Shown: piece after piece, positions 1 to 64,000 of the stretch
Layout: each line of letters opens with the position of its first letter
How positions within the stretch are numbered: the stretch's first letter is position 1
Assembly: GCF_963455295.1 (NCBI RefSeq)
Contig: NZ_OY734020.1
Coordinates: 3,286,001 to 3,350,000, forward strand
Direction: 5' to 3'
Origin: Candidatus Thiodiazotropha sp. CDECU1
GTDB lineage: Bacteria; Pseudomonadota; Gammaproteobacteria; Chromatiales; Chromatiaceae
Length of the DNA: 64,000 nucleotides
The notes under the pieces: generated by a model
Database searches by the model: none
What the model was told of the DNA's origin: nothing
What the model saw: only the letters and a program-made list of their open reading frames with translations
Position numbers and translations under genes: made by a program

Positions 1-2
1 AT

Positions 3-1820
3 ATCCAACAGAGACTCATTGCGAATTGCCAGATCGAGCCGCTGACACCAGAACAGACCAGAGAGTATATTACCCATCGAATGAAACTCGTTGACTGGCA
101 GGATGATCCCAAGATCGAGGATGAGATTTTCCGGCTCTTCCACCTAGCGGCGCAAGGTGTACCGAGAAACATCAACCACTTGATGAGTCATTTATTACTC
201 TTTGCCTATCTTGAAGAAAAACATCAGCTGATCGACGAAGATGCATTGACGGTCATAGAGGAATTGATTGATCAAGAGCGCATTACTCTGGCCGGCGAGG
301 AGAGCTTCCAAAACTTTGTTAGTAAATATCATGAACAAAAACAGCAGGTATTGAGCCATGCAGTTGGCCATCAAGCGACTGTTGCGATACCCACCCATGA
401 AGGCAAGCATTGGGATCAGGGACAACTGGCAGATTACAATAACCATCCCCGTACAATCAGTGAAAAACCAACTCCAGCTAACGATCTAGCTCCACCCGAC
501 AGCGATACCAAGCTTGAATCACCCGATTCCGAGTGGTTTCTATGGCGAGATGAAGACCCTGTTGACATTGACACCGACATCACTGCATTAGTAGAGGATG
601 ACACATCAGACATCGACCAGCTTCCTTTTGATGAACCAACGATAGAATCTACCAAACAGGATAACGAACCTGCACTTACGCTTCCCAATGCCGACGAGAT
701 CTGGCATGGCTCAATGGAGTCAGTAGATATGACATCCTTCTTTCCTGACAATCAGCGGGAAAGATCTTCCTTCTCTGCTGAAGAAACCATCTATCAATCA
801 CCCACCCATTTGGATAATAGTCAAGTTACGGAAGATCGTGATCATCGATGGGGTGGAGTATGGTTTATGTCCAGCGGAAAGCGGTCGATGCCATCTGGCT
901 GGAATCAAAATCGTAATGCTTCCACGACAACCACAAACAGACTCCCGCCTGCTTCAATACTGAATACAACACACAATATCAATGTCGACGAGAACCTTCG
1001 AATACCTTCAGTATTGGTTGATGACTGTCCTGAAATCATCTTAACCCGCAGTGAAGGCTCTGATCATCCTCAACAAACAACAATCAAGAAAAATTCCTTA
1101 CTCAAATCAATCATGCATGTGATCATTTGGGTCACCGTCGGTTTGATTGCAATGCTCATGATGAGACAAGTTCCCGATCAATTAAAAGCATTTTTACATG
1201 ACCAGGAGCCACAGTTAATCAGTCCACAAAATGGAACACAGGATAGCCCACCCGAATTGGCGCCCAAGAAAGACCCAGCCTCAGATCTATCCAAGGAGTC
1301 GTTGACGGTAGTTAATGAAAAGTCAAATATGGAGACTTCCCCATTACCCCCACAAGCAGAAACGGTTGAAGTTAAGAAGCAGAAAGATGAAATCGAGGCA
1401 AGTGATACATTAGTCGCTGAGGAATCATCATTGCAAGTGGGACAATCAGATGTCAGCTCGTACGAGAATATTGAACTGGCCACACGCTACATAGTCTATT
1501 TCGACTTCAATAAAGCCGCCATACCATCTGAATATCAACCTCTGCTGAAATCGATCCGTGACAAAATGTTGCTTGAGACGAGCAGCTTCCTGAAAATCAC
1601 CGGTTATGCTGACTCTCAAGGTAATGGAAACTACAACTATCGCCTCTCATTAAAGCGAGCGGAGGCCGTAAAAAAGTATTTCACACTGCGCGGCATTGCT
1701 GATGACCGATTTCAAGTGACGGCAGTCGGGTCAGTCCAAAGTGGCTCGTCATGGTTGGAGAGCATCGACGCAAGAAAGGTGGTGAGGCGAGTTGAAGTAA
1801 TACTTTTCCCAACACAATAA
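3..1820 (+). CDS. ExeA-like AAA ATPase C-terminal part fused to TM segment and OmpA domain (5' partial)
   Basis: The frame is open from base 3, so the gene begins upstream of the window; the ATG at 81 is internal. The first residues (IEPLTPEQTREYI, then HL.LFAYLE) match the lid region that ends ExeA/MshM-type AAA+ ATPases of type II secretion and MSHA systems. About 250 acidic, low-complexity residues follow, then a single membrane segment near codons 365-385 (VIIWVTVGLIAMLMM) and a C-terminal OmpA-like peptidoglycan-binding domain (YFDFNKAAI, GYADSQGNGNYNYRLSLKRAEAVKKY). Architecture predicts a cytoplasmic ATPase tethered to periplasmic peptidoglycan, which in this family helps a secretin or pilus cross the wall. 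The Walker motifs are outside the window. Substrate system unknown. Confidence 0.8.
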   Translation: MQQRLIANCQIEPLTPEQTREYITHRMKLVDWQDDPKIEDEIFRLFHLAAQGVPRNINHLMSHLLLFAYLEEKHQLIDEDALTVIEELIDQERITLAGEESFQNFVSKYHEQKQQVLSHAVGHQATVAIPTHEGKHWDQGQLADYNNHPRTISEKPTPANDLAPPDSDTKLESPDSEWFLWRDEDPVDIDTDITALVEDDTSDIDQLPFDEPTIESTKQDNEPALTLPNADEIWHGSMESVDMTSFFPDNQRERSSFSAEETIYQSPTHLDNSQVTEDRDHRWGGVWFMSSGKRSMPSGWNQNRNASTTTTNRLPPASILNTTHNINVDENLRIPSVLVDDCPEIILTRSEGSDHPQQTTIKKNSLLKSIMHVIIWVTVGLIAMLMMRQVPDQLKAFLHDQEPQLISPQNGTQDSPPELAPKKDPASDLSKESLTVVNEKSNMETSPLPPQAETVEVKKQKDEIEASDTLVAEESSLQVGQSDVSSYENIELATRYIVYFDFNKAAIPSEYQPLLKSIRDKMLLETSSFLKITGYADSQGNGNYNYRLSLKRAEAVKKYFTLRGIADDRFQVTAVGSVQSGSSWLESIDARKVVRRVEVILFPTQ

Positions 1821-1920
1821 GAGAAGACTGGCGATAGTCATATTGACACGTCAATTAAAGCAACAATCGTCAAAACGCAGGCTTGTCGCCGCATAAATCT
1901 ATTATTCGATATGCTCGGGC

Positions 1921-2898
1921 CTAGCGTTTGATTTTGCGCAGTGTTCTCTCTGTCCAGAAACTATTTTTGCGATTGCTGTTTATCTCTACCACTTTGCGTG
2001 GTATTACGGCCAAGCTCTCCAGACCTGTTCTGAGATCGATGCCATACCAATACTTCCAGAACAATGCTCTCGGGTCACCCTCCCCTTCTGTATTTACCAG
2101 TCCCCAATCCCTGTCGATAATCTTGATCAGTCTATTATTCTTATAATAGAGAGTCCGATAATCGGCAAAGCTATTTGTATCCACATAACTGATCCGATAA
2201 TCGTACCACCAATTCTTAAATTTAGTTGTACTCTTCAGCCCAAAGACTTCTCTGTCCAGTTGACGACAGCTGCGCTCTGGTACACGTTCAGTATAACGAA
2301 ATAATTTTCCTTCCAGCTCATCCATCATACCTAGGCAGGTGCGCATCTTTTTCCTGCCCAACAGCTCATGTGTCTCATCCTCAGGCTTACGCAGTGTCAC
2401 ATCACCAAAGGTAAAGACACTGCCACCCCAGGCATCTTCCTGACGCGGCTGGGCGAAGCGTCTGATCTTGCGCAATCTGGGGAGCCATACCATATAATCC
2501 TTGCTCTTCTTTTCATTCTTGTATTCAGTGACCAGCATGCCAGTACCACGCAGATTTCCTGAGTGGAAGATCGCCAGATCGCGGGAGCGGATGGCATCAT
2601 CCTGGTCATAATTATTGTTCAGATGGCGCTCCACTGCGATGGTTATTGGGCTGCCATTTTCTGCCTTATTTACCAGTACACTAAGGGTACGACCACGGCG
2701 CTTGATGGAAAAGTTAGAAAAGGCATAGAAGTGATTGGCGAAATAGACCTGCTTGGCAATATCTTCCGCATCCAGTTCTGCATCGGCCGCCGGATAAGCA
2801 AGGTTTCTATCCACATCCGCCTGGGTTTGGACCGAATACCATCCGAGAAACAGGAATACAAAGACACTGATATTCAAAGAGAGATTGTTTTTTGTCAT
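1921..2898 (-). CDS. Outer membrane lipoprotein-sorting protein family (LolA-like fold)
   Basis: A 325-residue exported protein. The ATG at 2898 (MTKNNLS) is preferred over the upstream ATG at 2910 because GGAG lies 6 nt before it. A signal peptide ends near QTQA. The body carries the family pattern: ITIAVERHL, a MLVTEYKNEKKSKDYMVWLPRLRKIRRF stretch, then GSVFTFGDV and a C-terminal W.E...LRKI. This family (the LolA-like group named outer membrane lipoprotein-sorting protein) is periplasmic and often sits next to RND-type exporters; no exporter is visible here. The next minus-strand gene (2944-3324) ends 45 nt upstream, so both are probably one operon with the small gene first. Molecular role not established. 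Confidence 0.75.
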   Translation of the reverse strand: MTKNNLSLNISVFVFLFLGWYSVQTQADVDRNLAYPAADAELDAEDIAKQVYFANHFYAFSNFSIKRRGRTLSVLVNKAENGSPITIAVERHLNNNYDQDDAIRSRDLAIFHSGNLRGTGMLVTEYKNEKKSKDYMVWLPRLRKIRRFAQPRQEDAWGGSVFTFGDVTLRKPEDETHELLGRKKMRTCLGMMDELEGKLFRYTERVPERSCRQLDREVFGLKSTTKFKNWWYDYRISYVDTNSFADYRTLYYKNNRLIKIIDRDWGLVNTEGEGDPRALFWKYWYGIDLRTGLESLAVIPRKVVEINSNRKNSFWTERTLRKIKR

Positions 2899-2943
2899 AC
2901 TCCGCTCCATAACTTATTCAAGCTGATTATCTCACCCAGGGAC

Positions 2944-3324
2944 TTACTTTTTCACTTCACGGGTATATTTGAAGATATCCTGCTTGACGCGTTCCAGGTC
3001 TCCTGTTGCCAGATAGTCCTTAAGTAATCGCTCCTTGTATTCGCCGGGTAGCTTCTTATAGAAAATATAACTACCGGGAGACTTGTTCTGTAAATGATCT
3101 GAAAAGCCATTCAAATCCATCAGCTTGGTTGATTCACTATCTGCACTGCCCAACCAGCTGGAGTCGGCAGGCGGATTGAACTCATTGGTGGTGAATTCTG
3201 CTACATCAGCCTCGACGGCATCTATGTAACCAGCATCGATACCGAAGGCCTTACCTGATTGGCAAAGAAAAATCGATAGACAGCAGGAAAGTGCTATGCG
3301 CATCCGAATCGATCCAAAATACAT
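2944..3324 (-). CDS. Small secreted protein of unknown function
   Basis: A 126-residue product. The start at 3324 is chosen because AGGAGT sits 6 nt before it (3331-3336); longer and shorter starts at 3348 and 3303 lack this. An N-terminal hydrophobic stretch with two cysteines (ALSCCLSIFLCQSGKAFG) looks like a signal peptide. The mature part is polar and charged, ending in a lysine-rich helix. I do not recognise the family. It is the first gene of a two-gene unit with the LolA-like protein, so it may be its periplasmic partner (inference). Confidence 0.6.
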   Translation of the reverse strand: MYFGSIRMRIALSCCLSIFLCQSGKAFGIDAGYIDAVEADVAEFTTNEFNPPADSSWLGSADSESTKLMDLNGFSDHLQNKSPGSYIFYKKLPGEYKERLLKDYLATGDLERVKQDIFKYTREVKK

Positions 3325-3575
3325 GGAAACACTCCTAAAAATGGTCACTGTATATTTTAAACATCGTTTTGTATTTTTTTTGCTATGGAGTTCCGACTTT
3401 GCTCAAACTGAACCCACCATCCGGTGCTGGCATCAACCACTGAAAACAGGCCTTAGTCGAAATGTTAACAAACCAGATATTTTGCACTCATTCACATAAA
3501 TAGCGAGTATCATAGTTCAGTTTACGCATACCGTGCTATAAGGAATTGAATGATTATACTAAGGTATGCGGCTGA

Positions 3576-4628
3576 ATGGATTCAGAAATAATGTTGCAAC
3601 AGTTATCTCTTATCTTGCAGTCATCTTCAAAGATCACTGTTGGGCCAGAGCATCGAAAAGCAAAATTAAGTCCCCTCAAATATGGTCCTATCGTAGGACG
3701 CGGTCTCTACTTTTTCATGGCACTCCTCAATTCCAAAGATATCTATCGTATGGAGCGGGATACACTATCTCAATTCAAGAGCTTAATCAGGACTCACCCG
3801 GAAGCCATTCCTAGTGTCTTATGGCCCTATCAATGCTCGAGTTGGAATATATCGTCAAGAGTCAACCATCTCTATAACCACTTCGTAACCCTATCCGAGC
3901 TCAAGTATGAGATTGATTACAAAGCAAACCGTCAACATGTCCTCGTAGATGGACACCAAATATACCCTAGACTTAGTATAGTAATTGACAAAAATGACCT
4001 ATTCATGAGGGAGGGCATGATCACCCTTAATCTATTTATCGGTCATGATCGGGTCTTCACGATAGCCTTCTCGTTTCACAAAAACAAACAGGGACAAGTC
4101 TGCGCCATCATTGGTGCCATACAAGGTCGGCGTATGAAGGGTATCACAGACCTCTACCGGGAGATGACAAAAAAAACCTATGGCATCAGGCCGCGGGACC
4201 TGATGATTGAGGTTTTTCAGATGCTGTGCCGATTGTCTGGAGTGAATAGAATATATGCCGTGTCTGAATCCCATAGGCAACATAGGCATCCTTTTTACTG
4301 TTTGAAAGACAAAATGAGTGAACCGAGTGTTAACTATGATGAAGTCTGGTCTGATCGCAGCGGCATCCGCTGTAATGATGCCTTTTTTGAACTTCCCTTA
4401 AAACCACCAAGAAAACCTTTGAGCAACATCGTCTCAAAGAAACGATCCATGTATCGAAACCGCTACTCCTTACTTCAAAGGCTTGAAAAGGAGATAGGAA
4501 GCGGCCTGATAATGCTCGGATCCCGGATACGAGATAGTGAGCAACACTGCTCTACGGCCCCGTCGCAAGGGTTAAATCACCGTCACATAAACCGGACAGA
4601 CAGCGCCATTTCGCAAAATCCCACATAA
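3576..4628 (+). CDS. VirK/YbjX family protein (DUF535)
   Basis: A 350-residue soluble protein. The central half matches the VirK/YbjX (DUF535) family: LYNHFVTLSEL near residue 120, FSFH near 200, GRRMKGITDLYREMTKKTYGIRPRDL, and the late YAVSESHR motif. YbjX/VirK proteins are linked to virulence-factor or antimicrobial-peptide resistance phenotypes in enterobacteria, but their biochemistry is unknown. The C-terminal 70 residues (basic, KKRSMYRNRYSLLQRLEKEI) are usual. The start is the first in-frame ATG; its ribosome site is weak. Monocistronic. The intergenic region before it is AT-rich with no motif I can name. Confidence 0.8.
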   Translation: MDSEIMLQQLSLILQSSSKITVGPEHRKAKLSPLKYGPIVGRGLYFFMALLNSKDIYRMERDTLSQFKSLIRTHPEAIPSVLWPYQCSSWNISSRVNHLYNHFVTLSELKYEIDYKANRQHVLVDGHQIYPRLSIVIDKNDLFMREGMITLNLFIGHDRVFTIAFSFHKNKQGQVCAIIGAIQGRRMKGITDLYREMTKKTYGIRPRDLMIEVFQMLCRLSGVNRIYAVSESHRQHRHPFYCLKDKMSEPSVNYDEVWSDRSGIRCNDAFFELPLKPPRKPLSNIVSKKRSMYRNRYSLLQRLEKEIGSGLIMLGSRIRDSEQHCSTAPSQGLNHRHINRTDSAISQNPT

Positions 4629-5153
4629 TTCCGATTGTCAACGGCATTGGTAATAATAACAATTTTACATTTCTGCCCTTGATGGGACTTTAATTCTTGC
4701 TATAAAGACAAGGGTGGACAAGATTTCATATTTCTATGGATTCGTTAGAAATATGGAACATCCCGATGCAGATGCTGACCGGCTGGTGAAAAGCCTCCGA
4801 TTGTCCTTCAAAGCCTTTCAAGCCACCGGTCAGCGTCTGCGCCCAAACAGCACAAGTCACATTCGAGAGTAGCAAACACAAATAAACTACTTACAAGTCT
4901 AAAACCCAGCGACACCAAGGACAAAACACCTCTTCACCAAATCTCTTAGTATCCACGACTCGCTAATTGGTTTATCCGATAAGTGCCATACACATCACCA
5001 CTGACCAATGCTATAGGGGAAGGGAGGATTAGATGCTATGTCGGAATGTAGAATCAAAGACAACGAATGGAGGGAATCAGTCGAGCTGTGATCTCTTGAT
5101 CCAATAATGATGATTGTTTGGACTAGGGCCTGTTAACACTAATCCGATAGGCC
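4629..5153. other. Intergenic region without a gene; possible promoter and a long hairpin
   Basis: No credible reading frame. It contains a promoter-like pair TTGATG (4679-4684), 16-nt spacer, TATAAA (4701-4706), reading plus. About 60 nt downstream lies an interrupted inverted repeat: GCAGATGCTGACCGG at 4768-4782 pairs with CCGGTCAGCGTCTGC at 4826-4840 (one G.T pair). The enclosed 43 nt also hold two AAGCCT copies. A promoter followed by a structured element could be a small RNA, but nothing identifies a family. Confidence 0.3.
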
Positions 5154-5648
5154 CTAGAGGTCTCTCAATATACCGACAGCATTGCGTAGTTTCCCATGTA
5201 GTGCTTTGATCTCTTTGTCATTGAGACCGTGAAGCATCTGTCGCTCCAGCTGGGAGATCACCTGGTTGCAACGGGCTAGCAGACGCTTACCCTCTGAGGT
5301 CAGACTGATATGGATGATGCGTCCATGATTGGGATCGGGTTTACGTATGATCCAACCGTTCTTCTCCATCCCCTTTATCAGCTCGTTGGCAGCCTGAGGG
5401 GAAACCATGGTGCGTTCGGCCAACTTGGCGTTGGAAAGCTTCCCGCTGCTGCAAAAAACTGAGAGAGCGGTATATTGCCCTATCGTCAGTCCCATCGGGT
5501 CAAGCGCCTTGCGGAAACTCCGTCTCAATGCCCGATCCAGGCGTCCGACCATATAGGCCACGCCCAAAGGAGTGTCCGCTTGGTTCTGCAGTTCGTCAAG
5601 CTCTATAAAATCCACTGAATCATCGGATGGTTGACAATCAATTGGCAT
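5154..5648 (-). CDS. MarR family transcriptional regulator
   Basis: A 164-residue winged-helix protein. After a ~25-residue acidic lead, it shows the MarR layout: dimer helix (RLDRALRRSFRKALDPMGLTIGQYTALSVF), recognition part (NAKLAERTMVSPQAANELIKGMEKNGWI), wing (RKPDPNHGRIIHISLTSEGKRLL), and C-terminal dimer helices. MarR proteins are usually ligand-sensitive repressors of an adjacent gene and of themselves. A 21-bp palindrome at 5733-5753 lies 85 bp upstream of the start, between this gene and the PEBP gene on the other strand, making these two the likely targets (inference). The effector is unknown. Confidence 0.88.
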   Translation of the reverse strand: MPIDCQPSDDSVDFIELDELQNQADTPLGVAYMVGRLDRALRRSFRKALDPMGLTIGQYTALSVFCSSGKLSNAKLAERTMVSPQAANELIKGMEKNGWIIRKPDPNHGRIIHISLTSEGKRLLARCNQVISQLERQMLHGLNDKEIKALHGKLRNAVGILRDL

Positions 5649-5732
5649 CTCTCTCGAATCCCCTTCTCCAATCCTAAGTAATACAGTTGTATATTTTTAC
5701 ATCAGTGAAAAGCGGAGCATAGAGCATTTTGT

Positions 5733-5753
5733 TATATCAATCTAATTGATATA
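5733..5753. promoter_or_regulatory. Palindromic operator candidate for the MarR regulator
   Basis: Perfect inverted repeat TATATCAAT-CTA-ATTGATATA with 9-bp arms. Its size and AT-rich arms suit a MarR dimer. It sits in the divergent region upstream of the regulator. A second smaller palindrome, ATACAGTTGTAT, lies closer to the start near 5680. The rest of the 380-bp spacer up to 6028 holds a hexamer repeat (5912-5940) and nothing else I can name. Confidence 0.5.
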
Positions 5754-5911
5754 TTGCTCTGCGTCAGACAGGGCCCAGTAATCCAGCTGCCATCGGGCGA
5801 CCATAGAGGATACTGTCGATCACCATCGGTATAGATGGGGCTCTCCTGCCTGCTGTTGTCGCATGGAGGACCCGGCACCCAAACCCCCAGACAATCGCCA
5901 GTGATACCGAA

Positions 5912-5940
5912 ACCGACACCGACACCGACACCGACACCGA
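5912..5940. repeat. Hexanucleotide tandem repeat (ACCGAC)
   Basis: Four complete ACCGAC units plus five bases of a fifth, uninterrupted, about 90 bp before the PEBP start. Being a hexamer it would not shift a reading frame, and no gene covers it; copy number could vary and alter promoter spacing. Confidence 0.7.
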
Positions 5941-6028
5941 AGAGATCTGAACGCGCCACGCGTACCCATTACCAGGGGAATTGGCTACACTTATTCCCAC
6001 CAGCATGAATTGACATAAGGAGATGGCA

Positions 6029-6505
6029 ATGCCATTCACTCTGATCTCCAACGCATTCTCCGACGGTGATGGAATACCCGTCGAATACACCTGCCAAGGC
6101 GCCGACCTATCGCCCCAGCTGGCATGGGGCGGGGTGCCGGAGAATACCCGAAGCCTGGTGCTGATCGTTGACGATCCTGACGCCCCCGATCCCATGGCGC
6201 CGAAAATGGTCTGGGTCCATTGGGTGCTCTACAACCTGCCACCCGAAACCCGCGAGTTGACAACAGCGATCAAGCCTGCCGCCCTTCCAAGCGGGACCGG
6301 TGAAGGTATCAATGACTGGAACCGAACCGGCTATGGTGGCCCCTGTCCACCGATCGGCCGTCATCGCTACTTTCATAAACTCTATGCCCTGGACAGCGTA
6401 TTACAAGGTCTCGATAAACCGACCAAGGTCGAGGTGGAACTCGCTATGAAAGGACATGTCATCGGTGAGGCGGTACTGATGGGAACCTATATCAAATCTG
6501 CCTGA
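6029..6505 (+). CDS. YbhB/YbcL family Raf kinase inhibitor-like protein (PEBP fold)
   Basis: A 158-residue cytoplasmic protein of the phosphatidylethanolamine-binding family. Family hallmarks are all there: EYTCQGADLSPQLAWGGVP, the DDPDAPDPMAPKMVWVHWVLYNLPP ligand-pocket segment, and GGPCPPIGRHRYFHKLYALD. The ATG at 6029 is preferred to that at 6023 because AAGGAG ends at 6022, giving 6 nt spacing. The bacterial proteins bind anions in a conserved pocket but have no settled role. It lies on the far side of the MarR operator region. Confidence 0.92.
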   Translation: MPFTLISNAFSDGDGIPVEYTCQGADLSPQLAWGGVPENTRSLVLIVDDPDAPDPMAPKMVWVHWVLYNLPPETRELTTAIKPAALPSGTGEGINDWNRTGYGGPCPPIGRHRYFHKLYALDSVLQGLDKPTKVEVELAMKGHVIGEAVLMGTYIKSA

Positions 6506-6562
6506 TCACCTGTCAGGCTCAGCCATGGGAAGGGGAACATGAGAATCGTGAAAGTTACTGAG

Positions 6563-6724
6563 AAGTTTTTTTAGTGTTGAACATTGAGTTATCCAGACCA
6601 CGCTTCTCGTTCCTTGGTCATTTGTTGCGTCTTCTGTGGCAAAAGAATTATGATGAGAGAATCAAAAGAGTCATGAAAGAAGCGAACCCATCCATTAATA
6701 ATTAAAGACTCAACACTTAAAACT
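6563..6724. repeat. Inverted-repeat bounded intergenic element, about 160 bp
   Basis: AAGTTTTTTTAGTGTTGA at 6563-6580 is an imperfect inverted copy of TCAACACTTAAAACT at 6710-6724. The interior is AT-rich and non-coding. It could be a small non-autonomous element or merely an AT-rich palindrome; I see no target duplication. Confidence 0.3.
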
Positions 6725-6822
6725 ACTAAGAAAGTCGCTAATGCGATGGCTGGGCAAACCGGGCAACCGTGCAATGTATGGATCGACTCACTTTGCCGCT
6801 TTACGCAGCCAGGAGAGAGGCC

Positions 6823-7485
6823 ATGGTGAACCAATTGAGTGATAGCGCCTACAGCCTTGGGGAGGAGATAGCCCATGCCGTCACCCATGGCATCGGGATT
6901 GTACTGAGCATTGCCGGTCTTGTGGTTCTGGTGGCCTTCGCCTCGCTATATGGTAATGCCTGGCATATCACCAGCAGCAGTATCTATGGGGCCACCCTTA
7001 TTCTGCTCTATACCGCCTCGACTCTTTACCATGGCATCCCCCAGCCGAGAGTGAAGCGGGTGCTGCAGCGCATCGATCATGCAGCCATCTTTATGCTCAT
7101 CGCCGGTACCTATACGCCCTATACCCTGGTCAATTTACGCGGAGAGTGGGGCTGGACCCTGTTTGGGCTGGTGTGGGGTTTTGCCATCCTCGGTGTGCTA
7201 CTTGAGACGCTTGTCAAACAGCGTATCAAATGGCTATCTCTGAGCCTCTATCTTGGGCTTGGCTGGTTGGCCATAATCGCCATCAAACCGTTGATCGATA
7301 ACGTGGCCACCGGCGGATTGGTTCTGCTGCTGGCCGGCGGGCTCTGCTACTCCCTGGGGGTGGTTTTCTACCTCTGGAAACGCCTCGCCTACCACCATGC
7401 GGTGTGGCATCTGTTTGTGATGGCTGGTAGCCTGCTCCACTTCTTTTCCATCTTATTCTACGTACTTCCGCCGACAGCGGGCTGA
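6823..7485 (+). CDS. Hemolysin III / PAQR family membrane protein
   Basis: A 220-residue, seven-helix membrane protein. The start at 6823 follows AGGAGAGAGG directly; an earlier in-frame ATG adds an atypical N-terminus. Family signatures: EEIAHAVTHGIG near the N-terminus, SSIYGATLILLYTASTLYHGI, the central RIDHAAIFMLIAGTYTPY, and a C-terminal WHLFVMAGSLLHFFSILFYV. The conserved His and Asp/Ser residues that form the metal site of PAQR/hydrolase-like proteins (H in AHAVTH, D in RIDHA, H in WHLFV and LLHFF) are present. Despite the name, bacterial members are probably lipid-related enzymes or sensors. Single gene. Confidence 0.9.
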   Translation: MVNQLSDSAYSLGEEIAHAVTHGIGIVLSIAGLVVLVAFASLYGNAWHITSSSIYGATLILLYTASTLYHGIPQPRVKRVLQRIDHAAIFMLIAGTYTPYTLVNLRGEWGWTLFGLVWGFAILGVLLETLVKQRIKWLSLSLYLGLGWLAIIAIKPLIDNVATGGLVLLLAGGLCYSLGVVFYLWKRLAYHHAVWHLFVMAGSLLHFFSILFYVLPPTAG

Positions 7486-7591
7486 TTATATTGCAACCAT
7501 CATGGAACAGAAGTCTTGCAGCAGAATTCCAAGCAGCGGGGCTCTCGTCGGAACTGCTAAAACAACCCGTACACAGCCATAAAGACTCAGC

Positions 7592-7746
7592 TTAAATAAT
7601 GACCGGACCGGTCTGGCGCCTGTTCCAGTTCGCCAGTGCTTGCTCCACACCGTGCAGACGATAGAGCAGTCCAATCCCTGGAGGCAGCTCGTCATCCTCG
7701 GGAACTGAGTATTGATTGGCATCGCTACTGTAAAGATCTGCGTCTA
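7592..7746 (-). pseudogene. Possible decayed 3' coding remnant
   Basis: One minus-strand frame reads an orderly C-terminus (YSVPEDDELPPGIGLLYRLHGVEQALANWNRR) ending at 7592. Its only ATG start would lie inside the neighbouring 60-residue gene in another frame, so an own start is missing. It may be the tail of a gene cut at its 5' end. No family recognised. Confidence 0.25.
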
Positions 7747-7929
7747 TTACTGTTTTGATTCTAGTCTTGCCTCCGGTTTCGCAAGGAACACCAGGGGGAT
7801 TGCAAAGGGCCCCAATAGAACCACAGCAAGATTCCGAGGAAAAGATGGCTTTACATGACGTATTCTTGCGATGTAGATGCAAATAACTGCGCTGATAAGC
7901 CAAATAATTACAGGTATATAGGCACTCAT
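7747..7929 (-). CDS. Small two-helix membrane protein
   Basis: A 60-residue product with AAGGA 6 nt before its ATG. Two hydrophobic helices (YIPVIIWLISAVICIYIA and NLAVVLLGPFAIPLVFLA) flank a short basic loop. Similar short proteins of unknown function are frequent in accessory DNA. It follows another small membrane gene (7970-8341) by 40 nt on the same strand. Confidence 0.55.
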   Translation of the reverse strand: MSAYIPVIIWLISAVICIYIARIRHVKPSFPRNLAVVLLGPFAIPLVFLAKPEARLESKQ

Positions 7930-7969
7930 TGTATTCCTTTACACATTGTTAGGATTGCGATGATCAACT

Positions 7970-8341
7970 CTAAATGAAAGCGTAAACAATAAACGCCCCA
8001 AATAGTGACGCCAAAACACCCCCGACACGTCCGTACGGCTCAATCAATGAAAGAGCCCATGACATTAATCGTTTGAAATTTTCGCGACCCATCAAAGCTA
8101 GCGTTATGGCAGCAACAATTGCTAACCAACCGAGAATCTCGATGGCTATCGGATATCCGGATGATTCTGATTCGGATACCAATAAGATACCGAGGATCAA
8201 TCTTACAACCACGGCAACTACTTGAAGCAAAGGCTTGTCGGAGTTATCCCTGATTGGCCCTAACAGGGTTTCCGGATTGATCAAAATGATCATACCGGCC
8301 AAAAGTATCAGTAAACCAAATATTATGATTACATAGATCAT
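7970..8341 (-). CDS. Hypothetical four-helix membrane protein
   Basis: A 123-residue, highly hydrophobic protein with about four membrane helices and a glycine-rich C-terminal end (GRVGGVLASLFGAFIVYAF). The motif NPETLLGPI follows the first helix. No enzyme motif is seen and I do not recognise the family. On the minus strand its start is preceded by GTTAGGGC, which resembles a cassette-boundary core, but no full attC hairpin accompanies it. The 298 bases upstream (8342-8639) contain no gene I can support. Confidence 0.6.
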   Translation of the reverse strand: MIYVIIIFGLLILLAGMIILINPETLLGPIRDNSDKPLLQVVAVVVRLILGILLVSESESSGYPIAIEILGWLAIVAAITLALMGRENFKRLMSWALSLIEPYGRVGGVLASLFGAFIVYAFI

Positions 8342-8585
8342 GATTTTTTACGCCCTAACATATCCATTAAAGCCCATGGTTATGTCAAAAAACACTTGCA
8401 CTGTAGTGGCATAGTTATTTTGGCCACCTGATTAGGGTTGATATTATTACTCCAGACGATAAACAGGTGAACAAATGGCAATAACACGCAGGAGATTCAA
8501 TCCTAGTATAGTATTCGAGAGGGAATATTCGAGGACACCCATCTATTGGACCGCCGCTTCAAGCCTCTATTACCCAACTGGTTGA

Positions 8586-9041
<456 letters not shown>

Positions 9042-9091
9042 TCATTAATCGCAGGGTTGACGCCACAGTCGCTTGTTAGGCGATATTTGAC

Positions 9092-9520
9092 TCATCGGAT
9101 TCGATAGCCGGCATGGCACGCAACACAAGCTGCCGTTACCTCAGAGAGTGCTTTATAAGCAGGCAAAGCCTCTCCTTCTTGTGCTTTTATTGCGAAACGA
9201 CTTGCAGCTTTATGCATACTTGTACCAGCATGACGCATACCCTCTGGCATGAACTTAGCCATGTGGCTAGCGCCATGGGATTCTAAAGAACTCATACCCA
9301 AACGTGATTCAGCTATTTCTGCCGCTTTGTCGAGTTCATCATTTGCCATATTTGCGAGTATTTCATTTATTGCAACCAAGTGATCTCGCATATTTGACAT
9401 CATGTGCTGTTGCATCATTTCTGGTAGCTCTACCAGTTGCCGAGTATCATCTTCGGCTTGCGCGATACCGAACAATAAATGGCTTATAAGCGCAGCCGAT
9501 AGCAATACTTCTTTTTTCAT
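9092..9520 (-). CDS. Cytochrome c'-like (class II) monoheme cytochrome c
   Basis: A 142-residue periplasmic protein: signal peptide ending at AQA, then a helical domain rich in Met and His (MMQQHMMSNMRDHLVAINEI) and a single C-terminal heme site CVACH followed by AGYR. A heme motif at the extreme C-terminus after a four-helix bundle is the class II (cytochrome c') pattern. Such proteins bind NO or other small ligands or carry electrons. It is alone, next to the transposon island, and its upstream region is interrupted by the first RAYT element 53 nt from its start, so its native promoter may be displaced. Confidence 0.85.
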   Translation of the reverse strand: MKKEVLLSAALISHLLFGIAQAEDDTRQLVELPEMMQQHMMSNMRDHLVAINEILANMANDELDKAAEIAESRLGMSSLESHGASHMAKFMPEGMRHAGTSMHKAASRFAIKAQEGEALPAYKALSEVTAACVACHAGYRIR

Positions 9521-9573
9521 GTGATTTCCTCGTTGTTTTTACTCCTAACGACAGCACTCACCCGAGCTGGGAA

Positions 9574-10866
9574 TAAATAGGACATCCATCCATAATTTGC
9601 CAAAAACCGTAAAGTCTGGCAATCTCTAACCCACATCAGCTATCAAGGAGTGATACGATGCCCAAGCCAAGGAAAGCCCTTGTTCTACTGGAAGAAACCC
9701 CCTATTACCACTGCGTCTCCCGCTGCGTGCGCCGCGCCTTCCTCTGCGGTGTGGATGCCCATACCGGCAAAAGTTATAAACATCGGCGCCAGTGGATCGT
9801 CGATCGCATGAAACTGCTGACTGATGTTTTCGCCATCGACCTCTGCGCCTATGCCGTGATGTCGAATCACTACCATGTCATCCTCCATGTGGATACAGAA
9901 CGAGCAGTCGAGTGGAGTGAGCAGGAGGTGATCACACGCTGGGAGCGTCTCTTCTCGCTGCCTGTACTCGTCCAACGTTATCTCTCTCAGGACACCATTA
10001 CCCGTGCAGAGCAGGAAACGGTGTCGGAACTACTGACAAAATGGCGCAAACGGCTGCACGACATCAGCTGGTTCATGCGCTGTCTCAACTAACCGATTGC
10101 CCGCCAAGCCAACCAAGAGGACGATTGCACCGGTCGCTACTGGGAGGGCCGCTACAAATCCCAGGCCCTGCTGGATGAAAAGGCGCTGATGGCCTGCATG
10201 GCCTATGTGGACCTCAATCCGGTCAGGGCAGGGCTGGCACAGTCACCGGAGACATCGGAATACACCTCCATTGCAGAACGGACAGATCAACTCAAACGCG
10301 TTCAGAAACCTCTCGACGATAATGAATCACCCGACGGCCTAGCGCCCTTCGTCGGCTACCCTCGCCAGGATATGCCCAAGGGCCTGCCGTTTCGGCTAAC
10401 TGACTATCTTGCGCTGGTCGATTGGACAGGGCGTGCCATCCTGGAAAACAAGCGCGGCTATATAGATGACAACCAACCGCCCATACTTGAGCGGTTACAG
10501 ATCGATACCAAGCATTGGCTCTACATGACCCAGCATTTCGAGAGCCGCTTCAAGGGGCTGGTCGGCATGAGTCACAGGCTCATGGCCACCTGCCGGAAAT
10601 TGGAGTATCGACGCACGCCGAATCTCGGGGCTGTGCGTCTATTGCTCACTTAAATAATACTCACCGATCCAAAACCAACTGCATCAGCGCAAGCTGAGGT
10701 ATCACTGCGGCCTACTCTGCGTGTTTTCTATATCTCGTCGCATATCACTAACACCCATCAAGTGGTTTTATCAGAAAAAGACGTAAGACTTTAGTGCGGG
10801 TACCTAGATGGCACAAGCATCTCGTTCTGTTGTCTGTTATATTTTAGGAATGGGTGTCTGGTTTAT
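9574..10866 (+). mobile_element. RAYT-type (IS200-like HUH) element, copy 1
   Basis: Bounds come from comparing the three copies. The shared left end begins TAAATAGGACATCCATCC and the shared right end finishes GGGTGTCTGGTTTATT. Left ACATCCAT and right-end ATGGGTGT are imperfect inverted matches. The right end abuts, and appears to supply, the stop codon of the minus-strand gene at 10863-11411. The transposase inside is inactivated by a nonsense codon. Confidence 0.7.
9658..10653 (+). pseudogene. RAYT transposase copy 1, inactivated by a stop codon
   Basis: Aligned with the intact copy at 13131-14126, codon 145 is TAA (10090-10092) where the other copies have GAA; the frame is otherwise open to the same stop at 10653. 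The first 144 codons keep the HUH residues (NHYH at 70-73), but the catalytic tyrosine (AYVDLNP) lies beyond the stop, so the product cannot be active. Divergence from the other copies is otherwise only a few per cent by eye, so the mutation is recent or the protein can be supplied in trans. Confidence 0.9.
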
Positions 10867-11411
10867 TTCTTTTTGGCAACGGCTGGATTTGACTGGTTAG
10901 AAGGATTTATTCCTGCATGTCGCAACTTCATAATTAAATTGGCAATTCCACTAGAACCTAGTAATAGTATAATCACGACCACAAACTCTCCTATTGTTGC
11001 GTAAATACTTGCAACTTGATCAATATTTAACTCTATACGTGAACCCTCAAATGATATTGAGTATTTCCAAACGTAAAACCAATAAATTGCATCAGATACC
11101 ACATAAAAGAGAAAATATACTCCTAAGATTATGAGGCCGCAGATCAATAACTCATTACTATTCCATTCGGTAGCTTTGATAGTTGAATTGTTTTTTGGAA
11201 TTATTTTCTTCGCGACAGACAGTGGGAAATGCCATAGTAATAATGCAATAACAAATATTAGAACTGTTATCCCCGTAAACGCATATACCGCTCCCTGCAT
11301 TTCTTCCTGGTTAAAATAAGCAACCATGCCAGGTAAGTTTTTCAGGCCGTATATTGCAAGAGCTACTGAAAACAATCGAACTGCTATTGCAACGATTTCA
11401 TCTTTACCCAT
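10863..11411 (-). CDS. Hypothetical membrane protein, four helices
   Basis: A 182-residue AT-rich gene. Helices lie near residues 8-25, 40-62, 88-112 and 135-158, with a basic KK-rich C-terminus. No recognised motif. Its stop TAA (10865-10863) lies within the boundary of RAYT copy 1, so the insertion may have trimmed the original 3' end. Just before its ATG the minus strand reads GTTAGAAGG, a possible relic of a cassette boundary. Orientation agrees with the other cassette-like genes of the island. Confidence 0.55.
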   Translation of the reverse strand: MGKDEIVAIAVRLFSVALAIYGLKNLPGMVAYFNQEEMQGAVYAFTGITVLIFVIALLLWHFPLSVAKKIIPKNNSTIKATEWNSNELLICGLIILGVYFLFYVVSDAIYWFYVWKYSISFEGSRIELNIDQVASIYATIGEFVVVIILLLGSSGIANLIMKLRHAGINPSNQSNPAVAKKK

Positions 11412-11531
11412 AACCTATCCTTCTAACAGCTTTATTAACGAGACCCCGTGTCTCAATGGTATGGACTCCTCCACCTTAAGCTGAAATCTCGCTAAAGTGA
11501 CAGGTCGACCAAAACCAACGGAGCCCATACC

Positions 11532-11603
11532 ATGAAAAATATTACCACAATCACCATAGACCTCGCCAAAGACGTGTTCCAAGTTGCTGTTTTTAAAAAA
11601 TAA
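11532..11603 (+). pseudogene. IS110-family transposase, N-terminal fragment
   Basis: The plus strand reads MKNITTITIDLAKDVFQVAV then ends; the ITIDLAKDVFQVAV segment is the first catalytic-Asp motif of IS110 transposases. The gene is cut within a few bases of a solo RAYT left end (from 11609). About 90 bp of upstream IS110 leader remains (from ~11440). Too short to function. Confidence 0.8.
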
Positions 11604-11608
11604 AGAAA

Positions 11609-11675
11609 TAAATAGGACATCCATCCATAATTGAAATAAATAGGACATCCATCCATAATTTGCCAAAAACCGTAA
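11609..11675 (+). repeat. Two solo left ends of the RAYT element in tandem
   Basis: The 39-bp left-end unit (TAAATAGG... to ...ACCGTAA) is present complete at 11637-11675 and cut after ...CCATAATT at 11609-11632. The complete unit is followed by unrelated DNA right after CGTAA, the same internal point at which the unit at 12232-12270 ends. The units separate the IS110 and IS30 fragments. Confidence 0.8.
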
Positions 11676-11682
11676 CCCAGCT

Positions 11683-12217
11683 TCAAGGTGAAAGTACACC
11701 ACACTTTTCAGTATAGACTTCTATTGGTGTCTTGAAGTTTAAACATTTCCTTGGACGGTTATTTAATGCTGATTCTACCTCCTTTATCTTGGAGTAATGT
11801 ATTTGAGAAAAATCAGTACCCTTTGGGAGATATCGACGTATTAACCCGTTTATCTGTTCGACCGCTCCTTTCTCCCAGCTATGGTATGGCTGACAGAAAT
11901 ATGAGTCACACTTAAAAGCTTCATTCACTTGAAGGTGCCTGGCGTTTTCAGGGCCATTATCATACGTAATAGACTTAATATATTTATCTGGAAAAATGGA
12001 GAGTCTTTTTTCAATTGCATGAAAAGTGTCTATGGATTTCTTTGATGAGAGTTTCGTAATCTGCGCGAGTCTTGAGCTACGTTCGAGTAGTACATTAAGC
12101 CCACTCTTCCTACCCTTGGATTCAATAGAATCGCTCTCCCAATGCCCAATTTCCAGTCGATTTTTTATCTCTTCTGGTCTGTCGATAATACTGATTTTAC
12201 TCGCTATTACAGAGTGA
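11683..12217 (-). pseudogene. IS30-family transposase, C-terminal fragment
   Basis: The frame reads IIDRPEEIKNRLEIGHWESDSI, then ITYDNGPEN and FCQPYHSWEKGAVEQINGLIRRYLPKGTDFS, the DDE integrase-core signatures of IS30 transposases (D, D and the E of EKGAVE). It ends in LNNRPRKCLNFKTPIEVY, also typical. The N-terminal helix-turn-helix part is missing: the sequence is cut near 12217 by a RAYT left-end stub. The C-terminus ends 8 bp from another left-end unit. The frame stays open through the flanking repeat, but that portion is not transposase. Confidence 0.88.
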
Positions 12218-12218
12218 A

Positions 12219-12270
12219 TAAATAGGATGAATAAATAGGACATCCATCCATAATTTGCCAAAAACCGTAA
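12219..12270 (+). repeat. Left-end stub plus complete solo left end of the RAYT element
   Basis: An 8-bp stub TAAATAGG at 12219-12226 is followed after 5 bp by a complete 39-bp unit at 12232-12270, which is followed after GAA by the left end of RAYT copy 2. The three successive left ends suggest repeated events at one junction. Confidence 0.8.
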
Positions 12271-12273
12271 GAA

Positions 12274-13046
12274 TAAATAGGACATCCATCCATAATTTGC
12301 CAAAAACCGTAAAGTCTGGCAATCTCTAACCCACATCAGCTATCAAGGAGTGATACGATGCCCAAGCCAAGGAAAGCCCTTGTTCTACTGGAAGAAACCC
12401 CCTATTACCACTGCGTCTCCCGCTGTGTGCGCCGCGCCTTCCTCTGCGGTGTGGACACCCATACCGGCAAAAGCTATGAACATCGCCGCCAATGGATCGT
12501 CGATCGTATGAAACTGCTGGCGGATGTTTTCGCCATCGACCTCTGCGCCTATGCCGTGATGTCGAATCACTACCATGTCATCCTCCACGTCGATACTGAA
12601 CGTGCCGCCGAGTGGAGCGAGCAGGAGGTGATCACACGCTGGGAGCGTCTCTTCTCGCTCCCAGTGCTCGTGCAGCGTTATCTCTCTCAAGACGCCATTA
12701 CCCGTGTAGAGCAGGAAACGGTTTCGGAACTGCTGACAAAATGGCGCAAACGGCTGCAAGACATCAGCTGGTTCATGCGCTGTCTCAACGAACCGATTGC
12801 CCGTCAGGCCAACCAAGAGGACGACTGCACCGGTCGCTACTGGGAGGGCCGCTACAAATCCCAGGCCCTGCTGGATGAAAAGGCCCTGATGGCCTGTATG
12901 GCCTATGTGGACCTCAATCCGGTCAGGGCAGGGGTGGCACAGACCCCGGAGGAATCCGACTACACCTCCATTGCAGAGCGGACAGATCAACTCAAACGCG
13001 TTCAGAAACCTCTCGACGATAATGAAACACTCTACGGCCTGGGATT
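12274..13046 (+). mobile_element. RAYT-type element, copy 2, right part missing
   Basis: Starts with the shared left end and continues to about 13040, where it breaks off and the left end of copy 3 begins at 13047. The missing remainder is not found intact after copy 3; only a 123-bp right-end unit follows there. Confidence 0.8.
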
Positions 13047-13053
13047 TAAATAG
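12358..13053 (+). pseudogene. RAYT transposase copy 2, 3' truncated
   Basis: Identical in layout to the 331-residue intact protein up to about residue 228 and then ends GLGFK through the inserted left end of copy 3. HYH (71-73), E145 and the AYVDLNPVRAG tyrosine segment are retained, so the HUH and Tyr residues are both present; the missing 100 residues make activity doubtful. Substitutions relative to copies 1 and 3 are few. Confidence 0.88.
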
Positions 13054-14342
13054 GACATCCATCCATAATTTGCCAAAAACCGTAAAGTCTGGCAATCTCT
13101 AACCCACATCAGCTATCAAGGAGTGATACGATGCCCAAGCCAAGGAAAGCCCTTGTTCTACTGGAAGAAACCCCCTATTACCACTGCGTCTCCCGCTGCG
13201 TGCGCCGCGCCTTCCTCTGCGGTGTGGACACCCATACCGGCAAAAGCTATGAACATCGGCGCCAATGGATCGTCGATCGCATGAAACAGCTGGCGGAGAT
13301 CTTCGCCATCGACCTCTGCGCCTATGCCGTGATGTCGAATCACTACCATGTCATCCTCCACGTCGATACTGAACGTGCCGCCGAGTGGAGCGAGCAGGAG
13401 GTGATCACACGCTGGGAGCGTCTCTTCTCGCTGCCTGTACTCGTCCAACGTTATCTCTCTCAGGACACCATTACCCGTGCAGAGCAGGAAACGGTGTCGG
13501 AACTACTGACAAAATGGCGCAAACGGCTGCAAGACATCAGCTGGTTCATGCGCTGTCTCAACGAACCGATTGCCCGTCAGGCCAACCAAGAGGACGACTG
13601 CACCGGACGCTACTGGGAGGGCCGCTACAAATCCCAGGCCCTGCTGGATGAAAAGGCCCTGATGGCCTGTATGGCCTATGTGGACCTCAATCCGGTCAGG
13701 GCAGGGGTGGCACAGACCCCGGAGGAATCCGACTACACCTCCATTGCAGAACGGACAGATCAACTCAAGCACAATCAGGATCGCACAGACAATAATGAAA
13801 CACCCTACGGCCTGGCGCCCTTTGTCGGTTACCCTCGCCAGGACATGCCCAAGGGCCTGCCGTTTCGGCTCACTGACTATCTTGCGCTGGTCGATTGGAC
13901 AGGGCGCGCCATCCTGGAAAACAAGCGCGGCTATATAGCTGACAACCAACCGCCCATACTTGAGCGGTTACAGATCGATACCAAGCATTGGCTCTACATG
14001 ACCCAGCATTTCGAGAGCCGCTTCAAGGGGCTGGTCGGCATGAGTCACAGGCTCATGGCCACCTGCCGGAAATTGGAGTATCGGCGCACGCCGAATCTCG
14101 GGGCTGTGCGTCTATTGCTCACTTAAATAATACTCACCGATCCAAAACCAACTGCATCAGCGCAAGTTGAGGTATCACTGCGGCCGACTCTGCGTGTTTT
14201 CTATATTTAGTCCCATATCACTAACACCCATCAAGTGGTTTTCTCAGAAAAAGACGTAAGACTTTAGTGCGGGTAACTAGATGGCACAAGCATCTCGTTC
14301 TGTTGTCTGTTATATTTTAGGAATGGGTGTCTGGTTTATTGC
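13047..14342 (+). mobile_element. RAYT-type element, copy 3, complete
   Basis: Left end TAAATAGG at 13047, intact transposase at 13131-14126, right end finishing GGTGTCTGGTTTATT by 14340. The right-end section contains ACACCCAT and, about 100 nt on, its inverted partner ATGGGTGT, a possible hairpin recognised by the transposase. A second copy of the right-end section follows directly. Confidence 0.78.
13131..14126 (+). CDS. REP-associated tyrosine transposase (Y1/HUH family), intact
   Basis: A 331-residue Y1 transposase. Residues 15-80 form the HUH domain (YYHCVSRCVRRAFLCG; HYH at 71-73), and AYVDLNPVRAG near 182-192 carries the catalytic tyrosine (Y183) in the sequence characteristic of RAYTs (TnpA-REP). 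It nicks single-stranded DNA at hairpin ends and rejoins it through a 5'-phosphotyrosine. AAGGAG lies 8 nt before the ATG. It is the only copy in this window able to make full-length protein and may act in trans on the solo ends nearby. Confidence 0.92.
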   Translation: MPKPRKALVLLEETPYYHCVSRCVRRAFLCGVDTHTGKSYEHRRQWIVDRMKQLAEIFAIDLCAYAVMSNHYHVILHVDTERAAEWSEQEVITRWERLFSLPVLVQRYLSQDTITRAEQETVSELLTKWRKRLQDISWFMRCLNEPIARQANQEDDCTGRYWEGRYKSQALLDEKALMACMAYVDLNPVRAGVAQTPEESDYTSIAERTDQLKHNQDRTDNNETPYGLAPFVGYPRQDMPKGLPFRLTDYLALVDWTGRAILENKRGYIADNQPPILERLQIDTKHWLYMTQHFESRFKGLVGMSHRLMATCRKLEYRRTPNLGAVRLLLT

Positions 14343-14465
14343 ACTAACACCCATCAAGTGGTTTTCTCAGAAAAAGACGTAAGACTTTAGTGCGGGTAAC
14401 TAGATGGCACAAGCATCTCGTTCTGTTGTCTGTTATATTTTAGGAATGGGTGTCTGGTTTATTGC
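14220..14465. repeat. Direct tandem duplication of the element right end, 2 x 123 bp
   Basis: Units 14220-14342 and 14343-14465 appear identical by eye (ACTAACACCCATC to GGTTTATTGC). The same section occurs once, with a few changes, after copy 1 (from about 10748). Each unit contains the ACACCCAT / ATGGGTGT inverted pair. The second unit runs straight into the broken attC site. Confidence 0.85.
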
Positions 14466-14513
14466 ATAGCGTAGCGGCGGGTTAGTTGGTCCGTGTTAAA
14501 TGACTTGTTATGC
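14464..14513 (-). other. Half attC-like recombination site, truncated
   Basis: On the minus strand GCATAAC (14513-14507) begins a typical attC left half running through CACGGACCAACTAACCCGCCGC to a TACGC loop and then stops where the RAYT right-end repeat starts. The complementary right half (GCGGCGGGTTAG... to GTTATGC in minus sense) is missing. The stop codon of the pilin gene falls inside GCATAAC, as is usual in integron cassettes. Confidence 0.55.
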
Positions 14514-14996
14514 ATTTTCTTTTCTACATGATGATGGCAAGCTTGTGTTGTCTAGGTCAGTTTTATTTTCACCAATTGCTTTCATTCCTTTAACTGCATA
14601 ATCAAAGCCGCAGAGCCACGAAATAGGACTGGTAGGGCTGTCTATAACTATAGCTGGACGAAATGATAGGGTTTTACCCTGGAGAGGCTTGGATGCTTTG
14701 TTTCCAAGGGTTATGTGTATAGCTCCATTCTCTACAGCTACTTTAGTTATTCTATTACCAATTAAAAATTTAGGTTCCGGAACACCTGCTTCACTATTAT
14801 TTGAAGGAAACGAAAGATTTTTTAAGTAATATTTAGTGATTTTTTCACGAATATTGCTCGCCATACTTAGAGCTTCAACCATTTCGCTTCGTTGTATGTA
14901 ATTGTGATATTGTGGAATAGAAATGGTTGCTAGAATTCCAATTATTGAAACCACCACCATTAGCTCTATTAAAGTAAATCCACGATATGCATTCAT
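14508..14996 (-). CDS. Type IV pilin-like protein (prepilin cleavage site)
   Basis: A 162-residue prepilin: short leader ending in G, then FTLIELMVVVSIIGILATISIPQY, with the conserved Glu at +5 and the long N-terminal helix. A PilA-type domain follows, with two Cys (WLCGF and PSSCRKENA) that would form the C-terminal disulfide loop. It should be processed by PilD and assembled into a type IV pilus or pseudopilus. Its start overlaps the end of the upstream GspF-like gene by 4 nt, indicating coupled translation. The pair is very AT-rich compared with the rest of the window and lies between attC-like sites, so it was probably gained as a cassette. Confidence 0.9.
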   Translation of the reverse strand: MNAYRGFTLIELMVVVSIIGILATISIPQYHNYIQRSEMVEALSMASNIREKITKYYLKNLSFPSNNSEAGVPEPKFLIGNRITKVAVENGAIHITLGNKASKPLQGKTLSFRPAIVIDSPTSPISWLCGFDYAVKGMKAIGENKTDLDNTSLPSSCRKENA

Positions 14997-15841
14997 AATG
15001 CATCCTCCATAATGAATATTGGTGCATAGGCACCAATTATAAATATTATTATTGATGTTACTATAACTATAGAAATTAAAGACATAATTATAAGTATAAA
15101 TCTTTCCGCTTTGTCACTGAGTTTCCTGCTTTCTATTTTAAGTAAATTTTCTATCTCTGGAATAGTGTTCGATCCAGAATCTTCAACTTCCTGTAGATGG
15201 GCACCTATCTTACTTAAAGTAGTCTGTTTTTCAGAAAAGCATTTATATGCAGGTTGTGTAACTATTTCTATTATGGATATATAGCAATCTTTTATAGTAT
15301 AGGGGATCAATAGATTATAAAGAGAAGAGCTGGATTTGGAAACTTTTAGCATAAATAATTGTTTAATTTGATGGGTTATGAATATTAGTAATATTAAAAA
15401 TATAATTATTATTGTGCTTAAGTATGAAGAATAATTAATATACCAATTGAATGTTTGAGGAGGAGTAACCTCAAGTGTCTCGAACATGGATAAGAAAGCT
15501 GGCGCTACAAATATCTGGTAGATTGTAGATAAAAATAAATAAATCAATGTTAAAAGAACCAAGTATGTTGTTGTTCGTTTTAAGCGAATAGGTTCTTCTA
15601 TGCAGCAAGAGAAGTTTAGTTTTGCATATACAGATGATGCATTCTTAACTAAGCTGGGGTCTTTTGATGTTTTTAATGTATTTAGTATTTCATTAGCAAG
15701 TGAATTACTTTCTATGGGACTGCCATATAAATCAGTAGATTCTTGGCTCTCAATAGAGTTAACGGTATTGGAGAAATCAGTTCCATTAAGATTAGATTGT
15801 TCATACTTCCTGCATAAATAGTGAAATCTATCCCAAGACAT
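14993..15841 (-). CDS. GspF/PilC-like inner-membrane platform protein
   Basis: A 282-residue protein; ATG at 15841 has AGGAG 7 nt upstream (a TTG at 15847 is the alternative). A soluble N-terminal part is followed by a membrane segment (TYLVLLTLIYLFLSTIYQIFVAPAF), a second at residues ~130-155, and a last one near the C-terminus followed by GAYAPIFIMEDAL. Position of helices, VAPAFLSMFETL and the closing APIF.ME resemble GspF/PilC, the platform that joins the pilus ATPase to the growing fibre. It is shorter and more divergent than housekeeping PilC (usually about 400 residues). With the pilin it forms a two-gene unit lacking its own ATPase. Confidence 0.65.
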   Translation of the reverse strand: MSWDRFHYLCRKYEQSNLNGTDFSNTVNSIESQESTDLYGSPIESNSLANEILNTLKTSKDPSLVKNASSVYAKLNFSCCIEEPIRLKRTTTYLVLLTLIYLFLSTIYQIFVAPAFLSMFETLEVTPPQTFNWYINYSSYLSTIIIIFLILLIFITHQIKQLFMLKVSKSSSSLYNLLIPYTIKDCYISIIEIVTQPAYKCFSEKQTTLSKIGAHLQEVEDSGSNTIPEIENLLKIESRKLSDKAERFILIIMSLISIVIVTSIIIFIIGAYAPIFIMEDAL

Positions 15842-15871
15842 TAGCAAGCTCCTTTGGAATTAATTTTATTT

Positions 15872-15956
15872 GCATAACGCCTACAGCAGGGGAGGCAAAA
15901 AGTGTAGCGAGGAACGAGCGTAACTTTTTGACTTCCCTTGCCTGTACTTGTTAGAT
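15872..15956 (-). other. attC-like integron recombination site
   Basis: Read on the minus strand, ATCTAAC (15956-15950, fits RYYYAAC) opens an 85-bp imperfect palindrome that closes with GTTATGC (15878-15872). The inner arms ACAGGCAAGGGAAGTCAAAAAGT and ACTTTTTGCCTCCCCTGCTGT pair with unpaired bases on one side, the extrahelical-base pattern that IntI reads, around a loop GTTACGCTCGTTCCTCGC. It lies immediately after the stop of the 140-residue gene and before the GspF-like gene, the place expected in a cassette array. Confidence 0.8.
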
Positions 15957-15958
15957 TA

Positions 15959-16381
15959 TTAGTCATTCAATTTATCTAGTTCTTTAATTTTTTTATTGAT
16001 TATCTTCATGACTATTTTTTCTTGTGAAAACCAAATTTGCGGAGCCAGATAACCGGCAAAAACACATAAAGCTAAAACCCTTGCAACCGTGGAAGCATTT
16101 GGAGTTAATGCGCCAACGAAATATAGCGCTATAACTAAACCAATGATTGCACCGATAATAAATCTACCAACAACCCACCAACCACGACCACCACTTTCAA
16201 GGAAGGGGTTTATAAACTCTGATATTTTCATTTTTCTGCCGTCTTTAAACCTCGGTGAATGAGAATAATCATTATCAAGTACAAAAATATGAGCCAAACT
16301 GCCAATCATTGAAAAAACATGGCAAACCAAAAGCATAAGCTGATCAAACTCTGAAAATCCTAAAACTGAAAGATATTCCAT
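15959..16381 (-). CDS. Hypothetical membrane protein, probable cassette gene
   Basis: A 140-residue protein with three or four helices (LMLLVCHVFSMIGSLAHIFVL; WVVGRFIIGAIIGLVIALYFVGAL; VLALCVFAGYLAPQIWF) and a lysine-rich C-terminus. No family recognised. Its stop is 3 nt from the attC-like site, and on its 5' side the minus strand reads GTTAGAT (16407-16401), a perfect GTTRRRY core that would mark the cassette start. GGAG is 12 nt before the ATG, rather distant. Confidence 0.6.
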   Translation of the reverse strand: MEYLSVLGFSEFDQLMLLVCHVFSMIGSLAHIFVLDNDYSHSPRFKDGRKMKISEFINPFLESGGRGWWVVGRFIIGAIIGLVIALYFVGALTPNASTVARVLALCVFAGYLAPQIWFSQEKIVMKIINKKIKELDKLND

Positions 16382-16407
16382 TTTTATTATTTCTCCAAAA
16401 ATCTAAC

Positions 16408-16990
16408 ATGTATTCAAAGGCACACTGCCTTATATCCCCTCATTACACCCACTTCAACGTGCAACCTTCCCACTATCCCGCAATTTACGCTGGTTAGCAG
16501 GCCATTTGTACCCGTACAAACGGGCGAATTGCCTTATATCTAGATGCAGATGGGAGGTGATAAAGAAGAGATATAACCTCCCTGTTATCATATTTTTATA
16601 CCAAAAATCATGTTATTACCAGTCGCCAAGTCTATGCGACCAGGATATGTAAAAAAATATTTTCGGATATATCGGGAAAAGCGTCTTATGTCTGTATCTA
16701 GCCCGTCAGTTGTGCAGGCAGCAGGCCCAGAGGCTCTTAGCCACCAATATGGGTTGCGATGTTTGGTTGGCAGTTTGCGCCCATTGAACAGGGGTTTTGT
16801 AAATCCGGCGTGTCAGGCCGGGAGAAAGCGTATTCGTTGTGAAATGCCGGTGCAATTACGCACACATGATTGCATAGTGGGGATGCATTTGATTTATCCC
16901 CCTCTCCCCCGGCCCCTCTCCCGCGAGGGGAGAGGGGGGTGGATGGCTGTTATTCAGGGGTTGGGGGATGGGATATGTCGTGGTTGTACT
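16408..16990. other. Intergenic region between cassette island and next gene
   Basis: No credible gene. An integron integrase would be expected upstream of the first cassette and is not here. It holds a small palindrome CCCGTACAAACGGG near 16511 and the G/C-rich hairpin at 16913-16937. A long open frame from 16610 runs through that hairpin and has no coding character. Confidence 0.5.
16913..16937. repeat. G/C-rich hairpin (REP-like or terminator)
   Basis: CCCCTCTCCC and GGGAGAGGGG form a perfect 10-bp stem around a 5-nt loop, with further C- and G-rich flanks. It lies 54 nt beyond the stop of the minus-strand gene at 16991. No U-tract follows in either direction, so a stabiliser or REP-type repeat is as likely as a terminator. 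Similar CTCTCCC hairpins are common between proteobacterial genes. Confidence 0.5.
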
Positions 16991-18616
16991 CTATTTTTTA
17001 TCCTCACTATCATCTTCGTCCTCGTCTTCGCTAACGTCGATGGAGTAGATTGTCGTGGTGCCGCTGACCTCGTTGCCGACCACCAGCAAGGGTGAGTCAA
17101 CCGGGCTGTCGTCCTCGGCGATGAAGGTTATCCCTTCGGGGCCAAGGTCGCCGACCAGGGGGTTGGTGCTGCCGTCGGGGAGTTCCGCATCCACGCTGAA
17201 GTCCCGGTTGTTGAGGTATTCGACGAAACGCACCTGGTGTGGGTTTGTGATGTCGTAGACCATGATGCCGCCGACCCGCTCGAGTCCGATAAAGGCGAAG
17301 GTGCGATCTTCGATCTTGCCGACGGTGACGCCCTCCGGCTCCGGTCCCTTGTCATCGGAACGGCTGTCGAAGGAGTCGTTCGCGTCGTTGTTGCTGTTGA
17401 AGTCTTCGGGCAGCAGTTCGGCGGTGATGCGCTCGAAATCGTCCGCTGAGTCGTAGACGAGCCTTCCGCGGGCATTGCGGATGGAGAAAGAGCGGGCGCC
17501 ATAGCTGTAGATCTCGTCGTAATCTCCGTCACCGTCGCTATCACCATTGACGGTGGTTGTCTTGAGTCGACCCAGGTTCTCATCTGCCTGCAGTGTTACC
17601 GCATCGGGAAAGGAGACAGGATCGAGAACCAGATCCTTTACTCTCTCCTCTTCGCTGAAACCGTCATAGTCACGGCTGTCACCCTCGTTGGCGGTGACGA
17701 TGAAGGTGCGGCCACGGAATTTGTAGCTGGTGATGGCGTCGGGCTGGTACATGCCCTTGATCGGCCAGTTGGCGATGTTGATCATGTCGTCCCTGTTGCT
17801 AACATCCAGGGCGTTTTCCGGCAGGCTGTGGTCCTTGGTGCCCAAGGGAAGCAAACGTTTTACCTTTGCGCGACGGATATCGATCACAGCCAGGGCATTG
17901 GCCTCCTGCAGGCTGACCCAGGCTCGGCGTGAGTTCTTCGATACGGTGATGTATTCCGGCTCCAGGTCCTGGGCCACGCTGGCGCCGGGACCGAAGATGC
18001 GAATACCCTGCTCCCTCAGTGCATCCACTTGATCGTTGAATTTGCTGAAGTCGGCAGTCCGCACCTTGGCGTGGGCCACACCGTGCTTGAGATCGATGAT
18101 GCTGATGGAGCCCTCAGGGTCGACGCTGTAGTCGTCATTGGGTTCACCCTCGTTGGCCACCAGTAGATATTTCCCGTTAGGCGTAAAGATCACCATGTCG
18201 GGAAGCGCACCCACAGGGACTGTATCGATCAGGGTAAGGTCGAGGGCATCGTAGAATGCCACAAGCCCCGGCGCCTGTTTGTCGTCGGCCTCGATGGCAA
18301 CGGCAACTATCCCTTTGTGGACGGCAACACTGTTGGCGCCGGCGCCCAGTTGAGTCACGTCTATGGTGCTGATCAGCTGCGGGTTGATTGGATCATTGAT
18401 ATCCAGAACATCCACACTCGGCGCACTTGCATTGATAGCAAACAGGCGTTGATTACGGGGATCGTGTGCAACAATCTCCGCAGCCCCATCATCAAATACC
18501 CCGGTATGGTATTGGCCGACTACGCTTAGATTGAGGTCGGATATTTTCCCATCGTCTGCAATCAGGGCACCGGCAAAGGAAAGGCAGAGTGAGGCGGCAA
18601 GGACAGTTAACTTCAT
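16991..18616 (-). CDS. Choice-of-anchor I domain protein (secreted beta-propeller-like)
   Basis: A 541-residue exported protein. The ATG at 18616 is used because GGAG sits 6 nt before it and a clean signal peptide follows (MKLTVLAASLCLSFAGALIA); other starts lie up to 135 nt upstream. Repeated blades (VDVLDINDPINPQLI; PDMVIFTPNGKYLLVANEGEPNDDY; AWVSLQEANALAVIDI; FIVTANEGDSRDYDGF; GPEPEGVTVGKIEDRTFAFIGLERVGGIMVYDI) match the choice-of-anchor I family, related to surface phytase/phosphatase-like proteins. The NEGEPNDDY and NEGDSRDYDGF motifs are acidic and may bind metal. It ends in a poly-acidic tail (SEDEDEDDSEDKK) with no anchor, so it is probably periplasmic or released. Monocistronic. Confidence 0.85.
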   Translation of the reverse strand: MKLTVLAASLCLSFAGALIADDGKISDLNLSVVGQYHTGVFDDGAAEIVAHDPRNQRLFAINASAPSVDVLDINDPINPQLISTIDVTQLGAGANSVAVHKGIVAVAIEADDKQAPGLVAFYDALDLTLIDTVPVGALPDMVIFTPNGKYLLVANEGEPNDDYSVDPEGSISIIDLKHGVAHAKVRTADFSKFNDQVDALREQGIRIFGPGASVAQDLEPEYITVSKNSRRAWVSLQEANALAVIDIRRAKVKRLLPLGTKDHSLPENALDVSNRDDMINIANWPIKGMYQPDAITSYKFRGRTFIVTANEGDSRDYDGFSEEERVKDLVLDPVSFPDAVTLQADENLGRLKTTTVNGDSDGDGDYDEIYSYGARSFSIRNARGRLVYDSADDFERITAELLPEDFNSNNDANDSFDSRSDDKGPEPEGVTVGKIEDRTFAFIGLERVGGIMVYDITNPHQVRFVEYLNNRDFSVDAELPDGSTNPLVGDLGPEGITFIAEDDSPVDSPLLVVGNEVSGTTTIYSIDVSEDEDEDDSEDKK

Positions 18617-18809
18617 TCGAATCTCCATAGGTCGTTTTTCTTGGTTCCGTGGGAGCATATCCACCCAATGTGACAGACATATTTCCTTTTTATGCCTATC
18701 CGCCAGAATTCTAAAACTGACACCATGAACAAAGGGAGCATCTCTTGGCACCTGTCAGGTTCCTGGGTAGAGTGCTTGGTGAGTATTTGTCATCAACAGA
18801 GCAGACAGA

Positions 18810-19907
18810 ATGAGCCAACTCTTTACCCCCTATAGCCTGGGTGGACAAAACCTGGATAACCGTATCGTTATCGCCCCCATGTGCCAATATTCGGCAGTTG
18901 AAGGTCAGGCCACCGACTGGCACCTGATCCACCTCGGCCATCTTGCCCTCTCCGGCGCCGCCCTGCTCTTCATCGAGGCCACCGCGATCACACCCCAGGG
19001 GCGCATCTCGCCCAGCGATCTCGGTCTCTGGTCGGATGAGACCGAAAACGCCCTGGGACGGGTAATCAAGGGAGTGCGCGCCTATTCGAACATGCCCATC
19101 GCCATCCAGTTGGCCCATGCGGGACGCAAGGCCTCCACCGCTGTACCCTGGATGGGCGGTAGTCAACTGCCCCTGGGACAGGGAGGATGGCAAACCTGCG
19201 CCCCCTCCCCCCTGGCTTGGGGTGAGGAGGAACGCTCGCCTGCCGGGTTGGATCTGGAGAGTATGCGCGAGATACGCCGGGCCTTCGTCACCGCCGCCGC
19301 CCGCGCCCATCGACTGGGCATAGAGGTGATTGAAATCCATGCCGCCCACGGTTATCTGCTGCATCAGTTTCTGTCGCCACTCTCCAACCGGCGTGACGAT
19401 AACTATGGAGGCTCCCTGGAGAACCGTCTGCGCTTTCCCCTGGAGGTTTTCCAGGCGGTGCGGGAGGCACTCCCTCCCAAAGTGCCGGTGGGCATGCGTA
19501 TCTCCGCCACGGACTGGGTAGAGGGGGGCTGGGATATGGAGCAGAGCCTGGCCCTTGCCCAGGCGTTGAAACAGCGGGATTGCGCCTTCATTCATGTCTC
19601 CAGCGGCGGTCTCTCCCCCTTGCAGCAGATTTCCGCCGCCCCCGGCTTTCAGGTCCCTTTCGCTGAACAGATTCGCAGGGAGAGCGGCCTGCCCACCATT
19701 GCGGTGGGGCTGATCACCGAGCCGGAGCAGGCGGAAACCATTGTCGCCACGCAACAGGCCGATCTGGTGGCCCTGGCGCGGGGCATACTCTACAACCCCC
19801 GCTGGCCCTGGCATGCCGCCGCCACCCTGGGTGACCAGGTCAGCGCACCGCCTCAATATTGGCGCTCACCGCCCTACGGCATCAATGCCCTATTCAAAGA
19901 TCAGTGA
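18810..19907 (+). CDS. namA: NADH:flavin oxidoreductase of the Old Yellow Enzyme family (YqjM/NamA-like)
   Basis: A 365-residue FMN TIM-barrel ene-reductase. It shows the thermophilic-like OYE class features: Cys25 in APMCQYSA, the HAGRKAS FMN segment, HAAHGYLLHQFLSPLSNRRDDNYGGSLENR, GMRIS, and VALARGILYNPRWPWHAA near the end. It reduces activated C=C bonds with NAD(P)H. The 3' end overlaps the convergent ferredoxin-NADP reductase gene by 7 nt. The two could form an NADPH-linked redox pair, but they are not co-transcribed. Symbol given by family resemblance only. Confidence 0.9.
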   Translation: MSQLFTPYSLGGQNLDNRIVIAPMCQYSAVEGQATDWHLIHLGHLALSGAALLFIEATAITPQGRISPSDLGLWSDETENALGRVIKGVRAYSNMPIAIQLAHAGRKASTAVPWMGGSQLPLGQGGWQTCAPSPLAWGEEERSPAGLDLESMREIRRAFVTAAARAHRLGIEVIEIHAAHGYLLHQFLSPLSNRRDDNYGGSLENRLRFPLEVFQAVREALPPKVPVGMRISATDWVEGGWDMEQSLALAQALKQRDCAFIHVSSGGLSPLQQISAAPGFQVPFAEQIRRESGLPTIAVGLITEPEQAETIVATQQADLVALARGILYNPRWPWHAAATLGDQVSAPPQYWRSPPYGINALFKDQ

Positions 19908-20644
19908 TACTTCTCGGTGGTGAAGTGCCCCGGCTCCTTCTTGCGATGTTTACGCATGCCACGGGCCTCCAGGGCTGCTGAGACCTCCCGGATCATGCCC
20001 ATGTTGCCGCAGAGCATCACATGCGACTTCTGCGGCGTCAGTTCGACACCGGCATGCCTCTCCAGACGACCATCCTCCAGGGCAGCGAGAATGCGCCCCT
20101 GCAGGGCGTCCTGCAACTGCTCCTGACTGGTGATCGGCAGATAGCGGAAGCGCTCGCCGTAATCCTGTTTCAGGGTGGCGATCTCCTCACCATAGCTGAG
20201 TTGATCCTTGTAACGGACATTGTGTACCAGGACGATCTGCTGGAATCGCTGCCATGGGAGCTCGGTACGCAGAATGGAGAGATAGACCCCCAGCGCAGTC
20301 CCCGTGGCGATCATCCAGAGATTTTCGCTCTGGGGCAGTTGCTCGAGGGTGAAAAAGCCATTTGCCCTGGCTGAGACCCAGACCCGGTCACCCGGCTCCA
20401 GCGCCGCCAGTCGAGGACTCAAGGGGCCGTTCTCCACCTCGTTGAAATGGACTTCCAACAGCTCATCCTGGGGCGGATTGACGAAGGAGTAGGGCCGCGC
20501 CACACGCTCCCCGTCGATCTCCAGGGCCAGGCGGGTGAACTGCCCGGCAGTAAAGCCATCCACGGGCGCCTTGAGACGAATGGAGTAGAGTTTGTCACTC
20601 CAGTGCCGTTTTTCCACAACCTTGCCTTCCAACCACTTCTCCAT
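19901..20644 (-). CDS. fpr: Ferredoxin--NADP reductase
   Basis: A 247-residue FAD flavoprotein of the short bacterial Fpr type. FAD motif RPYSFVNPP, the GPLSPRLAALEPGD loop, the NADP motif ATGTALGVYLSIL, VHNVRYKDQLSYGEEI, and a CGN motif (MLCGNMGMI) are in the expected order; the C-terminus (HFTTEKYH) has the aromatic ending typical of this group. It passes electrons between NADPH and ferredoxin or flavodoxin. AGGAGG precedes the ATG. A 14-bp palindrome at 20742-20755 lies upstream, between it and the divergent DsrC-like gene. Confidence 0.93.
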   Translation of the reverse strand: MEKWLEGKVVEKRHWSDKLYSIRLKAPVDGFTAGQFTRLALEIDGERVARPYSFVNPPQDELLEVHFNEVENGPLSPRLAALEPGDRVWVSARANGFFTLEQLPQSENLWMIATGTALGVYLSILRTELPWQRFQQIVLVHNVRYKDQLSYGEEIATLKQDYGERFRYLPITSQEQLQDALQGRILAALEDGRLERHAGVELTPQKSHVMLCGNMGMIREVSAALEARGMRKHRKKEPGHFTTEKYH

Positions 20645-20741
20645 TACTAACGCCTCCTACCTGATCAACTTGCTTGACTCTATATATGGGCATGTATAAC
20701 CGTAATTCCCAGATAGTTCATCGTGGTAATTATTGTGGTTT

Positions 20742-20755
20742 ATCAACCTGTTGAT
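20742..20755. promoter_or_regulatory. Palindrome in the divergent fpr / dsrC-like promoter region
   Basis: ATCAAC-CT-GTTGAT, arms perfect. The half-sites resemble FNR/CRP-type boxes but in outward order, so it does not fit the FNR consensus. Possible operator for either gene. Confidence 0.3.
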
Positions 20756-20927
20756 CTCTGTTCGGCCGCATAAATCGTGTACTGGAGAGGATTTGGCCCT
20801 GAATCAGGCCCCTTAATCATTTTTCGTGATACAAAATCAATATTTATCATTTTTCCTAAGTTCAAACTACGAACCATACTAGTCAGCAATCAATTTTTTA
20901 TTTTTAAATACACGAGGAGGCCTGGTA

Positions 20928-21269
20928 ATGACCCAGACTGCAACCCAATCCGCCAACACCGCTTCACCGCCCCTGCTGTTCGATGAGGAGGGATTTCTCA
21001 TCGATCACCTGACATGGACCGAACAGCTTGCCCAGGATATGGCCCAGCAGGAGGGAGTCGACAATCTGAGCGAGCAGCACTGGCAACTGCTGCGGCATAT
21101 CCGTGATCGCTACCTGAGCCTGGGCTCCCTGCCAAACATGCGCCTGGTCTGCCGCGCCACCGGCATCCCGCGCTGGAAGGTGCACAGCCTGTTCGGTAGC
21201 TGCCTGAGCATCTGGCGCATCGCCGGACTCCCCGATCCCGGTGAGGAAGCCAAGGCCTACCTGAGCTGA
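20928..21269 (+). CDS. DsrC/TusE-fold protein lacking both conserved cysteines (RspA-like)
   Basis: A 113-residue protein of the DsrC/TusE/DsvC fold: LFDEEGFLIDHLTWTEQLAQDMAQQEG, LSEQHWQLLRHIRDRYLS and the C-terminal WRIAGLPDP arm. In DsrC the arm carries two redox Cys (CysB before .IAGLP and CysA near the C-terminus); here the CysB position is Trp and the arm ends GEEAKAYLS with no Cys. It therefore cannot bear a trisulfide and would fit the cysteine-less group considered regulatory (RspA). The DNA-binding-like helices of the fold (GIPRWKVHSLFG) support that reading. GGAGG precedes the start. No dsr or tus gene is adjacent. Confidence 0.8.
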   Translation: MTQTATQSANTASPPLLFDEEGFLIDHLTWTEQLAQDMAQQEGVDNLSEQHWQLLRHIRDRYLSLGSLPNMRLVCRATGIPRWKVHSLFGSCLSIWRIAGLPDPGEEAKAYLS

Positions 21270-21334
21270 TATCTGTGCGGATCCTAGTATCCCGCGCGTA
21301 TTCATAACACTCCCCACCAACCCTAACCTGCCGG

Positions 21335-21363
21335 GCCCGGCCGTTGCATCAGCAAGGCCGGGC
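21335..21363. terminator. Inverted repeat after the dsrC-like gene
   Basis: GCCCGGCC and GGCCGGGC enclose GTTGCATCAGCAA, itself able to pair (TTGC/GCAA), giving a near-continuous stem. It lies 65 nt after the stop. No T-run follows, so intrinsic termination is uncertain. The rest of the 284-bp spacer to the kinase gene shows nothing I can name. Confidence 0.4.
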
Positions 21364-21554
21364 TCGCATACCTGATAGACCCGATTGCTATCCCTCCCGG
21401 CGATCCCGGTCATTTTTTTAAGGTCTGGCAATTGGTCGCCCAACCGCTCCCCTGGATCTCAATAATCTGTACCATGTCATATGCTTACAGATTAGAATGT
21501 CTGATTGATTCCATTCAGACAACCATCCAAGAATAAACGAGCCGGCCCATTTCC

Positions 21555-23354
21555 ATGTCCGAGATTTTTAAAAATCGCTATTTGATTGGAATCATTATCA
21601 TTGGCACCCTTGCAGTAACGTTTTGGGTTTCCCATCGGGTCATCTGGAGCAACGAATTACGCACCCTGAGCTTCGCTAACCGGCAGCAACTTGAACAGTT
21701 CGCCAGTCATCTTGATTCGCAACTCTCCCGATATCAATTCACGCCTCAGTTAGTGGCCAAAAATTCACTGTTGGTTGAGCTGCTGAATGATCCGAAAAAT
21801 GACTCCCTGGTGGAGGTGGTCAATCTCTTACTGCGGGAGATTAATGAGATCACCAGTGCTTCCGACACCTATCTGATGGATAGAACCGGCTTAACCCTGG
21901 CAGCCAGCAATTGGGCTGATGAAAATCCCTTCGTTGGAAAGAATTTCAGTTTTCGCCCCTATTTCTCTGAAGCCATGGAGGGCAAAGTCGGCCGTTACTT
22001 CGCCCTTGGGACAACTTCCAAGAAACGCGGTTATTACTTCTCTTACCCAGTTACATACAACGCTGAGAAGATCGGGGTCATCGTGGTTAAGATGGATCTT
22101 TCGCAGATTGAAAAATACTGGTCCGAGAGACATTCCCAGTTCATTGTCAGCGATCCGGATGGAATTATATTTATTACCACGAACCTGGATTGGCTGTACA
22201 AGAGCATTGTACCTCTACCCCCTAAAGCCCTGGAACGCATCAAGGCAAGCCGTCGTTACGAGGATTCGGATATCCAAGCACTGAAGCTGAAGAATATGGC
22301 AACGATATCTGACAGTAGCCTAATTATTCAGATCGATACGGGAGACACAACAGATGAATATCTTTCAAGCTTTTATGATATGCAGGCGGCAGGCTGGTCA
22401 GTTCGCATTCTGACCCCCTTGGAGGATTTGAGGCAACAAAGTCTAATCAATGCATTCACCATACTGCTGATTGCTCTATCCTTGCTACTGATCAGCCTGC
22501 TTGTCTGGCAATGGATCAGACGACATCAAGTGCGTGAACGAATTCATCAAGAAGCGCATAAACAACTGGAAAAGAAAGTCTCGCTCAGAACCACCGACCT
22601 GCAGAATGAAATTGACGAACACAAGCAGACTGAAAAGACACTGCGTGAAACACAAGGGGAACTGATTCAAACCGCTAAGCTAGCCGTCCTGGGCCAGATG
22701 TCAGCCAGCATAAGCCATGAGCTTAACAATCCACTTGCGGCAATCCGCAGCTATGCTGACAATGCACGTAAATTTCTATCCATCAATAAACATGAGAAGG
22801 CGGATGACAACCTGCAGCGGATTGCCCAACTGACAGATCGCATGTCAAGAATCAGCTCCCAACTGAAATTTTTCTCCCGTAAATCGAGTGGTCAGCTTGA
22901 ATCAGTCAATATCGCTCCAATCATACAAACTGCCATCGAGATTTCCCGGCCGCAGATTAAACAGTTGGCGATCTCCATCGACACTGAAAATGTGGACAGC
23001 AGCATCATTGCCCATGTTGATATTATCCAACTGGAGCAGGTATTGATTAACCTCATCAACAATGCCATTTATGCGATCGGCACTCATTCTCCAGGCACCA
23101 TTACTATCACTACCGAGCAGGATACAGGGCAGATTATGATTCATGTGGATGATACAGGACCGGGAATCGATGAACAGAAGCTTGAAATGATCTTTGAACC
23201 CTTCTACACCACACGAGAATCTGGGCTTGGACTTGGGCTTTCGATATCAGCCAGAATCATCGATAGCATGAATGGCGGATTAGCGGTTAATAATTTAAAG
23301 CCAAGTGGTGCACGCTTCACCATAACACTACCTGATTCGGATGAAGGAATATGA
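21555..23354 (+). CDS. dctB: DctB-type sensor histidine kinase
   Basis: A 599-residue membrane kinase. TM1 at residues 9-27, a ~260-residue periplasmic double-Cache-like domain (YLMDRTGLTLAASNWADENPFVGKNFSFRPYF; YFSYPV), TM2 at ~300-320, a coiled linker, HisKA (SHELNNPLAAIRSYADNARK) and a HATPase (NLINNAIYA; DDTGPGID; GLGLGLSIS). RPYF and the FSYPV segment are typical of DctB, which senses C4-dicarboxylates. It overlaps the response regulator by 4 nt. Because the neighbouring target is a TAXI receptor, its ligand may be another organic acid. Confidence 0.9.
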   Translation: MSEIFKNRYLIGIIIIGTLAVTFWVSHRVIWSNELRTLSFANRQQLEQFASHLDSQLSRYQFTPQLVAKNSLLVELLNDPKNDSLVEVVNLLLREINEITSASDTYLMDRTGLTLAASNWADENPFVGKNFSFRPYFSEAMEGKVGRYFALGTTSKKRGYYFSYPVTYNAEKIGVIVVKMDLSQIEKYWSERHSQFIVSDPDGIIFITTNLDWLYKSIVPLPPKALERIKASRRYEDSDIQALKLKNMATISDSSLIIQIDTGDTTDEYLSSFYDMQAAGWSVRILTPLEDLRQQSLINAFTILLIALSLLLISLLVWQWIRRHQVRERIHQEAHKQLEKKVSLRTTDLQNEIDEHKQTEKTLRETQGELIQTAKLAVLGQMSASISHELNNPLAAIRSYADNARKFLSINKHEKADDNLQRIAQLTDRMSRISSQLKFFSRKSSGQLESVNIAPIIQTAIEISRPQIKQLAISIDTENVDSSIIAHVDIIQLEQVLINLINNAIYAIGTHSPGTITITTEQDTGQIMIHVDDTGPGIDEQKLEMIFEPFYTTRESGLGLGLSISARIIDSMNGGLAVNNLKPSGARFTITLPDSDEGI

Positions 23355-24703
23355 GTACCAGACCTGATGTCTATTTTATCGATGATGAAATCGATCTCCG
23401 CTTGGCCAATGAGCAGACCCTTGAACTGGCCGGTTTCCAGGTTCAGGTTTTTGAAAAGGCCGAGGATGTTCTGCAGCTGATCGATGATCAGACCAGCGGC
23501 ATCGTGGTCAGTGACATTCGATTGCCGGGTATTGATGGCCTTACGCTGCTGCAGAGACTCCAACAAGTGGATACAACCCTGCCCATCATATTGATTACGG
23601 GTCATGGGGACATTTCCATGGCGGTGGATGCCATGCAGAAAGGTGCCTATGACTTTATTGAGAAACCCTTTTCCGCAGAGCGATTGGTGGAAACTGTGCG
23701 CAGGGCCCTGGAAAAACGCAGACTCATCCTTGAAAACCGAACATTAAAAAACGAGTTGGATGCGGAAAACTCCCTAGGGCCTCGCATCATTGGTAAGACA
23801 CCGGCTATTAAGGCACTGAAAAACACCATCTATCAACTTGCTGATACCGCTGCTGATATTTTGCTGATGGGCGAGACGGGAACCGGTAAGGAGCTGGTGG
23901 CACGTTCCCTTCATGAACACAGCAAAAGAAGAGATAAAAATTTTGTAGCCGTGAACTGCGGTGCCATCCCGGAAAATCTGATCGAAAGTGAACTCTTCGG
24001 TCACGAAAAGGGCGCCTTCACCGGTGCGGAAACTCGACGCATTGGAAAATTCGAATATGCCAATCATGGTAGTGTTTTTCTGGATGAACTTGAATCCATG
24101 CCCCTGTCAGCACAGGTCCGACTATTGCGTGTACTACAGGAACGATCCCTGGAACGGGTAGGATCCAATGAGAGCATCGATCTGGATATCCGAATCATTG
24201 CAGCCACCAAGGTTGATCTTAAAGCCGCAGCTGAACGGGGTGAGTTCAGGGAGGATCTCTACTATCGATTAAACGTTGTAACCCTGGAACTCCCGCCATT
24301 ACGCGAACGTCGTGAAGACATCCCTCTACTGTTCCAGCACTTTCTACTGGTTGCTGCCGCACGCTATGGTAAGGTAGCACCTGCAATGCCGGACAATATC
24401 AGTCAGAAACTGATGGCCTTCAATTGGCCTGGTAATGTGAGAGAACTACGCAATGCCGCAGAGCGCTTCGTACTGCTTGGCGATGAGTGCGGCCTCCAAC
24501 TGGATGATAACTCTGCTATGTCTCCTTGCGTCCCCATGACCCTACCTGAACATGTTGAGGCCTTTGAACGGGCGATGATCGAGCAGGCCCTATCCGAATC
24601 TGACGGGGTGATAAAACAGACCATGGAGCTGCTCGGATTGCCGAGAAAAACCCTTTATGACAAGATGCAGAAATATGGCCTGGACAAACACAGATATAAA
24701 TAA
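23351..24703 (+). CDS. dctD: DctD-type sigma54-dependent response regulator
   Basis: A 450-residue NtrC-family activator: receiver (D55 in VVSDIRLPG), central AAA+ domain with Walker A GETGTGKE, GAFTGA sigma54-contact loop (HEKGAFTGAE), Walker B VFLDELE and NWPGNVRELRN, and a C-terminal Fis helix-turn-helix (MELLGLPRKTLYDKMQKYGL). It should activate -24/-12 promoters after phosphorylation by the kinase encoded immediately upstream. A fitting promoter lies 156 nt after its stop (24859), ahead of the TAXI receptor gene. Confidence 0.93.
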   Translation: MSTRPDVYFIDDEIDLRLANEQTLELAGFQVQVFEKAEDVLQLIDDQTSGIVVSDIRLPGIDGLTLLQRLQQVDTTLPIILITGHGDISMAVDAMQKGAYDFIEKPFSAERLVETVRRALEKRRLILENRTLKNELDAENSLGPRIIGKTPAIKALKNTIYQLADTAADILLMGETGTGKELVARSLHEHSKRRDKNFVAVNCGAIPENLIESELFGHEKGAFTGAETRRIGKFEYANHGSVFLDELESMPLSAQVRLLRVLQERSLERVGSNESIDLDIRIIAATKVDLKAAAERGEFREDLYYRLNVVTLELPPLRERREDIPLLFQHFLLVAAARYGKVAPAMPDNISQKLMAFNWPGNVRELRNAAERFVLLGDECGLQLDDNSAMSPCVPMTLPEHVEAFERAMIEQALSESDGVIKQTMELLGLPRKTLYDKMQKYGLDKHRYK

Positions 24704-24753
24704 ATTATAAGCTAGGGTTTTTGGCAGAATGTCACACTAATCTGCATGGCAAA

Positions 24754-24771
24754 TGGGTGGATTTCCACCCA
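24754..24771. promoter_or_regulatory. Palindromic enhancer candidate for DctD
   Basis: TGGGTGGA-TT-TCCACCCA, perfect 8-bp arms, about 105 bp upstream of the -24 element: the usual place for an NtrC-family activator site. It could also act as a hairpin after dctD, but no T-run follows. Confidence 0.5.
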
Positions 24772-24858
24772 CTCCAGGAAAACCCCTCAATAGATAGATT
24801 TTGTAATTTATTCATTCAATCATTAACTTAGATTGAAGTAAAAAAACAACATCTTCTC

Positions 24859-24874
24859 TGGCCTGGCTTTTGCT
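24859..24874 (+). promoter_or_regulatory. Sigma54 (-24/-12) promoter of the TAXI receptor gene
   Basis: TGGCCT-N5-TTGCT keeps the GG and GC dinucleotides with the required 10-bp spacing. The start codon lies 73 nt downstream, and a sigma54 activator gene lies just upstream. Confidence 0.65.
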
Positions 24875-24946
24875 GATATTCCGACTATCGCGATGAATCA
24901 GCGAAGTCTATCTCTCACTTAAAACATAAAACTCGGAGGATACTTA

Positions 24947-25918
24947 ATGAATATCACACGCAGATCAATCCTGGCCGCCGGAACGGCCCTGCTCACTGCC
25001 AGCATGATGATACCTGTCACAGCGGCAGCCAAAGAGAGGGTGGTTTTCAGTGGTGGCCCGGCAGGCGGAACCTTCCAGGTCGTCGCCAACGCTGTCCAGG
25101 TTTACAAACCTATAAAGGCCTCGAAAGACTTCCGTGTCAAGGCACAGTCCTCGGCCGGATCGGTTGAAAACCTGCGCAAGGTAAACTCGGGCAAGGCCCA
25201 GATGGGTGTGGTCTATTCCGGCCACGTCTACCTCGGTCGCAACGGACAGATGAAAAACGATACCAGGAAGTATGAGGATGTCATGGCTGTTGCATGGCTC
25301 TACGGCGCACCGGCCCAGCTGGTGACGCGTAAGGGTTCCGGCATCAAAAGCACCAAGGATCTTGTAGGCAAAAAGGTCGGTGTTGGTAACGCCGGTTCAG
25401 GCGCCTTCGCTAACTGCGAGCTTTTCTTCACCCACATGGGCGTATGGGATAGTGTCGAACGTAATGCCATGGGTTATAACGACGCAGCACAGGCATTCGG
25501 TAATAATCAGCTGGATGCCTTCTGGCTGTTCACGGCCTTTCCCAGTGGCGCTGTAATCATGGCAGCCCAAACCAATGACATTGAATTGGTCAATGTGGGT
25601 AAGGATGCTCAGGATAGTGGCTTCTTCGAGAAATACCCCTACTTCTCCCAGTTGGCCGTACCCGCCGGCACCTATCGTGGCGTTGATACTGAATCTCCCT
25701 CGTTCCAGGACTCAGCCCTTTGGGTAGCCAATTCCAAGGTCTCAGATGACACCGTCTACAATATGCTTTCAATCATGTATACCGACGAAGGCCTGGCTCA
25801 CATGAAGGCACAGAAAAAGACCTTCAAGCACATGAGCCTCGACACCGGGACTCAGGGGGTTGTTACTCCCTGGCATCCTGGCGCCATCAAGTTCTGGAAA
25901 GAGAAAGGTATGATGTAA
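24947..25918 (+). CDS. TAXI family TRAP transporter solute-binding receptor
   Basis: A 323-residue periplasmic receptor with a Tat-like or Sec signal (MNITRRSILAAGTALLTAS... AAAKE). Family motifs: FSGGPAGGTFQVVANAV, SAGSVENLRKVNSGKAQMGVVYSG, KVGVGNAGSGAFANCE, YNDAAQAFGNNQLDAFW. TAXI receptors deliver organic anions to a TRAP-type permease. No permease genes lie in this window, so it is either an orphan that docks on a distant permease or it feeds the DctB sensor. GGAGG precedes the ATG. A strong terminator follows. Expression is probably controlled by the adjacent DctB/DctD pair through the sigma54 promoter. Confidence 0.92.
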   Translation: MNITRRSILAAGTALLTASMMIPVTAAAKERVVFSGGPAGGTFQVVANAVQVYKPIKASKDFRVKAQSSAGSVENLRKVNSGKAQMGVVYSGHVYLGRNGQMKNDTRKYEDVMAVAWLYGAPAQLVTRKGSGIKSTKDLVGKKVGVGNAGSGAFANCELFFTHMGVWDSVERNAMGYNDAAQAFGNNQLDAFWLFTAFPSGAVIMAAQTNDIELVNVGKDAQDSGFFEKYPYFSQLAVPAGTYRGVDTESPSFQDSALWVANSKVSDDTVYNMLSIMYTDEGLAHMKAQKKTFKHMSLDTGTQGVVTPWHPGAIKFWKEKGMM

Positions 25919-25967
25919 ACCTTATCGCTCCTGAACACTAAAGCTGTAAAGGAGCAATGCCAAAGAT

Positions 25968-25998
25968 AAAGCCAACCACAGCAATGTGGTTGGCTTTT
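25968..25998 (+). terminator. Rho-independent terminator after the TAXI gene
   Basis: AAAGCCAACCACA, loop GCAA, TGTGGTTGGCTTT, followed by TCTTCTT: a 13-bp stem and U-rich tail, 50 nt past the stop. Confidence 0.9.
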
Positions 25999-26100
25999 CT
26001 TCTTGAACAACCCGCAAATCCTCAGTGTTAAACCCAATCCATCTTGTTCTACAGTCTCAATAACGAGCGTGATCATTACAGATATGACAGGAGGTTGACC

Positions 26101-26484
26101 GTGGCACTGCAAAAACCCAAGCACGATGAGACCTACACTGATGAAGAGGTCGAGGCGCGTCTCAAAGCGGAGTTACCCCATTGGTATCTGGAGAAGGGAT
26201 GGATCAGGCGAAAATACAAAACCAGTGGCTGGAAAGGTAGCATGATGGTGGTGAATACCGTTGGCCACCTGGCGGAGGCCGCTTTCCACCACCCGGACCT
26301 GGCGGTCTCCTATGCCTTCGTCATCGTCAAACTGGTCACCCACTCGGCCAAAGGCATCACCAACAAGGATTTCGAACTGGCGCGCAAAATCGAAGAGGTC
26401 ATCATGTGGCAGCCCGGTCTCGATGGGGGCGCCCTAGAAGGCACCCCGGATGATCCTCGTTTCAAGTACATTAAATACGATTGA
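26101..26484 (+). CDS. phhB: Pterin-4a-carbinolamine dehydratase
   Basis: A 127-residue protein starting at GTG 26101, chosen because AGGAGG lies 6 nt upstream; an in-frame ATG at 26044 would place that site inside the gene. The active-site signature is present (AEAAFHHPDLAVSYAFVIVKLVTHSAKGIT: His-His-Pro plus the later His) together with LARKIEEV. It dehydrates 4a-hydroxytetrahydropterin, normally beside phenylalanine hydroxylase; no hydroxylase is nearby, and many bacteria have members of unknown use. The N-terminal extension TDEEVEARLKAELPHWYLEKGWIRR is typical of proteobacterial forms. Confidence 0.9.
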   Translation: MALQKPKHDETYTDEEVEARLKAELPHWYLEKGWIRRKYKTSGWKGSMMVVNTVGHLAEAAFHHPDLAVSYAFVIVKLVTHSAKGITNKDFELARKIEEVIMWQPGLDGGALEGTPDDPRFKYIKYD

Positions 26485-26541
26485 TTCTGATTACCATTTT
26501 CTTAACCCTATGGCCGGGCTTGTCCGGCTGTCATCGATGAG

Positions 26542-26572
26542 CCTGGATGTCACTGCAGCGCCAGCATCCAGG
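26542..26572. repeat. Hairpin-forming inverted repeat
   Basis: CCTGGATG and CATCCAGG, perfect 8-bp arms around 15 nt, 58 nt after the pterin dehydratase stop. A smaller GCCGG/CCGGC hairpin precedes it near 26513. No U-tract follows. The rest of the 282-bp spacer shows no gene. Confidence 0.5.
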
Positions 26573-26766
26573 ACCCTCACTAATCTCACATATCCCTGCA
26601 AATTCAATAACTAACAGTAAACAAGCGGGATCAAGCAACAACTCAAGATAAATACCTGCCATTAACTAGCAGCCAATCCCTTAAGTGTCGTGTGTGATTG
26701 CCGTTACCCTAAAAAATTGATTACGGATATCCCCTAGGGACGGACCAAGGCAATGACAGGCACCAT

Positions 26767-28845
26767 ATGAAGCAGGGATTTAAGTTTAACAACAAAAACT
26801 TAAGCCTATGGACATATCTGGCAGCCCTGCTGTGGAGTGCGGTTTTCGTCTTCTCGCTTGAATGGAATCTAAAACAGAATCAACGCATGGTGCCTGAGCG
26901 GGCCAATGCCCAGGCACGTGGCGCCATCGAAAAAGACCTGATCTATCGTAGCGTGGTCTCCCGGGTCGGCGGCGTGTATATGCCCGTGGACCAAGGGATC
27001 ACTCCCAACCCCTACCTAGCCCATCTACCCGATCGGGACGTGACCACCAATGACGGGCGTGTACTGACACTGGTTAACTCCTCCTATTTCACCCGCCTGG
27101 TTCATGACCAGGAGGCCATACTTTCACCGGATGGCATCCGTGGCCATGCAACTAAAGAGAATCCACTCAGGCCTCTCAATGCACCTGACAGCTGGGAACT
27201 GAGAGGCCTGAAAAAGCTGCGTAGCGGCCTGCCTGAGTGGAGTGAAGAGACATTGATCGACGGCAAGCCCTATCTACGTATGATCAAACCCAGACTGGCG
27301 AAGGCATCCTGTATGGCCTGTCATCCAGAGGAGAGTGCTCGACCGGGAGAGATCATGGGCGGTATCAGTGTGCGTATTCCGCTGGATCTATTGCAAGCCA
27401 ACGCAGATGCACGTGTACTGAATATCGTGGGCTGGCATGGGGGATTATGGATACTTGGCATGATCGGCCTGTTTCTCGGAATCCGGCTGCTGCGTATCCA
27501 ATCGGATAAGATGCACTATTCGGCGCTACACGACATTCTAACAGACCTGCCGAACCGGGCGCTTTTCATGGATCGCCTGGAGCAACGGCTGGAGAGCGCC
27601 AAGCGGCACAAACTCACAGGGGCTATTCTTTTTCTCGACTTGGATCGTTTTAAAAACATAAACGATTCACTGGGCCACAGTATAGGCGACGAGTTGCTGA
27701 AACGGGTATCAGAGCGACAACGCTTCCTGCTGCGTGCGGAAGATACGGTTGCCAGACTCGGTGGTGACGAGTTCATCATCCTGTTGGCTGATCTGCACAC
27801 CGATCCAGAGGTTATTGCTATCGAAGCACAGAATGTGGCGGAAAAGATACAGGACACCCTTTCCCAACCCTATAAGATCGGCAATCACACCTTGCACTCT
27901 ACTCCCAGTATCGGCATTGCCCTGATAACGCCCGACTCGCAAGATGCCAGTGAGATCCTCAAACAAGCCGATGCCGCCATGTACCAGGCTAAGGAACACG
28001 GTCGAAACAACTTCCGCTTCTTTCTACCCAGTATGCAGATGCTAGCCGCCGAAAGGCTGGACCTGGAAAATGCCCTGCACAGCGCCATCACCCAGGATCA
28101 GATGGTGTTGCACTATCAACCTAAGATAACAATCTCCAGGAAAGAGGAGATATTAGGTGCAGAGGCCTTGATTCGTTGGCAACATCCAACCCGGGGCCTG
28201 CTGTTACCGGGTGAGTTCATCACCATTGCGGAAGAGAGCGGTCTGATATTGCAATTGGGCGAGTGGGTACTGCACGAGGCCTGTTCGCAGATCAAAGTAT
28301 GGGAGCGACGTTTCAATGGAAAGCCATTCGGCAGGATCTCAGTCAATATCAGTCCCAAACAGTTTCAACAAAAGGACTTCATTCAACAGGTCAAAACAAC
28401 GTTGGCAGCGACGCAGGCAGATCCCACCAGGCTGGAACTCGAATTGACTGAAAGCTCGTTGGTTGAGGATATCCATGATGTACGCAAGAAAATGGAGGAG
28501 CTGAAGCGACTTGGAATCCATATTTCCATTGATGATTTCGGAACCGGTTACTCTTCCCTTGCCTACCTGAAAATGTTGCCGGTGGATGTAGTGAAAATAG
28601 ACCGCTCCTTCATACGCGACATCGGCATCGATCCCAACGACGATGCCATCGTCGAAACCATTCTCGCCATGTCATGGCGCCTTGGTTTCAGTTCCATCGC
28701 TGAAGGGGTGGAAACGGAAGAGCAGCTAAGATTCCTGAAAGCGCGCCAGTGCGATGGGTATCAGGGTTACCTATTCAGTAAACCGGTGGTGCCCGATGAG
28801 TTCGAGGCGATACTGTTCAAGTCTACTGATATCCGAGCTTACTAA
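26767..28845 (+). CDS. GGDEF-EAL protein with N-terminal heme c-type sensor domain
   Basis: A 692-residue membrane protein. TM1 (14-31), a ~200-residue periplasmic domain ending in a CMACH heme motif (182-186) as in Tll0287-like/DUF3365 sensors, TM2 (~222-242), then GGDEF with intact GGDEF and an RxxD inhibitory site five residues before it (RAED), then EAL with intact EALIRW, DDFGTGYSS and a KIDRSFI. Both cyclase and phosphodiesterase may therefore work, with c-di-GMP output set by a redox or gas ligand at the heme. Single gene, convergent with the HDOD regulator. Confidence 0.9.
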   Translation: MKQGFKFNNKNLSLWTYLAALLWSAVFVFSLEWNLKQNQRMVPERANAQARGAIEKDLIYRSVVSRVGGVYMPVDQGITPNPYLAHLPDRDVTTNDGRVLTLVNSSYFTRLVHDQEAILSPDGIRGHATKENPLRPLNAPDSWELRGLKKLRSGLPEWSEETLIDGKPYLRMIKPRLAKASCMACHPEESARPGEIMGGISVRIPLDLLQANADARVLNIVGWHGGLWILGMIGLFLGIRLLRIQSDKMHYSALHDILTDLPNRALFMDRLEQRLESAKRHKLTGAILFLDLDRFKNINDSLGHSIGDELLKRVSERQRFLLRAEDTVARLGGDEFIILLADLHTDPEVIAIEAQNVAEKIQDTLSQPYKIGNHTLHSTPSIGIALITPDSQDASEILKQADAAMYQAKEHGRNNFRFFLPSMQMLAAERLDLENALHSAITQDQMVLHYQPKITISRKEEILGAEALIRWQHPTRGLLLPGEFITIAEESGLILQLGEWVLHEACSQIKVWERRFNGKPFGRISVNISPKQFQQKDFIQQVKTTLAATQADPTRLELELTESSLVEDIHDVRKKMEELKRLGIHISIDDFGTGYSSLAYLKMLPVDVVKIDRSFIRDIGIDPNDDAIVETILAMSWRLGFSSIAEGVETEEQLRFLKARQCDGYQGYLFSKPVVPDEFEAILFKSTDIRAY

Positions 28846-28856
28846 CCAGAACGGGA

Positions 28857-30080
28857 TTAATCACTCTTGAAGTCTGCGCTGTCAGTCAACGCCTTCCAAC
28901 TATCGATACGGTCGGCCAGCTTGATGGAGTCTGTGTAATCGAGATCCAGTAAATCGTCTAACACAGCCCCCTCGTCCACGACATGCATCAGTGCATTCGC
29001 TATATGAACCACGCTGAGGACACTGAATACTCGCTCTCCCTGCGCTGCAGGCTGATTGTGCAACGCTACTGCCTCCACAACTGACTGAGGTAATCCCCAC
29101 AGTCCAAGAAGGTATGCGCCTACCACCCCATGCGTGGTACCAAATACCTGTTTCTCAGCGGTGACTCGCTGATCCAGCGTGACCAGCTGCATTTCCATCA
29201 ATTGTGAGTACTCGGTAGGTTGATTGACTACCAATATCAACTTGCCGATATCGTGCAGCATGCCGGCAAGCAGACTGTCCTCCACAGTGGAAGCTTCCAT
29301 TCCCTCTTTTTTTGCGATCAGCTTGGCAAGTGAACCAACCCGCGAACTATGCAGCCAAAGTGCATCCAACGAAAACCCCTTAACATCGAGTTTGTCTGCC
29401 TCGAACTGTTTGAATATACCAATCGACAACACCAGGGGCTTAAGTATCTCAAGCCCCAACAAAGAGGCTGCATCCACTGGATTGGAGATATGGCGGCCAA
29501 GTCCAAAAAAGGCCGAGTTGACAAGCTGCAGAATCTTTACCGTCATGGCTGGATCTTTAGCTACCAACCTCCCCACATCGGCGACGGAAGCATTAGGGTC
29601 CTGAATAATGATCATCAATTCATTGTAGAGTGCAGGCAGGCTTGGCAGCTTACGCATACCGGACACCAATGATTTGAGACGACTCTCACCAAGAAGATCA
29701 CGCAGTGAAAATGCACGCGCCAAGGTCGTCTTCAGGGCATCGATCTCACAAGGTTTATTCAGATACTGATGGGCCGGGCCCACTGTCTTCATCACCGACT
29801 CTTGATCAGACTGGCCAGAGAGTACCACGCGAATCGTATCTGGATGGTTTTTCGCGATACGATTTAGTAATTCGGCCCCATCCATACCTGGCATTCGCAT
29901 ATCGGTGACCACCGCATCGAAACTGGATTCGGCTGCTTTTGCCAATGCATCTTGACCGCTGGCGACAAACTCCATTTCCCACACCTTGCGCTGAGTTCGC
30001 AGTGTACGCCGGAGGCCGGACAATACATTCGGCTCGTCATCGACGAACAGAATCTTTTTTTTATCGTTTGAATCGCTCAA
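28857..30080 (-). CDS. Response regulator with HDOD domain
   Basis: A 407-residue cytoplasmic protein. Receiver domain at 9-125 (DD at 14-15, D60 in VVTDMRMPGMDG, K in LNKPCE), then an HDOD domain (LPSLPALYNELMIIIQDPNASVADVGRLVAKDPAMTVKILQLVNSAFFGL) with HD-like residues LLAGMLHDIGKL and an ISNPVDA..LLGLE core. HDOD proteins act in signalling, often with c-di-GMP or pole functions; catalysis is not established. It overlaps the upstream hybrid kinase gene by 4 nt, so the kinase is its likely partner. Confidence 0.9.
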   Translation of the reverse strand: MSDSNDKKKILFVDDEPNVLSGLRRTLRTQRKVWEMEFVASGQDALAKAAESSFDAVVTDMRMPGMDGAELLNRIAKNHPDTIRVVLSGQSDQESVMKTVGPAHQYLNKPCEIDALKTTLARAFSLRDLLGESRLKSLVSGMRKLPSLPALYNELMIIIQDPNASVADVGRLVAKDPAMTVKILQLVNSAFFGLGRHISNPVDAASLLGLEILKPLVLSIGIFKQFEADKLDVKGFSLDALWLHSSRVGSLAKLIAKKEGMEASTVEDSLLAGMLHDIGKLILVVNQPTEYSQLMEMQLVTLDQRVTAEKQVFGTTHGVVGAYLLGLWGLPQSVVEAVALHNQPAAQGERVFSVLSVVHIANALMHVVDEGAVLDDLLDLDYTDSIKLADRIDSWKALTDSADFKSD

Positions 30081-32215
30081 GATGTCTTGTCCTGTAGTGG
30101 CAGTTTAATAATAAAAGTTGTACCCACACCCTCCTCTGTCTCGAAGCTCAGTTCACCATCGTGCTGATCAACAATGATCTTGTGGCTCAGTGAGAGTCCC
30201 TGTCCCGTACCACGACCGACATCCTTGGTAGTAAAGAAAGGATCGAACACATGCTCCTGCGCCGCTTCAGGGATACCGGTACCACTGTCGGCGATGCGGA
30301 TCACGCCCCAATCACCTTCACATCCCGTGGTAATGCGAATTAGTCCCTTCTCACCGCTGGCATTCATTCTCTCCGCGATTGCATGTGCGGCATTGACAAT
30401 AATATTCAGTATCACTTCGTTTATTGGTCCGGGGATACAGGAGACTTGAGGCAGAGAAGCGTCGAGCTCCAGTTGCATCTCCGCATGATACTTCCAGACA
30501 TTTCTCGCCACAGTTGCGGTACTGTCCACCGCTTTATTGATATCAGTCAGAGTCTTTTCATCCGAACCCGGGTGTGAGAACTCTTTCATTGCTCGTACTA
30601 TTGTAGCGACACGATCCACTCCATCCAGGGTCTGCTTTATCGCGTTGGGGATCTCCTCTTGCATATACTCCAAATCAATCTCTTCGATCTGTTCGTCCAG
30701 TTTCTTGAAGTCATCCACGGTGACGCTACCGCTACGTGCTGCCTCTACCACATCGCGTTCGCCGCTGATAATGTCTGTTAAATCCTCAAATGCTTCCTGT
30801 AGAAAGTGCACATTATCACCGACATACTGGATCGGCGTGTTGATCTCATGAGCGATACCCGCCGCAAGTTGACCAATCGATTGTAACTTCTGCATCTGCT
30901 GCAACTCCGAGTCGTGTTGTCTCTGCTCGGTAACGTCATCGATGATCAAGAGATAGCCATCACGGTTACTACTCTCACCAATAAATGGGGTTGCACAGAC
31001 TGACAATAAACGATTGGTGCCATTCTCCGGTTTAAATCGCACCTCGAAGCGATTGTTCTGTTCACAGTCATTTTGGCACTTGAGAATGTTGTCTGAAACC
31101 TGCTCCCAGTCCCATCCAATGCGGCTGGAGATAATTGGCTTACCCAGCACCTGCTCGGCCTCCAGATTAAAGGTCTTTGCCGCCTCTTCGTTCCAATGAG
31201 TAATACAATCCTGGTTATCAACACCGATAAGAATCGAGGTCAAAGCAGAGAGTAGACGACTGTTCTGCTCATTCGCCCACGCCAACCGATCACTTGTACG
31301 CGCCCGTTCGATAATACCCGCAAGGGTATCGACCACACCATGCAAAAAGATCTCATCATCATCTCTGCGTATATGCCCCTCATTGAGATAGAGTACCAGC
31401 ACACCCAGCACTTCCCCCTGGGATACAATGGGTGCACAGTAATGACCATGAGGTTGCATACCCGGCATTTGGTTCTCATGCCGATCATCTACGCAGTCGG
31501 CAAACACAAGTTCTCCCGTTTGTGCGGCACGGCCACAAAGACAATGACCGAAGGGAACCTGATGGCAAAGCCCAACAATTTCCTGATCAAGATTCACATG
31601 AGCCCTCAATTTGAGCTGTTTACTGCTATTTTCAACTATAAATATACCGCCCTTATGCAGCATCTCTGTGAACGGGGCGGAGAGGATTACTTCTAGACAC
31701 TCCTTAAGCAGTTGGTCAAAAGGCTTTTCCTTCAACGAGAGGCCCAGAAGCTTATTGAGTATATGGTGAGTACGACTGCGGTAGTGCAGTTCACCATAGG
31801 TGTGAGAACGCTTAATCGCATAATTTACGACCCGAGCAAGCATTTTCTCCGTCACCACACCCATGAAGAGGCAATCATCCGCCCCCTCTCCCACCCACAT
31901 GGCGGCTAGTTCCGGATCGTCATATTTTGATGTGGCAATGATGGGTGCATAGGCGAAGGCATTACGCAGGGAGTGAATGGCGGCAGGCGTCGGCATATCC
32001 GCCAGACCTATATCCAGCAGAATGATGTCATATATGGACTGACTGATCTCGACGAGGGCCTCCGCCAAGAGCTCCACAATCTTATATTCGATCTGTTGTG
32101 GGAAATCTATGCCACAGAGTATCTTGGCAGTCTCCTCCGCTGCGTCTAGATCATCGTCAACCAACAATACTCGAATACAGTTCTGGGGTTGGTGATGCGT
32201 TTCGTTATGGGGCAT
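30077..32215 (-). CDS. Histidine kinase with N-terminal receiver, GAF and PAS domains
   Basis: A 712-residue soluble kinase. Order: receiver (D68 in IILLDIGLADMP), GAF (LFADCVDDRHENQMPGMQPHGHYCAPIVSQGEVLGVLVLYL), PAS (ALTSILIGVDNQDCITHWNEEAAKTFNLEAEQVLG), HisKA (GQLAAGIAHEINTPIQYVGDNVHFL) and HATPase (VNAAHAI; DSGTGIP; GTGQGLSLSHKIIVDQHDG). No membrane segment, so it senses cytoplasmic input. The next gene encodes the HDOD receiver protein and overlaps it, making a complete two-gene signalling unit. Confidence 0.9.
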   Translation of the reverse strand: MPHNETHHQPQNCIRVLLVDDDLDAAEETAKILCGIDFPQQIEYKIVELLAEALVEISQSIYDIILLDIGLADMPTPAAIHSLRNAFAYAPIIATSKYDDPELAAMWVGEGADDCLFMGVVTEKMLARVVNYAIKRSHTYGELHYRSRTHHILNKLLGLSLKEKPFDQLLKECLEVILSAPFTEMLHKGGIFIVENSSKQLKLRAHVNLDQEIVGLCHQVPFGHCLCGRAAQTGELVFADCVDDRHENQMPGMQPHGHYCAPIVSQGEVLGVLVLYLNEGHIRRDDDEIFLHGVVDTLAGIIERARTSDRLAWANEQNSRLLSALTSILIGVDNQDCITHWNEEAAKTFNLEAEQVLGKPIISSRIGWDWEQVSDNILKCQNDCEQNNRFEVRFKPENGTNRLLSVCATPFIGESSNRDGYLLIIDDVTEQRQHDSELQQMQKLQSIGQLAAGIAHEINTPIQYVGDNVHFLQEAFEDLTDIISGERDVVEAARSGSVTVDDFKKLDEQIEEIDLEYMQEEIPNAIKQTLDGVDRVATIVRAMKEFSHPGSDEKTLTDINKAVDSTATVARNVWKYHAEMQLELDASLPQVSCIPGPINEVILNIIVNAAHAIAERMNASGEKGLIRITTGCEGDWGVIRIADSGTGIPEAAQEHVFDPFFTTKDVGRGTGQGLSLSHKIIVDQHDGELSFETEEGVGTTFIIKLPLQDKTS

Positions 32216-32771
32216 GGAGAATTAACCTAAACACCGTCAGGATTTCCTAAGCGGTAGACATCCCTTTTCCGCGATCACATCTTAATAAACCGACTTCCCT
32301 CCGGAATATCAGGTATATAGTTGATTTACAGTAATTAATCTATCGGCACTTGGCGTTCAAAACTTTAGAAAATCAGCAGCGAATCAAGGCCCAGAAGTCA
32401 CTCTCGACGGACTGGATAAAACTGATGACTATCAGTTACATAGCTCCCTCAGACGCAACTGCCTTTTGCAGCAGGCATTTTGTCACATTCAACCAGTTCA
32501 GGAGCGAAATTATCTATACAGTCATAGGCTTAAATATTGGTTCCGATTCTCAACTCGGGTTAATGTGTCATCAATCACTTACAATCCCAGCGGTTGTTCC
32601 CCAGATCCCGTTTCAGCGACCCCTGCCACTCGGGATAAAGGCCGATGAAAACACCAGGATCGATATTATTCGTTCCAAGATAGATTGATTCTCAAGTCAA
32701 TCCCACGGATACAGACGACCAGTCACAACTGACCACTATTGATACTCTTCTGTTTGAAATCATCGCATACA

Positions 32772-32784
32772 TGACAAATTGACC
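32772..32784. promoter_or_regulatory. Distal, weaker copy of the TGACAATTTGTCATG operator
   Basis: TGACAAATTGACC; on the minus strand GGTCAATTTGTCATG, keeping the AATTTGTCATG core shared by the other copies. It lies about 290 bp upstream of the next copy. Confidence 0.4.
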
Positions 32785-33062
32785 TGTTTCTGAGATACAG
32801 GCAGCCTATGCCATGGGTTGCCTTCAACAGTCCGTTACCAAGAGATGGCACTCAGCATAACTACTGCCTCGAGGCACAGGGATGTTGGTGGCGGCTGTCA
32901 GGGAGTTTTTTCGGCTGTATCAAACTTTATACTACAACGCCGCCAGATTACGGCTCTGCACTCTTCCAACCAAATGTTTTATATCTAATTTCCGGCCCGC
33001 CAAATTGGCATATTTTTTTTCTTTTGGTAACAGTTAGTTACCCATTCACTCATGGATTGGCA

Positions 33063-33075
33063 CGACAATTTGTCA
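33063..33075. promoter_or_regulatory. Activator-binding palindrome, copy upstream of the Fe-S/NrfD operon
   Basis: CGACAATTTGTCA (one mismatch from TGACAATTTGTCA) continuing TGTT, about 80-90 bp upstream of the -24 element at 33155. Similarity with the copy at 41824 extends about 12 bases further (GGGC.GAT). Confidence 0.7.
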
Positions 33076-33154
33076 TGTTCTTGGGCCGATCAGCTTCCCC
33101 GAGTCTTATATTTTTTTCATGGCACTCAAGGGGATATCCACTCATTTCCATAAC

Positions 33155-33170
33155 TGGCATAAGGATTGCT
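33155..33170 (+). promoter_or_regulatory. Sigma54 promoter of the Fe-S/NrfD operon
   Basis: TGGCAT-N5-TTGCT, one base from consensus in the -24 box, followed by ATTTT. First gene starts 162 nt downstream. Confidence 0.75.
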
Positions 33171-33218
33171 ATTTTACATGAATCCGTTAGCGCGTTTGCC
33201 ATAAAAAACCTAGAAAAC

Positions 33219-33245
33219 AGCCTGTTGTACCAATCAGGCTTTCTT
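33219..33245 (+). terminator. Leader hairpin with short U-rich tail
   Basis: AGCCTG (33219-33224) and CAGGCT (33235-33240) with a 10-nt loop, then TTCTT. It lies between the sigma54 promoter and the first gene, so it could be a weak attenuator. Confidence 0.3.
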
Positions 33246-33331
33246 ATTGGCAATCAATACTATCAACCGGCTGGCATAAATCCGTATGACGGAATCGATC
33301 GATAACTGACACAGGCCATGGGGTGAACTAG

Positions 33332-33667
33332 ATGATTAAACGATGGCTCATTCAATTAGGGCAGTGGTTGTTTGTTGATTATAAAAAACAGCAAAAGCCC
33401 AATCTGAAGGCTTCAGATGAACCCAATCCCACCCGTAGACGACTCTTCAAGCAGGCAGCCATCGGTGCTGTGAGTGTCACCGGTACTGCAGGCTTGGCCA
33501 AGACTGTTGTCGATGGAGTTCCCACTCCCGAATTGAAACAGAAATACAGGCGAGATGCCCTGCAAGGTGAAGCGGAACTCAGAGAATGGGAATATGTGGT
33601 GATGACCGACCTGGAGAAGAAGGCCATGGTGCAGTCATTAATCAATAACTACGATCACAAAACCTGA
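33332..33667 (+). CDS. Small Tat-signal protein, first gene of the respiratory operon
   Basis: A 111-residue protein. A ~30-residue basic lead precedes a twin-arginine motif (PTRRRLFKQAAIGAVSVTGTAGLA), then about 55 polar residues ending in a short helix (MTDLEKKAMVQSLINNY). The length suits a small Tat-exported or Tat-anchored accessory protein rather than a cofactor enzyme; no Cys is present. Similar mini-proteins accompany formate dehydrogenase-type and other Mo/Fe-S operons. It is 57 nt from the Fe-S protein gene and is probably co-transcribed from the promoter at 33155. Family not recognised; role unknown. Confidence 0.7.
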   Translation: MIKRWLIQLGQWLFVDYKKQQKPNLKASDEPNPTRRRLFKQAAIGAVSVTGTAGLAKTVVDGVPTPELKQKYRRDALQGEAELREWEYVVMTDLEKKAMVQSLINNYDHKT

Positions 33668-33724
33668 ACAGCATGAGATTGTTCAAGCCTATTTGAAAAA
33701 AAGTCACTCGATCAGAGGACAGCC

Positions 33725-34753
33725 ATGCCCAAACAAGATCCGAGCAAAACAAAAGATAACAAACTCACCACTCGCCGGGATTTCCTGCGCAGTGCGGGAA
33801 ACTATACAGTGGCATCACTCTCCGGTGCGGCAATGTTGCTCTCAGACCCGAAACCCGCAAAAGCGAATATTACCTGGGAGGAGCATTTCCAAAAGAACTA
33901 TCGACTGATGACGGACGAGGAGAAACAGGAGGCCATCGAGCGCCTTGAAACCAGATATTCCGAGGAGTTTGGCAAACAGGTCACAGTCGATGGCTCCCCG
34001 TCCATGGAGGGGGTGCTATTCGGTTATGCCTTGAATATTCAGAAGTGTATCGGTTGTCGTCGATGCGTTAAGGCCTGTGTGGCTGAGAATAACCAGTCCC
34101 GTGGGGATGAACAACAGATCGAATGGATTCGGGTGCTACGTATGGAGAAGGGAAAGTTTTCCAAAGCCGACAGGGATCAACACGGCTATCCGGAATCCTT
34201 TGGCGTACAGGTGGGCGGTAACGCCTACAAACCTGCAGGGGTGGTACTGGAAGGCCAACATTATTACGAGCCGGAACAGGTTCCGGAAAAGGATGCCTTC
34301 TATTTTCCCATGCAGTGCATGCAGTGTGAGAAACCGCCATGCGTCAAGGTCTGTCCGGTGCGCACCACATATCGGGATCCGGACGGTATCGTTGTCATTG
34401 ATTACAACTGGTGTATCGGCTGCCGAATGTGTATCGGCGCCTGTCCCTACTGGGCAAGACGCTTCAACTGGGGCGAGCCCAATCTGCCTAAGGAAGAGAT
34501 GAATCCTGTCACCCACTATCTCGGCAATCGTCCACGTATGAAAGGGGTTGTCGAGAAGTGCTCCTTCTGTGTTCAACGCACCCGTAAGGGCCGCTGGACT
34601 GCCTGTGTCGAGGTCTGCCCTGTCGGTGCCCGCAAGTTCGGCAACCTGTTGGATCCGGAGAGTGAGATCCGCACTGTGCTGGCCAATAAGAAGGTGTTTC
34701 GTCTCCGTGCCGACCTCAACACCTATCCAAAGTTTTTCTATTTCATGGATTAA
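33725..34753 (+). CDS. Tat-exported four-cluster ferredoxin subunit (DsrO/TtrB/NrfC-like)
   Basis: A 342-residue protein with a Tat signal (TTRRDFLRSAG, R17-R18) and four [4Fe-4S] motifs: CIGCRRCVKAC (from C108), CMQCEKPPCVKVCP, CIGCRMCIGACP, and CSFCVQRTRKGRWTACVEVCP. This is the electron-transfer subunit typical of the DMSO-reductase superfamily and of DsrMKJOP-type complexes, located in the periplasm. A ~60-residue acidic insert follows the signal. The NrfD-like gene begins 15 nt downstream, so the two form a quinone-linked pair. The exact acceptor is unknown; the tetraheme cytochrome is next in the operon. Confidence 0.9.
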   Translation: MPKQDPSKTKDNKLTTRRDFLRSAGNYTVASLSGAAMLLSDPKPAKANITWEEHFQKNYRLMTDEEKQEAIERLETRYSEEFGKQVTVDGSPSMEGVLFGYALNIQKCIGCRRCVKACVAENNQSRGDEQQIEWIRVLRMEKGKFSKADRDQHGYPESFGVQVGGNAYKPAGVVLEGQHYYEPEQVPEKDAFYFPMQCMQCEKPPCVKVCPVRTTYRDPDGIVVIDYNWCIGCRMCIGACPYWARRFNWGEPNLPKEEMNPVTHYLGNRPRMKGVVEKCSFCVQRTRKGRWTACVEVCPVGARKFGNLLDPESEIRTVLANKKVFRLRADLNTYPKFFYFMD

Positions 34754-34767
34754 TTGGAGATCCCGTA

Positions 34768-36021
34768 ATGCGATTTCTTCAGTTCGTGTTCGATTACCTC
34801 AAGGCTGGCTTTAGCGGCGGTATCCTGTTCTGGGCCTGGATGCTGTTCCTGCTTTTTTTCATAATGCTCTGGGGCTACGGAGAGTATGTACAGATTGCCA
34901 ATGGCATGATTGTCACCAATCTCAACGACCAGGTCAGTTGGGGATTCTACCTGGCAAATTTTGTTTTCATGGTGGGTGTGGCGGCAGCAGCGGTGACAGT
35001 GGTTTTTCCCGCCTATGTCTATAAGCACAAAGAGCTGCACCGGATCGTGGTGCTGGGTGAGATGATCGCCATCGCTGCCGTAGTGATGTGTCTGCTGTTT
35101 GTGATTGCGCATATGGGAAGACCGGACAGGCTATGGCATATCCTGCCAGTCATCGGCATCTTCAACTGGCCCCACGCCATTTTGACCTGGGATGTGATTG
35201 TACTCAACGGCTATCTGCTGCTTAACATCATCGGCGGATACTACTACCTGTATAAAAAATACAGCGGCGGCGAAGTCAATAAGGCTTTTTATCTTCCGAT
35301 TGTCTATATCGCTATTGTCTGGGCACTGAGTATTCATACGGTTACCGCATTCCTGATCAATACCATGCCGGCACGTCCCATGTGGTTCCATTCCATGATG
35401 CCGATCAAGTTCATCACCACTGCTTTTGCCGCCGGTCCTTCACTGATCATCGTGGTGTTTCTGCTGGTGCGTCGGTTTACCCCCATGAAAATAGCCGATG
35501 AGGCCTTTCATCTGCTCTCCCAGATCGTTGTCTGGTGCCTGGGTATCGCCCTGTTTCTGACGATGTCGGAGATAGTGACCGAACTCTACCCCGCTACCGA
35601 GCACTCCCTGGGGTTGCAATATCTGATGTTCGGACACAATGGCCTTAACAGCCTGGTACCCTACTTTTGGACTGCACTCTCCCTGATGGTGGGATCCTTC
35701 ATACTGTTGTTGATTCCGAGGATCAGGAAGAACCTGAAGTTGCTACCGTTTATCTGCATTGCCGCATTCATCGGCATCTGGATCGAAAAAGGCATGGGCT
35801 TGATGCTGCCTGGTGTAATCCCCACCCCTGTTGGTGAGTTTGCAGAGTACATCCCCAGCCCTATCGAACTGATGGTGGTGGGTGGTATCTGGGCAATCGG
35901 TTTCTTCCTGCTTACCTTCATGTTGAAAGGTGCGGTTGCCGTACTGCTGGGAGATGTCCGATACCAAACCAAAACAAATAAGCAACCAATAGCAGAGCAG
36001 CAGGCCGAAGCGACTATCTGA
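34768..36021 (+). CDS. NrfD/PsrC family polytopic membrane subunit (DsrP-like)
   Basis: A 417-residue integral membrane protein with about ten helices. NrfD features: WGFYLANFVFMVGVAAAAV, GEMIAIAAVVMCLLFVIAHMGRPDRLWHI, NWPHAILTWDVIVLNGYL and IHTVTAFLI. These proteins exchange electrons between the quinone pool and a periplasmic Fe-S subunit; no heme ligands are needed. The size and the GRPDR motif are closer to DsrP/HmcC-type than to short PsrC. Immediately follows its Fe-S partner. Confidence 0.9.
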   Translation: MRFLQFVFDYLKAGFSGGILFWAWMLFLLFFIMLWGYGEYVQIANGMIVTNLNDQVSWGFYLANFVFMVGVAAAAVTVVFPAYVYKHKELHRIVVLGEMIAIAAVVMCLLFVIAHMGRPDRLWHILPVIGIFNWPHAILTWDVIVLNGYLLLNIIGGYYYLYKKYSGGEVNKAFYLPIVYIAIVWALSIHTVTAFLINTMPARPMWFHSMMPIKFITTAFAAGPSLIIVVFLLVRRFTPMKIADEAFHLLSQIVVWCLGIALFLTMSEIVTELYPATEHSLGLQYLMFGHNGLNSLVPYFWTALSLMVGSFILLLIPRIRKNLKLLPFICIAAFIGIWIEKGMGLMLPGVIPTPVGEFAEYIPSPIELMVVGGIWAIGFFLLTFMLKGAVAVLLGDVRYQTKTNKQPIAEQQAEATI

Positions 36022-36069
36022 GTGAATGAAGCTTGATTTGAACAGGCAATATCGATTTGGAGAAAAACC

Positions 36070-36882
36070 ATGACATGCTATCGAAATCATCAGTCACTCT
36101 TGGGTTTTTGCCTGCTGTTTTTTGTATCCACCAATCCGGTAATCGCCACAGAGACACAGGCCAAGCAGGAGTGTTTTGAGAGCCGGGATGGTATGTCACA
36201 GGTCAGGGTTCAGGAAATCGGCCCTGAACTGATGAATGTTAAATGTTCGTCCACTACCGGGGGCGTTCTCTGGTGGGGTGATCCATTCGAAGGCACTATT
36301 CCTATGGGTGATATGGAGGTGGAAGGGGACTACACACACGAAGAGGCGGTCGTAAAACCCCGTGAACCACAACTCGACAGAAACAAACTGCTGACAATAT
36401 GCAGCATGGCCTGTCATGACGGCAGTTATGTACCTATACCACATACCAAGACGCCTCGACCGCTGAAGATGCATCTGGATACGGTTCCCGATGCCATGAA
36501 CCTGAAACATGGCAAAGGGGGCATCTGGTGCCTGGATTGTCATCATCTGGTGGAGCGTACCAAACTGATTGACAATTTCGGTTACGCAATCAGTTTCAAC
36601 CAGCCCCAGAAGCTATGCGGCAAATGCCATGGCCAGGTCTATCGTGCCTGGCGGAATGGGATTCACGGCAAGCGAATCGGCATGTGGGACAAGGGGGGTA
36701 AAAAACGCTGGTGGGTCTGTACCGAATGCCACAACCCACACGATGTTGAACAAGACAACAGAAACTCAGGCTTTGCCCAGCTGCGGCCGGAACCGGCACC
36801 CAATCTGCCCAAGGGGATGACCAATGCGGACCATGAAAGGATGCACCATGGTCCAAAACAGGCTGAGGTAGATCATGAGTGA
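36070..36882 (+). CDS. Multiheme cytochrome c, three CXXCH and one CX3CH site
   Basis: A 270-residue periplasmic protein; signal peptide or anchor at the N-terminus (SLLGFCLLFFVSTNPVIATE). Heme sites: CSMACH at 111-116 with three residues between the cysteines, then CLDCH (154), CGKCH (183) and CTECH (217). Many His residues (HH after CLDCH, HDG, HGKR, NPH) could be distal ligands. In the Fe-S/NrfD operon it is placed like DsrJ, as the periplasmic exit of the quinol-linked module. CX3CH is not a normal maturation site, so this position is either an unusual heme or a different metal site. Confidence 0.85.
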   Translation: MTCYRNHQSLLGFCLLFFVSTNPVIATETQAKQECFESRDGMSQVRVQEIGPELMNVKCSSTTGGVLWWGDPFEGTIPMGDMEVEGDYTHEEAVVKPREPQLDRNKLLTICSMACHDGSYVPIPHTKTPRPLKMHLDTVPDAMNLKHGKGGIWCLDCHHLVERTKLIDNFGYAISFNQPQKLCGKCHGQVYRAWRNGIHGKRIGMWDKGGKKRWWVCTECHNPHDVEQDNRNSGFAQLRPEPAPNLPKGMTNADHERMHHGPKQAEVDHE

Positions 36883-36914
36883 ATCATAGGCAGCTAATTT
36901 TTGGGAATATCAGC

Positions 36915-37241
36915 ATGATAAGTCAAATCAGATTGATCAATCTAACACTATTTATCGCCATCACTATATTACCGGTTAGGGCGCAGGCCCTGGATGCGGC
37001 GACACTGTATTACGAGCGTACCTGTATTGCCTGTCATGGAGAGCAGGGCAAAGAGCCGATTATGGATGAGTATCCAAGGTTAGCCGGGCAAGCTGAGGCC
37101 TATCTATTGGCACAAATGAAGGATATTAAGAGCGGTTCACGGTCGAACGCACATTCTGTCGCCATGACAAATGTCATGCACCTGATCAGCGATGAAGAGA
37201 TTTCCGTGCTGGCAAAATGGCTTGCAACGCTACCTGAATGA
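36915..37241 (+). CDS. Class I cytochrome c (c4/c5-like)
   Basis: A 108-residue exported protein; ATG 36915 gives a clean signal (MISQIRLINLTLFIAITILPVRAQA). A GTG at 36879 overlapping the previous stop is the alternative. One heme site CIACH with GEQGKEPI, PRLAGQ..YL..QM.D...G.R, and a Met ligand in AHSVAMTNV: the c4/cytochrome c-553 pattern. Likely a soluble shuttle between the multiheme cytochrome and downstream acceptors. Very similar in layout to the protein at 38193. Confidence 0.9.
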   Translation: MISQIRLINLTLFIAITILPVRAQALDAATLYYERTCIACHGEQGKEPIMDEYPRLAGQAEAYLLAQMKDIKSGSRSNAHSVAMTNVMHLISDEEISVLAKWLATLPE

Positions 37242-37282
37242 CTTTTTCAGCCAAAGCGAGCCAATTGGTGCAGCGATTTGAG

Positions 37283-37741
37283 TCAGCCGGCCCAGACGGC
37301 ATCAACCAAAGCAGCGACCTGTTGGTAATAGGCATCGCGCTCCATGCCGAGGATAGTAGCACCAAATATTTCTGCATCGTTGGCAGTGGCAAGATCACCA
37401 TAGTTGACCAGTACCAACTGATAGAGAATAAGCATAGGTAGAACGTCGTGTCGATTTTCAAAATAGTTATGCATCAGGATAATGTAGCCGTCTTCAGGGT
37501 TTTCAGAGACCGGCTCTGTCCTGGCAAACATGCCGGGATCGATACCCTCGGAGACGAACCTGATCTTCACCGGGTAACGAACGGACTTGCGATCCTCGAG
37601 CATATTAAGCACAGTCTGGTAATCAATCACGCTAGGATAGCGGCCACGAATCTCTTCTGCCTTTTCCCGGGCATGCAACGAGACAGCACTGTGAACTACC
37701 TTCCCCGCTCTTTTTTTGACCTTGGGTTTATGATCTGTCAT
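37283..37741 (-). CDS. Conserved hypothetical protein, opposite strand within the respiratory cluster
   Basis: A 152-residue soluble protein starting at ATG 37741 (longer frame to 37792 unlikely). Basic N-terminus (KPKVKKRAGK), then a mixed alpha/beta part (RYPVKIRFVSEGIDPGMFAR) and ILMHNYFENRHDVLPMLILYQLVLVNYGDLATANDAEIFGA, resembling neither enzyme nor regulator that I know. It is divergent from the next gene with 37 nt between starts. Function unknown. Confidence 0.6.
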   Translation of the reverse strand: MTDHKPKVKKRAGKVVHSAVSLHAREKAEEIRGRYPSVIDYQTVLNMLEDRKSVRYPVKIRFVSEGIDPGMFARTEPVSENPEDGYIILMHNYFENRHDVLPMLILYQLVLVNYGDLATANDAEIFGATILGMERDAYYQQVAALVDAVWAG

Positions 37742-37778
37742 GACAATCTCACACTTTGTTACCGAACAAGGATAGCGT

Positions 37779-38150
37779 ATGCCTGAGTACACATTGAAGT
37801 TTAGCGAAGATCCTATTGAGGAATCCAGACTTCACACCATGGATGAGATCCATCAGTTCATTCACATGATGGATGGACGTCCATTGGCAGTGGTAACCCT
37901 TGATAATGAACAGAGTGAATTATGGGACTTGGAGGGCGATGTGGATTACCAGGATCAGTATGGACGTCAAATCGTCAACCAGGTTTCTGATGGTACCACT
38001 GAAACCTTACTGATCAGAGACAACAAGGGACTGCCGCTGGCATTGGGTGTATTGAACGATAGCCATGGTTGGCAGGGAATAGGTATTGACAAGCGCCTTC
38101 GTTTTGAAGTCGCGAGAATGTTTCAAAGCGACGAAACAGAGTTCGATTAA
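37779..38150 (+). CDS. Hypothetical acidic protein
   Basis: A 123-residue cytoplasmic protein with AAGGA 7 nt before its ATG. Acidic, no Cys, no membrane segment. The pattern ETLLIRDNKGLPLALGVLNDSHGW suggests a compact beta-rich domain. Divergent from the gene at 37741 and 42 nt from the following cytochrome gene, with which it may be co-transcribed. No family recognised. Confidence 0.6.
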   Translation: MPEYTLKFSEDPIEESRLHTMDEIHQFIHMMDGRPLAVVTLDNEQSELWDLEGDVDYQDQYGRQIVNQVSDGTTETLLIRDNKGLPLALGVLNDSHGWQGIGIDKRLRFEVARMFQSDETEFD

Positions 38151-38192
38151 GTGTAGCAACTCGACAGATTATCGTTAGTCTCAGAGGTTGAT

Positions 38193-38525
38193 ATGAGAAA
38201 ATCAAACCAGTTTGTTAGATTTATATTTATACTCATTAGCTCCATAGCGGTAGCCAGTGCTCATGCAGAAGATGTGGACATCGATAGTGCCAACCTCTAC
38301 TTTGCGAAAGCGTGCGCAGGCTGTCATGGGGTCGATGGCCGCACCCCGACAACTCCCTACTACCCAATCATTGCAGGACAAAACAAGGCTTACATTTACA
38401 ATCAGCTGAGGGACTTGAAAAACGGCAGCAGGACCAACAGCATGTCGATCGTCATGAAAGGTATCATGAGCGCTGTCAGTGACGAAGAGATGCATATAAT
38501 TGCAGCTTGGCTTGCCAAGCAGTAG
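38193..38525 (+). CDS. Class I cytochrome c (c4-like)
   Basis: A 110-residue exported protein: signal ending at SAHA, heme site CAGCH followed by GVDGRTPT, then YPIIAGQNKAYIYNQLRDLKNGSRTNSMSIVM with the Met ligand and a C-terminal amphipathic helix (EEMHIIAAWLAKQ). It closely parallels the protein at 36915, so the cluster has two interchangeable or paired small carriers. Convergent with the sigma54 regulator gene. Confidence 0.9.
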   Translation: MRKSNQFVRFIFILISSIAVASAHAEDVDIDSANLYFAKACAGCHGVDGRTPTTPYYPIIAGQNKAYIYNQLRDLKNGSRTNSMSIVMKGIMSAVSDEEMHIIAAWLAKQ

Positions 38526-38534
38526 CCGCATCAT

Positions 38535-39902
38535 TCAGCTTGCTTTGTAATTATTCTCATCTAGCGAGTAACGTTTAATCATACGATAGATACTGCGCTC
38601 ACTGATACCCATCACTTCGGCCACTTTACCCCTACGCCCGGAGTATTTCTTTAGCTGATAGGACAAGTAGTGCGCTTCCAGTTCCTCCATTGAAGGGTCG
38701 TGATCAAAGCTCATGGTCACTACACCCTCACTCTTGCCAAGCACCCGGCTAAATGAAAAATGCTCAGGTTTGATTGTCTGCCGGTCACCAGAGAGAATGA
38801 TCGCTCTTTCAATCACATTCTTTAACTCCCTAACGTTACCTGGCCAATCGTAGGATACCAGTGATCGAACCGCGGATGATGACAGGCTCTTGTTGACGCG
38901 TGTTGAGAAATTGTGATTTTTCACAAAATGTTCTGCCAACTCAGGTATATCGTCACGCCTGTCCCGCAATGACGGTATGGTGATGTTGAATGCATTGAGT
39001 CGGAAAAACAGATCGGAACGAAAGTTACCCTCAGATGACATGACTTCCAGATCACGATTTGTGGCTGCGACAATTCTGACATTTGCGGTCAGATCCTTGG
39101 TACTGCCCAGTCTTCGGTATTGACCCGTTTCAAGTACACGCAAAAGCTTGGCCTGTCCGCTACTGTTTATTTCACCGATTTCATCCAGAAACAGAGTGCC
39201 ACCCTCTGCCCCTTCGATCAGACCATTTTTCTGTTTGTCAGCACCTGTAAAAGCGCCTTTCTCATGCCCGAACAACTCGGATTCGAAAAGACTTTCTTGT
39301 AGTGTGCAGCAGTCGACGGCAACGTAGTTATGTTTCTTACGATGACTATGCGCATGAATGGCACGCGCCACCAACTCTTTACCAGAACCACTCTCACCCT
39401 GTATCAGTACCGTAATATCATTAGGCGCCACGGCACCGATCATCCGATTCAGTTCAATCATGACAGTACTGTTACCCACCAATGAGGAATTGCGCTGAAT
39501 GCTCTGCTCCAACTGTCTTTTGCAGAACATATGGTCTCTACGCAGAGCTGCATTATCGAGCGCCCTCTCGACAGTAATTGTCAGTGTATCCAGGCTGACA
39601 GGCTTTAGAATGTAATCCACCGCTCCCGCTTTTATAGCATTCACGGCATCGCGTACCGATCCAAAAGCGGTCAGAACGATCACTGGGTAGTTAACAGACA
39701 GATTTTCAATATACTCAAGACTGTTGGCATCAGGTAAGCGTGCATCAGTAAGAATCAATGCTGGCTCATACTTTTCCAGATAGTCCATTACGCTGTCCCA
39801 GCGACTCAGACCTTCCACCTCATAATCCAATTTTGAAAGGTGTTGTATGATGAGGGTTCTGAGCGTATCGTCGTCCTCTACAACAACTATTTTGGCTTTC
39901 AT
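38535..39902 (-). CDS. Sigma54-dependent response regulator of the respiratory cluster
   Basis: A 455-residue NtrC-family activator. Receiver with D53 (LILTDARLPD), AAA+ domain (GESGSGKE, GHEKGAFTGAD, TLFLDEIGEI, DWPGNVRELKN), and a C-terminal helix-turn-helix (GKVAEVMGISERSIYRMIKRY). GAFTGA is intact, so it can drive sigma54 promoters. Encoded with the heme-sensing kinase (4-nt overlap). The three -24/-12 promoters at 33155, 41895 and 43096 and their shared palindrome lie on both sides of it, making it their probable activator (inference). Confidence 0.9.
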   Translation of the reverse strand: MKAKIVVVEDDDTLRTLIIQHLSKLDYEVEGLSRWDSVMDYLEKYEPALILTDARLPDANSLEYIENLSVNYPVIVLTAFGSVRDAVNAIKAGAVDYILKPVSLDTLTITVERALDNAALRRDHMFCKRQLEQSIQRNSSLVGNSTVMIELNRMIGAVAPNDITVLIQGESGSGKELVARAIHAHSHRKKHNYVAVDCCTLQESLFESELFGHEKGAFTGADKQKNGLIEGAEGGTLFLDEIGEINSSGQAKLLRVLETGQYRRLGSTKDLTANVRIVAATNRDLEVMSSEGNFRSDLFFRLNAFNITIPSLRDRRDDIPELAEHFVKNHNFSTRVNKSLSSSAVRSLVSYDWPGNVRELKNVIERAIILSGDRQTIKPEHFSFSRVLGKSEGVVTMSFDHDPSMEELEAHYLSYQLKKYSGRRGKVAEVMGISERSIYRMIKRYSLDENNYKAS

Positions 39903-41755
39903 CTATTCCTCCCCAGTTCATTCCGGGCATTCGGCAGTGCTACGGTGAATACACTCCCAACAGATACCTCACTGGCCACATTCATGGTCCCACCATACTT
40001 TTCAACGATCGCCATACAGATCGAGAGACCTAAACCTGTCCCTGGGACGTCGTCAGCACGACGAGTGAAAAACGGATCAAAGATATAGGGGAGATCCTTG
40101 GGTCGAATTCCCGCACCGGTGTCAGAGAAAACAACCTGGATCATATCCCCCTCAACAGAGCAGGAAACGGTCAAGATGCCACCATCTGGCATGGCGTGAA
40201 ATGCATTCTGCGCCAAATTGAGGGCTACCATCCTGATTTCACTGTCTGAAGCCAGGACCCGCAGCATCTCATCCTCATAATTCTCTTCAAGCGTAATATT
40301 CGACTGATCAGCCTGCCATCTTATCAGTGTCAGCGTATCATGGAGTGCAGTCTTGACATTGACCAGTTCAAGGTTTTCCTGGGGCAGCGCACCGAGTTTC
40401 AACAATTTGCCGGTGATCTCGATGCATGAACTGATCTGGTCATCTATCAGTTCGAAATTTTTCTTGATGTAATCAGTGTAGCTTTTGTTGGCAACAATCT
40501 CATTCTTCGTGGCGTCCATCGCCAACTTCAGCGAGGCCAGAGGATTGTGAATCTCATGCGCCACGCCTGTGGCCAGACGCCCCAATTCAGAGAGTTTCTG
40601 TTCCTGTGAATATTTAACCGCTTTTGCAAGATCGCGAATCGATTCAACAATCAGGGTCTTTTCCTCTCCGCCTTGTTTGATTGTCATGGGTGCTGCAAAA
40701 ATCTCGACCTCGAAGGTAGTGCGATCGGACCGGTGGTGTTGATGCATCACTTTGATCGGTTTTTTGATATGCGATATTTCGTGAACCGGACAGTTAATCA
40801 GGGTCGGTGGACAGGGCTTGCAGGTATTGTGCGTGATCCCATAACAGGTGGCACCCACATCCGACATGCTCTCCAGTCTGTGTTGCTCGCAATAGGCTTT
40901 GTTGACCAGTATGACCCTGAAATTTTCATCAATGATCCTGATACCGTCCGGTATGGCGTCAACCAGTGCCTGTAGGAATCCCCTCTGCTCCTCCAACTCC
41001 AGCAACTTCTCCCGTAATCGCTCTGTCATCAGATCGAAGGTATCCCCAAGCCGGGATAGTTCATCAGATCCCTGCATCGCAACTCGGGTCTGTAAATTTC
41101 CACCCGTCAAGTCCCGGCTTGCATTAGTTAGCTGTTTGACAGGCCTGAGAATATTGGTGTGTATGAACCACCAGCCTCCTGCCAGATTGAGAATCACGAT
41201 CAGGGAGCCAGCACCCATCAGCATCAGGGTGGTATTGCCTACTTTGCTCCTGAGGGGTGTAGCATCGTAGTCGACATAGAGAATGCCGTTGATCGGATTC
41301 TGTTCAGCCGTCCCGTGACACTCTTTACAGGCTGGCTTGTTGTGTACTGGATTGATACTGCGCAGAAGCTCCTGCTGTGCTTCACCCTGCACGAAATGGG
41401 TTGTTTGTACCTTGGCCTGGTAGGGATTTTCCAGCTGCCTGCCAAAATCCCCTTCTCGGCTACTGAAACGGATCTCACCAGCCGGATTTGTGATAAAAAC
41501 CGCAATTATACCCTCTTGCTCCCCCAGCTTGTTGACCATCTCGCTCAACCCGGGAAGATCCCGCTTGAGCATGGCGTTTTCCAAGGAAACCTGCAGCAGA
41601 TTGTTGACCTGGTTGGCGGCATCCGCCCTTGCCCCCTCCAGCTCTGACTGGTAGAGCGGAATGTAGAGCAACAGAAACACCAGGGAGCTTATGGCAAGAC
41701 CTGATGTGGTGCCCAAGATGAATTTTCTATTCAGGCTGTTGGTTATCCACTTCAT
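39899..41755 (-). CDS. Membrane histidine kinase with periplasmic heme c motif and Cys-rich PAS
   Basis: About 618 residues from ATG 41755 (a TTG at 41767 is the alternative). TM1 ~18-38 in the longer frame, a ~140-residue periplasmic domain ending in CKECHG (147-151) before YVDYDATPL and TM2 (~180-202), HAMP (ILRPVKQLTNASRDLTGGNL...), PAS holding a Cys cluster (CYGITHNTCKPCPPTLINCPVH), HisKA (ATGVAHEIHNPLASLKLAMD), HATPase (NLAQNAFHAM; DTGAGI; GTGLGLSI). Two redox-capable sites, one on each side of the membrane, suggest it monitors electron flow or an oxidant. Cognate regulator overlaps its end by 4 nt. Confidence 0.9.
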   Translation of the reverse strand: MKWITNSLNRKFILGTTSGLAISSLVFLLLYIPLYQSELEGARADAANQVNNLLQVSLENAMLKRDLPGLSEMVNKLGEQEGIIAVFITNPAGEIRFSSREGDFGRQLENPYQAKVQTTHFVQGEAQQELLRSINPVHNKPACKECHGTAEQNPINGILYVDYDATPLRSKVGNTTLMLMGAGSLIVILNLAGGWWFIHTNILRPVKQLTNASRDLTGGNLQTRVAMQGSDELSRLGDTFDLMTERLREKLLELEEQRGFLQALVDAIPDGIRIIDENFRVILVNKAYCEQHRLESMSDVGATCYGITHNTCKPCPPTLINCPVHEISHIKKPIKVMHQHHRSDRTTFEVEIFAAPMTIKQGGEEKTLIVESIRDLAKAVKYSQEQKLSELGRLATGVAHEIHNPLASLKLAMDATKNEIVANKSYTDYIKKNFELIDDQISSCIEITGKLLKLGALPQENLELVNVKTALHDTLTLIRWQADQSNITLEENYEDEMLRVLASDSEIRMVALNLAQNAFHAMPDGGILTVSCSVEGDMIQVVFSDTGAGIRPKDLPYIFDPFFTRRADDVPGTGLGLSICMAIVEKYGGTMNVASEVSVGSVFTVALPNARNELGRNR

Positions 41756-41823
41756 CACTTGTACCAACTAAGTTATTCAGGATCTGCTGATTTGAGTTTA
41801 ATAGTAAAAAAAACTCTTTTTTC

Positions 41824-41836
41824 TGACAATTTGTCA
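41824..41836. promoter_or_regulatory. Activator-binding palindrome, perfect copy
   Basis: TGACAA-T-TTGTCA, perfect arms, continuing TGTT; 60 bp upstream of the -24 element at 41895 and about 70 bp upstream of the kinase start on the other strand. Confidence 0.75.
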
Positions 41837-41894
41837 TGTTTCAGGGCTGATTCCAATCATAATTTTTATCCTCGATGTCTTGTATTTCGGATTT

Positions 41895-41910
41895 TGGCTT
41901 ATGTTTTGCT
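41895..41910 (+). promoter_or_regulatory. Sigma54 promoter of the secreted 258-residue protein gene
   Basis: TGGCTT-N5-TTGCT; GG and GC spaced by 10 bp. Start codon 48 nt downstream. Confidence 0.75.
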
Positions 41911-41957
41911 CATAAATTGGGAATCTGATCGCCATACCATCCGGAGGAGTGCAGCAA

Positions 41958-42734
41958 ATGAGAAAAAACAGCAAGATTTCCGATTTCCACATCACTGCTC
42001 AGTTGTTGTGGTGCTTTTTATGGTTACCAATCGCGGGCTTAGCGGAACCGATCAATACACTTGGGGAATCACTACGTGATTCCCTGCTCCAGCAGGGATG
42101 GCAGGAATACACCGCTGCGGATGGCAGCGTTATCTATCGGCAACCTAAAAAAGAGGCTGCTACTGACATTCAGTCAGTAGTTACTGAAGCATCGGATATG
42201 CGTAAGTTTGGGGATGCATTGCGTGGTCGAGGATGGCAGGTCAAGTGGGATGCGGATAACACATTAATTTTGATTCCTGAAACTGCCAAGGCAATATCCG
42301 AAACCACCCAAAAACCACCACGGCCATCCACCAGCGATCCACTCGAGACACCAGATGAACTGCCAAGAGACCTTACCGGTTTTGATTACTGGCACATCGA
42401 GCGGGATCAACAGGGTGCATTACTGTTCCGTCCGGTGGATTTAACTACCCAAAAGCAGCAGTCGGCAGACGCTGGCTATGACCGTCAAATGGATTGCCGA
42501 ATTGATCATTTTCAACTCACCGCCGGCTCACTGCCGGTGGATCAATGGTCCGAAGCGCAGGATATTGCAAAACAGTGGCTCAGCAACTCTGGCACAGAGG
42601 GGCTTCAGGTAGGCCGCATACGTAAGATAAATCGTATCTATCTGATTAGTATTGTTGAAGAATCGGCACCCTATTCGTTACGGCACCAACTGGCTGTGCG
42701 TGTTTCTGACGCAGCGGTGGTCCTGATTGAGTAG
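41958..42734 (+). CDS. Secreted protein of unknown function under sigma54 control
   Basis: A 258-residue exported protein; ATG 41958 has GGAGGAG 8 nt upstream (the GTG at 41949 is within that site). Signal peptide ends near GLAEP. Two similar N-terminal modules pair the phrase LRDSLLQQGWQEYTAADGSVIYRQP with LRGRGWQVKWDADNTLILIPE, a possible duplicated beta-alpha domain. The C-terminal half has GFDYWHIERDQQGALLFRP and a Cys plus a final beta strand (VRVSDAAVVLIE). No known family. First gene after its promoter; next gene has its own promoter. Confidence 0.7.
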   Translation: MRKNSKISDFHITAQLLWCFLWLPIAGLAEPINTLGESLRDSLLQQGWQEYTAADGSVIYRQPKKEAATDIQSVVTEASDMRKFGDALRGRGWQVKWDADNTLILIPETAKAISETTQKPPRPSTSDPLETPDELPRDLTGFDYWHIERDQQGALLFRPVDLTTQKQQSADAGYDRQMDCRIDHFQLTAGSLPVDQWSEAQDIAKQWLSNSGTEGLQVGRIRKINRIYLISIVEESAPYSLRHQLAVRVSDAAVVLIE

Positions 42735-42993
42735 TGATGGATACAGACAACCTGTGACAAACTTGGGGAGTGAAGGGCGATAATCACCCTTCCTCCCCCT
42801 GGTTTCTATCTGGCGACAAATACCTGATAACAGAGGTATGACGAAATGTCAGTCGATGAAAATTGCATCCGGATCTATAAATTCAATTTCTAAATAGCCT
42901 CTAACCGAATGAAAATAATATCTAAATTCTCTCTCAAACTGATCCCTGCCCGATATTGCAACTGGAACAAATTCGGCACGGCGCTGTAACGCA

Positions 42994-43006
42994 TGACAAA
43001 TCGTCA
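42994..43006. promoter_or_regulatory. Activator-binding palindrome upstream of the Met-rich/molybdoenzyme unit
   Basis: TGACAA-A-TCGTCA, one base from the perfect palindrome; on the minus strand it reads TGACGATTTGTCATG, with the same ATG extension as the other copies. About 90 bp upstream of the -24 element at 43096. Confidence 0.65.
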
Positions 43007-43095
43007 GACTAACTGATTCAACGACAAAAAGGGAAATAGGCCCACAACCGTAAAAAACCTTATAAATCAATAAAAAATATCTCAAAACAACTCTC

Positions 43096-43111
43096 TGGCA
43101 TAACGCTTGCG
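43096..43111 (+). promoter_or_regulatory. Sigma54 promoter ahead of the Met-rich protein and molybdoenzyme genes
   Basis: TGGCAT-N5-TTGCG; GG and GC correctly spaced. First start codon 57 nt downstream. Confidence 0.75.
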
Positions 43112-43167
43112 TTGTAACTTCCGCCAACCCGTACTGATAACAATGACGAATTGAGGAGGGTTTTGGG

Positions 43168-43452
43168 ATGCGGTTGTTTGCTACTGCCAGCACCGGTTTG
43201 TTCGTTTTACTTCCGTTACAGCTCATGGCTGGCTATCCCGTAGCTGGTGTAGAGCCTTCCAAACGGCCCGTGAATGCACCGGTCGTTAAACAATCAACGC
43301 GTGATAAGGCGTGGTATCAATCAGCCTTGACTGGCGTCCGACAGCCCTATCCCAGGAGTCTCTATTTCCTAGACAACCAGGGTAACTGGTACACACCTTT
43401 CACCCGCCCGGGTATGAGAGGTCCTTACGATATTCGTCAATGGCATCAGTAG
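43168..43452 (+). CDS. Small secreted protein with aromatic GxW motif
   Basis: A 94-residue exported protein with GGAGG upstream and a signal peptide ending near LMAGYPVAG. The mature part is basic, then ends with YFLDNQGNWYTPFTRPGMRGPYD. The phrase GNWYTPFTRPGM resembles the two kinds of aromatic spacer in the next gene's product (GQIFFYPASGM and GQWVWLPSGM), so the two proteins may share a binding partner. No Cys. Probably first gene of the sigma54 transcription unit. Family unknown. Confidence 0.7.
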   Translation: MRLFATASTGLFVLLPLQLMAGYPVAGVEPSKRPVNAPVVKQSTRDKAWYQSALTGVRQPYPRSLYFLDNQGNWYTPFTRPGMRGPYDIRQWHQ

Positions 43453-43556
43453 TGTTGGATCTAAATGGGGCCGAGTTCACTTGAAGTGACAAATAAAGAG
43501 CAGTGAACGGGTCTATGTAGGGTAATCAAATTTACTACAAAGTGAGGCGAAAAATT

Positions 43557-44558
43557 ATGAAAATTATTCGAATGCCAAATCTGAAAGGAGTGATCAAAGC
43601 GATGGGGATGGTCGTGGCGCTTGCTGTTGCCCCACTCGCTAGCGCAGGCATGAGTGGCATGTCAGGCATGGACGGTATGTCCGGCATGGGTGGCATGTCC
43701 GGTATGGGTGGCATGGGCGGTATGTCCGGTATGGGTGGCATGGGCGGCATGTCCGGTATGGGTGGCATGGGCGGCATGTCCGGTATGAGCGGCATGGGCG
43801 GCATGTCCGGTATGAGTGGCATGGGCGGCATGAGCGGCATGAGCGGCATGTCCGGATACTTCAAGATAACCCCCCAGGGACAGATCTTTTTCTATCCAGC
43901 TAGTGGCATGTCCGGTATGAGTGGCATGTCCGGCATGGGCGGCATGTCCGGTATGAGCGGCATGGGCGGTATGTCCGGTATGGGCGGTATGTCCGGTATG
44001 GGCGGTATGTCCGGTATGGGCGGCATGTCCGGTATGGGCGGCATGGGCGGCATGTCCGGTATGAGCGGCATGGGCGGTATGTCCGGTATGAGCGGCATGG
44101 GCGGCCAATGGGTATGGTTACCTTCAGGCATGTCCGGTATGAGCGGCATGGGCGGTATGTCCGGTATGGGCGGTATGTCCGGCATGGGCGGCATGTCCGG
44201 TATGGGAGGCATGGGCGGCATGTCCGGTATGAGCGGCATGGGCGGCATGTCCGGTATGGGTGGCATGGGCGGCATGTCCGGTATGAGCGGCATGGGCGGC
44301 ATGTCCGGTATGAGTGGCATGGGCGGCATGAGCGGCATGTCCGGATACTTCAAGATAACCCCCCAGGGACAGATCTTCTTCTATCCAGCTAGCGGCATGT
44401 CAGGAATGAGTGGTATGTCAGGCATGGGCGGTATGTCCGGGATGGGCGGTATGTCAGGCATGGGCGGCATGAGTGGCATGTCAGGCATGGGCGGCATGAG
44501 CGGCATGTCAGGCATGGGCGGCATGGGCGGCATGTCAGGAATGAGTGGTTGGCGTTAA
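43557..44558 (+). CDS. Exported Met-X-Gly tripeptide-repeat protein
   Basis: A 333-residue protein starting at ATG 43557 (the GTG at 43542 overlaps the ribosome site). Signal peptide 1-30 ends in LASA. The rest is almost only the tripeptide Met-(Ser or Gly)-Gly: 86 triplets in blocks of 23, 22, 24 and 17, one of them MDG. The blocks are separated by three spacers: YFKITPQGQIFFYPASG at 101-117 and again, identical, at 264-280, and QWVWLPSG at 184-191; it closes with WR. No Cys or His outside the signal. Exported Met-rich sequence suggests copper or other soft-metal contact, or a structural fibre; function is unknown. Lies between cytochrome-type genes and under the same promoter as them. Confidence 0.85.
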   Translation: MKIIRMPNLKGVIKAMGMVVALAVAPLASAGMSGMSGMDGMSGMGGMSGMGGMGGMSGMGGMGGMSGMGGMGGMSGMSGMGGMSGMSGMGGMSGMSGMSGYFKITPQGQIFFYPASGMSGMSGMSGMGGMSGMSGMGGMSGMGGMSGMGGMSGMGGMSGMGGMGGMSGMSGMGGMSGMSGMGGQWVWLPSGMSGMSGMGGMSGMGGMSGMGGMSGMGGMGGMSGMSGMGGMSGMGGMGGMSGMSGMGGMSGMSGMGGMSGMSGYFKITPQGQIFFYPASGMSGMSGMSGMGGMSGMGGMSGMGGMSGMSGMGGMSGMSGMGGMGGMSGMSGWR

Positions 44559-44678
44559 TTGACTATAGGTAACTGGAATACCTGGTAATACCACTTCCTA
44601 GAGCGCAGGGACGCGCTCAAATCCAAAAAACTTCCCAACTTTATATTTTCTATTAGGGCATCAGCTGAGGAAGATGTA

Positions 44679-45470
44679 ATGATTTTATGTATCAGGACCT
44701 TTATTCCGCTGTTATTGTCGATGCTGCTATCGACCGATCTGGTTTTAGCCCGTGACCTTGGTCCTGAGGATTATGAACGATCACGTTGGCACCCTATCCA
44801 TTTCAAACCTGATATAGAAAATGCAAAAGATGAACAGTGTGTCAGCTGCCATCAAGAGATTCTGGACAGGAAGGTGCTTGCTCAGGCACCGGCTGGCAAC
44901 ACCTCGACTGAGGCACTGGCTTGGTATCAAACTCTACCGACCTATGAAGGTGAACAGGAGACATTTCATCGCCGCCATCTGGTGACACCGCTGGCAACGG
45001 AGCTGATGGACTTAAAATGTAATACCTGCCATCAGGGCAACGATTTAAGAGAAGAGGCGGTGAACCCGCCAGACCATAGCAACCGTGATATGACACTCCG
45101 CAAGTCGGTCAATCCGGACATTTGCCTGATGTGTCACGGTGCCAATGCCTACGAGCTGATGGGCCTTCCCGCTCCTTGGATGGAGTCACGCAAGAACTAT
45201 CAAAACAACTGTCTTCTTTGTCACTCCTATATCCGCACTGAGCGGCACCAGGTCAACTATTTGAAAGCCGAGGCCATCGAGGCTGCGGGTAAAGCGAATT
45301 CGGACATATGCTATGGCTGTCATGGCGGTCGTCAGTGGTACCGCATTGCTTACCCCTACCCCCGACATCCCTGGAAAGGCATGGCGAGTGTCACTCCAGA
45401 TTGGGCCAAAGATAGACCAACCGAATCGGAACCCAGGTTCCGCAAAGATATCCAGCAGGCTGCGAACTAG
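44679..45470 (+). CDS. Pentaheme cytochrome c
   Basis: A 263-residue periplasmic protein with a signal peptide ending near VLARD. Five heme sites: CVSCH (54), CNTCH (114), CLMCH (149), CLLCH (178) and CYGCH (211), with further His residues (RHL, DHS, ERH, RHPWKG) able to serve as distal ligands. Spacing of the last three is typical of NrfB/DmsE-like cytochromes. The molybdoenzyme gene begins 25 nt downstream, so it probably feeds electrons to or takes them from that enzyme. A 6-bp GAGCGC/GCGCTC hairpin lies between it and the Met-rich gene, which could reduce but not necessarily stop read-through. Confidence 0.9.
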   Translation: MILCIRTFIPLLLSMLLSTDLVLARDLGPEDYERSRWHPIHFKPDIENAKDEQCVSCHQEILDRKVLAQAPAGNTSTEALAWYQTLPTYEGEQETFHRRHLVTPLATELMDLKCNTCHQGNDLREEAVNPPDHSNRDMTLRKSVNPDICLMCHGANAYELMGLPAPWMESRKNYQNNCLLCHSYIRTERHQVNYLKAEAIEAAGKANSDICYGCHGGRQWYRIAYPYPRHPWKGMASVTPDWAKDRPTESEPRFRKDIQQAAN

Positions 45471-45495
45471 CAACAGCTGACAGTGTGAGGAACGG

Positions 45496-48060
45496 ATGAG
45501 TATAGAAAAACTGACACAGAGTCTGAATGAGCGATTGAACCTTTCACGGCGTTCATTCTTGAAATCCGCAGCGGTGGGTAGCGCATCTTTGGCTGCCGGA
45601 GGTTTGGTGGAACTGAAGACCGCCAAGGAGGCCAAGGCATTTGCCTATGAACCTTATCCGACAGACGATCAACTCGAAACAGTGGTGACCAGTTGCGCCC
45701 ATAACTGTGGCTCGCGGCATATGCTGGTCGCTCACAAGTGGAAAGATGTAATTGTGCGTCTTTCCACAGATGATGGTCGCTACCAGCGGGATGGCCACTT
45801 CGGCAAGGATAGTAACGAAGAACCACAACTGCGGGCCTGCCTGCGTGGACGCTCCTATAGGCAACGTCTCTATTCCGCTGAACGCCTGCTCTACCCGATG
45901 ATGCGGGTTGGCAAACGGGGTGAGGGTAAATTCAAGCGCATCTCATGGGATGAAGCCCTGAGTTATGTGGCCAACAAGATGGTCGAGATCAAAGACACAT
46001 ATGGTCCGACTGCCCTGGTGGATCAGAGTTATGCCGGAGCCTCATATGGAGTGCTGCATAAATCCGATCAGATCGAGGGCTTGCTGGGCCGCTTCCTGGG
46101 GATGTTTGGCTGTCGCACAAACTCCTGGTCGGTTCCCTCTTACCAGGGAACCACCTTCAGTTCGCGGATGACCTTCGGCACCATTGAAGATGGCAATGAA
46201 GATGATACTTTCGCCCATTCGAAACTAATGATCATGTGGGGATGGAATCCCGCCTACACCTTCCACGGCGGCAACACCTTCATGTATATGCGCATGGCTA
46301 AACAGCGCGGTTGCAAGTTTGTGTTGATCGATCCGCAATACACCGATTCTGCAGCCGCTTACGACGCCTGGTGGATTCCCATCCGACCCAATACCGACGC
46401 GGCAATGATGGCGGGCATGGCCCACTATATCTTCACCAACAACCTGCATGATCAGGACTTTATCAATAAGTTCTGCCAAGGCATGGACGCCGGAACCATG
46501 CCTGAATGGGCAAAGGATAAGGAGAACTTCAAGGACTATATTCTGGGTAAATACGACAATGAGCCTAAAACCCCGGAATGGGCATCGAAAATCTGCGGTG
46601 TGTCGGCCAAAGACATCATCAAACTGGCGGATATGTATGCCCGCACCAAGCCTGCCGCACTGAAGGCATCCTGGGCGCCGGGCAGAAACGCCTATGGCGA
46701 GCAGTACAACCGCATGGCCGCAGCCCTGCAGGCGATGACAGGTAATATCGGCATACTGGGTGGGTGCGCTGAAGGTGTCGGCAAGGCCTGGCATGCAGAA
46801 GCGGTGGCCTACCCTTATGATCAATACGCCAATATCTGGTTTCAGTCCATCAAATCAGATCGATGGGCTCACTGCGTCCTCAACTATCCCAATGTAAAAA
46901 GGGAAGAGATCGGGCTTTGGCCCCGAGAGGACAAAACGGACGGACAGATCCCCAATATCAAGGGCATCTTTTGGCAGGGGTCCGATTGGTTCAATCAGCT
47001 TACCAACATCAATAAAGAGATTGAGGCAATCAATAAGCTGGAACTGGTGGTCTGCATGGACTCGACCATCACCCCATCCGGACTGTATGCCGATATCCTG
47101 CTGCCCATTGCCACGCACTTTGAGCGGCATGATGTGGCGCTGCCCTGGTATAAAGGCCACTACTATATACATCGCCCCAAGGTCATAGAACCGATGGGAG
47201 AGTCGAAGACCGATTTCCAGGTCTTCACGGAACTTGCCTATAGAATCGGTGGCGATGTGTTCGGCCAGGCCTTCAATCCAAAGGCAAACAGGGACTATTT
47301 CCATATCAACGATAATGTGGATGAAGCCTATCTCAGGGAGTGGTGGGAGCAGAAAGTCATCGCTCACCAGCATGTGGACATGTCCTGGGATGAGTTCAAA
47401 CAGCGAGGCGTCTATAAATTCAAACTCGACCAACCGCACGTCGCCTTCAGGGAGCAGATAGAGAATGGGAAAGCGTTCCAGACTCCCTCCGGCAAGATCG
47501 AAATTCTTGCCTCACAACTGGCACAGATCACCGACTGGAAAAAAACCATGTATGGCTATGAGATCCCTTATATACCTAAATGGATCGAGCCCTGGGAGTC
47601 GTTGAACAGCCCAAAGACCAGTGAATTTCCATTTCATCTGATCTCGCCCCATCCACGCTGGAGAACCCACTCCATATTCAACAACTGCAGCTGGTTACGT
47701 GAGACCTATGAACAGGAAGTGACCGTGAACGCCTCGGACGCTAAAAAACTCGGCATCAAAACCGGCGATACGGTTGAGATCTGGAACAAGCGTGGCCGGG
47801 TTGTGGTACCGACCTATGTTACAGAACGCTGTATGCCGGGAGTGGCGGTACTGCACGAGGGGGTGTGGATTGATCTGGATGAAAACGGCGTTGACCGGGC
47901 GGGAAATCCGGACATGTTAACCCTGGATGAGCCCAGCCCTGCCGGATCATTCGCCTACAACACCGTACTGTGCAATATCAAGAAAACAGATCTGGAGCAT
48001 CGGCCCGGCTGGGACCAGCTGTCCACTTCACGAGCACATGTCTTTAGGCGTGATCTTTAA
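45496..48060 (+). CDS. Molybdopterin oxidoreductase, DMSO-reductase family (DmsA-like)
   Basis: An 854-residue Tat-exported catalytic subunit (SRRSFLK at 17-23). The N-terminal [4Fe-4S] site reads C67-x3-C71-x3-H75 ... C115 (CAHNCGSRHM; RACLRGRS): the third ligand, Cys in DmsA, is His here. QLRACLRGRS, the Mo-bis-MGD motif WNPAYTFHGG, APGRNAYGEQYNR and TPSGKIEI fit DmsA/YnfE-type reductases; Ser212 (TNSWS) is at the Mo-ligand position by alignment to GDYS. Substrate cannot be fixed: DMSO, S-oxides, sulfur or other oxyanions are possible. The Fe-S subunit and TorD chaperone follow; the membrane anchor is missing and may be the NrfD protein at 34768 or the pentaheme cytochrome. Confidence 0.88.
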   Translation: MSIEKLTQSLNERLNLSRRSFLKSAAVGSASLAAGGLVELKTAKEAKAFAYEPYPTDDQLETVVTSCAHNCGSRHMLVAHKWKDVIVRLSTDDGRYQRDGHFGKDSNEEPQLRACLRGRSYRQRLYSAERLLYPMMRVGKRGEGKFKRISWDEALSYVANKMVEIKDTYGPTALVDQSYAGASYGVLHKSDQIEGLLGRFLGMFGCRTNSWSVPSYQGTTFSSRMTFGTIEDGNEDDTFAHSKLMIMWGWNPAYTFHGGNTFMYMRMAKQRGCKFVLIDPQYTDSAAAYDAWWIPIRPNTDAAMMAGMAHYIFTNNLHDQDFINKFCQGMDAGTMPEWAKDKENFKDYILGKYDNEPKTPEWASKICGVSAKDIIKLADMYARTKPAALKASWAPGRNAYGEQYNRMAAALQAMTGNIGILGGCAEGVGKAWHAEAVAYPYDQYANIWFQSIKSDRWAHCVLNYPNVKREEIGLWPREDKTDGQIPNIKGIFWQGSDWFNQLTNINKEIEAINKLELVVCMDSTITPSGLYADILLPIATHFERHDVALPWYKGHYYIHRPKVIEPMGESKTDFQVFTELAYRIGGDVFGQAFNPKANRDYFHINDNVDEAYLREWWEQKVIAHQHVDMSWDEFKQRGVYKFKLDQPHVAFREQIENGKAFQTPSGKIEILASQLAQITDWKKTMYGYEIPYIPKWIEPWESLNSPKTSEFPFHLISPHPRWRTHSIFNNCSWLRETYEQEVTVNASDAKKLGIKTGDTVEIWNKRGRVVVPTYVTERCMPGVAVLHEGVWIDLDENGVDRAGNPDMLTLDEPSPAGSFAYNTVLCNIKKTDLEHRPGWDQLSTSRAHVFRRDL

Positions 48061-48077
48061 TCCTGGAGGAGAGAGCG

Positions 48078-48743
48078 ATGACAAGCAAAAAAGACAGCAC
48101 CAGGATAAAAGCCGCAGTAAAGCGTCGTAAACGCGAAACATATACACCGGTAGTGCCCGACAAACAGTTGGGGTTCGTACATAATAATGTTGATTGCATC
48201 GGCTGCCGGGCATGTGAAATCGCCTGTAAAGACAAAAACGGACTTGCCGCAGGGCCCAGATTCAGACGGGTTCAATATATCGAGGGAGGTCACTACCCTG
48301 ACGTCTATGCCTACAAGGTCAACATGTCCTGCAACCATTGTGAATCACCCGCCTGCCTGCCCACCTGCCCCACTGGTGCAATATTCAAACGTAAGGCAGA
48401 TGGCATAGTCGATATCGATTCCACGCTGTGTATCGGCTGCCGGCGTTGCGAAGCCGCCTGTCCTTTTGGTGCGCCACAGTTTGATCCAGGCGACAACATT
48501 GTCAAAAAGTGCAATATGTGTGTAGACGAGATCGAGGCGGGGCGCAAGCCCTATTGTGTCATGGCCTGCATGATGCGGGTACTGGACATCGGTTCCATCG
48601 ATGAGATCTGGAGAGGCAGTTTACAGACGGCAGCCGTAGGACCTAATGATGATGTGTCAAAGCAAGTCAAGAACATGGCTAACATAGAGTTGACAAAGCC
48701 CTCCATCGGTTTTGTGGCGCACAGTAAAGGAAAGGTCAAGTAA
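48078..48743 (+). CDS. DmsB-like four-cluster ferredoxin subunit
   Basis: A 221-residue Fe-S protein without signal peptide. Four [4Fe-4S] motifs: CIGCRACEIACK, CNHCESPACLPTCP, CIGCRRCEAACP, CNMCVDEIEAGRKPYCVMAC. Adjacent to and probably exported with the Tat-borne molybdoenzyme, as DmsB is with DmsA. GGAGG precedes the ATG, and the chaperone gene overlaps its stop (1 nt). It would pass electrons between the Mo subunit and a cytochrome or membrane partner. Confidence 0.92.
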   Translation: MTSKKDSTRIKAAVKRRKRETYTPVVPDKQLGFVHNNVDCIGCRACEIACKDKNGLAAGPRFRRVQYIEGGHYPDVYAYKVNMSCNHCESPACLPTCPTGAIFKRKADGIVDIDSTLCIGCRRCEAACPFGAPQFDPGDNIVKKCNMCVDEIEAGRKPYCVMACMMRVLDIGSIDEIWRGSLQTAAVGPNDDVSKQVKNMANIELTKPSIGFVAHSKGKVK

Positions 48744-49516
48744 TGAATCTGTCAGATGAACAGAACGACAACTCAAACGACGAGCAGATCACAAGCTTTT
48801 TTCTTGCTGTTGCCGATGACCTGCAGATGTTCGTCCAGCTGCATGCCAAGGAGCCGGATAGCGAACTCCTCGAGGCGTTGGTCAGCTGCGGATTTCCCAA
48901 CTCTCTGGGCCTTAAACTGGTAAGCGAAGAGGGCAATATTGCAACTCAGTTTATGGCCCGAGTGGTTGAGACGTTGCCGGAAACCTTCGATGATGAGTTT
49001 CTCGATATGCTGGCGGCCGACTTTGCAGACATCTATCTGAATCATAGTCTGCAGGCATCACCACTGGAGTCGGTGTGGATTGATGAAGAGAAGCTGACAT
49101 GTCAGGTAAGTATGTTTCAGGTGAGAGCCTGGTATGAAAATTATGGCCTGATGGCGGAAAACTGGCGTATCCGGCCAGACGATGATCTGGTGCTGCAACT
49201 TCAGTTCATCTCCCATCTGTTTTCCATTGCCGACCCCCTGAAACAGCTGGAAGCTATAGCACGTTTCATGGATGAACACCTGTTGCGTTGGCTCGATCAA
49301 TTTGCAACAAGAGTGGCACATCGTTCTGCCACACCCTATTTCTCAGGTATTGCTTTATTGACAGCGGCATATTGCGAGGAGCTGAGGGATCTTATAGCCA
49401 AGACTACCAACCAACCCAGGCCGTCTCAGGAAGAGATAGCAGAGCGGATGAAGCCAAAGCCGGTCAGTCAGGAGGTACCTCTGAGTTATATGCCCGGCAT
49501 CGGCCCGGCAGTATAG
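48743..49516 (+). CDS. TorD/DmsD family molybdoenzyme chaperone
   Basis: A 257-residue helical cytoplasmic protein. TorD features: DFADIYLNHSLQASPLESVWID (the family E.P.ESV segment), VRAWYENYGL, DDDLVLQLQFISHLF, FMDEHLLRWLDQFA (family DEHL). It binds the Tat signal of the molybdoenzyme until the cofactor is inserted. The C-terminal ~35 residues (EEIAERMKPKPVSQEVPLSYMPG) are an unusual tail. Start overlaps the Fe-S subunit gene. Last gene of the unit. Confidence 0.88.
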   Translation: MNLSDEQNDNSNDEQITSFFLAVADDLQMFVQLHAKEPDSELLEALVSCGFPNSLGLKLVSEEGNIATQFMARVVETLPETFDDEFLDMLAADFADIYLNHSLQASPLESVWIDEEKLTCQVSMFQVRAWYENYGLMAENWRIRPDDDLVLQLQFISHLFSIADPLKQLEAIARFMDEHLLRWLDQFATRVAHRSATPYFSGIALLTAAYCEELRDLIAKTTNQPRPSQEEIAERMKPKPVSQEVPLSYMPGIGPAV

Positions 49517-49753
49517 ATTGGAATACCGTTATGTCATAACCGGCTCATCTCACTATCCAAATCAACCCTTGGTGACATACCGTGACCTCAATCAATCCTA
49601 AAGGCCTTGTCAGCTTCCCATTAACATAGCTATATACTAAAAGGAGTAATAACATTCCCGGGATGAAGATCAAGGCAACGAGACAATCTCTGTCTTATAT
49701 CTGATAATTGTAATTCAGTAGATATTCACTAACCGAATTTCGCGCTTAGGATC

Positions 49754-50824
49754 ATGGCTCATCTAAAGGAACTGATCAATCGCATACGACATGAAGAGAG
49801 ACTGCCGACGGTAATCTCGGATCGTTGCGTGCATACCCTGATAGAGGTCGCAAGCTGCAAATCTTGTGTAGATGTCTGTCCCAGGCAGGCCTGGTTCCTG
49901 GATGATGAAGCATTGCAGTTCGATACAACACTTTGTGACGGCTGTGGATTGTGCGTCCCCGTCTGTCCGCAGAGAGCGATCACGATCCAGTATGACATAC
50001 TCATAGGTGACCTGGGACAGGAAAAGGTCGCACTCTGTGCATGTGAGCAGTCAGGGATAAGCGATAACAAAAGCACTCTACCTTGCATCCACCTCATTGG
50101 GCTGAGCGATATACTCAAACTCTACCGGCAAGGATATTATACATGGGTTACCACAACCGGCAGCTGTGCCGAGTGCCAACGTGGCCACTGCACCACCCTC
50201 TTTGAGCGTATTGAACAGATCAATCGCGCACTCATTGAGGAACAAAACCCGGTCATTGTATATCACCAAATAGAGGGCAAACAGTGGCAACGCATCCAAT
50301 CGCGGCTGGATGAAAAAACGCCATCGCCCAGTCTCAGCCGGCGAGCTTTCTTGACAGAGATGCTCGACAGCGGTATTGACTCGACATCCGCACTCTTCAA
50401 ACTGAATGAGCAGGAAGCTGACGTTCACCCACCACCCGGAGAGCTGTTGCCCAACCAGGGCGAGTCATCGATCTGGCCCTATGTACCGAAAATCGACAGT
50501 AACAATTGCGATGGCTGCGACGCCTGTGTCAACACCTGCCCTCACAATGCAATCGAACTCACAGCTGGGGATGATAAGGCATCGTACAGAATCAAGCCCC
50601 AGGCTTGTACAGGATGCGCTATTTGCCAAGATATATGTGACAGGCAAGCCATCACTATCATGGAGTGGTCACAGATGGCGCAGCAGATACTGAAACTACA
50701 GACATTTACCTGTTCAAGGTGTGGCAACCCGGCGCATACACCTGCGGCCATCACAACTCAATCACTTTGCAGAATTTGTTCTCAAGTCAATCACCATAAA
50801 AACCTTTTTCAAGTCATGGATTGA
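49754..50824 (+). CDS. Multi-cluster ferredoxin-type protein with internal SRRAFL motif
   Basis: A 356-residue cytoplasmic-looking protein. An N-terminal Cys group (CKSCVDVCP then CDGCGLCVPVCP), a middle domain with CACEQSG and CAECQRGHC, a linker with SRRAFLTEML, then two more [4Fe-4S] motifs (CDGCDACVNTCPHNA; CTGCAICQDICDRQA) and a zinc-ribbon-like tail (CSRCGNP...CRICSQ). SRRAFL resembles a Tat signal but is internal, as if a ferredoxin had been fused in front of a second one. It lies 238 nt from the chaperone gene and probably forms its own unit. Not in a family I can name; likely an electron-transfer or assembly role beside the molybdoenzyme. Confidence 0.8.
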   Translation: MAHLKELINRIRHEERLPTVISDRCVHTLIEVASCKSCVDVCPRQAWFLDDEALQFDTTLCDGCGLCVPVCPQRAITIQYDILIGDLGQEKVALCACEQSGISDNKSTLPCIHLIGLSDILKLYRQGYYTWVTTTGSCAECQRGHCTTLFERIEQINRALIEEQNPVIVYHQIEGKQWQRIQSRLDEKTPSPSLSRRAFLTEMLDSGIDSTSALFKLNEQEADVHPPPGELLPNQGESSIWPYVPKIDSNNCDGCDACVNTCPHNAIELTAGDDKASYRIKPQACTGCAICQDICDRQAITIMEWSQMAQQILKLQTFTCSRCGNPAHTPAAITTQSLCRICSQVNHHKNLFQVMD

Positions 50825-50946
50825 CTGTTTTAAACCTGTTATAGCTAACTAAATATAACAATTTCATAACAAATTTATTTCTCTCACAGACATACCAACC
50901 TTCCTATGCTCTACTTGAAATAAGGGTCCTGGAGTTTGGAAACAAA

Positions 50947-52539
50947 ATGACTATGAGTTGTAAAATATCTGAATCTATTTTTCGTGATTTACGGCTTTTC
51001 CTGCTGTTGCTGTTGCCGCTCTTAACCAACAGTTGCTCATCGGAAACATCGCAACAGGAACAGCAGCAGAAGGCAAACGACAGGACTATTGATCGACACA
51101 GCGAATTTGCCCCGGGAATGCCATGGCTGAACGTTGAACGCCCTCTGACATTCGATGATATATTGGGTAAGGTTGTAATTCTCGACTTCTGGACTTATGG
51201 CTGCATCAACTGCATCCATGTGCTAGCGGATCTGAAAAAGCTCGAACAAAAGTATGGCCATCAGTTGTTGGTCATCGGTGTCCATACCCCTAAGTTCGAT
51301 AACGAAAAAAACCTTGAAACACTGAGGAAAATAGTAACCCGGTATGACATTGAACATCCGGTCGTCAACGATATCGACGGATTACTCGCGACCGTTTACG
51401 GCATGCGTGCCTGGCCTACACGGGTACTTATCGACCCCAAGGGAGAGGTACTCGGTAAAGTGGTAGGGGAAGGACGATATGATCAGATAGACCAAAAAAT
51501 TGCCGAGCTACTCGAACAGCACAAATCTGTTCTCAACCATTCACCCATACCACTACGACTTGAACGGGAAGAGAGTGAAACCAAGCTGTTGTCGGCACCA
51601 GGAAAGATTGCGCTATCACCTGACCATATAGTCATTAGCGATTCACTCCATAATCGAGTCATTGTCACCGACCACAGTGGCAAAATTAAGCATATCATCG
51701 GCTCCGGTGCCCTTGGCAGCCAGGATGGTAACTTTGACAAAGCAAGCTTCAATTCACCTCAAGGCCTGGTCATTGACGACAATAGCATCTATATAGCGGA
51801 CACTGGCAACCACCTGCTCAGACTGATTGACCTGAACAAAAAAACCGTCGACACCATCGCAGGCAATGGCTCACTGGAGCGTAAACGCAGTGGTCAATAT
51901 CATGCTACATCAATCGGCATGGCCTCACCTTGGGCACTCGCACTTTTGGATGACAGATTGTTCATCGCGATGGCTGGTAGCCACCAGATCTGGGTCTACA
52001 ACATCAACAGCAAACAACTTGGCAACTACGCCGGTTCGGGACGTGAAGGAATCGTCGATGGTGAAGCGGAGCAGGCCACTTTCAGCCAACCGAGCGGATT
52101 AAGTATTCATGGTAATTGGTTATATATTGCAGACTCAGAGGCCTCGTCAGTTCGGCGGATCAATCTGCAGGATGAAATGGTTGAAACACTGGTAGGCACC
52201 GGATTATTCGATTTTGGCGATAGGGATGGCGACCTGGAGAGTGCAAAGTTACAGCATGTACTCGGCATATCGGTTGATGACACAGCATCCATCTACCTGG
52301 CCGACACCTATAACCACAAAATCAAAAAGCTTGATCTTGAGTCATCACTATTGAAATCGATAATAGGAGACGGCAAACCAGGTTTCTTGAGTACTGTGGA
52401 TGGTCAACTCCAGCTAAACGAACCGGGGGGATTGGCTTTACATGAGGGTAGACTCTACATCGCTGACACCAACAACGATCGTATTGTTGTTTTTGATATA
52501 GTTCACGGCCGTTCATCAATCCTGGATATTAAGCTCTAG
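50947..52539 (+). CDS. Thioredoxin-domain protein fused to NHL-repeat beta-propeller
   Basis: A 530-residue protein. N-terminal hydrophobic segment (LRLFLLLLLPLLTNSCSSE) is a signal or lipoprotein anchor with a weak lipobox at the Cys. A thioredoxin/TlpA-like domain at ~50-190 has the active site WTYGCINCIH. The rest is NHL repeats (IVISDSLHNRVIV; GLVIDDNSIYIADTGNHLLRLIDL; GLSIHGNWLYIADSEASSVRRI; LADTYNHKIKKLDL; ADTNNDRIVVFDI). Same layout as eukaryotic NHLRC2 without its C-terminal domain. Periplasmic; possibly disulfide or heme-Cys reduction for the cytochromes encoded upstream (inference). Confidence 0.88.
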   Translation: MTMSCKISESIFRDLRLFLLLLLPLLTNSCSSETSQQEQQQKANDRTIDRHSEFAPGMPWLNVERPLTFDDILGKVVILDFWTYGCINCIHVLADLKKLEQKYGHQLLVIGVHTPKFDNEKNLETLRKIVTRYDIEHPVVNDIDGLLATVYGMRAWPTRVLIDPKGEVLGKVVGEGRYDQIDQKIAELLEQHKSVLNHSPIPLRLEREESETKLLSAPGKIALSPDHIVISDSLHNRVIVTDHSGKIKHIIGSGALGSQDGNFDKASFNSPQGLVIDDNSIYIADTGNHLLRLIDLNKKTVDTIAGNGSLERKRSGQYHATSIGMASPWALALLDDRLFIAMAGSHQIWVYNINSKQLGNYAGSGREGIVDGEAEQATFSQPSGLSIHGNWLYIADSEASSVRRINLQDEMVETLVGTGLFDFGDRDGDLESAKLQHVLGISVDDTASIYLADTYNHKIKKLDLESSLLKSIIGDGKPGFLSTVDGQLQLNEPGGLALHEGRLYIADTNNDRIVVFDIVHGRSSILDIKL

Positions 52540-52540
52540 G

Positions 52541-52663
52541 AAGGCGGAACCGCGCGGCAACACCCTGTTCCACAAGAAGACAGCCACTAGAGTAGACATA
52601 GCAACCATGGATAAGCTGTTCGAGCGCCCGGTCGGTGACTTAGTCGAGTTTGCTGAAGACTAG
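52541..52663 (+). pseudogene. Short orphan coding remnant (C-terminal tail)
   Basis: A frame starting right after the previous stop reads a regular C-terminus, TRVDIATMDKLFERPVGDLVEFAED, ending at 52663. Codon use looks real. No matching N-terminus remains, and the only ATG gives 18 residues. Probably what is left of a deleted gene; family not recognised. Confidence 0.3.
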
Positions 52664-52701
52664 ATGGGTCAAAGCTAGGCAATTGAGATGGGGTCGAAAG
52701 A

Positions 52702-52736
52702 AATAAAAAAGCCAGGCGCTCGCTGGTGCCTGGCTT
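52702..52736 (-). terminator. Terminator of the tRNA-fMet gene
   Basis: Minus strand: AAGCCAGGC (52736-52728), 10-nt loop, GCCTGGCTT (52717-52709), then TTTTTTAT. Fifteen nt beyond the tRNA end. The plus strand also has a T-rich stretch (52741-52748), so it may work both ways. Confidence 0.85.
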
Positions 52737-52750
52737 TCCTATTTTTTATG

Positions 52751-52827
<77 letters not shown>

Positions 52828-52888
52828 TCAAGGAGGGGGCATACTACCCGTCTTACAGTCAGATGACAAGTCCTTTCCGGCACAAATC

Positions 52889-54337
52889 TCAGTTGCCGAT
52901 AGCACTGCTGCAGAGTGAGAGTAATCCGGCGGGGAACAGGCCGAGAATCAGCATTGCCAGGCCATTCAGCGACAGTACCACCTGGGTATCCACGCCCATC
53001 GTCAAGGGCGAATCATCCACTGGCTGGTCGAAGTAGATCAGCTTTATAACACGGATGTAATAGAAGGCACCGATGATGGAGAAGAAGACACCCACCAGTG
53101 CCAGCCAGGTCAGGCTCACCGAGACTACAGCGTCGAGCACAAACAACTTGGCGAAGAAACCGACCGTGGGTGGCACCCCGGCCATGGAGAACATCAGCAA
53201 CAGCATCATGCCGGCAAACCAGGGGTTGCGCTGATTGAGTCCTTTGAAGTCATCCAGGTTTTCGGCCTCGAAGCCCTTGCGGCTGAGGGCGATTACCACC
53301 CCGAAACCACCCGCAGACATCAGCGCATAGACCAGGGTATAGAACATCGCCGCGGTATACCCCTCTTTGGTGCCAGCCAGGATACCGAGCAGGATAAAAC
53401 CCACGTGGGAAATAGTGGAATAGGCCAACATGCGTTTGATGTTGGTCTGGGCAATGGCAATCAGGTTACCGATGGCCATTGAGAGTACCGCCAGGATGAT
53501 CAACATCCCCTGCCAACCCTCCCAACCGCCGTGAAGCTCGGCCAACCCATCCACCAACAGGCGCATGGCCAGGGCGAATGCGGCAATCTTCGGTGCGCTG
53601 CCGATAAACAGGGTAACCGCCGTTGGGGCACCATGATAGACATCGGGTACCCACATATGAAAGGGAACCGCACCCAGCTTGAAGGCCAGGCCGATAACCA
53701 GGAAGACGATACCAAACACCATCACCAGCTGGTTCATGTCTCCCTTATCCACCACTTGCGACAGCTCATCGAAGCGTAGCGTACCGGTGGCGCCATAGAT
53801 CATGGAGATACCATACAGCAGCATGCCGGAAGCGAGTGCGCCGAGGACAAAATATTTCATTGCCGCCTCGGCTCCCTGGGGTGAATTCCTGTTGAAGGCC
53901 ACCAGTGCATAGAGACAGAGCGCCAGCAGCTCGAGCCCCAGGTAGATGCTCAGAAAGCTGTTGGCGGAGGTCATGATCATCATACCCAGTACCGCAAACA
54001 GACCCAGGGTATAGAATTCACCCTTGAACAGATCCCGGTCGCGCAGATAGTCCTTGGCATACAGAAAGGCGAGAAAACTGACAACCAGGATCCCCAGTTT
54101 CAACAGGTCGCTCATCGGGTCACGAATATAACTGCCGTCGAAGACTATCTGTGTACTGGGTTGGGAGACAGCCAGGGTAACGACGGCTGTGAGGAACAGA
54201 CCGGCCTGGGCGATACCGTAACTGACGATACGCTGCGAATCGCGAATGAACAGGTCCACCACCAGCACCACGCAGGCCAGGGTCAGCAGGGAGATTTCCG
54301 GCAGGACCGGGATCAGTTGTGTTGAATCGAATTGCAT
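52889..54337 (-). CDS. nuoN: NADH-quinone oxidoreductase subunit N
   Basis: A 482-residue, about 14-helix antiporter-like membrane subunit. Family motifs: [80 protein letters not shown] (Lys in TM8), [16 protein letters not shown]. Proton-pumping part of complex I. Last gene of the operon on the minus strand; the tRNA lies after it. Confidence 0.95.
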
Positions 54338-54366
54338 TTGATCGCTACCGAGTCGGGCTCCGTCAG

Positions 54367-55878
54367 TTAAAGTTTCGACACTGCAATATGCTGCAGCAGA
54401 TTGTTGACGGAGGCATCCATTACCTCAACCAGGGGTGCCGGCCACAGACCCAGCAGCAGCACCGCCGCCGCCAGCGTGCCCAGCACGATATATTCACGTT
54501 GGTTTATATCCTCCAGCGCCGCCACGCCTTCGTTGGCGACATCGCCGAAGACCACCCGTTTGACCATCCACAGGGTATAGGCTGCGCCAATGATCAGGGT
54601 GGTGGCCGCGAGGAAGGCATACCAGAAATCGGCGCGGAAACTGGCCAGGATGACCATAAACTCGCCGACGAAACCTGAGGTCCCGGGCAGGCCCGCGTTG
54701 GCCATGGCGAAGAAGACCATGAAGGCGCCGAAAACGGGCATGGTATTCACCACCCCGCCATAATCCTTGATCTCACGACTATGCAGCCGGTCATAGAGCA
54801 CTCCGACACAGAGGAACAGGGCTGCCGAGATAAAACCGTGGGAGACCATCTGCACCATGCCCCCTTCCATACCCAGGGCCGCGCCGCTGCCGGCGTTGTT
54901 CTGGCTGATGATGAAGACGATGAAGAAGCCCAGGGTGACGAAGCCCATGTGGGCAATCGATGAGTAGGCGATCAGTTTCTTCATATCCTGCTGGATCAGG
55001 GCGACAAAGCCGATATAGACCACCGCGATCAGGGACATGCCGATGATCAGCCAATCCAGGGTATGGCTGGCGTCAGGTGTAATCGGCAGGCTGAAACGCA
55101 GGAAACCGTATCCGCCGATCTTCAGCATGATCGCCGCCAGGATAACCGAACCGCCTGTGGGGGCCTCCACATGGGCATCCGGCAACCAGGTGTGCACCGG
55201 CCACATGGGCACCTTGACCGCAAACGCCAGGAGGAAGGCGATAAAGATCAGTATCTGCTCGGTCAGATCGAGTTTGAGGGTGTGGAAACCGAGGATATCG
55301 AAGTTGCCTGACTGGAAGTACATGTAGATCAGGGCGACCAGCATGAACACCGAGCCAAGGAAGGTATAGAGGAAGAACTTGATGGTGGCGTAGACCCGGT
55401 TCGCTCCCCCCCAGACCCCGATGATGAGAAACATCGGAATCAACATCGCCTCCCAGAAGACATAGAAGAGCATCGCATCCAGTGCCGAGAAGACACCGAC
55501 CATCACCCCCTCCATAATCAGGAAGGCGGCCATATATTGGGAAGGACGGTACTTGATCACCTCCCAACCGGCGATCACCACCAACGGGGTGATGAAGGTG
55601 GTGAGGATGATCAGCGGCATGGAGATACCATCCACACCCATGTAGTACTCGATATCGAAGCTCGGTACCCAGGGAACCCGTTCCACGAACTGCATCGCCG
55701 AGGTGGAACTGTCGAAGGCGAACCAGAGCGGCAGACTGACGATGAAGGTCAGGATGGCGACGATCAGGGCGGTCCATTTGGTGGCGTTTGTCTCACGGTC
55801 GCCACTGGCAAGCACCATGAGACCCCCGATGATCGGAAGCCAGACCGTAAGCGTTAAGATGGGCCAATCGGCAATCAT
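54367..55878 (-). CDS. nuoM: NADH-quinone oxidoreductase subunit M
   Basis: A 503-residue membrane subunit from ATG 55878 (GTG at 55887 also possible). [71 protein letters not shown], and [16 protein letters not shown] are the NuoM signature segments with the conserved Glu and Lys residues of the proton channel. Start lies within 12 nt of the nuoL stop. Confidence 0.95.
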
Positions 55879-55890
55879 GCTAGACACCCT

Positions 55891-57879
55891 TTAAATAAAA
55901 ACGAACCAGGTCAACAGCAACAGCAGACCCAGAATCATGGCAATGGCGTAGTGATAGAGGTAGCCGCTCTGCAGATGGCGCACCACCGAAGCGATCCAAC
56001 CCACCGAGTAGGCGGAACCGTTGACCGCCAGCCCGTCGATCAGGCCACGATCACCCACCAACCAGAGAAACTTGCCCAGCCCACGGCTACCGGCGGCGAA
56101 GACTGCCTGGTAGGCCTCGTCGAACCAGTACTTCTTATCCAGCAGGGTATAGATCGGTGAAGCCACCGATTTGACCTTGTCGGCGATGGACGGGTTTATC
56201 ATGTAGATGTAAAAGGCCAAACCCAAGCCGGCCATGGCCAGATAGAATGCAGGGCTCGCATAGGTATGTGCCAGCATGCCATTGCCGCTATGCACCACCG
56301 CCTGTACGGCCGCCAGGGTATCGTGCTCGGGCAGGACATACAGCACATCCTTGAACCAGTCGCCAAACAGCATCGAATCGATGGTCAGGTAGCCGAGGAT
56401 CACCGAGGGAATCGCCAGCAGGATCAGCGGTATTGTCACCACCTTGGGCGATTCGTGCAGATGCGCCTTGGCGTGCTCGTCCCTGGGGCCCTCCCCATGG
56501 AAGACCAGAAAGAACATGCGGAAACTGTAGAGGGCGGTGACAAAGACACCGGCCAGCACCAGCACATAGGCATAGGTCGAACCACCGATGGTGGAGTGGT
56601 GCACCGCCTCGATGATGGCGTCCTTGGAGAAGAAACCGGAAAAGAAGGGAAAACCGATCAGCGCCAGGGAGCCCAGTAACGAAGTCCAGTAGGTGACCGG
56701 CATATATTTGCGCACCCCGCCCATGTTGCGGATGTCCTGATCATGGTGCATACCGATGATCACCGAACCGGCGGCCAGGAACAGCAGCGCCTTGAAGAAG
56801 GCGTGGGTCATCAGATGAAAGATACCGGCGGCGTAGGCCGAGGCGCCCAGGGCGACCATCATGTAGCCGAGTTGCGACAGGGTCGAATAGGCCACCACCC
56901 GCTTGATGTCGTTCTGCACGATGCCAATAAGGCCGGTGAAGAAGGCGGTGGTGGCACCGATCACCAGGACGAAGCTAAGGGCCGTCTCGGACAGTTCATA
57001 CAGGGGCGACATACGTGCCACCATGAAGATACCGGCGGTGACCATGGTCGCGGCATGGATCAGGGCGGAGATGGGGGTGGGACCCTCCATGGAGTCGGGC
57101 AGCCAGACATGCAATGGCACCTGGGCCGACTTACCCATGGCGCCGATGAACAGCAGAATGCCGATCACCGACATCAGCGACCAGTTGCTGTCGCCCCAGA
57201 TCTGGATCTGGGTATCGGCCAGTCCCGGCGCCTTGGCAAACACCTCGGCGTAGTCGAGGCTGTTGGTGTACATAGCGATGGCGGCGATACCGAGGATGAA
57301 GCCGAAGTCACCCACCCGGTTGACCAAAAAGGCCTTCAGATTGGCGAAGATCGCCGTCGGCCGCACCGACCAGAAACCGATCAGCAGATAGGAGACCAGG
57401 CCCACCGCCTCCCAGCCGAAGAAGAGCTGGAGGAAGTTGTTGGACATCACCAGCATCAGCATGGAGAAGGTGAACAGGGAGATATAGCTGAAGAAGCGCT
57501 GATAGGAGTTGCGCCCCGCGAGGCTGGTTTTGGGCCAGTTGTGTTCATCATCGGCCATATAGCCGATGGTATAGATATGCACACAGAAGGAGACGAAGGT
57601 CACCACGCTGATCATCACCGCGGTCAACTGATCCACCAGGAAGCCCACTTCCATGTTGATGCCGTCACTTACCATCCAGGTATAGACGGATCCGTTAAAG
57701 ACCTGCGCATTGTCGAACATGAAACCCTTGAGCACATACAGGGAGAGCAGGGTCGAGATACCCACCCCGCTGCTCGTCACCCAGTGAGACCAGCTGCGCC
57801 CGATGGCGCCACCGAAAAAGCCGGCTATGATAGCGCCCACCAAGGGCGCAAGCACGATTGTCAGATAGATATTTTCCAT
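55891..57879 (-). CDS. nuoL: NADH-quinone oxidoreductase subunit L
   Basis: A 662-residue membrane subunit from ATG 57879 (the frame to 57915 runs into the adjacent repeat). Motifs: YMADDEHNWPKTSLAGRNSYQRFFSYISLFTFSMLMLV, FFGWEAVGLVSYLLIGFW, GKSAQVPLHVWLPDSMEGPTPISALIHAATMVTAG, VAYSTLSQLGYM, and a C-terminal lateral helix region. Upstream of it, in place of a normal short nuoK-nuoL spacer, lies the 160-bp repeat element. Confidence 0.95.
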   Translation of the reverse strand: MENIYLTIVLAPLVGAIIAGFFGGAIGRSWSHWVTSSGVGISTLLSLYVLKGFMFDNAQVFNGSVYTWMVSDGINMEVGFLVDQLTAVMISVVTFVSFCVHIYTIGYMADDEHNWPKTSLAGRNSYQRFFSYISLFTFSMLMLVMSNNFLQLFFGWEAVGLVSYLLIGFWSVRPTAIFANLKAFLVNRVGDFGFILGIAAIAMYTNSLDYAEVFAKAPGLADTQIQIWGDSNWSLMSVIGILLFIGAMGKSAQVPLHVWLPDSMEGPTPISALIHAATMVTAGIFMVARMSPLYELSETALSFVLVIGATTAFFTGLIGIVQNDIKRVVAYSTLSQLGYMMVALGASAYAAGIFHLMTHAFFKALLFLAAGSVIIGMHHDQDIRNMGGVRKYMPVTYWTSLLGSLALIGFPFFSGFFSKDAIIEAVHHSTIGGSTYAYVLVLAGVFVTALYSFRMFFLVFHGEGPRDEHAKAHLHESPKVVTIPLILLAIPSVILGYLTIDSMLFGDWFKDVLYVLPEHDTLAAVQAVVHSGNGMLAHTYASPAFYLAMAGLGLAFYIYMINPSIADKVKSVASPIYTLLDKKYWFDEAYQAVFAAGSRGLGKFLWLVGDRGLIDGLAVNGSAYSVGWIASVVRHLQSGYLYHYAIAMILGLLLLLTWFVFI

Positions 57880-57897
57880 AACCGTTTCTTTTAATAA

Positions 57898-58057
57898 GTC
57901 CGCAAATGAACGCAAATGAACGCAAATATCTTTAATGCATCCGTCATATCATCCACCGACAGGCTGTACCTAATATTCAAAATCGTTATCTATTAACCCC
58001 AAGCTCGAAAATGAACTGCAAAAAACCATTTGCGTTTATTAGCGTTCATTTGCGGAC
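57898..58057. repeat. 160-bp inverted-repeat element between nuoL and nuoK
   Basis: A 29-bp terminal repeat starting GTCCGCAAATGAACGC (57898-57926) recurs inverted at 58029-58057 with 27 of 29 matches. Interior short, non-coding. It separates nuoK from nuoL, so the operon is transcribed across a potential large hairpin. Likely a MITE-like or REP-class repeat. Confidence 0.75.
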
Positions 58058-58067
58058 TCATAAATTC

Positions 58068-58373
58068 TTACCCTTTCAATACATCCATATCCTCGACGTT
58101 GATGCTGCGCTTGCTGCGGAACAGCACCACCAGGATGGCCAGGCCGATGGCGGCCTCGGCCGCGGCAACAGTCAGGATAAAGAAGACAAAGACCTGTCCC
58201 GCGTTGTCACCGAGAAAATGCGAAAAGGCGACAAAATTGATGTTTACCGCGAGCAGCATCAGCTCCACGCACATCAACAAAATAATCACGTTCTTGCGAT
58301 TGATGAAGATCCCCGCAACGCTGATTGCGAAGAGGATGGCGCCGAGTATCAGGTAATCAGATAGTGCAATCAT
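58068..58373 (-). CDS. nuoK: NADH-quinone oxidoreductase subunit K
   Basis: A 101-residue, three-helix subunit, the exact family length, starting at ATG 58373 ([21 protein letters not shown]). Both key Glu residues are in place ([14 protein letters not shown] and [11 protein letters not shown]). Six nt downstream of the nuoJ stop. Confidence 0.95.
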
Positions 58374-58380
58374 CTCTGTG

Positions 58381-58983
58381 TCATCCTTTCTCGGCATCCA
58401 TGGATACCATGCGCACCCGATCGTCACGCTTGATTACCACCTGAGTGGCCGGATCGAGATACTTGTTATCCGGGCGCTTGCGCATGGTCAGGCCGATTGC
58501 GGCGATAATGGCGACCAACAGGATCACCGCGGCAATCTCGAATGGGTACATATAGACGGTGTAGAGTACGCTACCGAGCTCTTGCGTATTACTGTAATCC
58601 GCAGCATGCCTGGCCGGGGCGGCATACTGCTCCAGGCCGAAATTGTCAGGGCCGACAATGAGGATCAATTCAGCGGCCATTGCGATAGCCATGATCACAC
58701 CCAGCGGCAACATCTTGATGAATCCGGCACGTAACACGGCAAGGTCGATATCCAGCATCATCAGGACGAAGAGAAACAGCACCATGACTGCTCCCACATA
58801 GACCAACACCAGGACGATGGCGAGAAACTCCGCTTCCGCGAGCAGCCAGATACCACTACAGGCGAAAAAGGCAAGAATCAAAAACAGGGCTGAATGTACA
58901 GGATTACGCCGGGTCACCACCATCGTTGCGGCAACGATGATCACTGCGGACAGGGCGTAGAAAATCAGCAATTCAAGTGTCAT
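58381..58983 (-). CDS. nuoJ: NADH-quinone oxidoreductase subunit J
   Basis: A 200-residue, five-helix subunit. [19 protein letters not shown] is the conserved TM3 pi-bulge region, and [15 protein letters not shown] matches the family. C-terminal polar tail [19 protein letters not shown]. Part of the complex I operon, between nuoI and nuoK. Confidence 0.95.
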
Positions 58984-59022
58984 TATTTGCTTCCCTTATC
59001 TATTCCAAAGGTTGCCTATCAA

Positions 59023-59511
59023 TCAGCGATACTTCGCCTGGGCCTCGATATCGGCGGCTATCTGCGCCTCATACTTATCACCCACCGAGAGTAGCTTCTC
59101 TTTGGTCATAATACTGTCGCCGCGATTCTCGAAGTGGTATTCGTAGATGCGGGTCTCCACAATGGCATCCACCGGACAAGCCTCCTGGCAGTAACCGCAG
59201 TAGATGCACTTGAACAGATCTATGTCGTAACGGGTGGTGCGTCGGGAACCGTCATCCCTCGGCTCCGCCTCTATGGTGATGGCCAATGCCGGGCAGGTCG
59301 CCTCGCATAATTTACACGCGATACACCGCTCCTCACCACTGGGATAGCGCCGCAGTGCGTGAAGACCACGGAATCTGGGGGAGACCGGCGCCTTCTCCTC
59401 AGGGTACATGACGGTGAACTTTTTACGGAACAGATAGCGCCCCGTCACATTCAAGCCACGAAACAGCTCCAGCAGGAAAAGGCTCTTAAAATAGTTTGAA
59501 AGCACTTTCAT
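59023..59511 (-). CDS. nuoI: NADH-quinone oxidoreductase subunit I
   Basis: A 162-residue peripheral subunit from ATG 59511 ([20 protein letters not shown]); the longer frame overlaps nuoH. Two [4Fe-4S] motifs, [12 protein letters not shown] and [12 protein letters not shown], carry clusters N6a and N6b. RYPSGEERC and [10 protein letters not shown] agree with NuoI. Confidence 0.95.
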
Positions 59512-59522
59512 AGCAGGGCTCC

Positions 59523-60578
59523 TCAGTCGAACCACCAGGGCATTTGATAGACCACGGCGAGACCTACGACAGCAATCCAGACAATGGTTATCGGAATGAA
59601 CACTTTCCACCCCAGGCGCATGATCTGGTCATAGCGGTAGCGGGGAAAAGTGGCACGGAACCAGAGAAACAGAAACATGAAAAAGGCAGTCTTGATCACC
59701 AGCCAGAAAAAGCCCGGTACCCAGTCGAACAGCGGACCCAGTAATGGCCAACCGTGGAAGGGAGAGAGCCAGCCACCCATGAACATGATCGCGGTCAGGG
59801 CCGAGATCAAAATCATGTTGGCATATTCAGCCAGGAAGAAGACCGCGAACAGCATGCCGGAGTATTCCACATGGAAACCGGCGACGATCTCCGACTCGCC
59901 TTCAGCCACATCGAAGGGGGCACGATTGGTTTCCGCCACACCGGATATCACATACACACCGAACAGGGGCAATAGTGGCAACCAGAACCAGGAGAATAAC
60001 CCCCCCTCCTGCGCCCTGACGATATCACCCAGGTTGAGGCTGCCGGCTGCCACCAATACCCCCACCAGAGCGAAGCCCATGGCGATCTCGTAGGATACGA
60101 TCTGCGCTGCCGACCTCATTGCACCGAGAAAGGCATATTTCGAATTTGAGGCCCATCCGGCGATAATCACGCCATAGACCCCGACCGAGGTCAGTGCCAG
60201 GATATACAGCAGTCCCGCATTGATATCGGCCAGCACCAGCTTTTCATCGAAGGGAAAGACCGCCCAGGCCGCCAAGGCCGGTCCCAGGGTTATCGCCGGC
60301 GCGATGATGAACAGCAGCTTGTTGGCCTTGCTAGGTATCACGATCTCTTTGAACATCAGCTTGACCGCATCCGCAATCGGCTGCAGCCAACCCTTGGGGC
60401 CGACCCGGTTGGGGCCGACGCGCACCTGCATGTAGCCGATGATCTTGCGTTCGGCATAGGTGTAATAGGCCACGATCAACATCAGTGGCAGGACGATGGT
60501 AATGATCTTGATCATGGTCCAGACCAGATACTGCAGTTCGGTGGGTAGGGATCCCCAAAGGCTGATAAAGAATTCCAT
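59523..60578 (-). CDS. nuoH: NADH-quinone oxidoreductase subunit H
   Basis: A 351-residue, eight-helix subunit forming the quinone entry tunnel. [66 protein letters not shown] and [22 protein letters not shown] are the conserved segments. Nuo order G-H-I is normal. Confidence 0.96.
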
Positions 60579-60581
60579 CGG

Positions 60582-62939
60582 TTATGCCTTCTCCACTGTC
60601 ACTTCACCAAAGGGTTGACCGAGCATCGCGGTCTTTTGCAGTCCCGTGGAGATCCACACACAACCTTCGGGTATGGACTCATCCAATGCCACCGGAAGTG
60701 TTGCCTGGTAGCCATTCTGCTTGATCAGAGCATTCTCAGTAGAGCCTAATCCCTGACGCTCGGCCTCTTTCGGATGCAGACGTATCACCGCCTCTCCGGC
60801 ATCCTTGGTCTGCTGCAGTGCTGCGGCACGCCGCACCAACGGATCGGCCGCATAGAGTGGGGTATCACCACCACGCTGCAGACCATCCACGCCAAGCTTC
60901 GGCTCCAACCCCTCACCCTGAACAGGTTTGTTGTCCAATGACACACCGTCACACAGGGCGCGCAGTTCATCACCTATCTCACTCGGATCGGTATAGTCGA
61001 AGCCCTGTTGATTGAGTAGATTGCCCAGTACCCGGAGTATCTTCCAACCGGGTCGCGCCTCACCCTGAGGCTGGACCGCCCCCCTGCCCTGTTGCCAGAC
61101 ACCCTCGGCATTCACATAGGTGCCGGAAGTTTCGCTGAAGATAGCCATCGGTAACAGAATATCGCAGCAGGCTTCAAGTTCCGGACTGCGATATGCGCTC
61201 AGGGCAACCACCGTGTCAGCACTCTGCAGCGCAGTTTGAGAGAGTGCGCCATTATAAAAATCCATACCCGGTTCAACACCCAGCAACAGATAGCCTCTGC
61301 GTGGCAGCTTGAGCATGTTTGATGCATCCAGGCCGGCACTCTCCGCCGCTCTGCCGCCTGCCTGCAAGTGAGGTACGGCGCCGGCCAGCTGGGCACCGAC
61401 GCTGTTGGCGGATTCAGGAACCATCGAGATCCTGGCGCCGGTCGCCTCTGCAAGACTGGAAGCGAGTGTATACAACAGGGAGAAATCGGGATGTGACCGG
61501 GCCATGGCGCCTAGCATCACGGTGGTACTATCCCCGTTCTTGAGCGCCTCGGCAGCCATCCTCGCGAACTCATCCACAGTTGCCGAATCGAGCAATGCAG
61601 CAGCTGTGCCGCCCTGTTTCACGCCAGCGGCTTTGGCAACCGCCGCCAAGTGCAGGATCATTTCACCCGGCGTGCATATGGATTGCCGGGCGTTGTAATT
61701 CAGTTGCAGCTGCTGGGGTGATATAAAAAAGACATCGGCACCGGCCAGTGCGGCCTTGCGCAGTCGATGGGCCAGAATCGGCTGTTCCTTGCGCAGGTTA
61801 CCCCCCACCACGAGCACGCCATCGATGGCATCGACTTCACTGATCTTCATGCCCAGCCAGTTGACCTGTTTGAGGTCCGCATCGAGACGGAAATCCCCTT
61901 GGCGCAGGCGGCTGTCGATATTGCCGCTGCCCATGCCTCGCATCAGCTTCTGTGCCAGATAGAGCTCTTCCAGGGTCGCAGTCGGTGAGAGCAGGGCACC
62001 GATCTGATCGGCCTCGTTGATCTCACCCAGGCTGGCCGCGGCCATCTCCAGGGCCATCTCCCAGCTGACCTCCTTCCACTCACCGCTCTTTTTGATCATC
62101 GGCGAGGTCAGGCGGTCACTGCTGTAGAGTCCCTCATAACTATAGCGGTCACGATCGGAGATCCAGGTCTCATTGATCGATTCGTTGTCCCGGGGATGAA
62201 CCCGCATCACCCGGTTGCCACGCAGGTGCAGATTGAGGTTCGAACCCAGGCTGTCGTGGGGCGCCACCGCCTCCACTTGAGTCAGTTCCCAGGCCCGCGC
62301 ATTGAAGCGGAAGGGTTTGGAGGTAAGCGCACCCACCGGACAGAGGTCGATGACATTGCCGGAGAGTTCGGAGTCGACGCTCTTCTCGATATAGGTGCCT
62401 ATGACCATATGCTCACCGCGCCCGGTGGCCCCCATCTCGCGGATGCCCGCGATCTCATCTCCAAACCTCACACAACGGGTACAGTGGATGCAGCGGGTCA
62501 TATCGGTGGCAATCAAGGGGCCGATATTCTTATCCGCCACCACGCGTTTGCCCTCGTTATAGCGTGAGACATCCCGGCCATAACCGATGGCCACATCCTG
62601 CAGTTCACATTCGCCACCCTGATCGCAGATCGGGCAATCCAGGGGATGGTTGATAAGCAGAAACTCCATGGTCCCCTTCTGTGCGGCCAGCGCCTTCGGG
62701 GAACGGGTAAATACCTTCATGCCGTCTGAAACAGGGGTTGCACAGGCCGGCAAGGGTTTCGGCACCTTCTCGACCTCGACCAGACACATCCGGCAGTTGG
62801 CGGCAATAGAGAGTTTCTTGTGATAGCAGAAGCGCGGTATACGAATCCCTGCCGCATCGGTGACCTCGATGAGCATGGTGCCGGCCTTTGCCTGCAGCGC
62901 TTGACCGTCTACTTCAATGGTGACTGTAGAATCTGTCAT
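60582..62939 (-). CDS. nuoG: NADH-quinone oxidoreductase subunit G
   Basis: A 785-residue Fe-S subunit. N-terminal [2Fe-2S] (RFCYHKKLSIAANCRMCLVEVE), the His-ligated N5 cluster (HPLDCPICDQGGECELQD), [4Fe-4S] N4 (CIHCTRCVRFGDEIAG), then a molybdopterin-oxidoreductase-like domain without cofactor and a C-terminal HPKEAERQGL domain. Electron path from NuoF to NuoI. The residues between 330 and 700 are less conserved, as usual. Confidence 0.95.
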   Translation of the reverse strand: MTDSTVTIEVDGQALQAKAGTMLIEVTDAAGIRIPRFCYHKKLSIAANCRMCLVEVEKVPKPLPACATPVSDGMKVFTRSPKALAAQKGTMEFLLINHPLDCPICDQGGECELQDVAIGYGRDVSRYNEGKRVVADKNIGPLIATDMTRCIHCTRCVRFGDEIAGIREMGATGRGEHMVIGTYIEKSVDSELSGNVIDLCPVGALTSKPFRFNARAWELTQVEAVAPHDSLGSNLNLHLRGNRVMRVHPRDNESINETWISDRDRYSYEGLYSSDRLTSPMIKKSGEWKEVSWEMALEMAAASLGEINEADQIGALLSPTATLEELYLAQKLMRGMGSGNIDSRLRQGDFRLDADLKQVNWLGMKISEVDAIDGVLVVGGNLRKEQPILAHRLRKAALAGADVFFISPQQLQLNYNARQSICTPGEMILHLAAVAKAAGVKQGGTAAALLDSATVDEFARMAAEALKNGDSTTVMLGAMARSHPDFSLLYTLASSLAEATGARISMVPESANSVGAQLAGAVPHLQAGGRAAESAGLDASNMLKLPRRGYLLLGVEPGMDFYNGALSQTALQSADTVVALSAYRSPELEACCDILLPMAIFSETSGTYVNAEGVWQQGRGAVQPQGEARPGWKILRVLGNLLNQQGFDYTDPSEIGDELRALCDGVSLDNKPVQGEGLEPKLGVDGLQRGGDTPLYAADPLVRRAAALQQTKDAGEAVIRLHPKEAERQGLGSTENALIKQNGYQATLPVALDESIPEGCVWISTGLQKTAMLGQPFGEVTVEKA

Positions 62940-62964
62940 CTTCGTGTTCTATCTCTTCAAGACC

Positions 62965-64000
62965 TCAGCCAACCCCGACCAAGCAGCGCTTGTGGTCGAT
63001 GTGATGCTGAAATTCGTGTCGAAAATGGCGCAACATTCCCTGTACCGGCATCGCCGCCGCATCTCCCAGGGCACAGATGGTTTTGCCACTGATCTTGTCC
63101 GCCACATCATCCAGCAGATCCAGATCCTCCTGTCGCCCCTGGCCGGTTTCGATGCGATGTACAATCCGATAGAGCCAACCTGTACCTTCCCGGCAGGGTG
63201 TGCACTGGCCACACGACTCTTCATGGTAGAAATAGGACATGCGCTCAAGGACCTTGACCATACAGTTGGTGTCATCCAGGACGATGACGGCACCGGAGCC
63301 GAGCATGGAACCCGCACCGGCGATGGAATCGTAATCCATGTTCAGTTGCATCATCTCTTCGCCCGGTATCACCGGTGCGGATGACCCGCCGGGAATGACC
63401 GCCTTGATCTTACGCCCATCCTTCATACCCCCCGCCATCTGCAACAGTTCGGAGAACGGGGTACCCATGGGGATCTCAAATACACCCGGATTGTTGATGT
63501 TGCCCGAGATGGAGAAGAGTTTGGAACCGCCGCTGTTTTTCACCCCGATATCGGAGAACCACTCACCCCCCTTTTCCATGATCATCGGTATCGATGCCAG
63601 GCTTTCGGTATTGTTGATAATGGTGGGGCAGCCATACAGACCATAGTGGGCCGGAAATGGCGGTTTGTAGCGGGGTTGTCCCTTTTTACCTTCAATGGAC
63701 TCCAGCAGGGCCGTCTCTTCGCCGCAGATGTAGGCACCCGCGCCGAGATGGCTGTGCAGTTCGAAGTCAAATCCGGATCCGAGCAGATCATTACCCAAAA
63801 AGCCGGCCTTTCGCGCCTCTTCCAGGGCCTGTTCAAAGCGCTCGTAGGGTTCCCAGAACTCACCCCGGATATAGTTGTAGCCACGGGTGGCACCGATGGC
63901 ATAGCCGGCAATCACCATCCCCTCGATCAATTGATGGGGGTTATAGCGCAGAATATCCCGATCCTTGAAGGTACCGGGTTCACCCTCGTCTGAGTTACAG
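62965..64000 (-). CDS. nuoF: NADH-quinone oxidoreductase subunit F (5' partial)
   Basis: The minus-strand frame is open to the window end; its first visible residues [17 protein letters not shown] continue into [27 protein letters not shown], so the real N-terminus is outside. It contains the FMN/NADH-binding [14 protein letters not shown] and the N3 [4Fe-4S] site [11 protein letters not shown] with a later Cys. It accepts hydride from NADH. NuoE and the earlier nuo genes should lie beyond 64000. Confidence 0.95.

Follow-up and report, generated by a model that had tools for sequence, protein, structure and literature searches.

The locus considered here, in a window of 64,000 nucleotides (the whole stretch of DNA that was analysed), raises the question of what a long chain of methionine-glycine triplets may be doing among genes for cytochromes and a molybdoenzyme. 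Its product, here called the MxG protein, can be accounted for residue by residue: 31 residues precede the first triplet, 258 residues form 86 M-x-G triplets in runs of exactly 23, 22, 24 and 17, and the spacers and a final WR complete the 333. There are three spacers, YFKITPQGQIFFYPASG (a PxG beta-hairpin, present twice) and QWVWLPSG (present once). This agrees with the first-pass annotation, made from the sequence alone, whose description of the triplets as Met-(Ser/Gly)-Gly holds for 85 of them (51 MSG and 34 MGG) and fails for one, which is MDG. Met accounts for 86 of the 303 residues after the start region, and the longest run, of 24 triplets, compares with at most five in 2000 composition shuffles. 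The start is signal-peptide-like by eye and AlphaFold predicts a helix at residues 9-29, in line with the export that had been assumed; a GAGG ribosome-binding site (by eye) lies 5' of the ATG.

At the DNA level the gene contains a tandem repeat with periods of 9 to 27, along which synonymous codons vary (Ser as TCC, AGC, AGT and TCA; Gly as GGC, GGT, GGA and GGG) but the encoded residues do not, a sign that selection acts on the protein. This synonymous variation and the recurrence of the frame with its spacers among relatives support the translation of the frame. The other reading frames across the repeat are likewise open, and no signal peptide was seen in them by eye. In one relative (L039, genome G004) the MxG frame is split, and some matches contain internal stops (e.g. 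G025 and G291). A chance or frame artefact was rejected on the basis of the shuffles, the conservation of Met and the conserved sigma54-like site described below.

A polyglycine-II-like helix of three residues per turn, with all Met side chains in one row, had been envisaged for the triplets. AlphaFold2, run on the MxG protein with ten family sequences, returned a mean pLDDT of 42.2, with 57-73 in the hairpins and 31-41 in the M-x-G tracts; the tract values lend no support to such a ladder and leave the fibre that was also suggested unrefuted.

No Pfam or NCBIfam family was found for the MxG protein, for which these databases gave only collagen-type matches, all below cut-off. Collagen-like proteins (PF01391, Scl/Lcl) were considered and rejected, with 17.8 bits against 27.2 for PF01391 and scores far below the NCBIfam cut-offs; the weak matches are explained by Gly at every third position. 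Searches of the openly licensed literature with repeat strings and phrases retrieved no description of an MxG-type repeat, and those on Met-rich proteins, symbionts, sulfur globules and molybdoenzymes nothing relevant to it, in agreement with the first-pass impression of a design without a described family. The GroEL tail, made of GGM repeats, is short and sits on a folded cytoplasmic chaperonin, whereas the MxG repeat makes up nearly the whole of a protein with a signal-peptide-like start. The C-terminal tails of GroEL are likewise reported to be Gly- and Met-rich (PMC11978752).

In the window's genus, 19 of the 20 other genomes gave a match to the MxG protein, as did 31 of 56 genomes of a mixed sample of relatives (own genome included). 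In the larger samples they were present in 66 of 146 genomes of the family at E <= 1e-3 (50 at 1e-6), in 22 of 369 of the class at 1e-8 and in 13 of 398 of the phylum at 1e-12. At least one locus among the matches listed from named genomes (L068) belongs to an endosymbiont of Lamellibrachia anaximandri. Residues were counted in 90 distinct ORFs with at least 12 triplets each, using only triplets with M-x-G on both sides: the first position was Met in 4344 of 4376 triplets (23 Gln, 1 Val, no Leu and no Ile), and the third was Gly in 4370. What is kept at the first position is Met itself, as opposed to hydrophobic residues in general. The spacers change while the M-x-G repeats are kept: among 95 distinct ORFs, overlapping patterns were assigned as PxG hairpin (63), WVW/YWVP (27) and W-x-C-x-x-W (7), and 25 ORFs, some with variant hairpins, were caught by none of these simple patterns. 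Aromatic spacers and ends vary from genus to genus, and the number of repeats varies as well. By sequence comparison, the MxG proteins are a real family.

Further architectures occur among the repeat proteins. Several distant ones (L155, L064, L134 and L167) share a C-terminal aromatic-basic tail of the WWxFWK/WWxIWK type, which may serve in targeting or docking. L145:6574-8133 carries a 97-triplet tract fused to a domain like the C-terminal part (by eye) of the 41949 protein (Table 1), L156:5187-5837 unites M-x-G-type repeats and a cytochrome c domain in a single protein, and L190:7560-7916 encodes an EF-hand-like protein (by eye) with M-K-G repeats at its end.

Table 1. Positions of the features of the MxG locus within the window
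Feature	Position	Strand	Remarks
Second sigma54-like site, before the FeS-NrfD-cytochrome genes	33155..33169	+	
Small Tat-type protein, FeS protein, NrfD-type membrane protein, multiheme cytochrome, cytochrome c	33332..37241	+	
Response regulator with sigma54-interaction domain	38535..39902	-	PF00158, 223 bits
Histidine kinase	39899..41767	-	
Protein with three predicted hairpins and C-terminal alpha/beta domain (41949 protein)	41949..42734	+	export by eye
Sigma54 -24/-12-like site TGGCATAACGCTTGC	43096..43110	+	begins 72 bp before the 94-aa gene
94-aa conserved protein, first gene past the sigma54-like site	43168..43452	+	export by eye
MxG repeat protein gene	43557..44558	+	333 aa, ATG start
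c-type cytochrome with 5 CXXCH motifs (pentaheme)	44679..45470	+	
DMSO-reductase-family molybdoenzyme	45496..48060	+	Tat-type start, DmsA/YnfE-like
DmsB-like 4Fe-4S subunit	48078..48743	+	TIGR02951, below cut-off
Molybdoenzyme chaperone, Nitrate_red_del family	48743..49516	+	PF02613, 64.1 bits
Multi-4Fe-4S ferredoxin-type protein	49754..50824	+	
Protein with thioredoxin-like domain and NHL repeats	50947..52539	+	PF13905, PF01436; export by eye

The genes around the MxG gene are listed in Table 1. The usual order in relatives is kinase and regulator (divergent), the 41949 gene, the 94-aa gene, MxG, pentaheme cytochrome, molybdoenzyme, FeS subunit, chaperone (presumably of the NarJ/TorD type) and ferredoxin. 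In all four genomes of other classes the MxG gene immediately precedes those for the cytochrome and the molybdoenzyme, and in three of them (L218, L219 and L221) the order from the 94-aa gene to the FeS gene is retained; the kinase and regulator of L218 and L219 are located downstream, L219 has no ferredoxin match, and in L220, where the contig ends in MxG, there is neither a chaperone nor a ferredoxin match. Finally, L148 (G431, a genome of the class without enzyme match) carries kinase, regulator, 94-aa gene and MxG at a contig end. The first-pass placement of the gene in a cytochrome and molybdoenzyme operon is supported, and so is a redox setting. The family searches leave one conserved component of this sigma54-linked operon apparently without a described family.

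Some of the neighbours are likewise without annotation. The 94-aa protein has no match in Pfam (E 0.1) or NCBIfam (E 0.01), and its alignment (24 sequences, including the window's) contains 21 invariant columns. The 41949 protein, for which ATG 41958 is an alternative start, has no match in Pfam or NCBIfam; its AlphaFold model (mean pLDDT 59.0) found no fold match at E <= 0.001, and its predicted hairpins look like those of MxG by eye. The thioredoxin-NHL gene lies about 6.4 kb downstream of MxG. The 33332..37241 genes, of which the small Tat-type protein (by eye) has no Pfam match, probably form a quinol-side electron module, and genes similar to this set come after the MxG gene in L130. A CKECH motif in the N-terminal part of the histidine kinase suggests that its sensing is heme-based.

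A sigma54 promoter had been postulated for the operon. Within the window alone, one-mismatch sigma54-like sites occur at chance level (6 against 5.46 expected). Relatives were scored for TGGYRY-N5-TTGC within 400 bp upstream of the match to the 94-aa gene, in loci with at least 250 bp upstream, and 36 of 48 loci had the site, where shuffling predicts 0.09; the background over all retrieved loci was about 0.026 per 500 bp, and two of the three out-of-class loci with a 94-aa gene carry it too. This conservation supports a sigma54-like promoter at 43096-43110, and the nearby response regulator contains a sigma54-interaction domain. The second site was also found in L030, the one relative inspected for it.

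Co-occurrence of MxG and the enzyme was assessed in the three genome samples, all of which contain G000 and two of which contain G010, and each count includes the own genome. The molybdoenzyme search was positive in 42 of 146 family, 16 of 369 class and 5 of 398 phylum genomes, 60 of them distinct. Among the 42 family genomes with the enzyme, the number with an MxG match fell from 41 at E <= 1e-3 to 40 at 1e-6 and to 39 at 1e-8, and all enzyme genomes of the class (16/16) and phylum (5/5) samples had one. The Fisher p values (1.8e-23 for the class and 5.8e-24 for the family at 1e-6) overstate this co-occurrence, since related genomes are not independent. Exceptions exist both ways. MxG occurs without the enzyme in 10 of the 104 enzyme-less family genomes (1e-6), in 6 of 353 in the class and in 8 of the 13 phylum genomes with a match, where several of the matches, at 15-37% identity, are possibly unrelated Gly-rich proteins. 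The clearest loss is that of G170, in which enzyme, cytochrome and 94-aa gene are present and MxG has no match, while the match of G106 is weak, with two stops.

Local linkage was evaluated in enzyme-cytochrome pairs with at least 600 bp upstream, requiring MxG within 1.5 kb of the cytochrome. MxG was directly upstream in 45 of 60 pairs, a set that is biased towards MxG because part of the loci were retrieved by MxG matches, and that holds at least one duplicate (L068 and L123 are apparently the same contig). Among pairs with enzymes at least 78% identical, the count was 41 of 49. The 15 pairs without MxG comprise eight enzymes at or above 78% identity, one at 77% and six second-copy enzymes (L176, L177, L178, L179, L188 and L189). 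L164 shows an apparent short MxG remnant, in L167 the MxG ORF is located beyond the regulator, L173, L170, L163, L168 and L175 have matches on other contigs (G096, G061, G056, G138 and G070, respectively), L162 (G106) has the weak match only and L161 (G170) none. A further 14 pairs have less than 600 bp upstream, with MxG in nine, and of the five without it L181 and L185 carry short Met-Gly ORFs at the contig end; three enzyme genes have no adjacent cytochrome. The search for repeat proteins beside DMSO-reductase-family operons, as recommended by the first-pass annotation, placed MxG directly upstream in most of the pairs; clusters kept without the repeat protein, which it had named as evidence against its reading, exist as a minority.

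The molybdoenzyme and its FeS subunit resemble DmsABC/DorA, matching the DmsA and DmsB models best, with both scores below cut-off: 632.7 bits for DmsA/YnfE (TIGR02166, cut-off 777.7) and 188.7 bits for DmsB (TIGR02951, cut-off 214.1). The best PDB matches of the catalytic subunit are DMSO and TMAO reductases. Unlike DmsABC/DorA, the MxG operon has a pentaheme cytochrome upstream, no membrane anchor among the Pfam-scanned genes downstream of the molybdoenzyme, and an FeS motif C-x3-C-x3-H in which His replaces the third Cys (76/76 covering rows, duplicates included). WSVPSY is present in 77 of 77 rows, and its Ser aligns gap-free with a stretch of DMSO reductase 1eu1, at a position that we take to be the Mo-ligand Ser. 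At the SYGW position the enzyme carries [SA]YAG, and SYGW is reported to be necessary for sulfoxide reduction by DorA-like enzymes (PMC7402097). Three other proteins of the own genome match the molybdoenzyme at E <= 1e-15, with 25-31% identity.

Additional MxG genes are found outside the main operon. The own genome harbours a second one (L005:7148-7675, 175 aa, spacer MYGTYKVTPQGVHLYPAG). In the window's genus, all eight loci with a second copy of this B type carry a sigma54-like site before it, reading TGGTGY rather than TGGCAY; the MxG genes of L128 and L130 also have such a site, and 8 of the 18 genes checked outside the main operon do not. In six of the eight B-type loci an MsrA gene is convergent (tail to tail) with MxG at a distance of 173-692 bp, and none of these six MsrA genes has a sigma54-like site of its own. 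The own genome has three MsrA genes; the product of the one beside MxG scores 189.8 bits with TIGR00401 (cut-off 108.1) and has a lipoprotein-type start (by eye). No MsrA gene lies beside L049 or L057, and 0 of 40 stretches from other genera gave an MsrA match, MsrA flanking MxG only in the window's genus. In L128 and L130 a thioredoxin-NHL gene like that at 50947 adjoins MxG, and L049 has a gene for a Tat-type AhpC/redoxin protein nearby. Also near this B-type gene, L049:2008-2307 encodes a small protein rich in Met and Lys, whose start is signal-like and whose sequence is unlike MxG. A third repeat gene of the own genome (L006:3726-4742) consists of a Gly/Tyr/Pro-rich half followed by MQGMSGMxG repeats and a TYRISPSGEILLFP hairpin; its product passes PF01391 (34.4 bits), the only one of the three own-genome repeat proteins scanned to do so.

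The repeat design, the conserved operon with its sigma54-like site, the co-occurrence and the MsrA neighbour can all be read from the sequences. Starting from these, we infer export, Met oxidation with its enzymatic reversal, an electron route, docking and a biological purpose: with a probability of about 0.5, the MxG protein would act in the periplasm as a Met/Met-sulfoxide redox buffer. Periplasmic oxidants would convert the side chains of its 86 Met to Met sulfoxide, and S-oxide reductases would then restore them, namely the adjacent DmsA/DmsB-like molybdoenzyme for the window copy and the neighbouring MsrA for the second copy. Electrons may leave quinol by way of NrfD/FeS and reach the molybdoenzyme via the multiheme cytochromes, and the hairpin spacers might dock the chain to partner proteins. 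The triplet chain would be a simple Met-redox polymer. The retention of Met and the co-occurrence of MxG with the enzyme speak for such a buffer. Kinship with S/N-oxide reductases, MsrA, the thioredoxin and redoxin neighbours and the cytochrome c fusion point to sulfoxide reduction and electron transfer, and the periplasmic DMSO reductase DorA is reported to reduce protein-bound Met sulfoxide in vitro (PMC7402097). Counting against a redox buffer are the score of the enzyme below the DmsA cut-off, its lack of SYGW and the MxG-enzyme exceptions in both directions, as well as a report on Haemophilus that assigns free S/N-oxides to DmsABC and MtsZ, and proteins to MsrAB, as substrates (PMC11024254).

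The closest parallel by description is MrpX/YedY1 of Azospira suillum, in which an exported Met-rich polypeptide is tied genetically to a periplasmic Met-sulfoxide reductase. A methionine-cycling mechanism in the periplasm has been described for mrpX together with yedYZ (PMC4623255), YedY being a molybdoenzyme (PMC4228395), and related perchlorate islands are reported to contain exported homologues of MsrA/MsrB (PMC5748585, PMC4623255). The reductase there is yedYZ, whereas the MxG neighbour matches DMSO-reductase families and comes with a pentaheme cytochrome; control there is reported to be by SigF/NrsF, in contrast to the sigma54-like site and NtrC-type regulator of the MxG locus. The best reading is that the MxG system may work like the MrpX/YedY1 methionine cycle, assembled from different parts.

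Other roles have to be weighed against the redox buffer. A structural or condensate scaffold, in which a disordered, flexible and hydrophobic tether or matrix holds cytochrome and molybdoenzyme and Met serves for packing rather than redox chemistry, would suit the low-confidence tracts beside better predicted hairpins, the variation of aromatic spacers, ends and repeat number, and the similar-looking hairpins of the 41949 protein; we regard it as rather unlikely, as packing fits neither a nearly invariant Met, replaced once by Val and never by Leu or Ile, nor the MsrA and thioredoxin-type neighbours of other copies. A variant that keeps the redox chemistry and makes the protein an electron acceptor, its Met being oxidised under oxidants and the sulfoxides respired by the DmsA-like operon without oxygen, seems unlikely; if true, the cell would hold a rechargeable "methionine battery" in its periplasm, which would explain very high DMSO-reductase-like expression in a lucinid symbiont, provided that the gene is this one.

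The presumed lifestyle of the host as a sulfur oxidiser brings in a sulfur-globule envelope or sulfur-binding protein. The globule proteins SgpA-D of A. vinosum are reported to be, like MxG, exported and somewhat repetitive, and SgpA-C extremely hydrophobic (PMC10386293), a likeness by description; in the third gene, L006:3726-4742, the Gly/Tyr/Pro-rich half is followed by M-x-G repeats and by a hairpin resembling that of MxG. The gene linkage observed is nevertheless to a molybdoenzyme with S/N-oxide-reductase relatives, searches of the openly licensed literature on sulfur globules gave no description of such a repeat protein, and this role is distinctly improbable. Met residues in M-x-x-M spacing could bind Cu(I), and this spacing is continuous in MxG; binding or delivery of soft metals, Cu(I) or Ag(I), one of the roles proposed in the first-pass annotation, gained no support and is very unlikely for a window protein that has neither Cys nor His, and no copper gene was recognised by eye among the ORFs of 26-64 kb. 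A low-complexity repeat expansion without selected function, to which the tandem periods of 9 to 27, the variable length and the split frame in L039 would conform, is scarcely credible given synonymous change with fixed residues, the presence of MxG with the operon in other classes and a conserved promoter-like site.

Highly expressed DMSO-reductase-like genes have been reported in lucinid symbionts. During upwelling, two Ca. Thiodiazotropha clades had dmsB and dmsD among their 100 most abundant transcripts (PMC12172469), and another dmsAB locus is described near soxY and dsrAB (PMC11237559). We infer that the highly expressed dms genes may be those of the MxG operon, in which case a sulfoxide carried on a protein would be a substrate that lends itself to direct testing.

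Elsewhere in the window, a 123-bp unit is perfectly duplicated in tandem at 14219-14466, and perfect tandem repeats of 28 and 42 bp, with the common stretch AATAAATAGGACATCCATCCATAATT, are located at 11605-11660 and 12229-12312.
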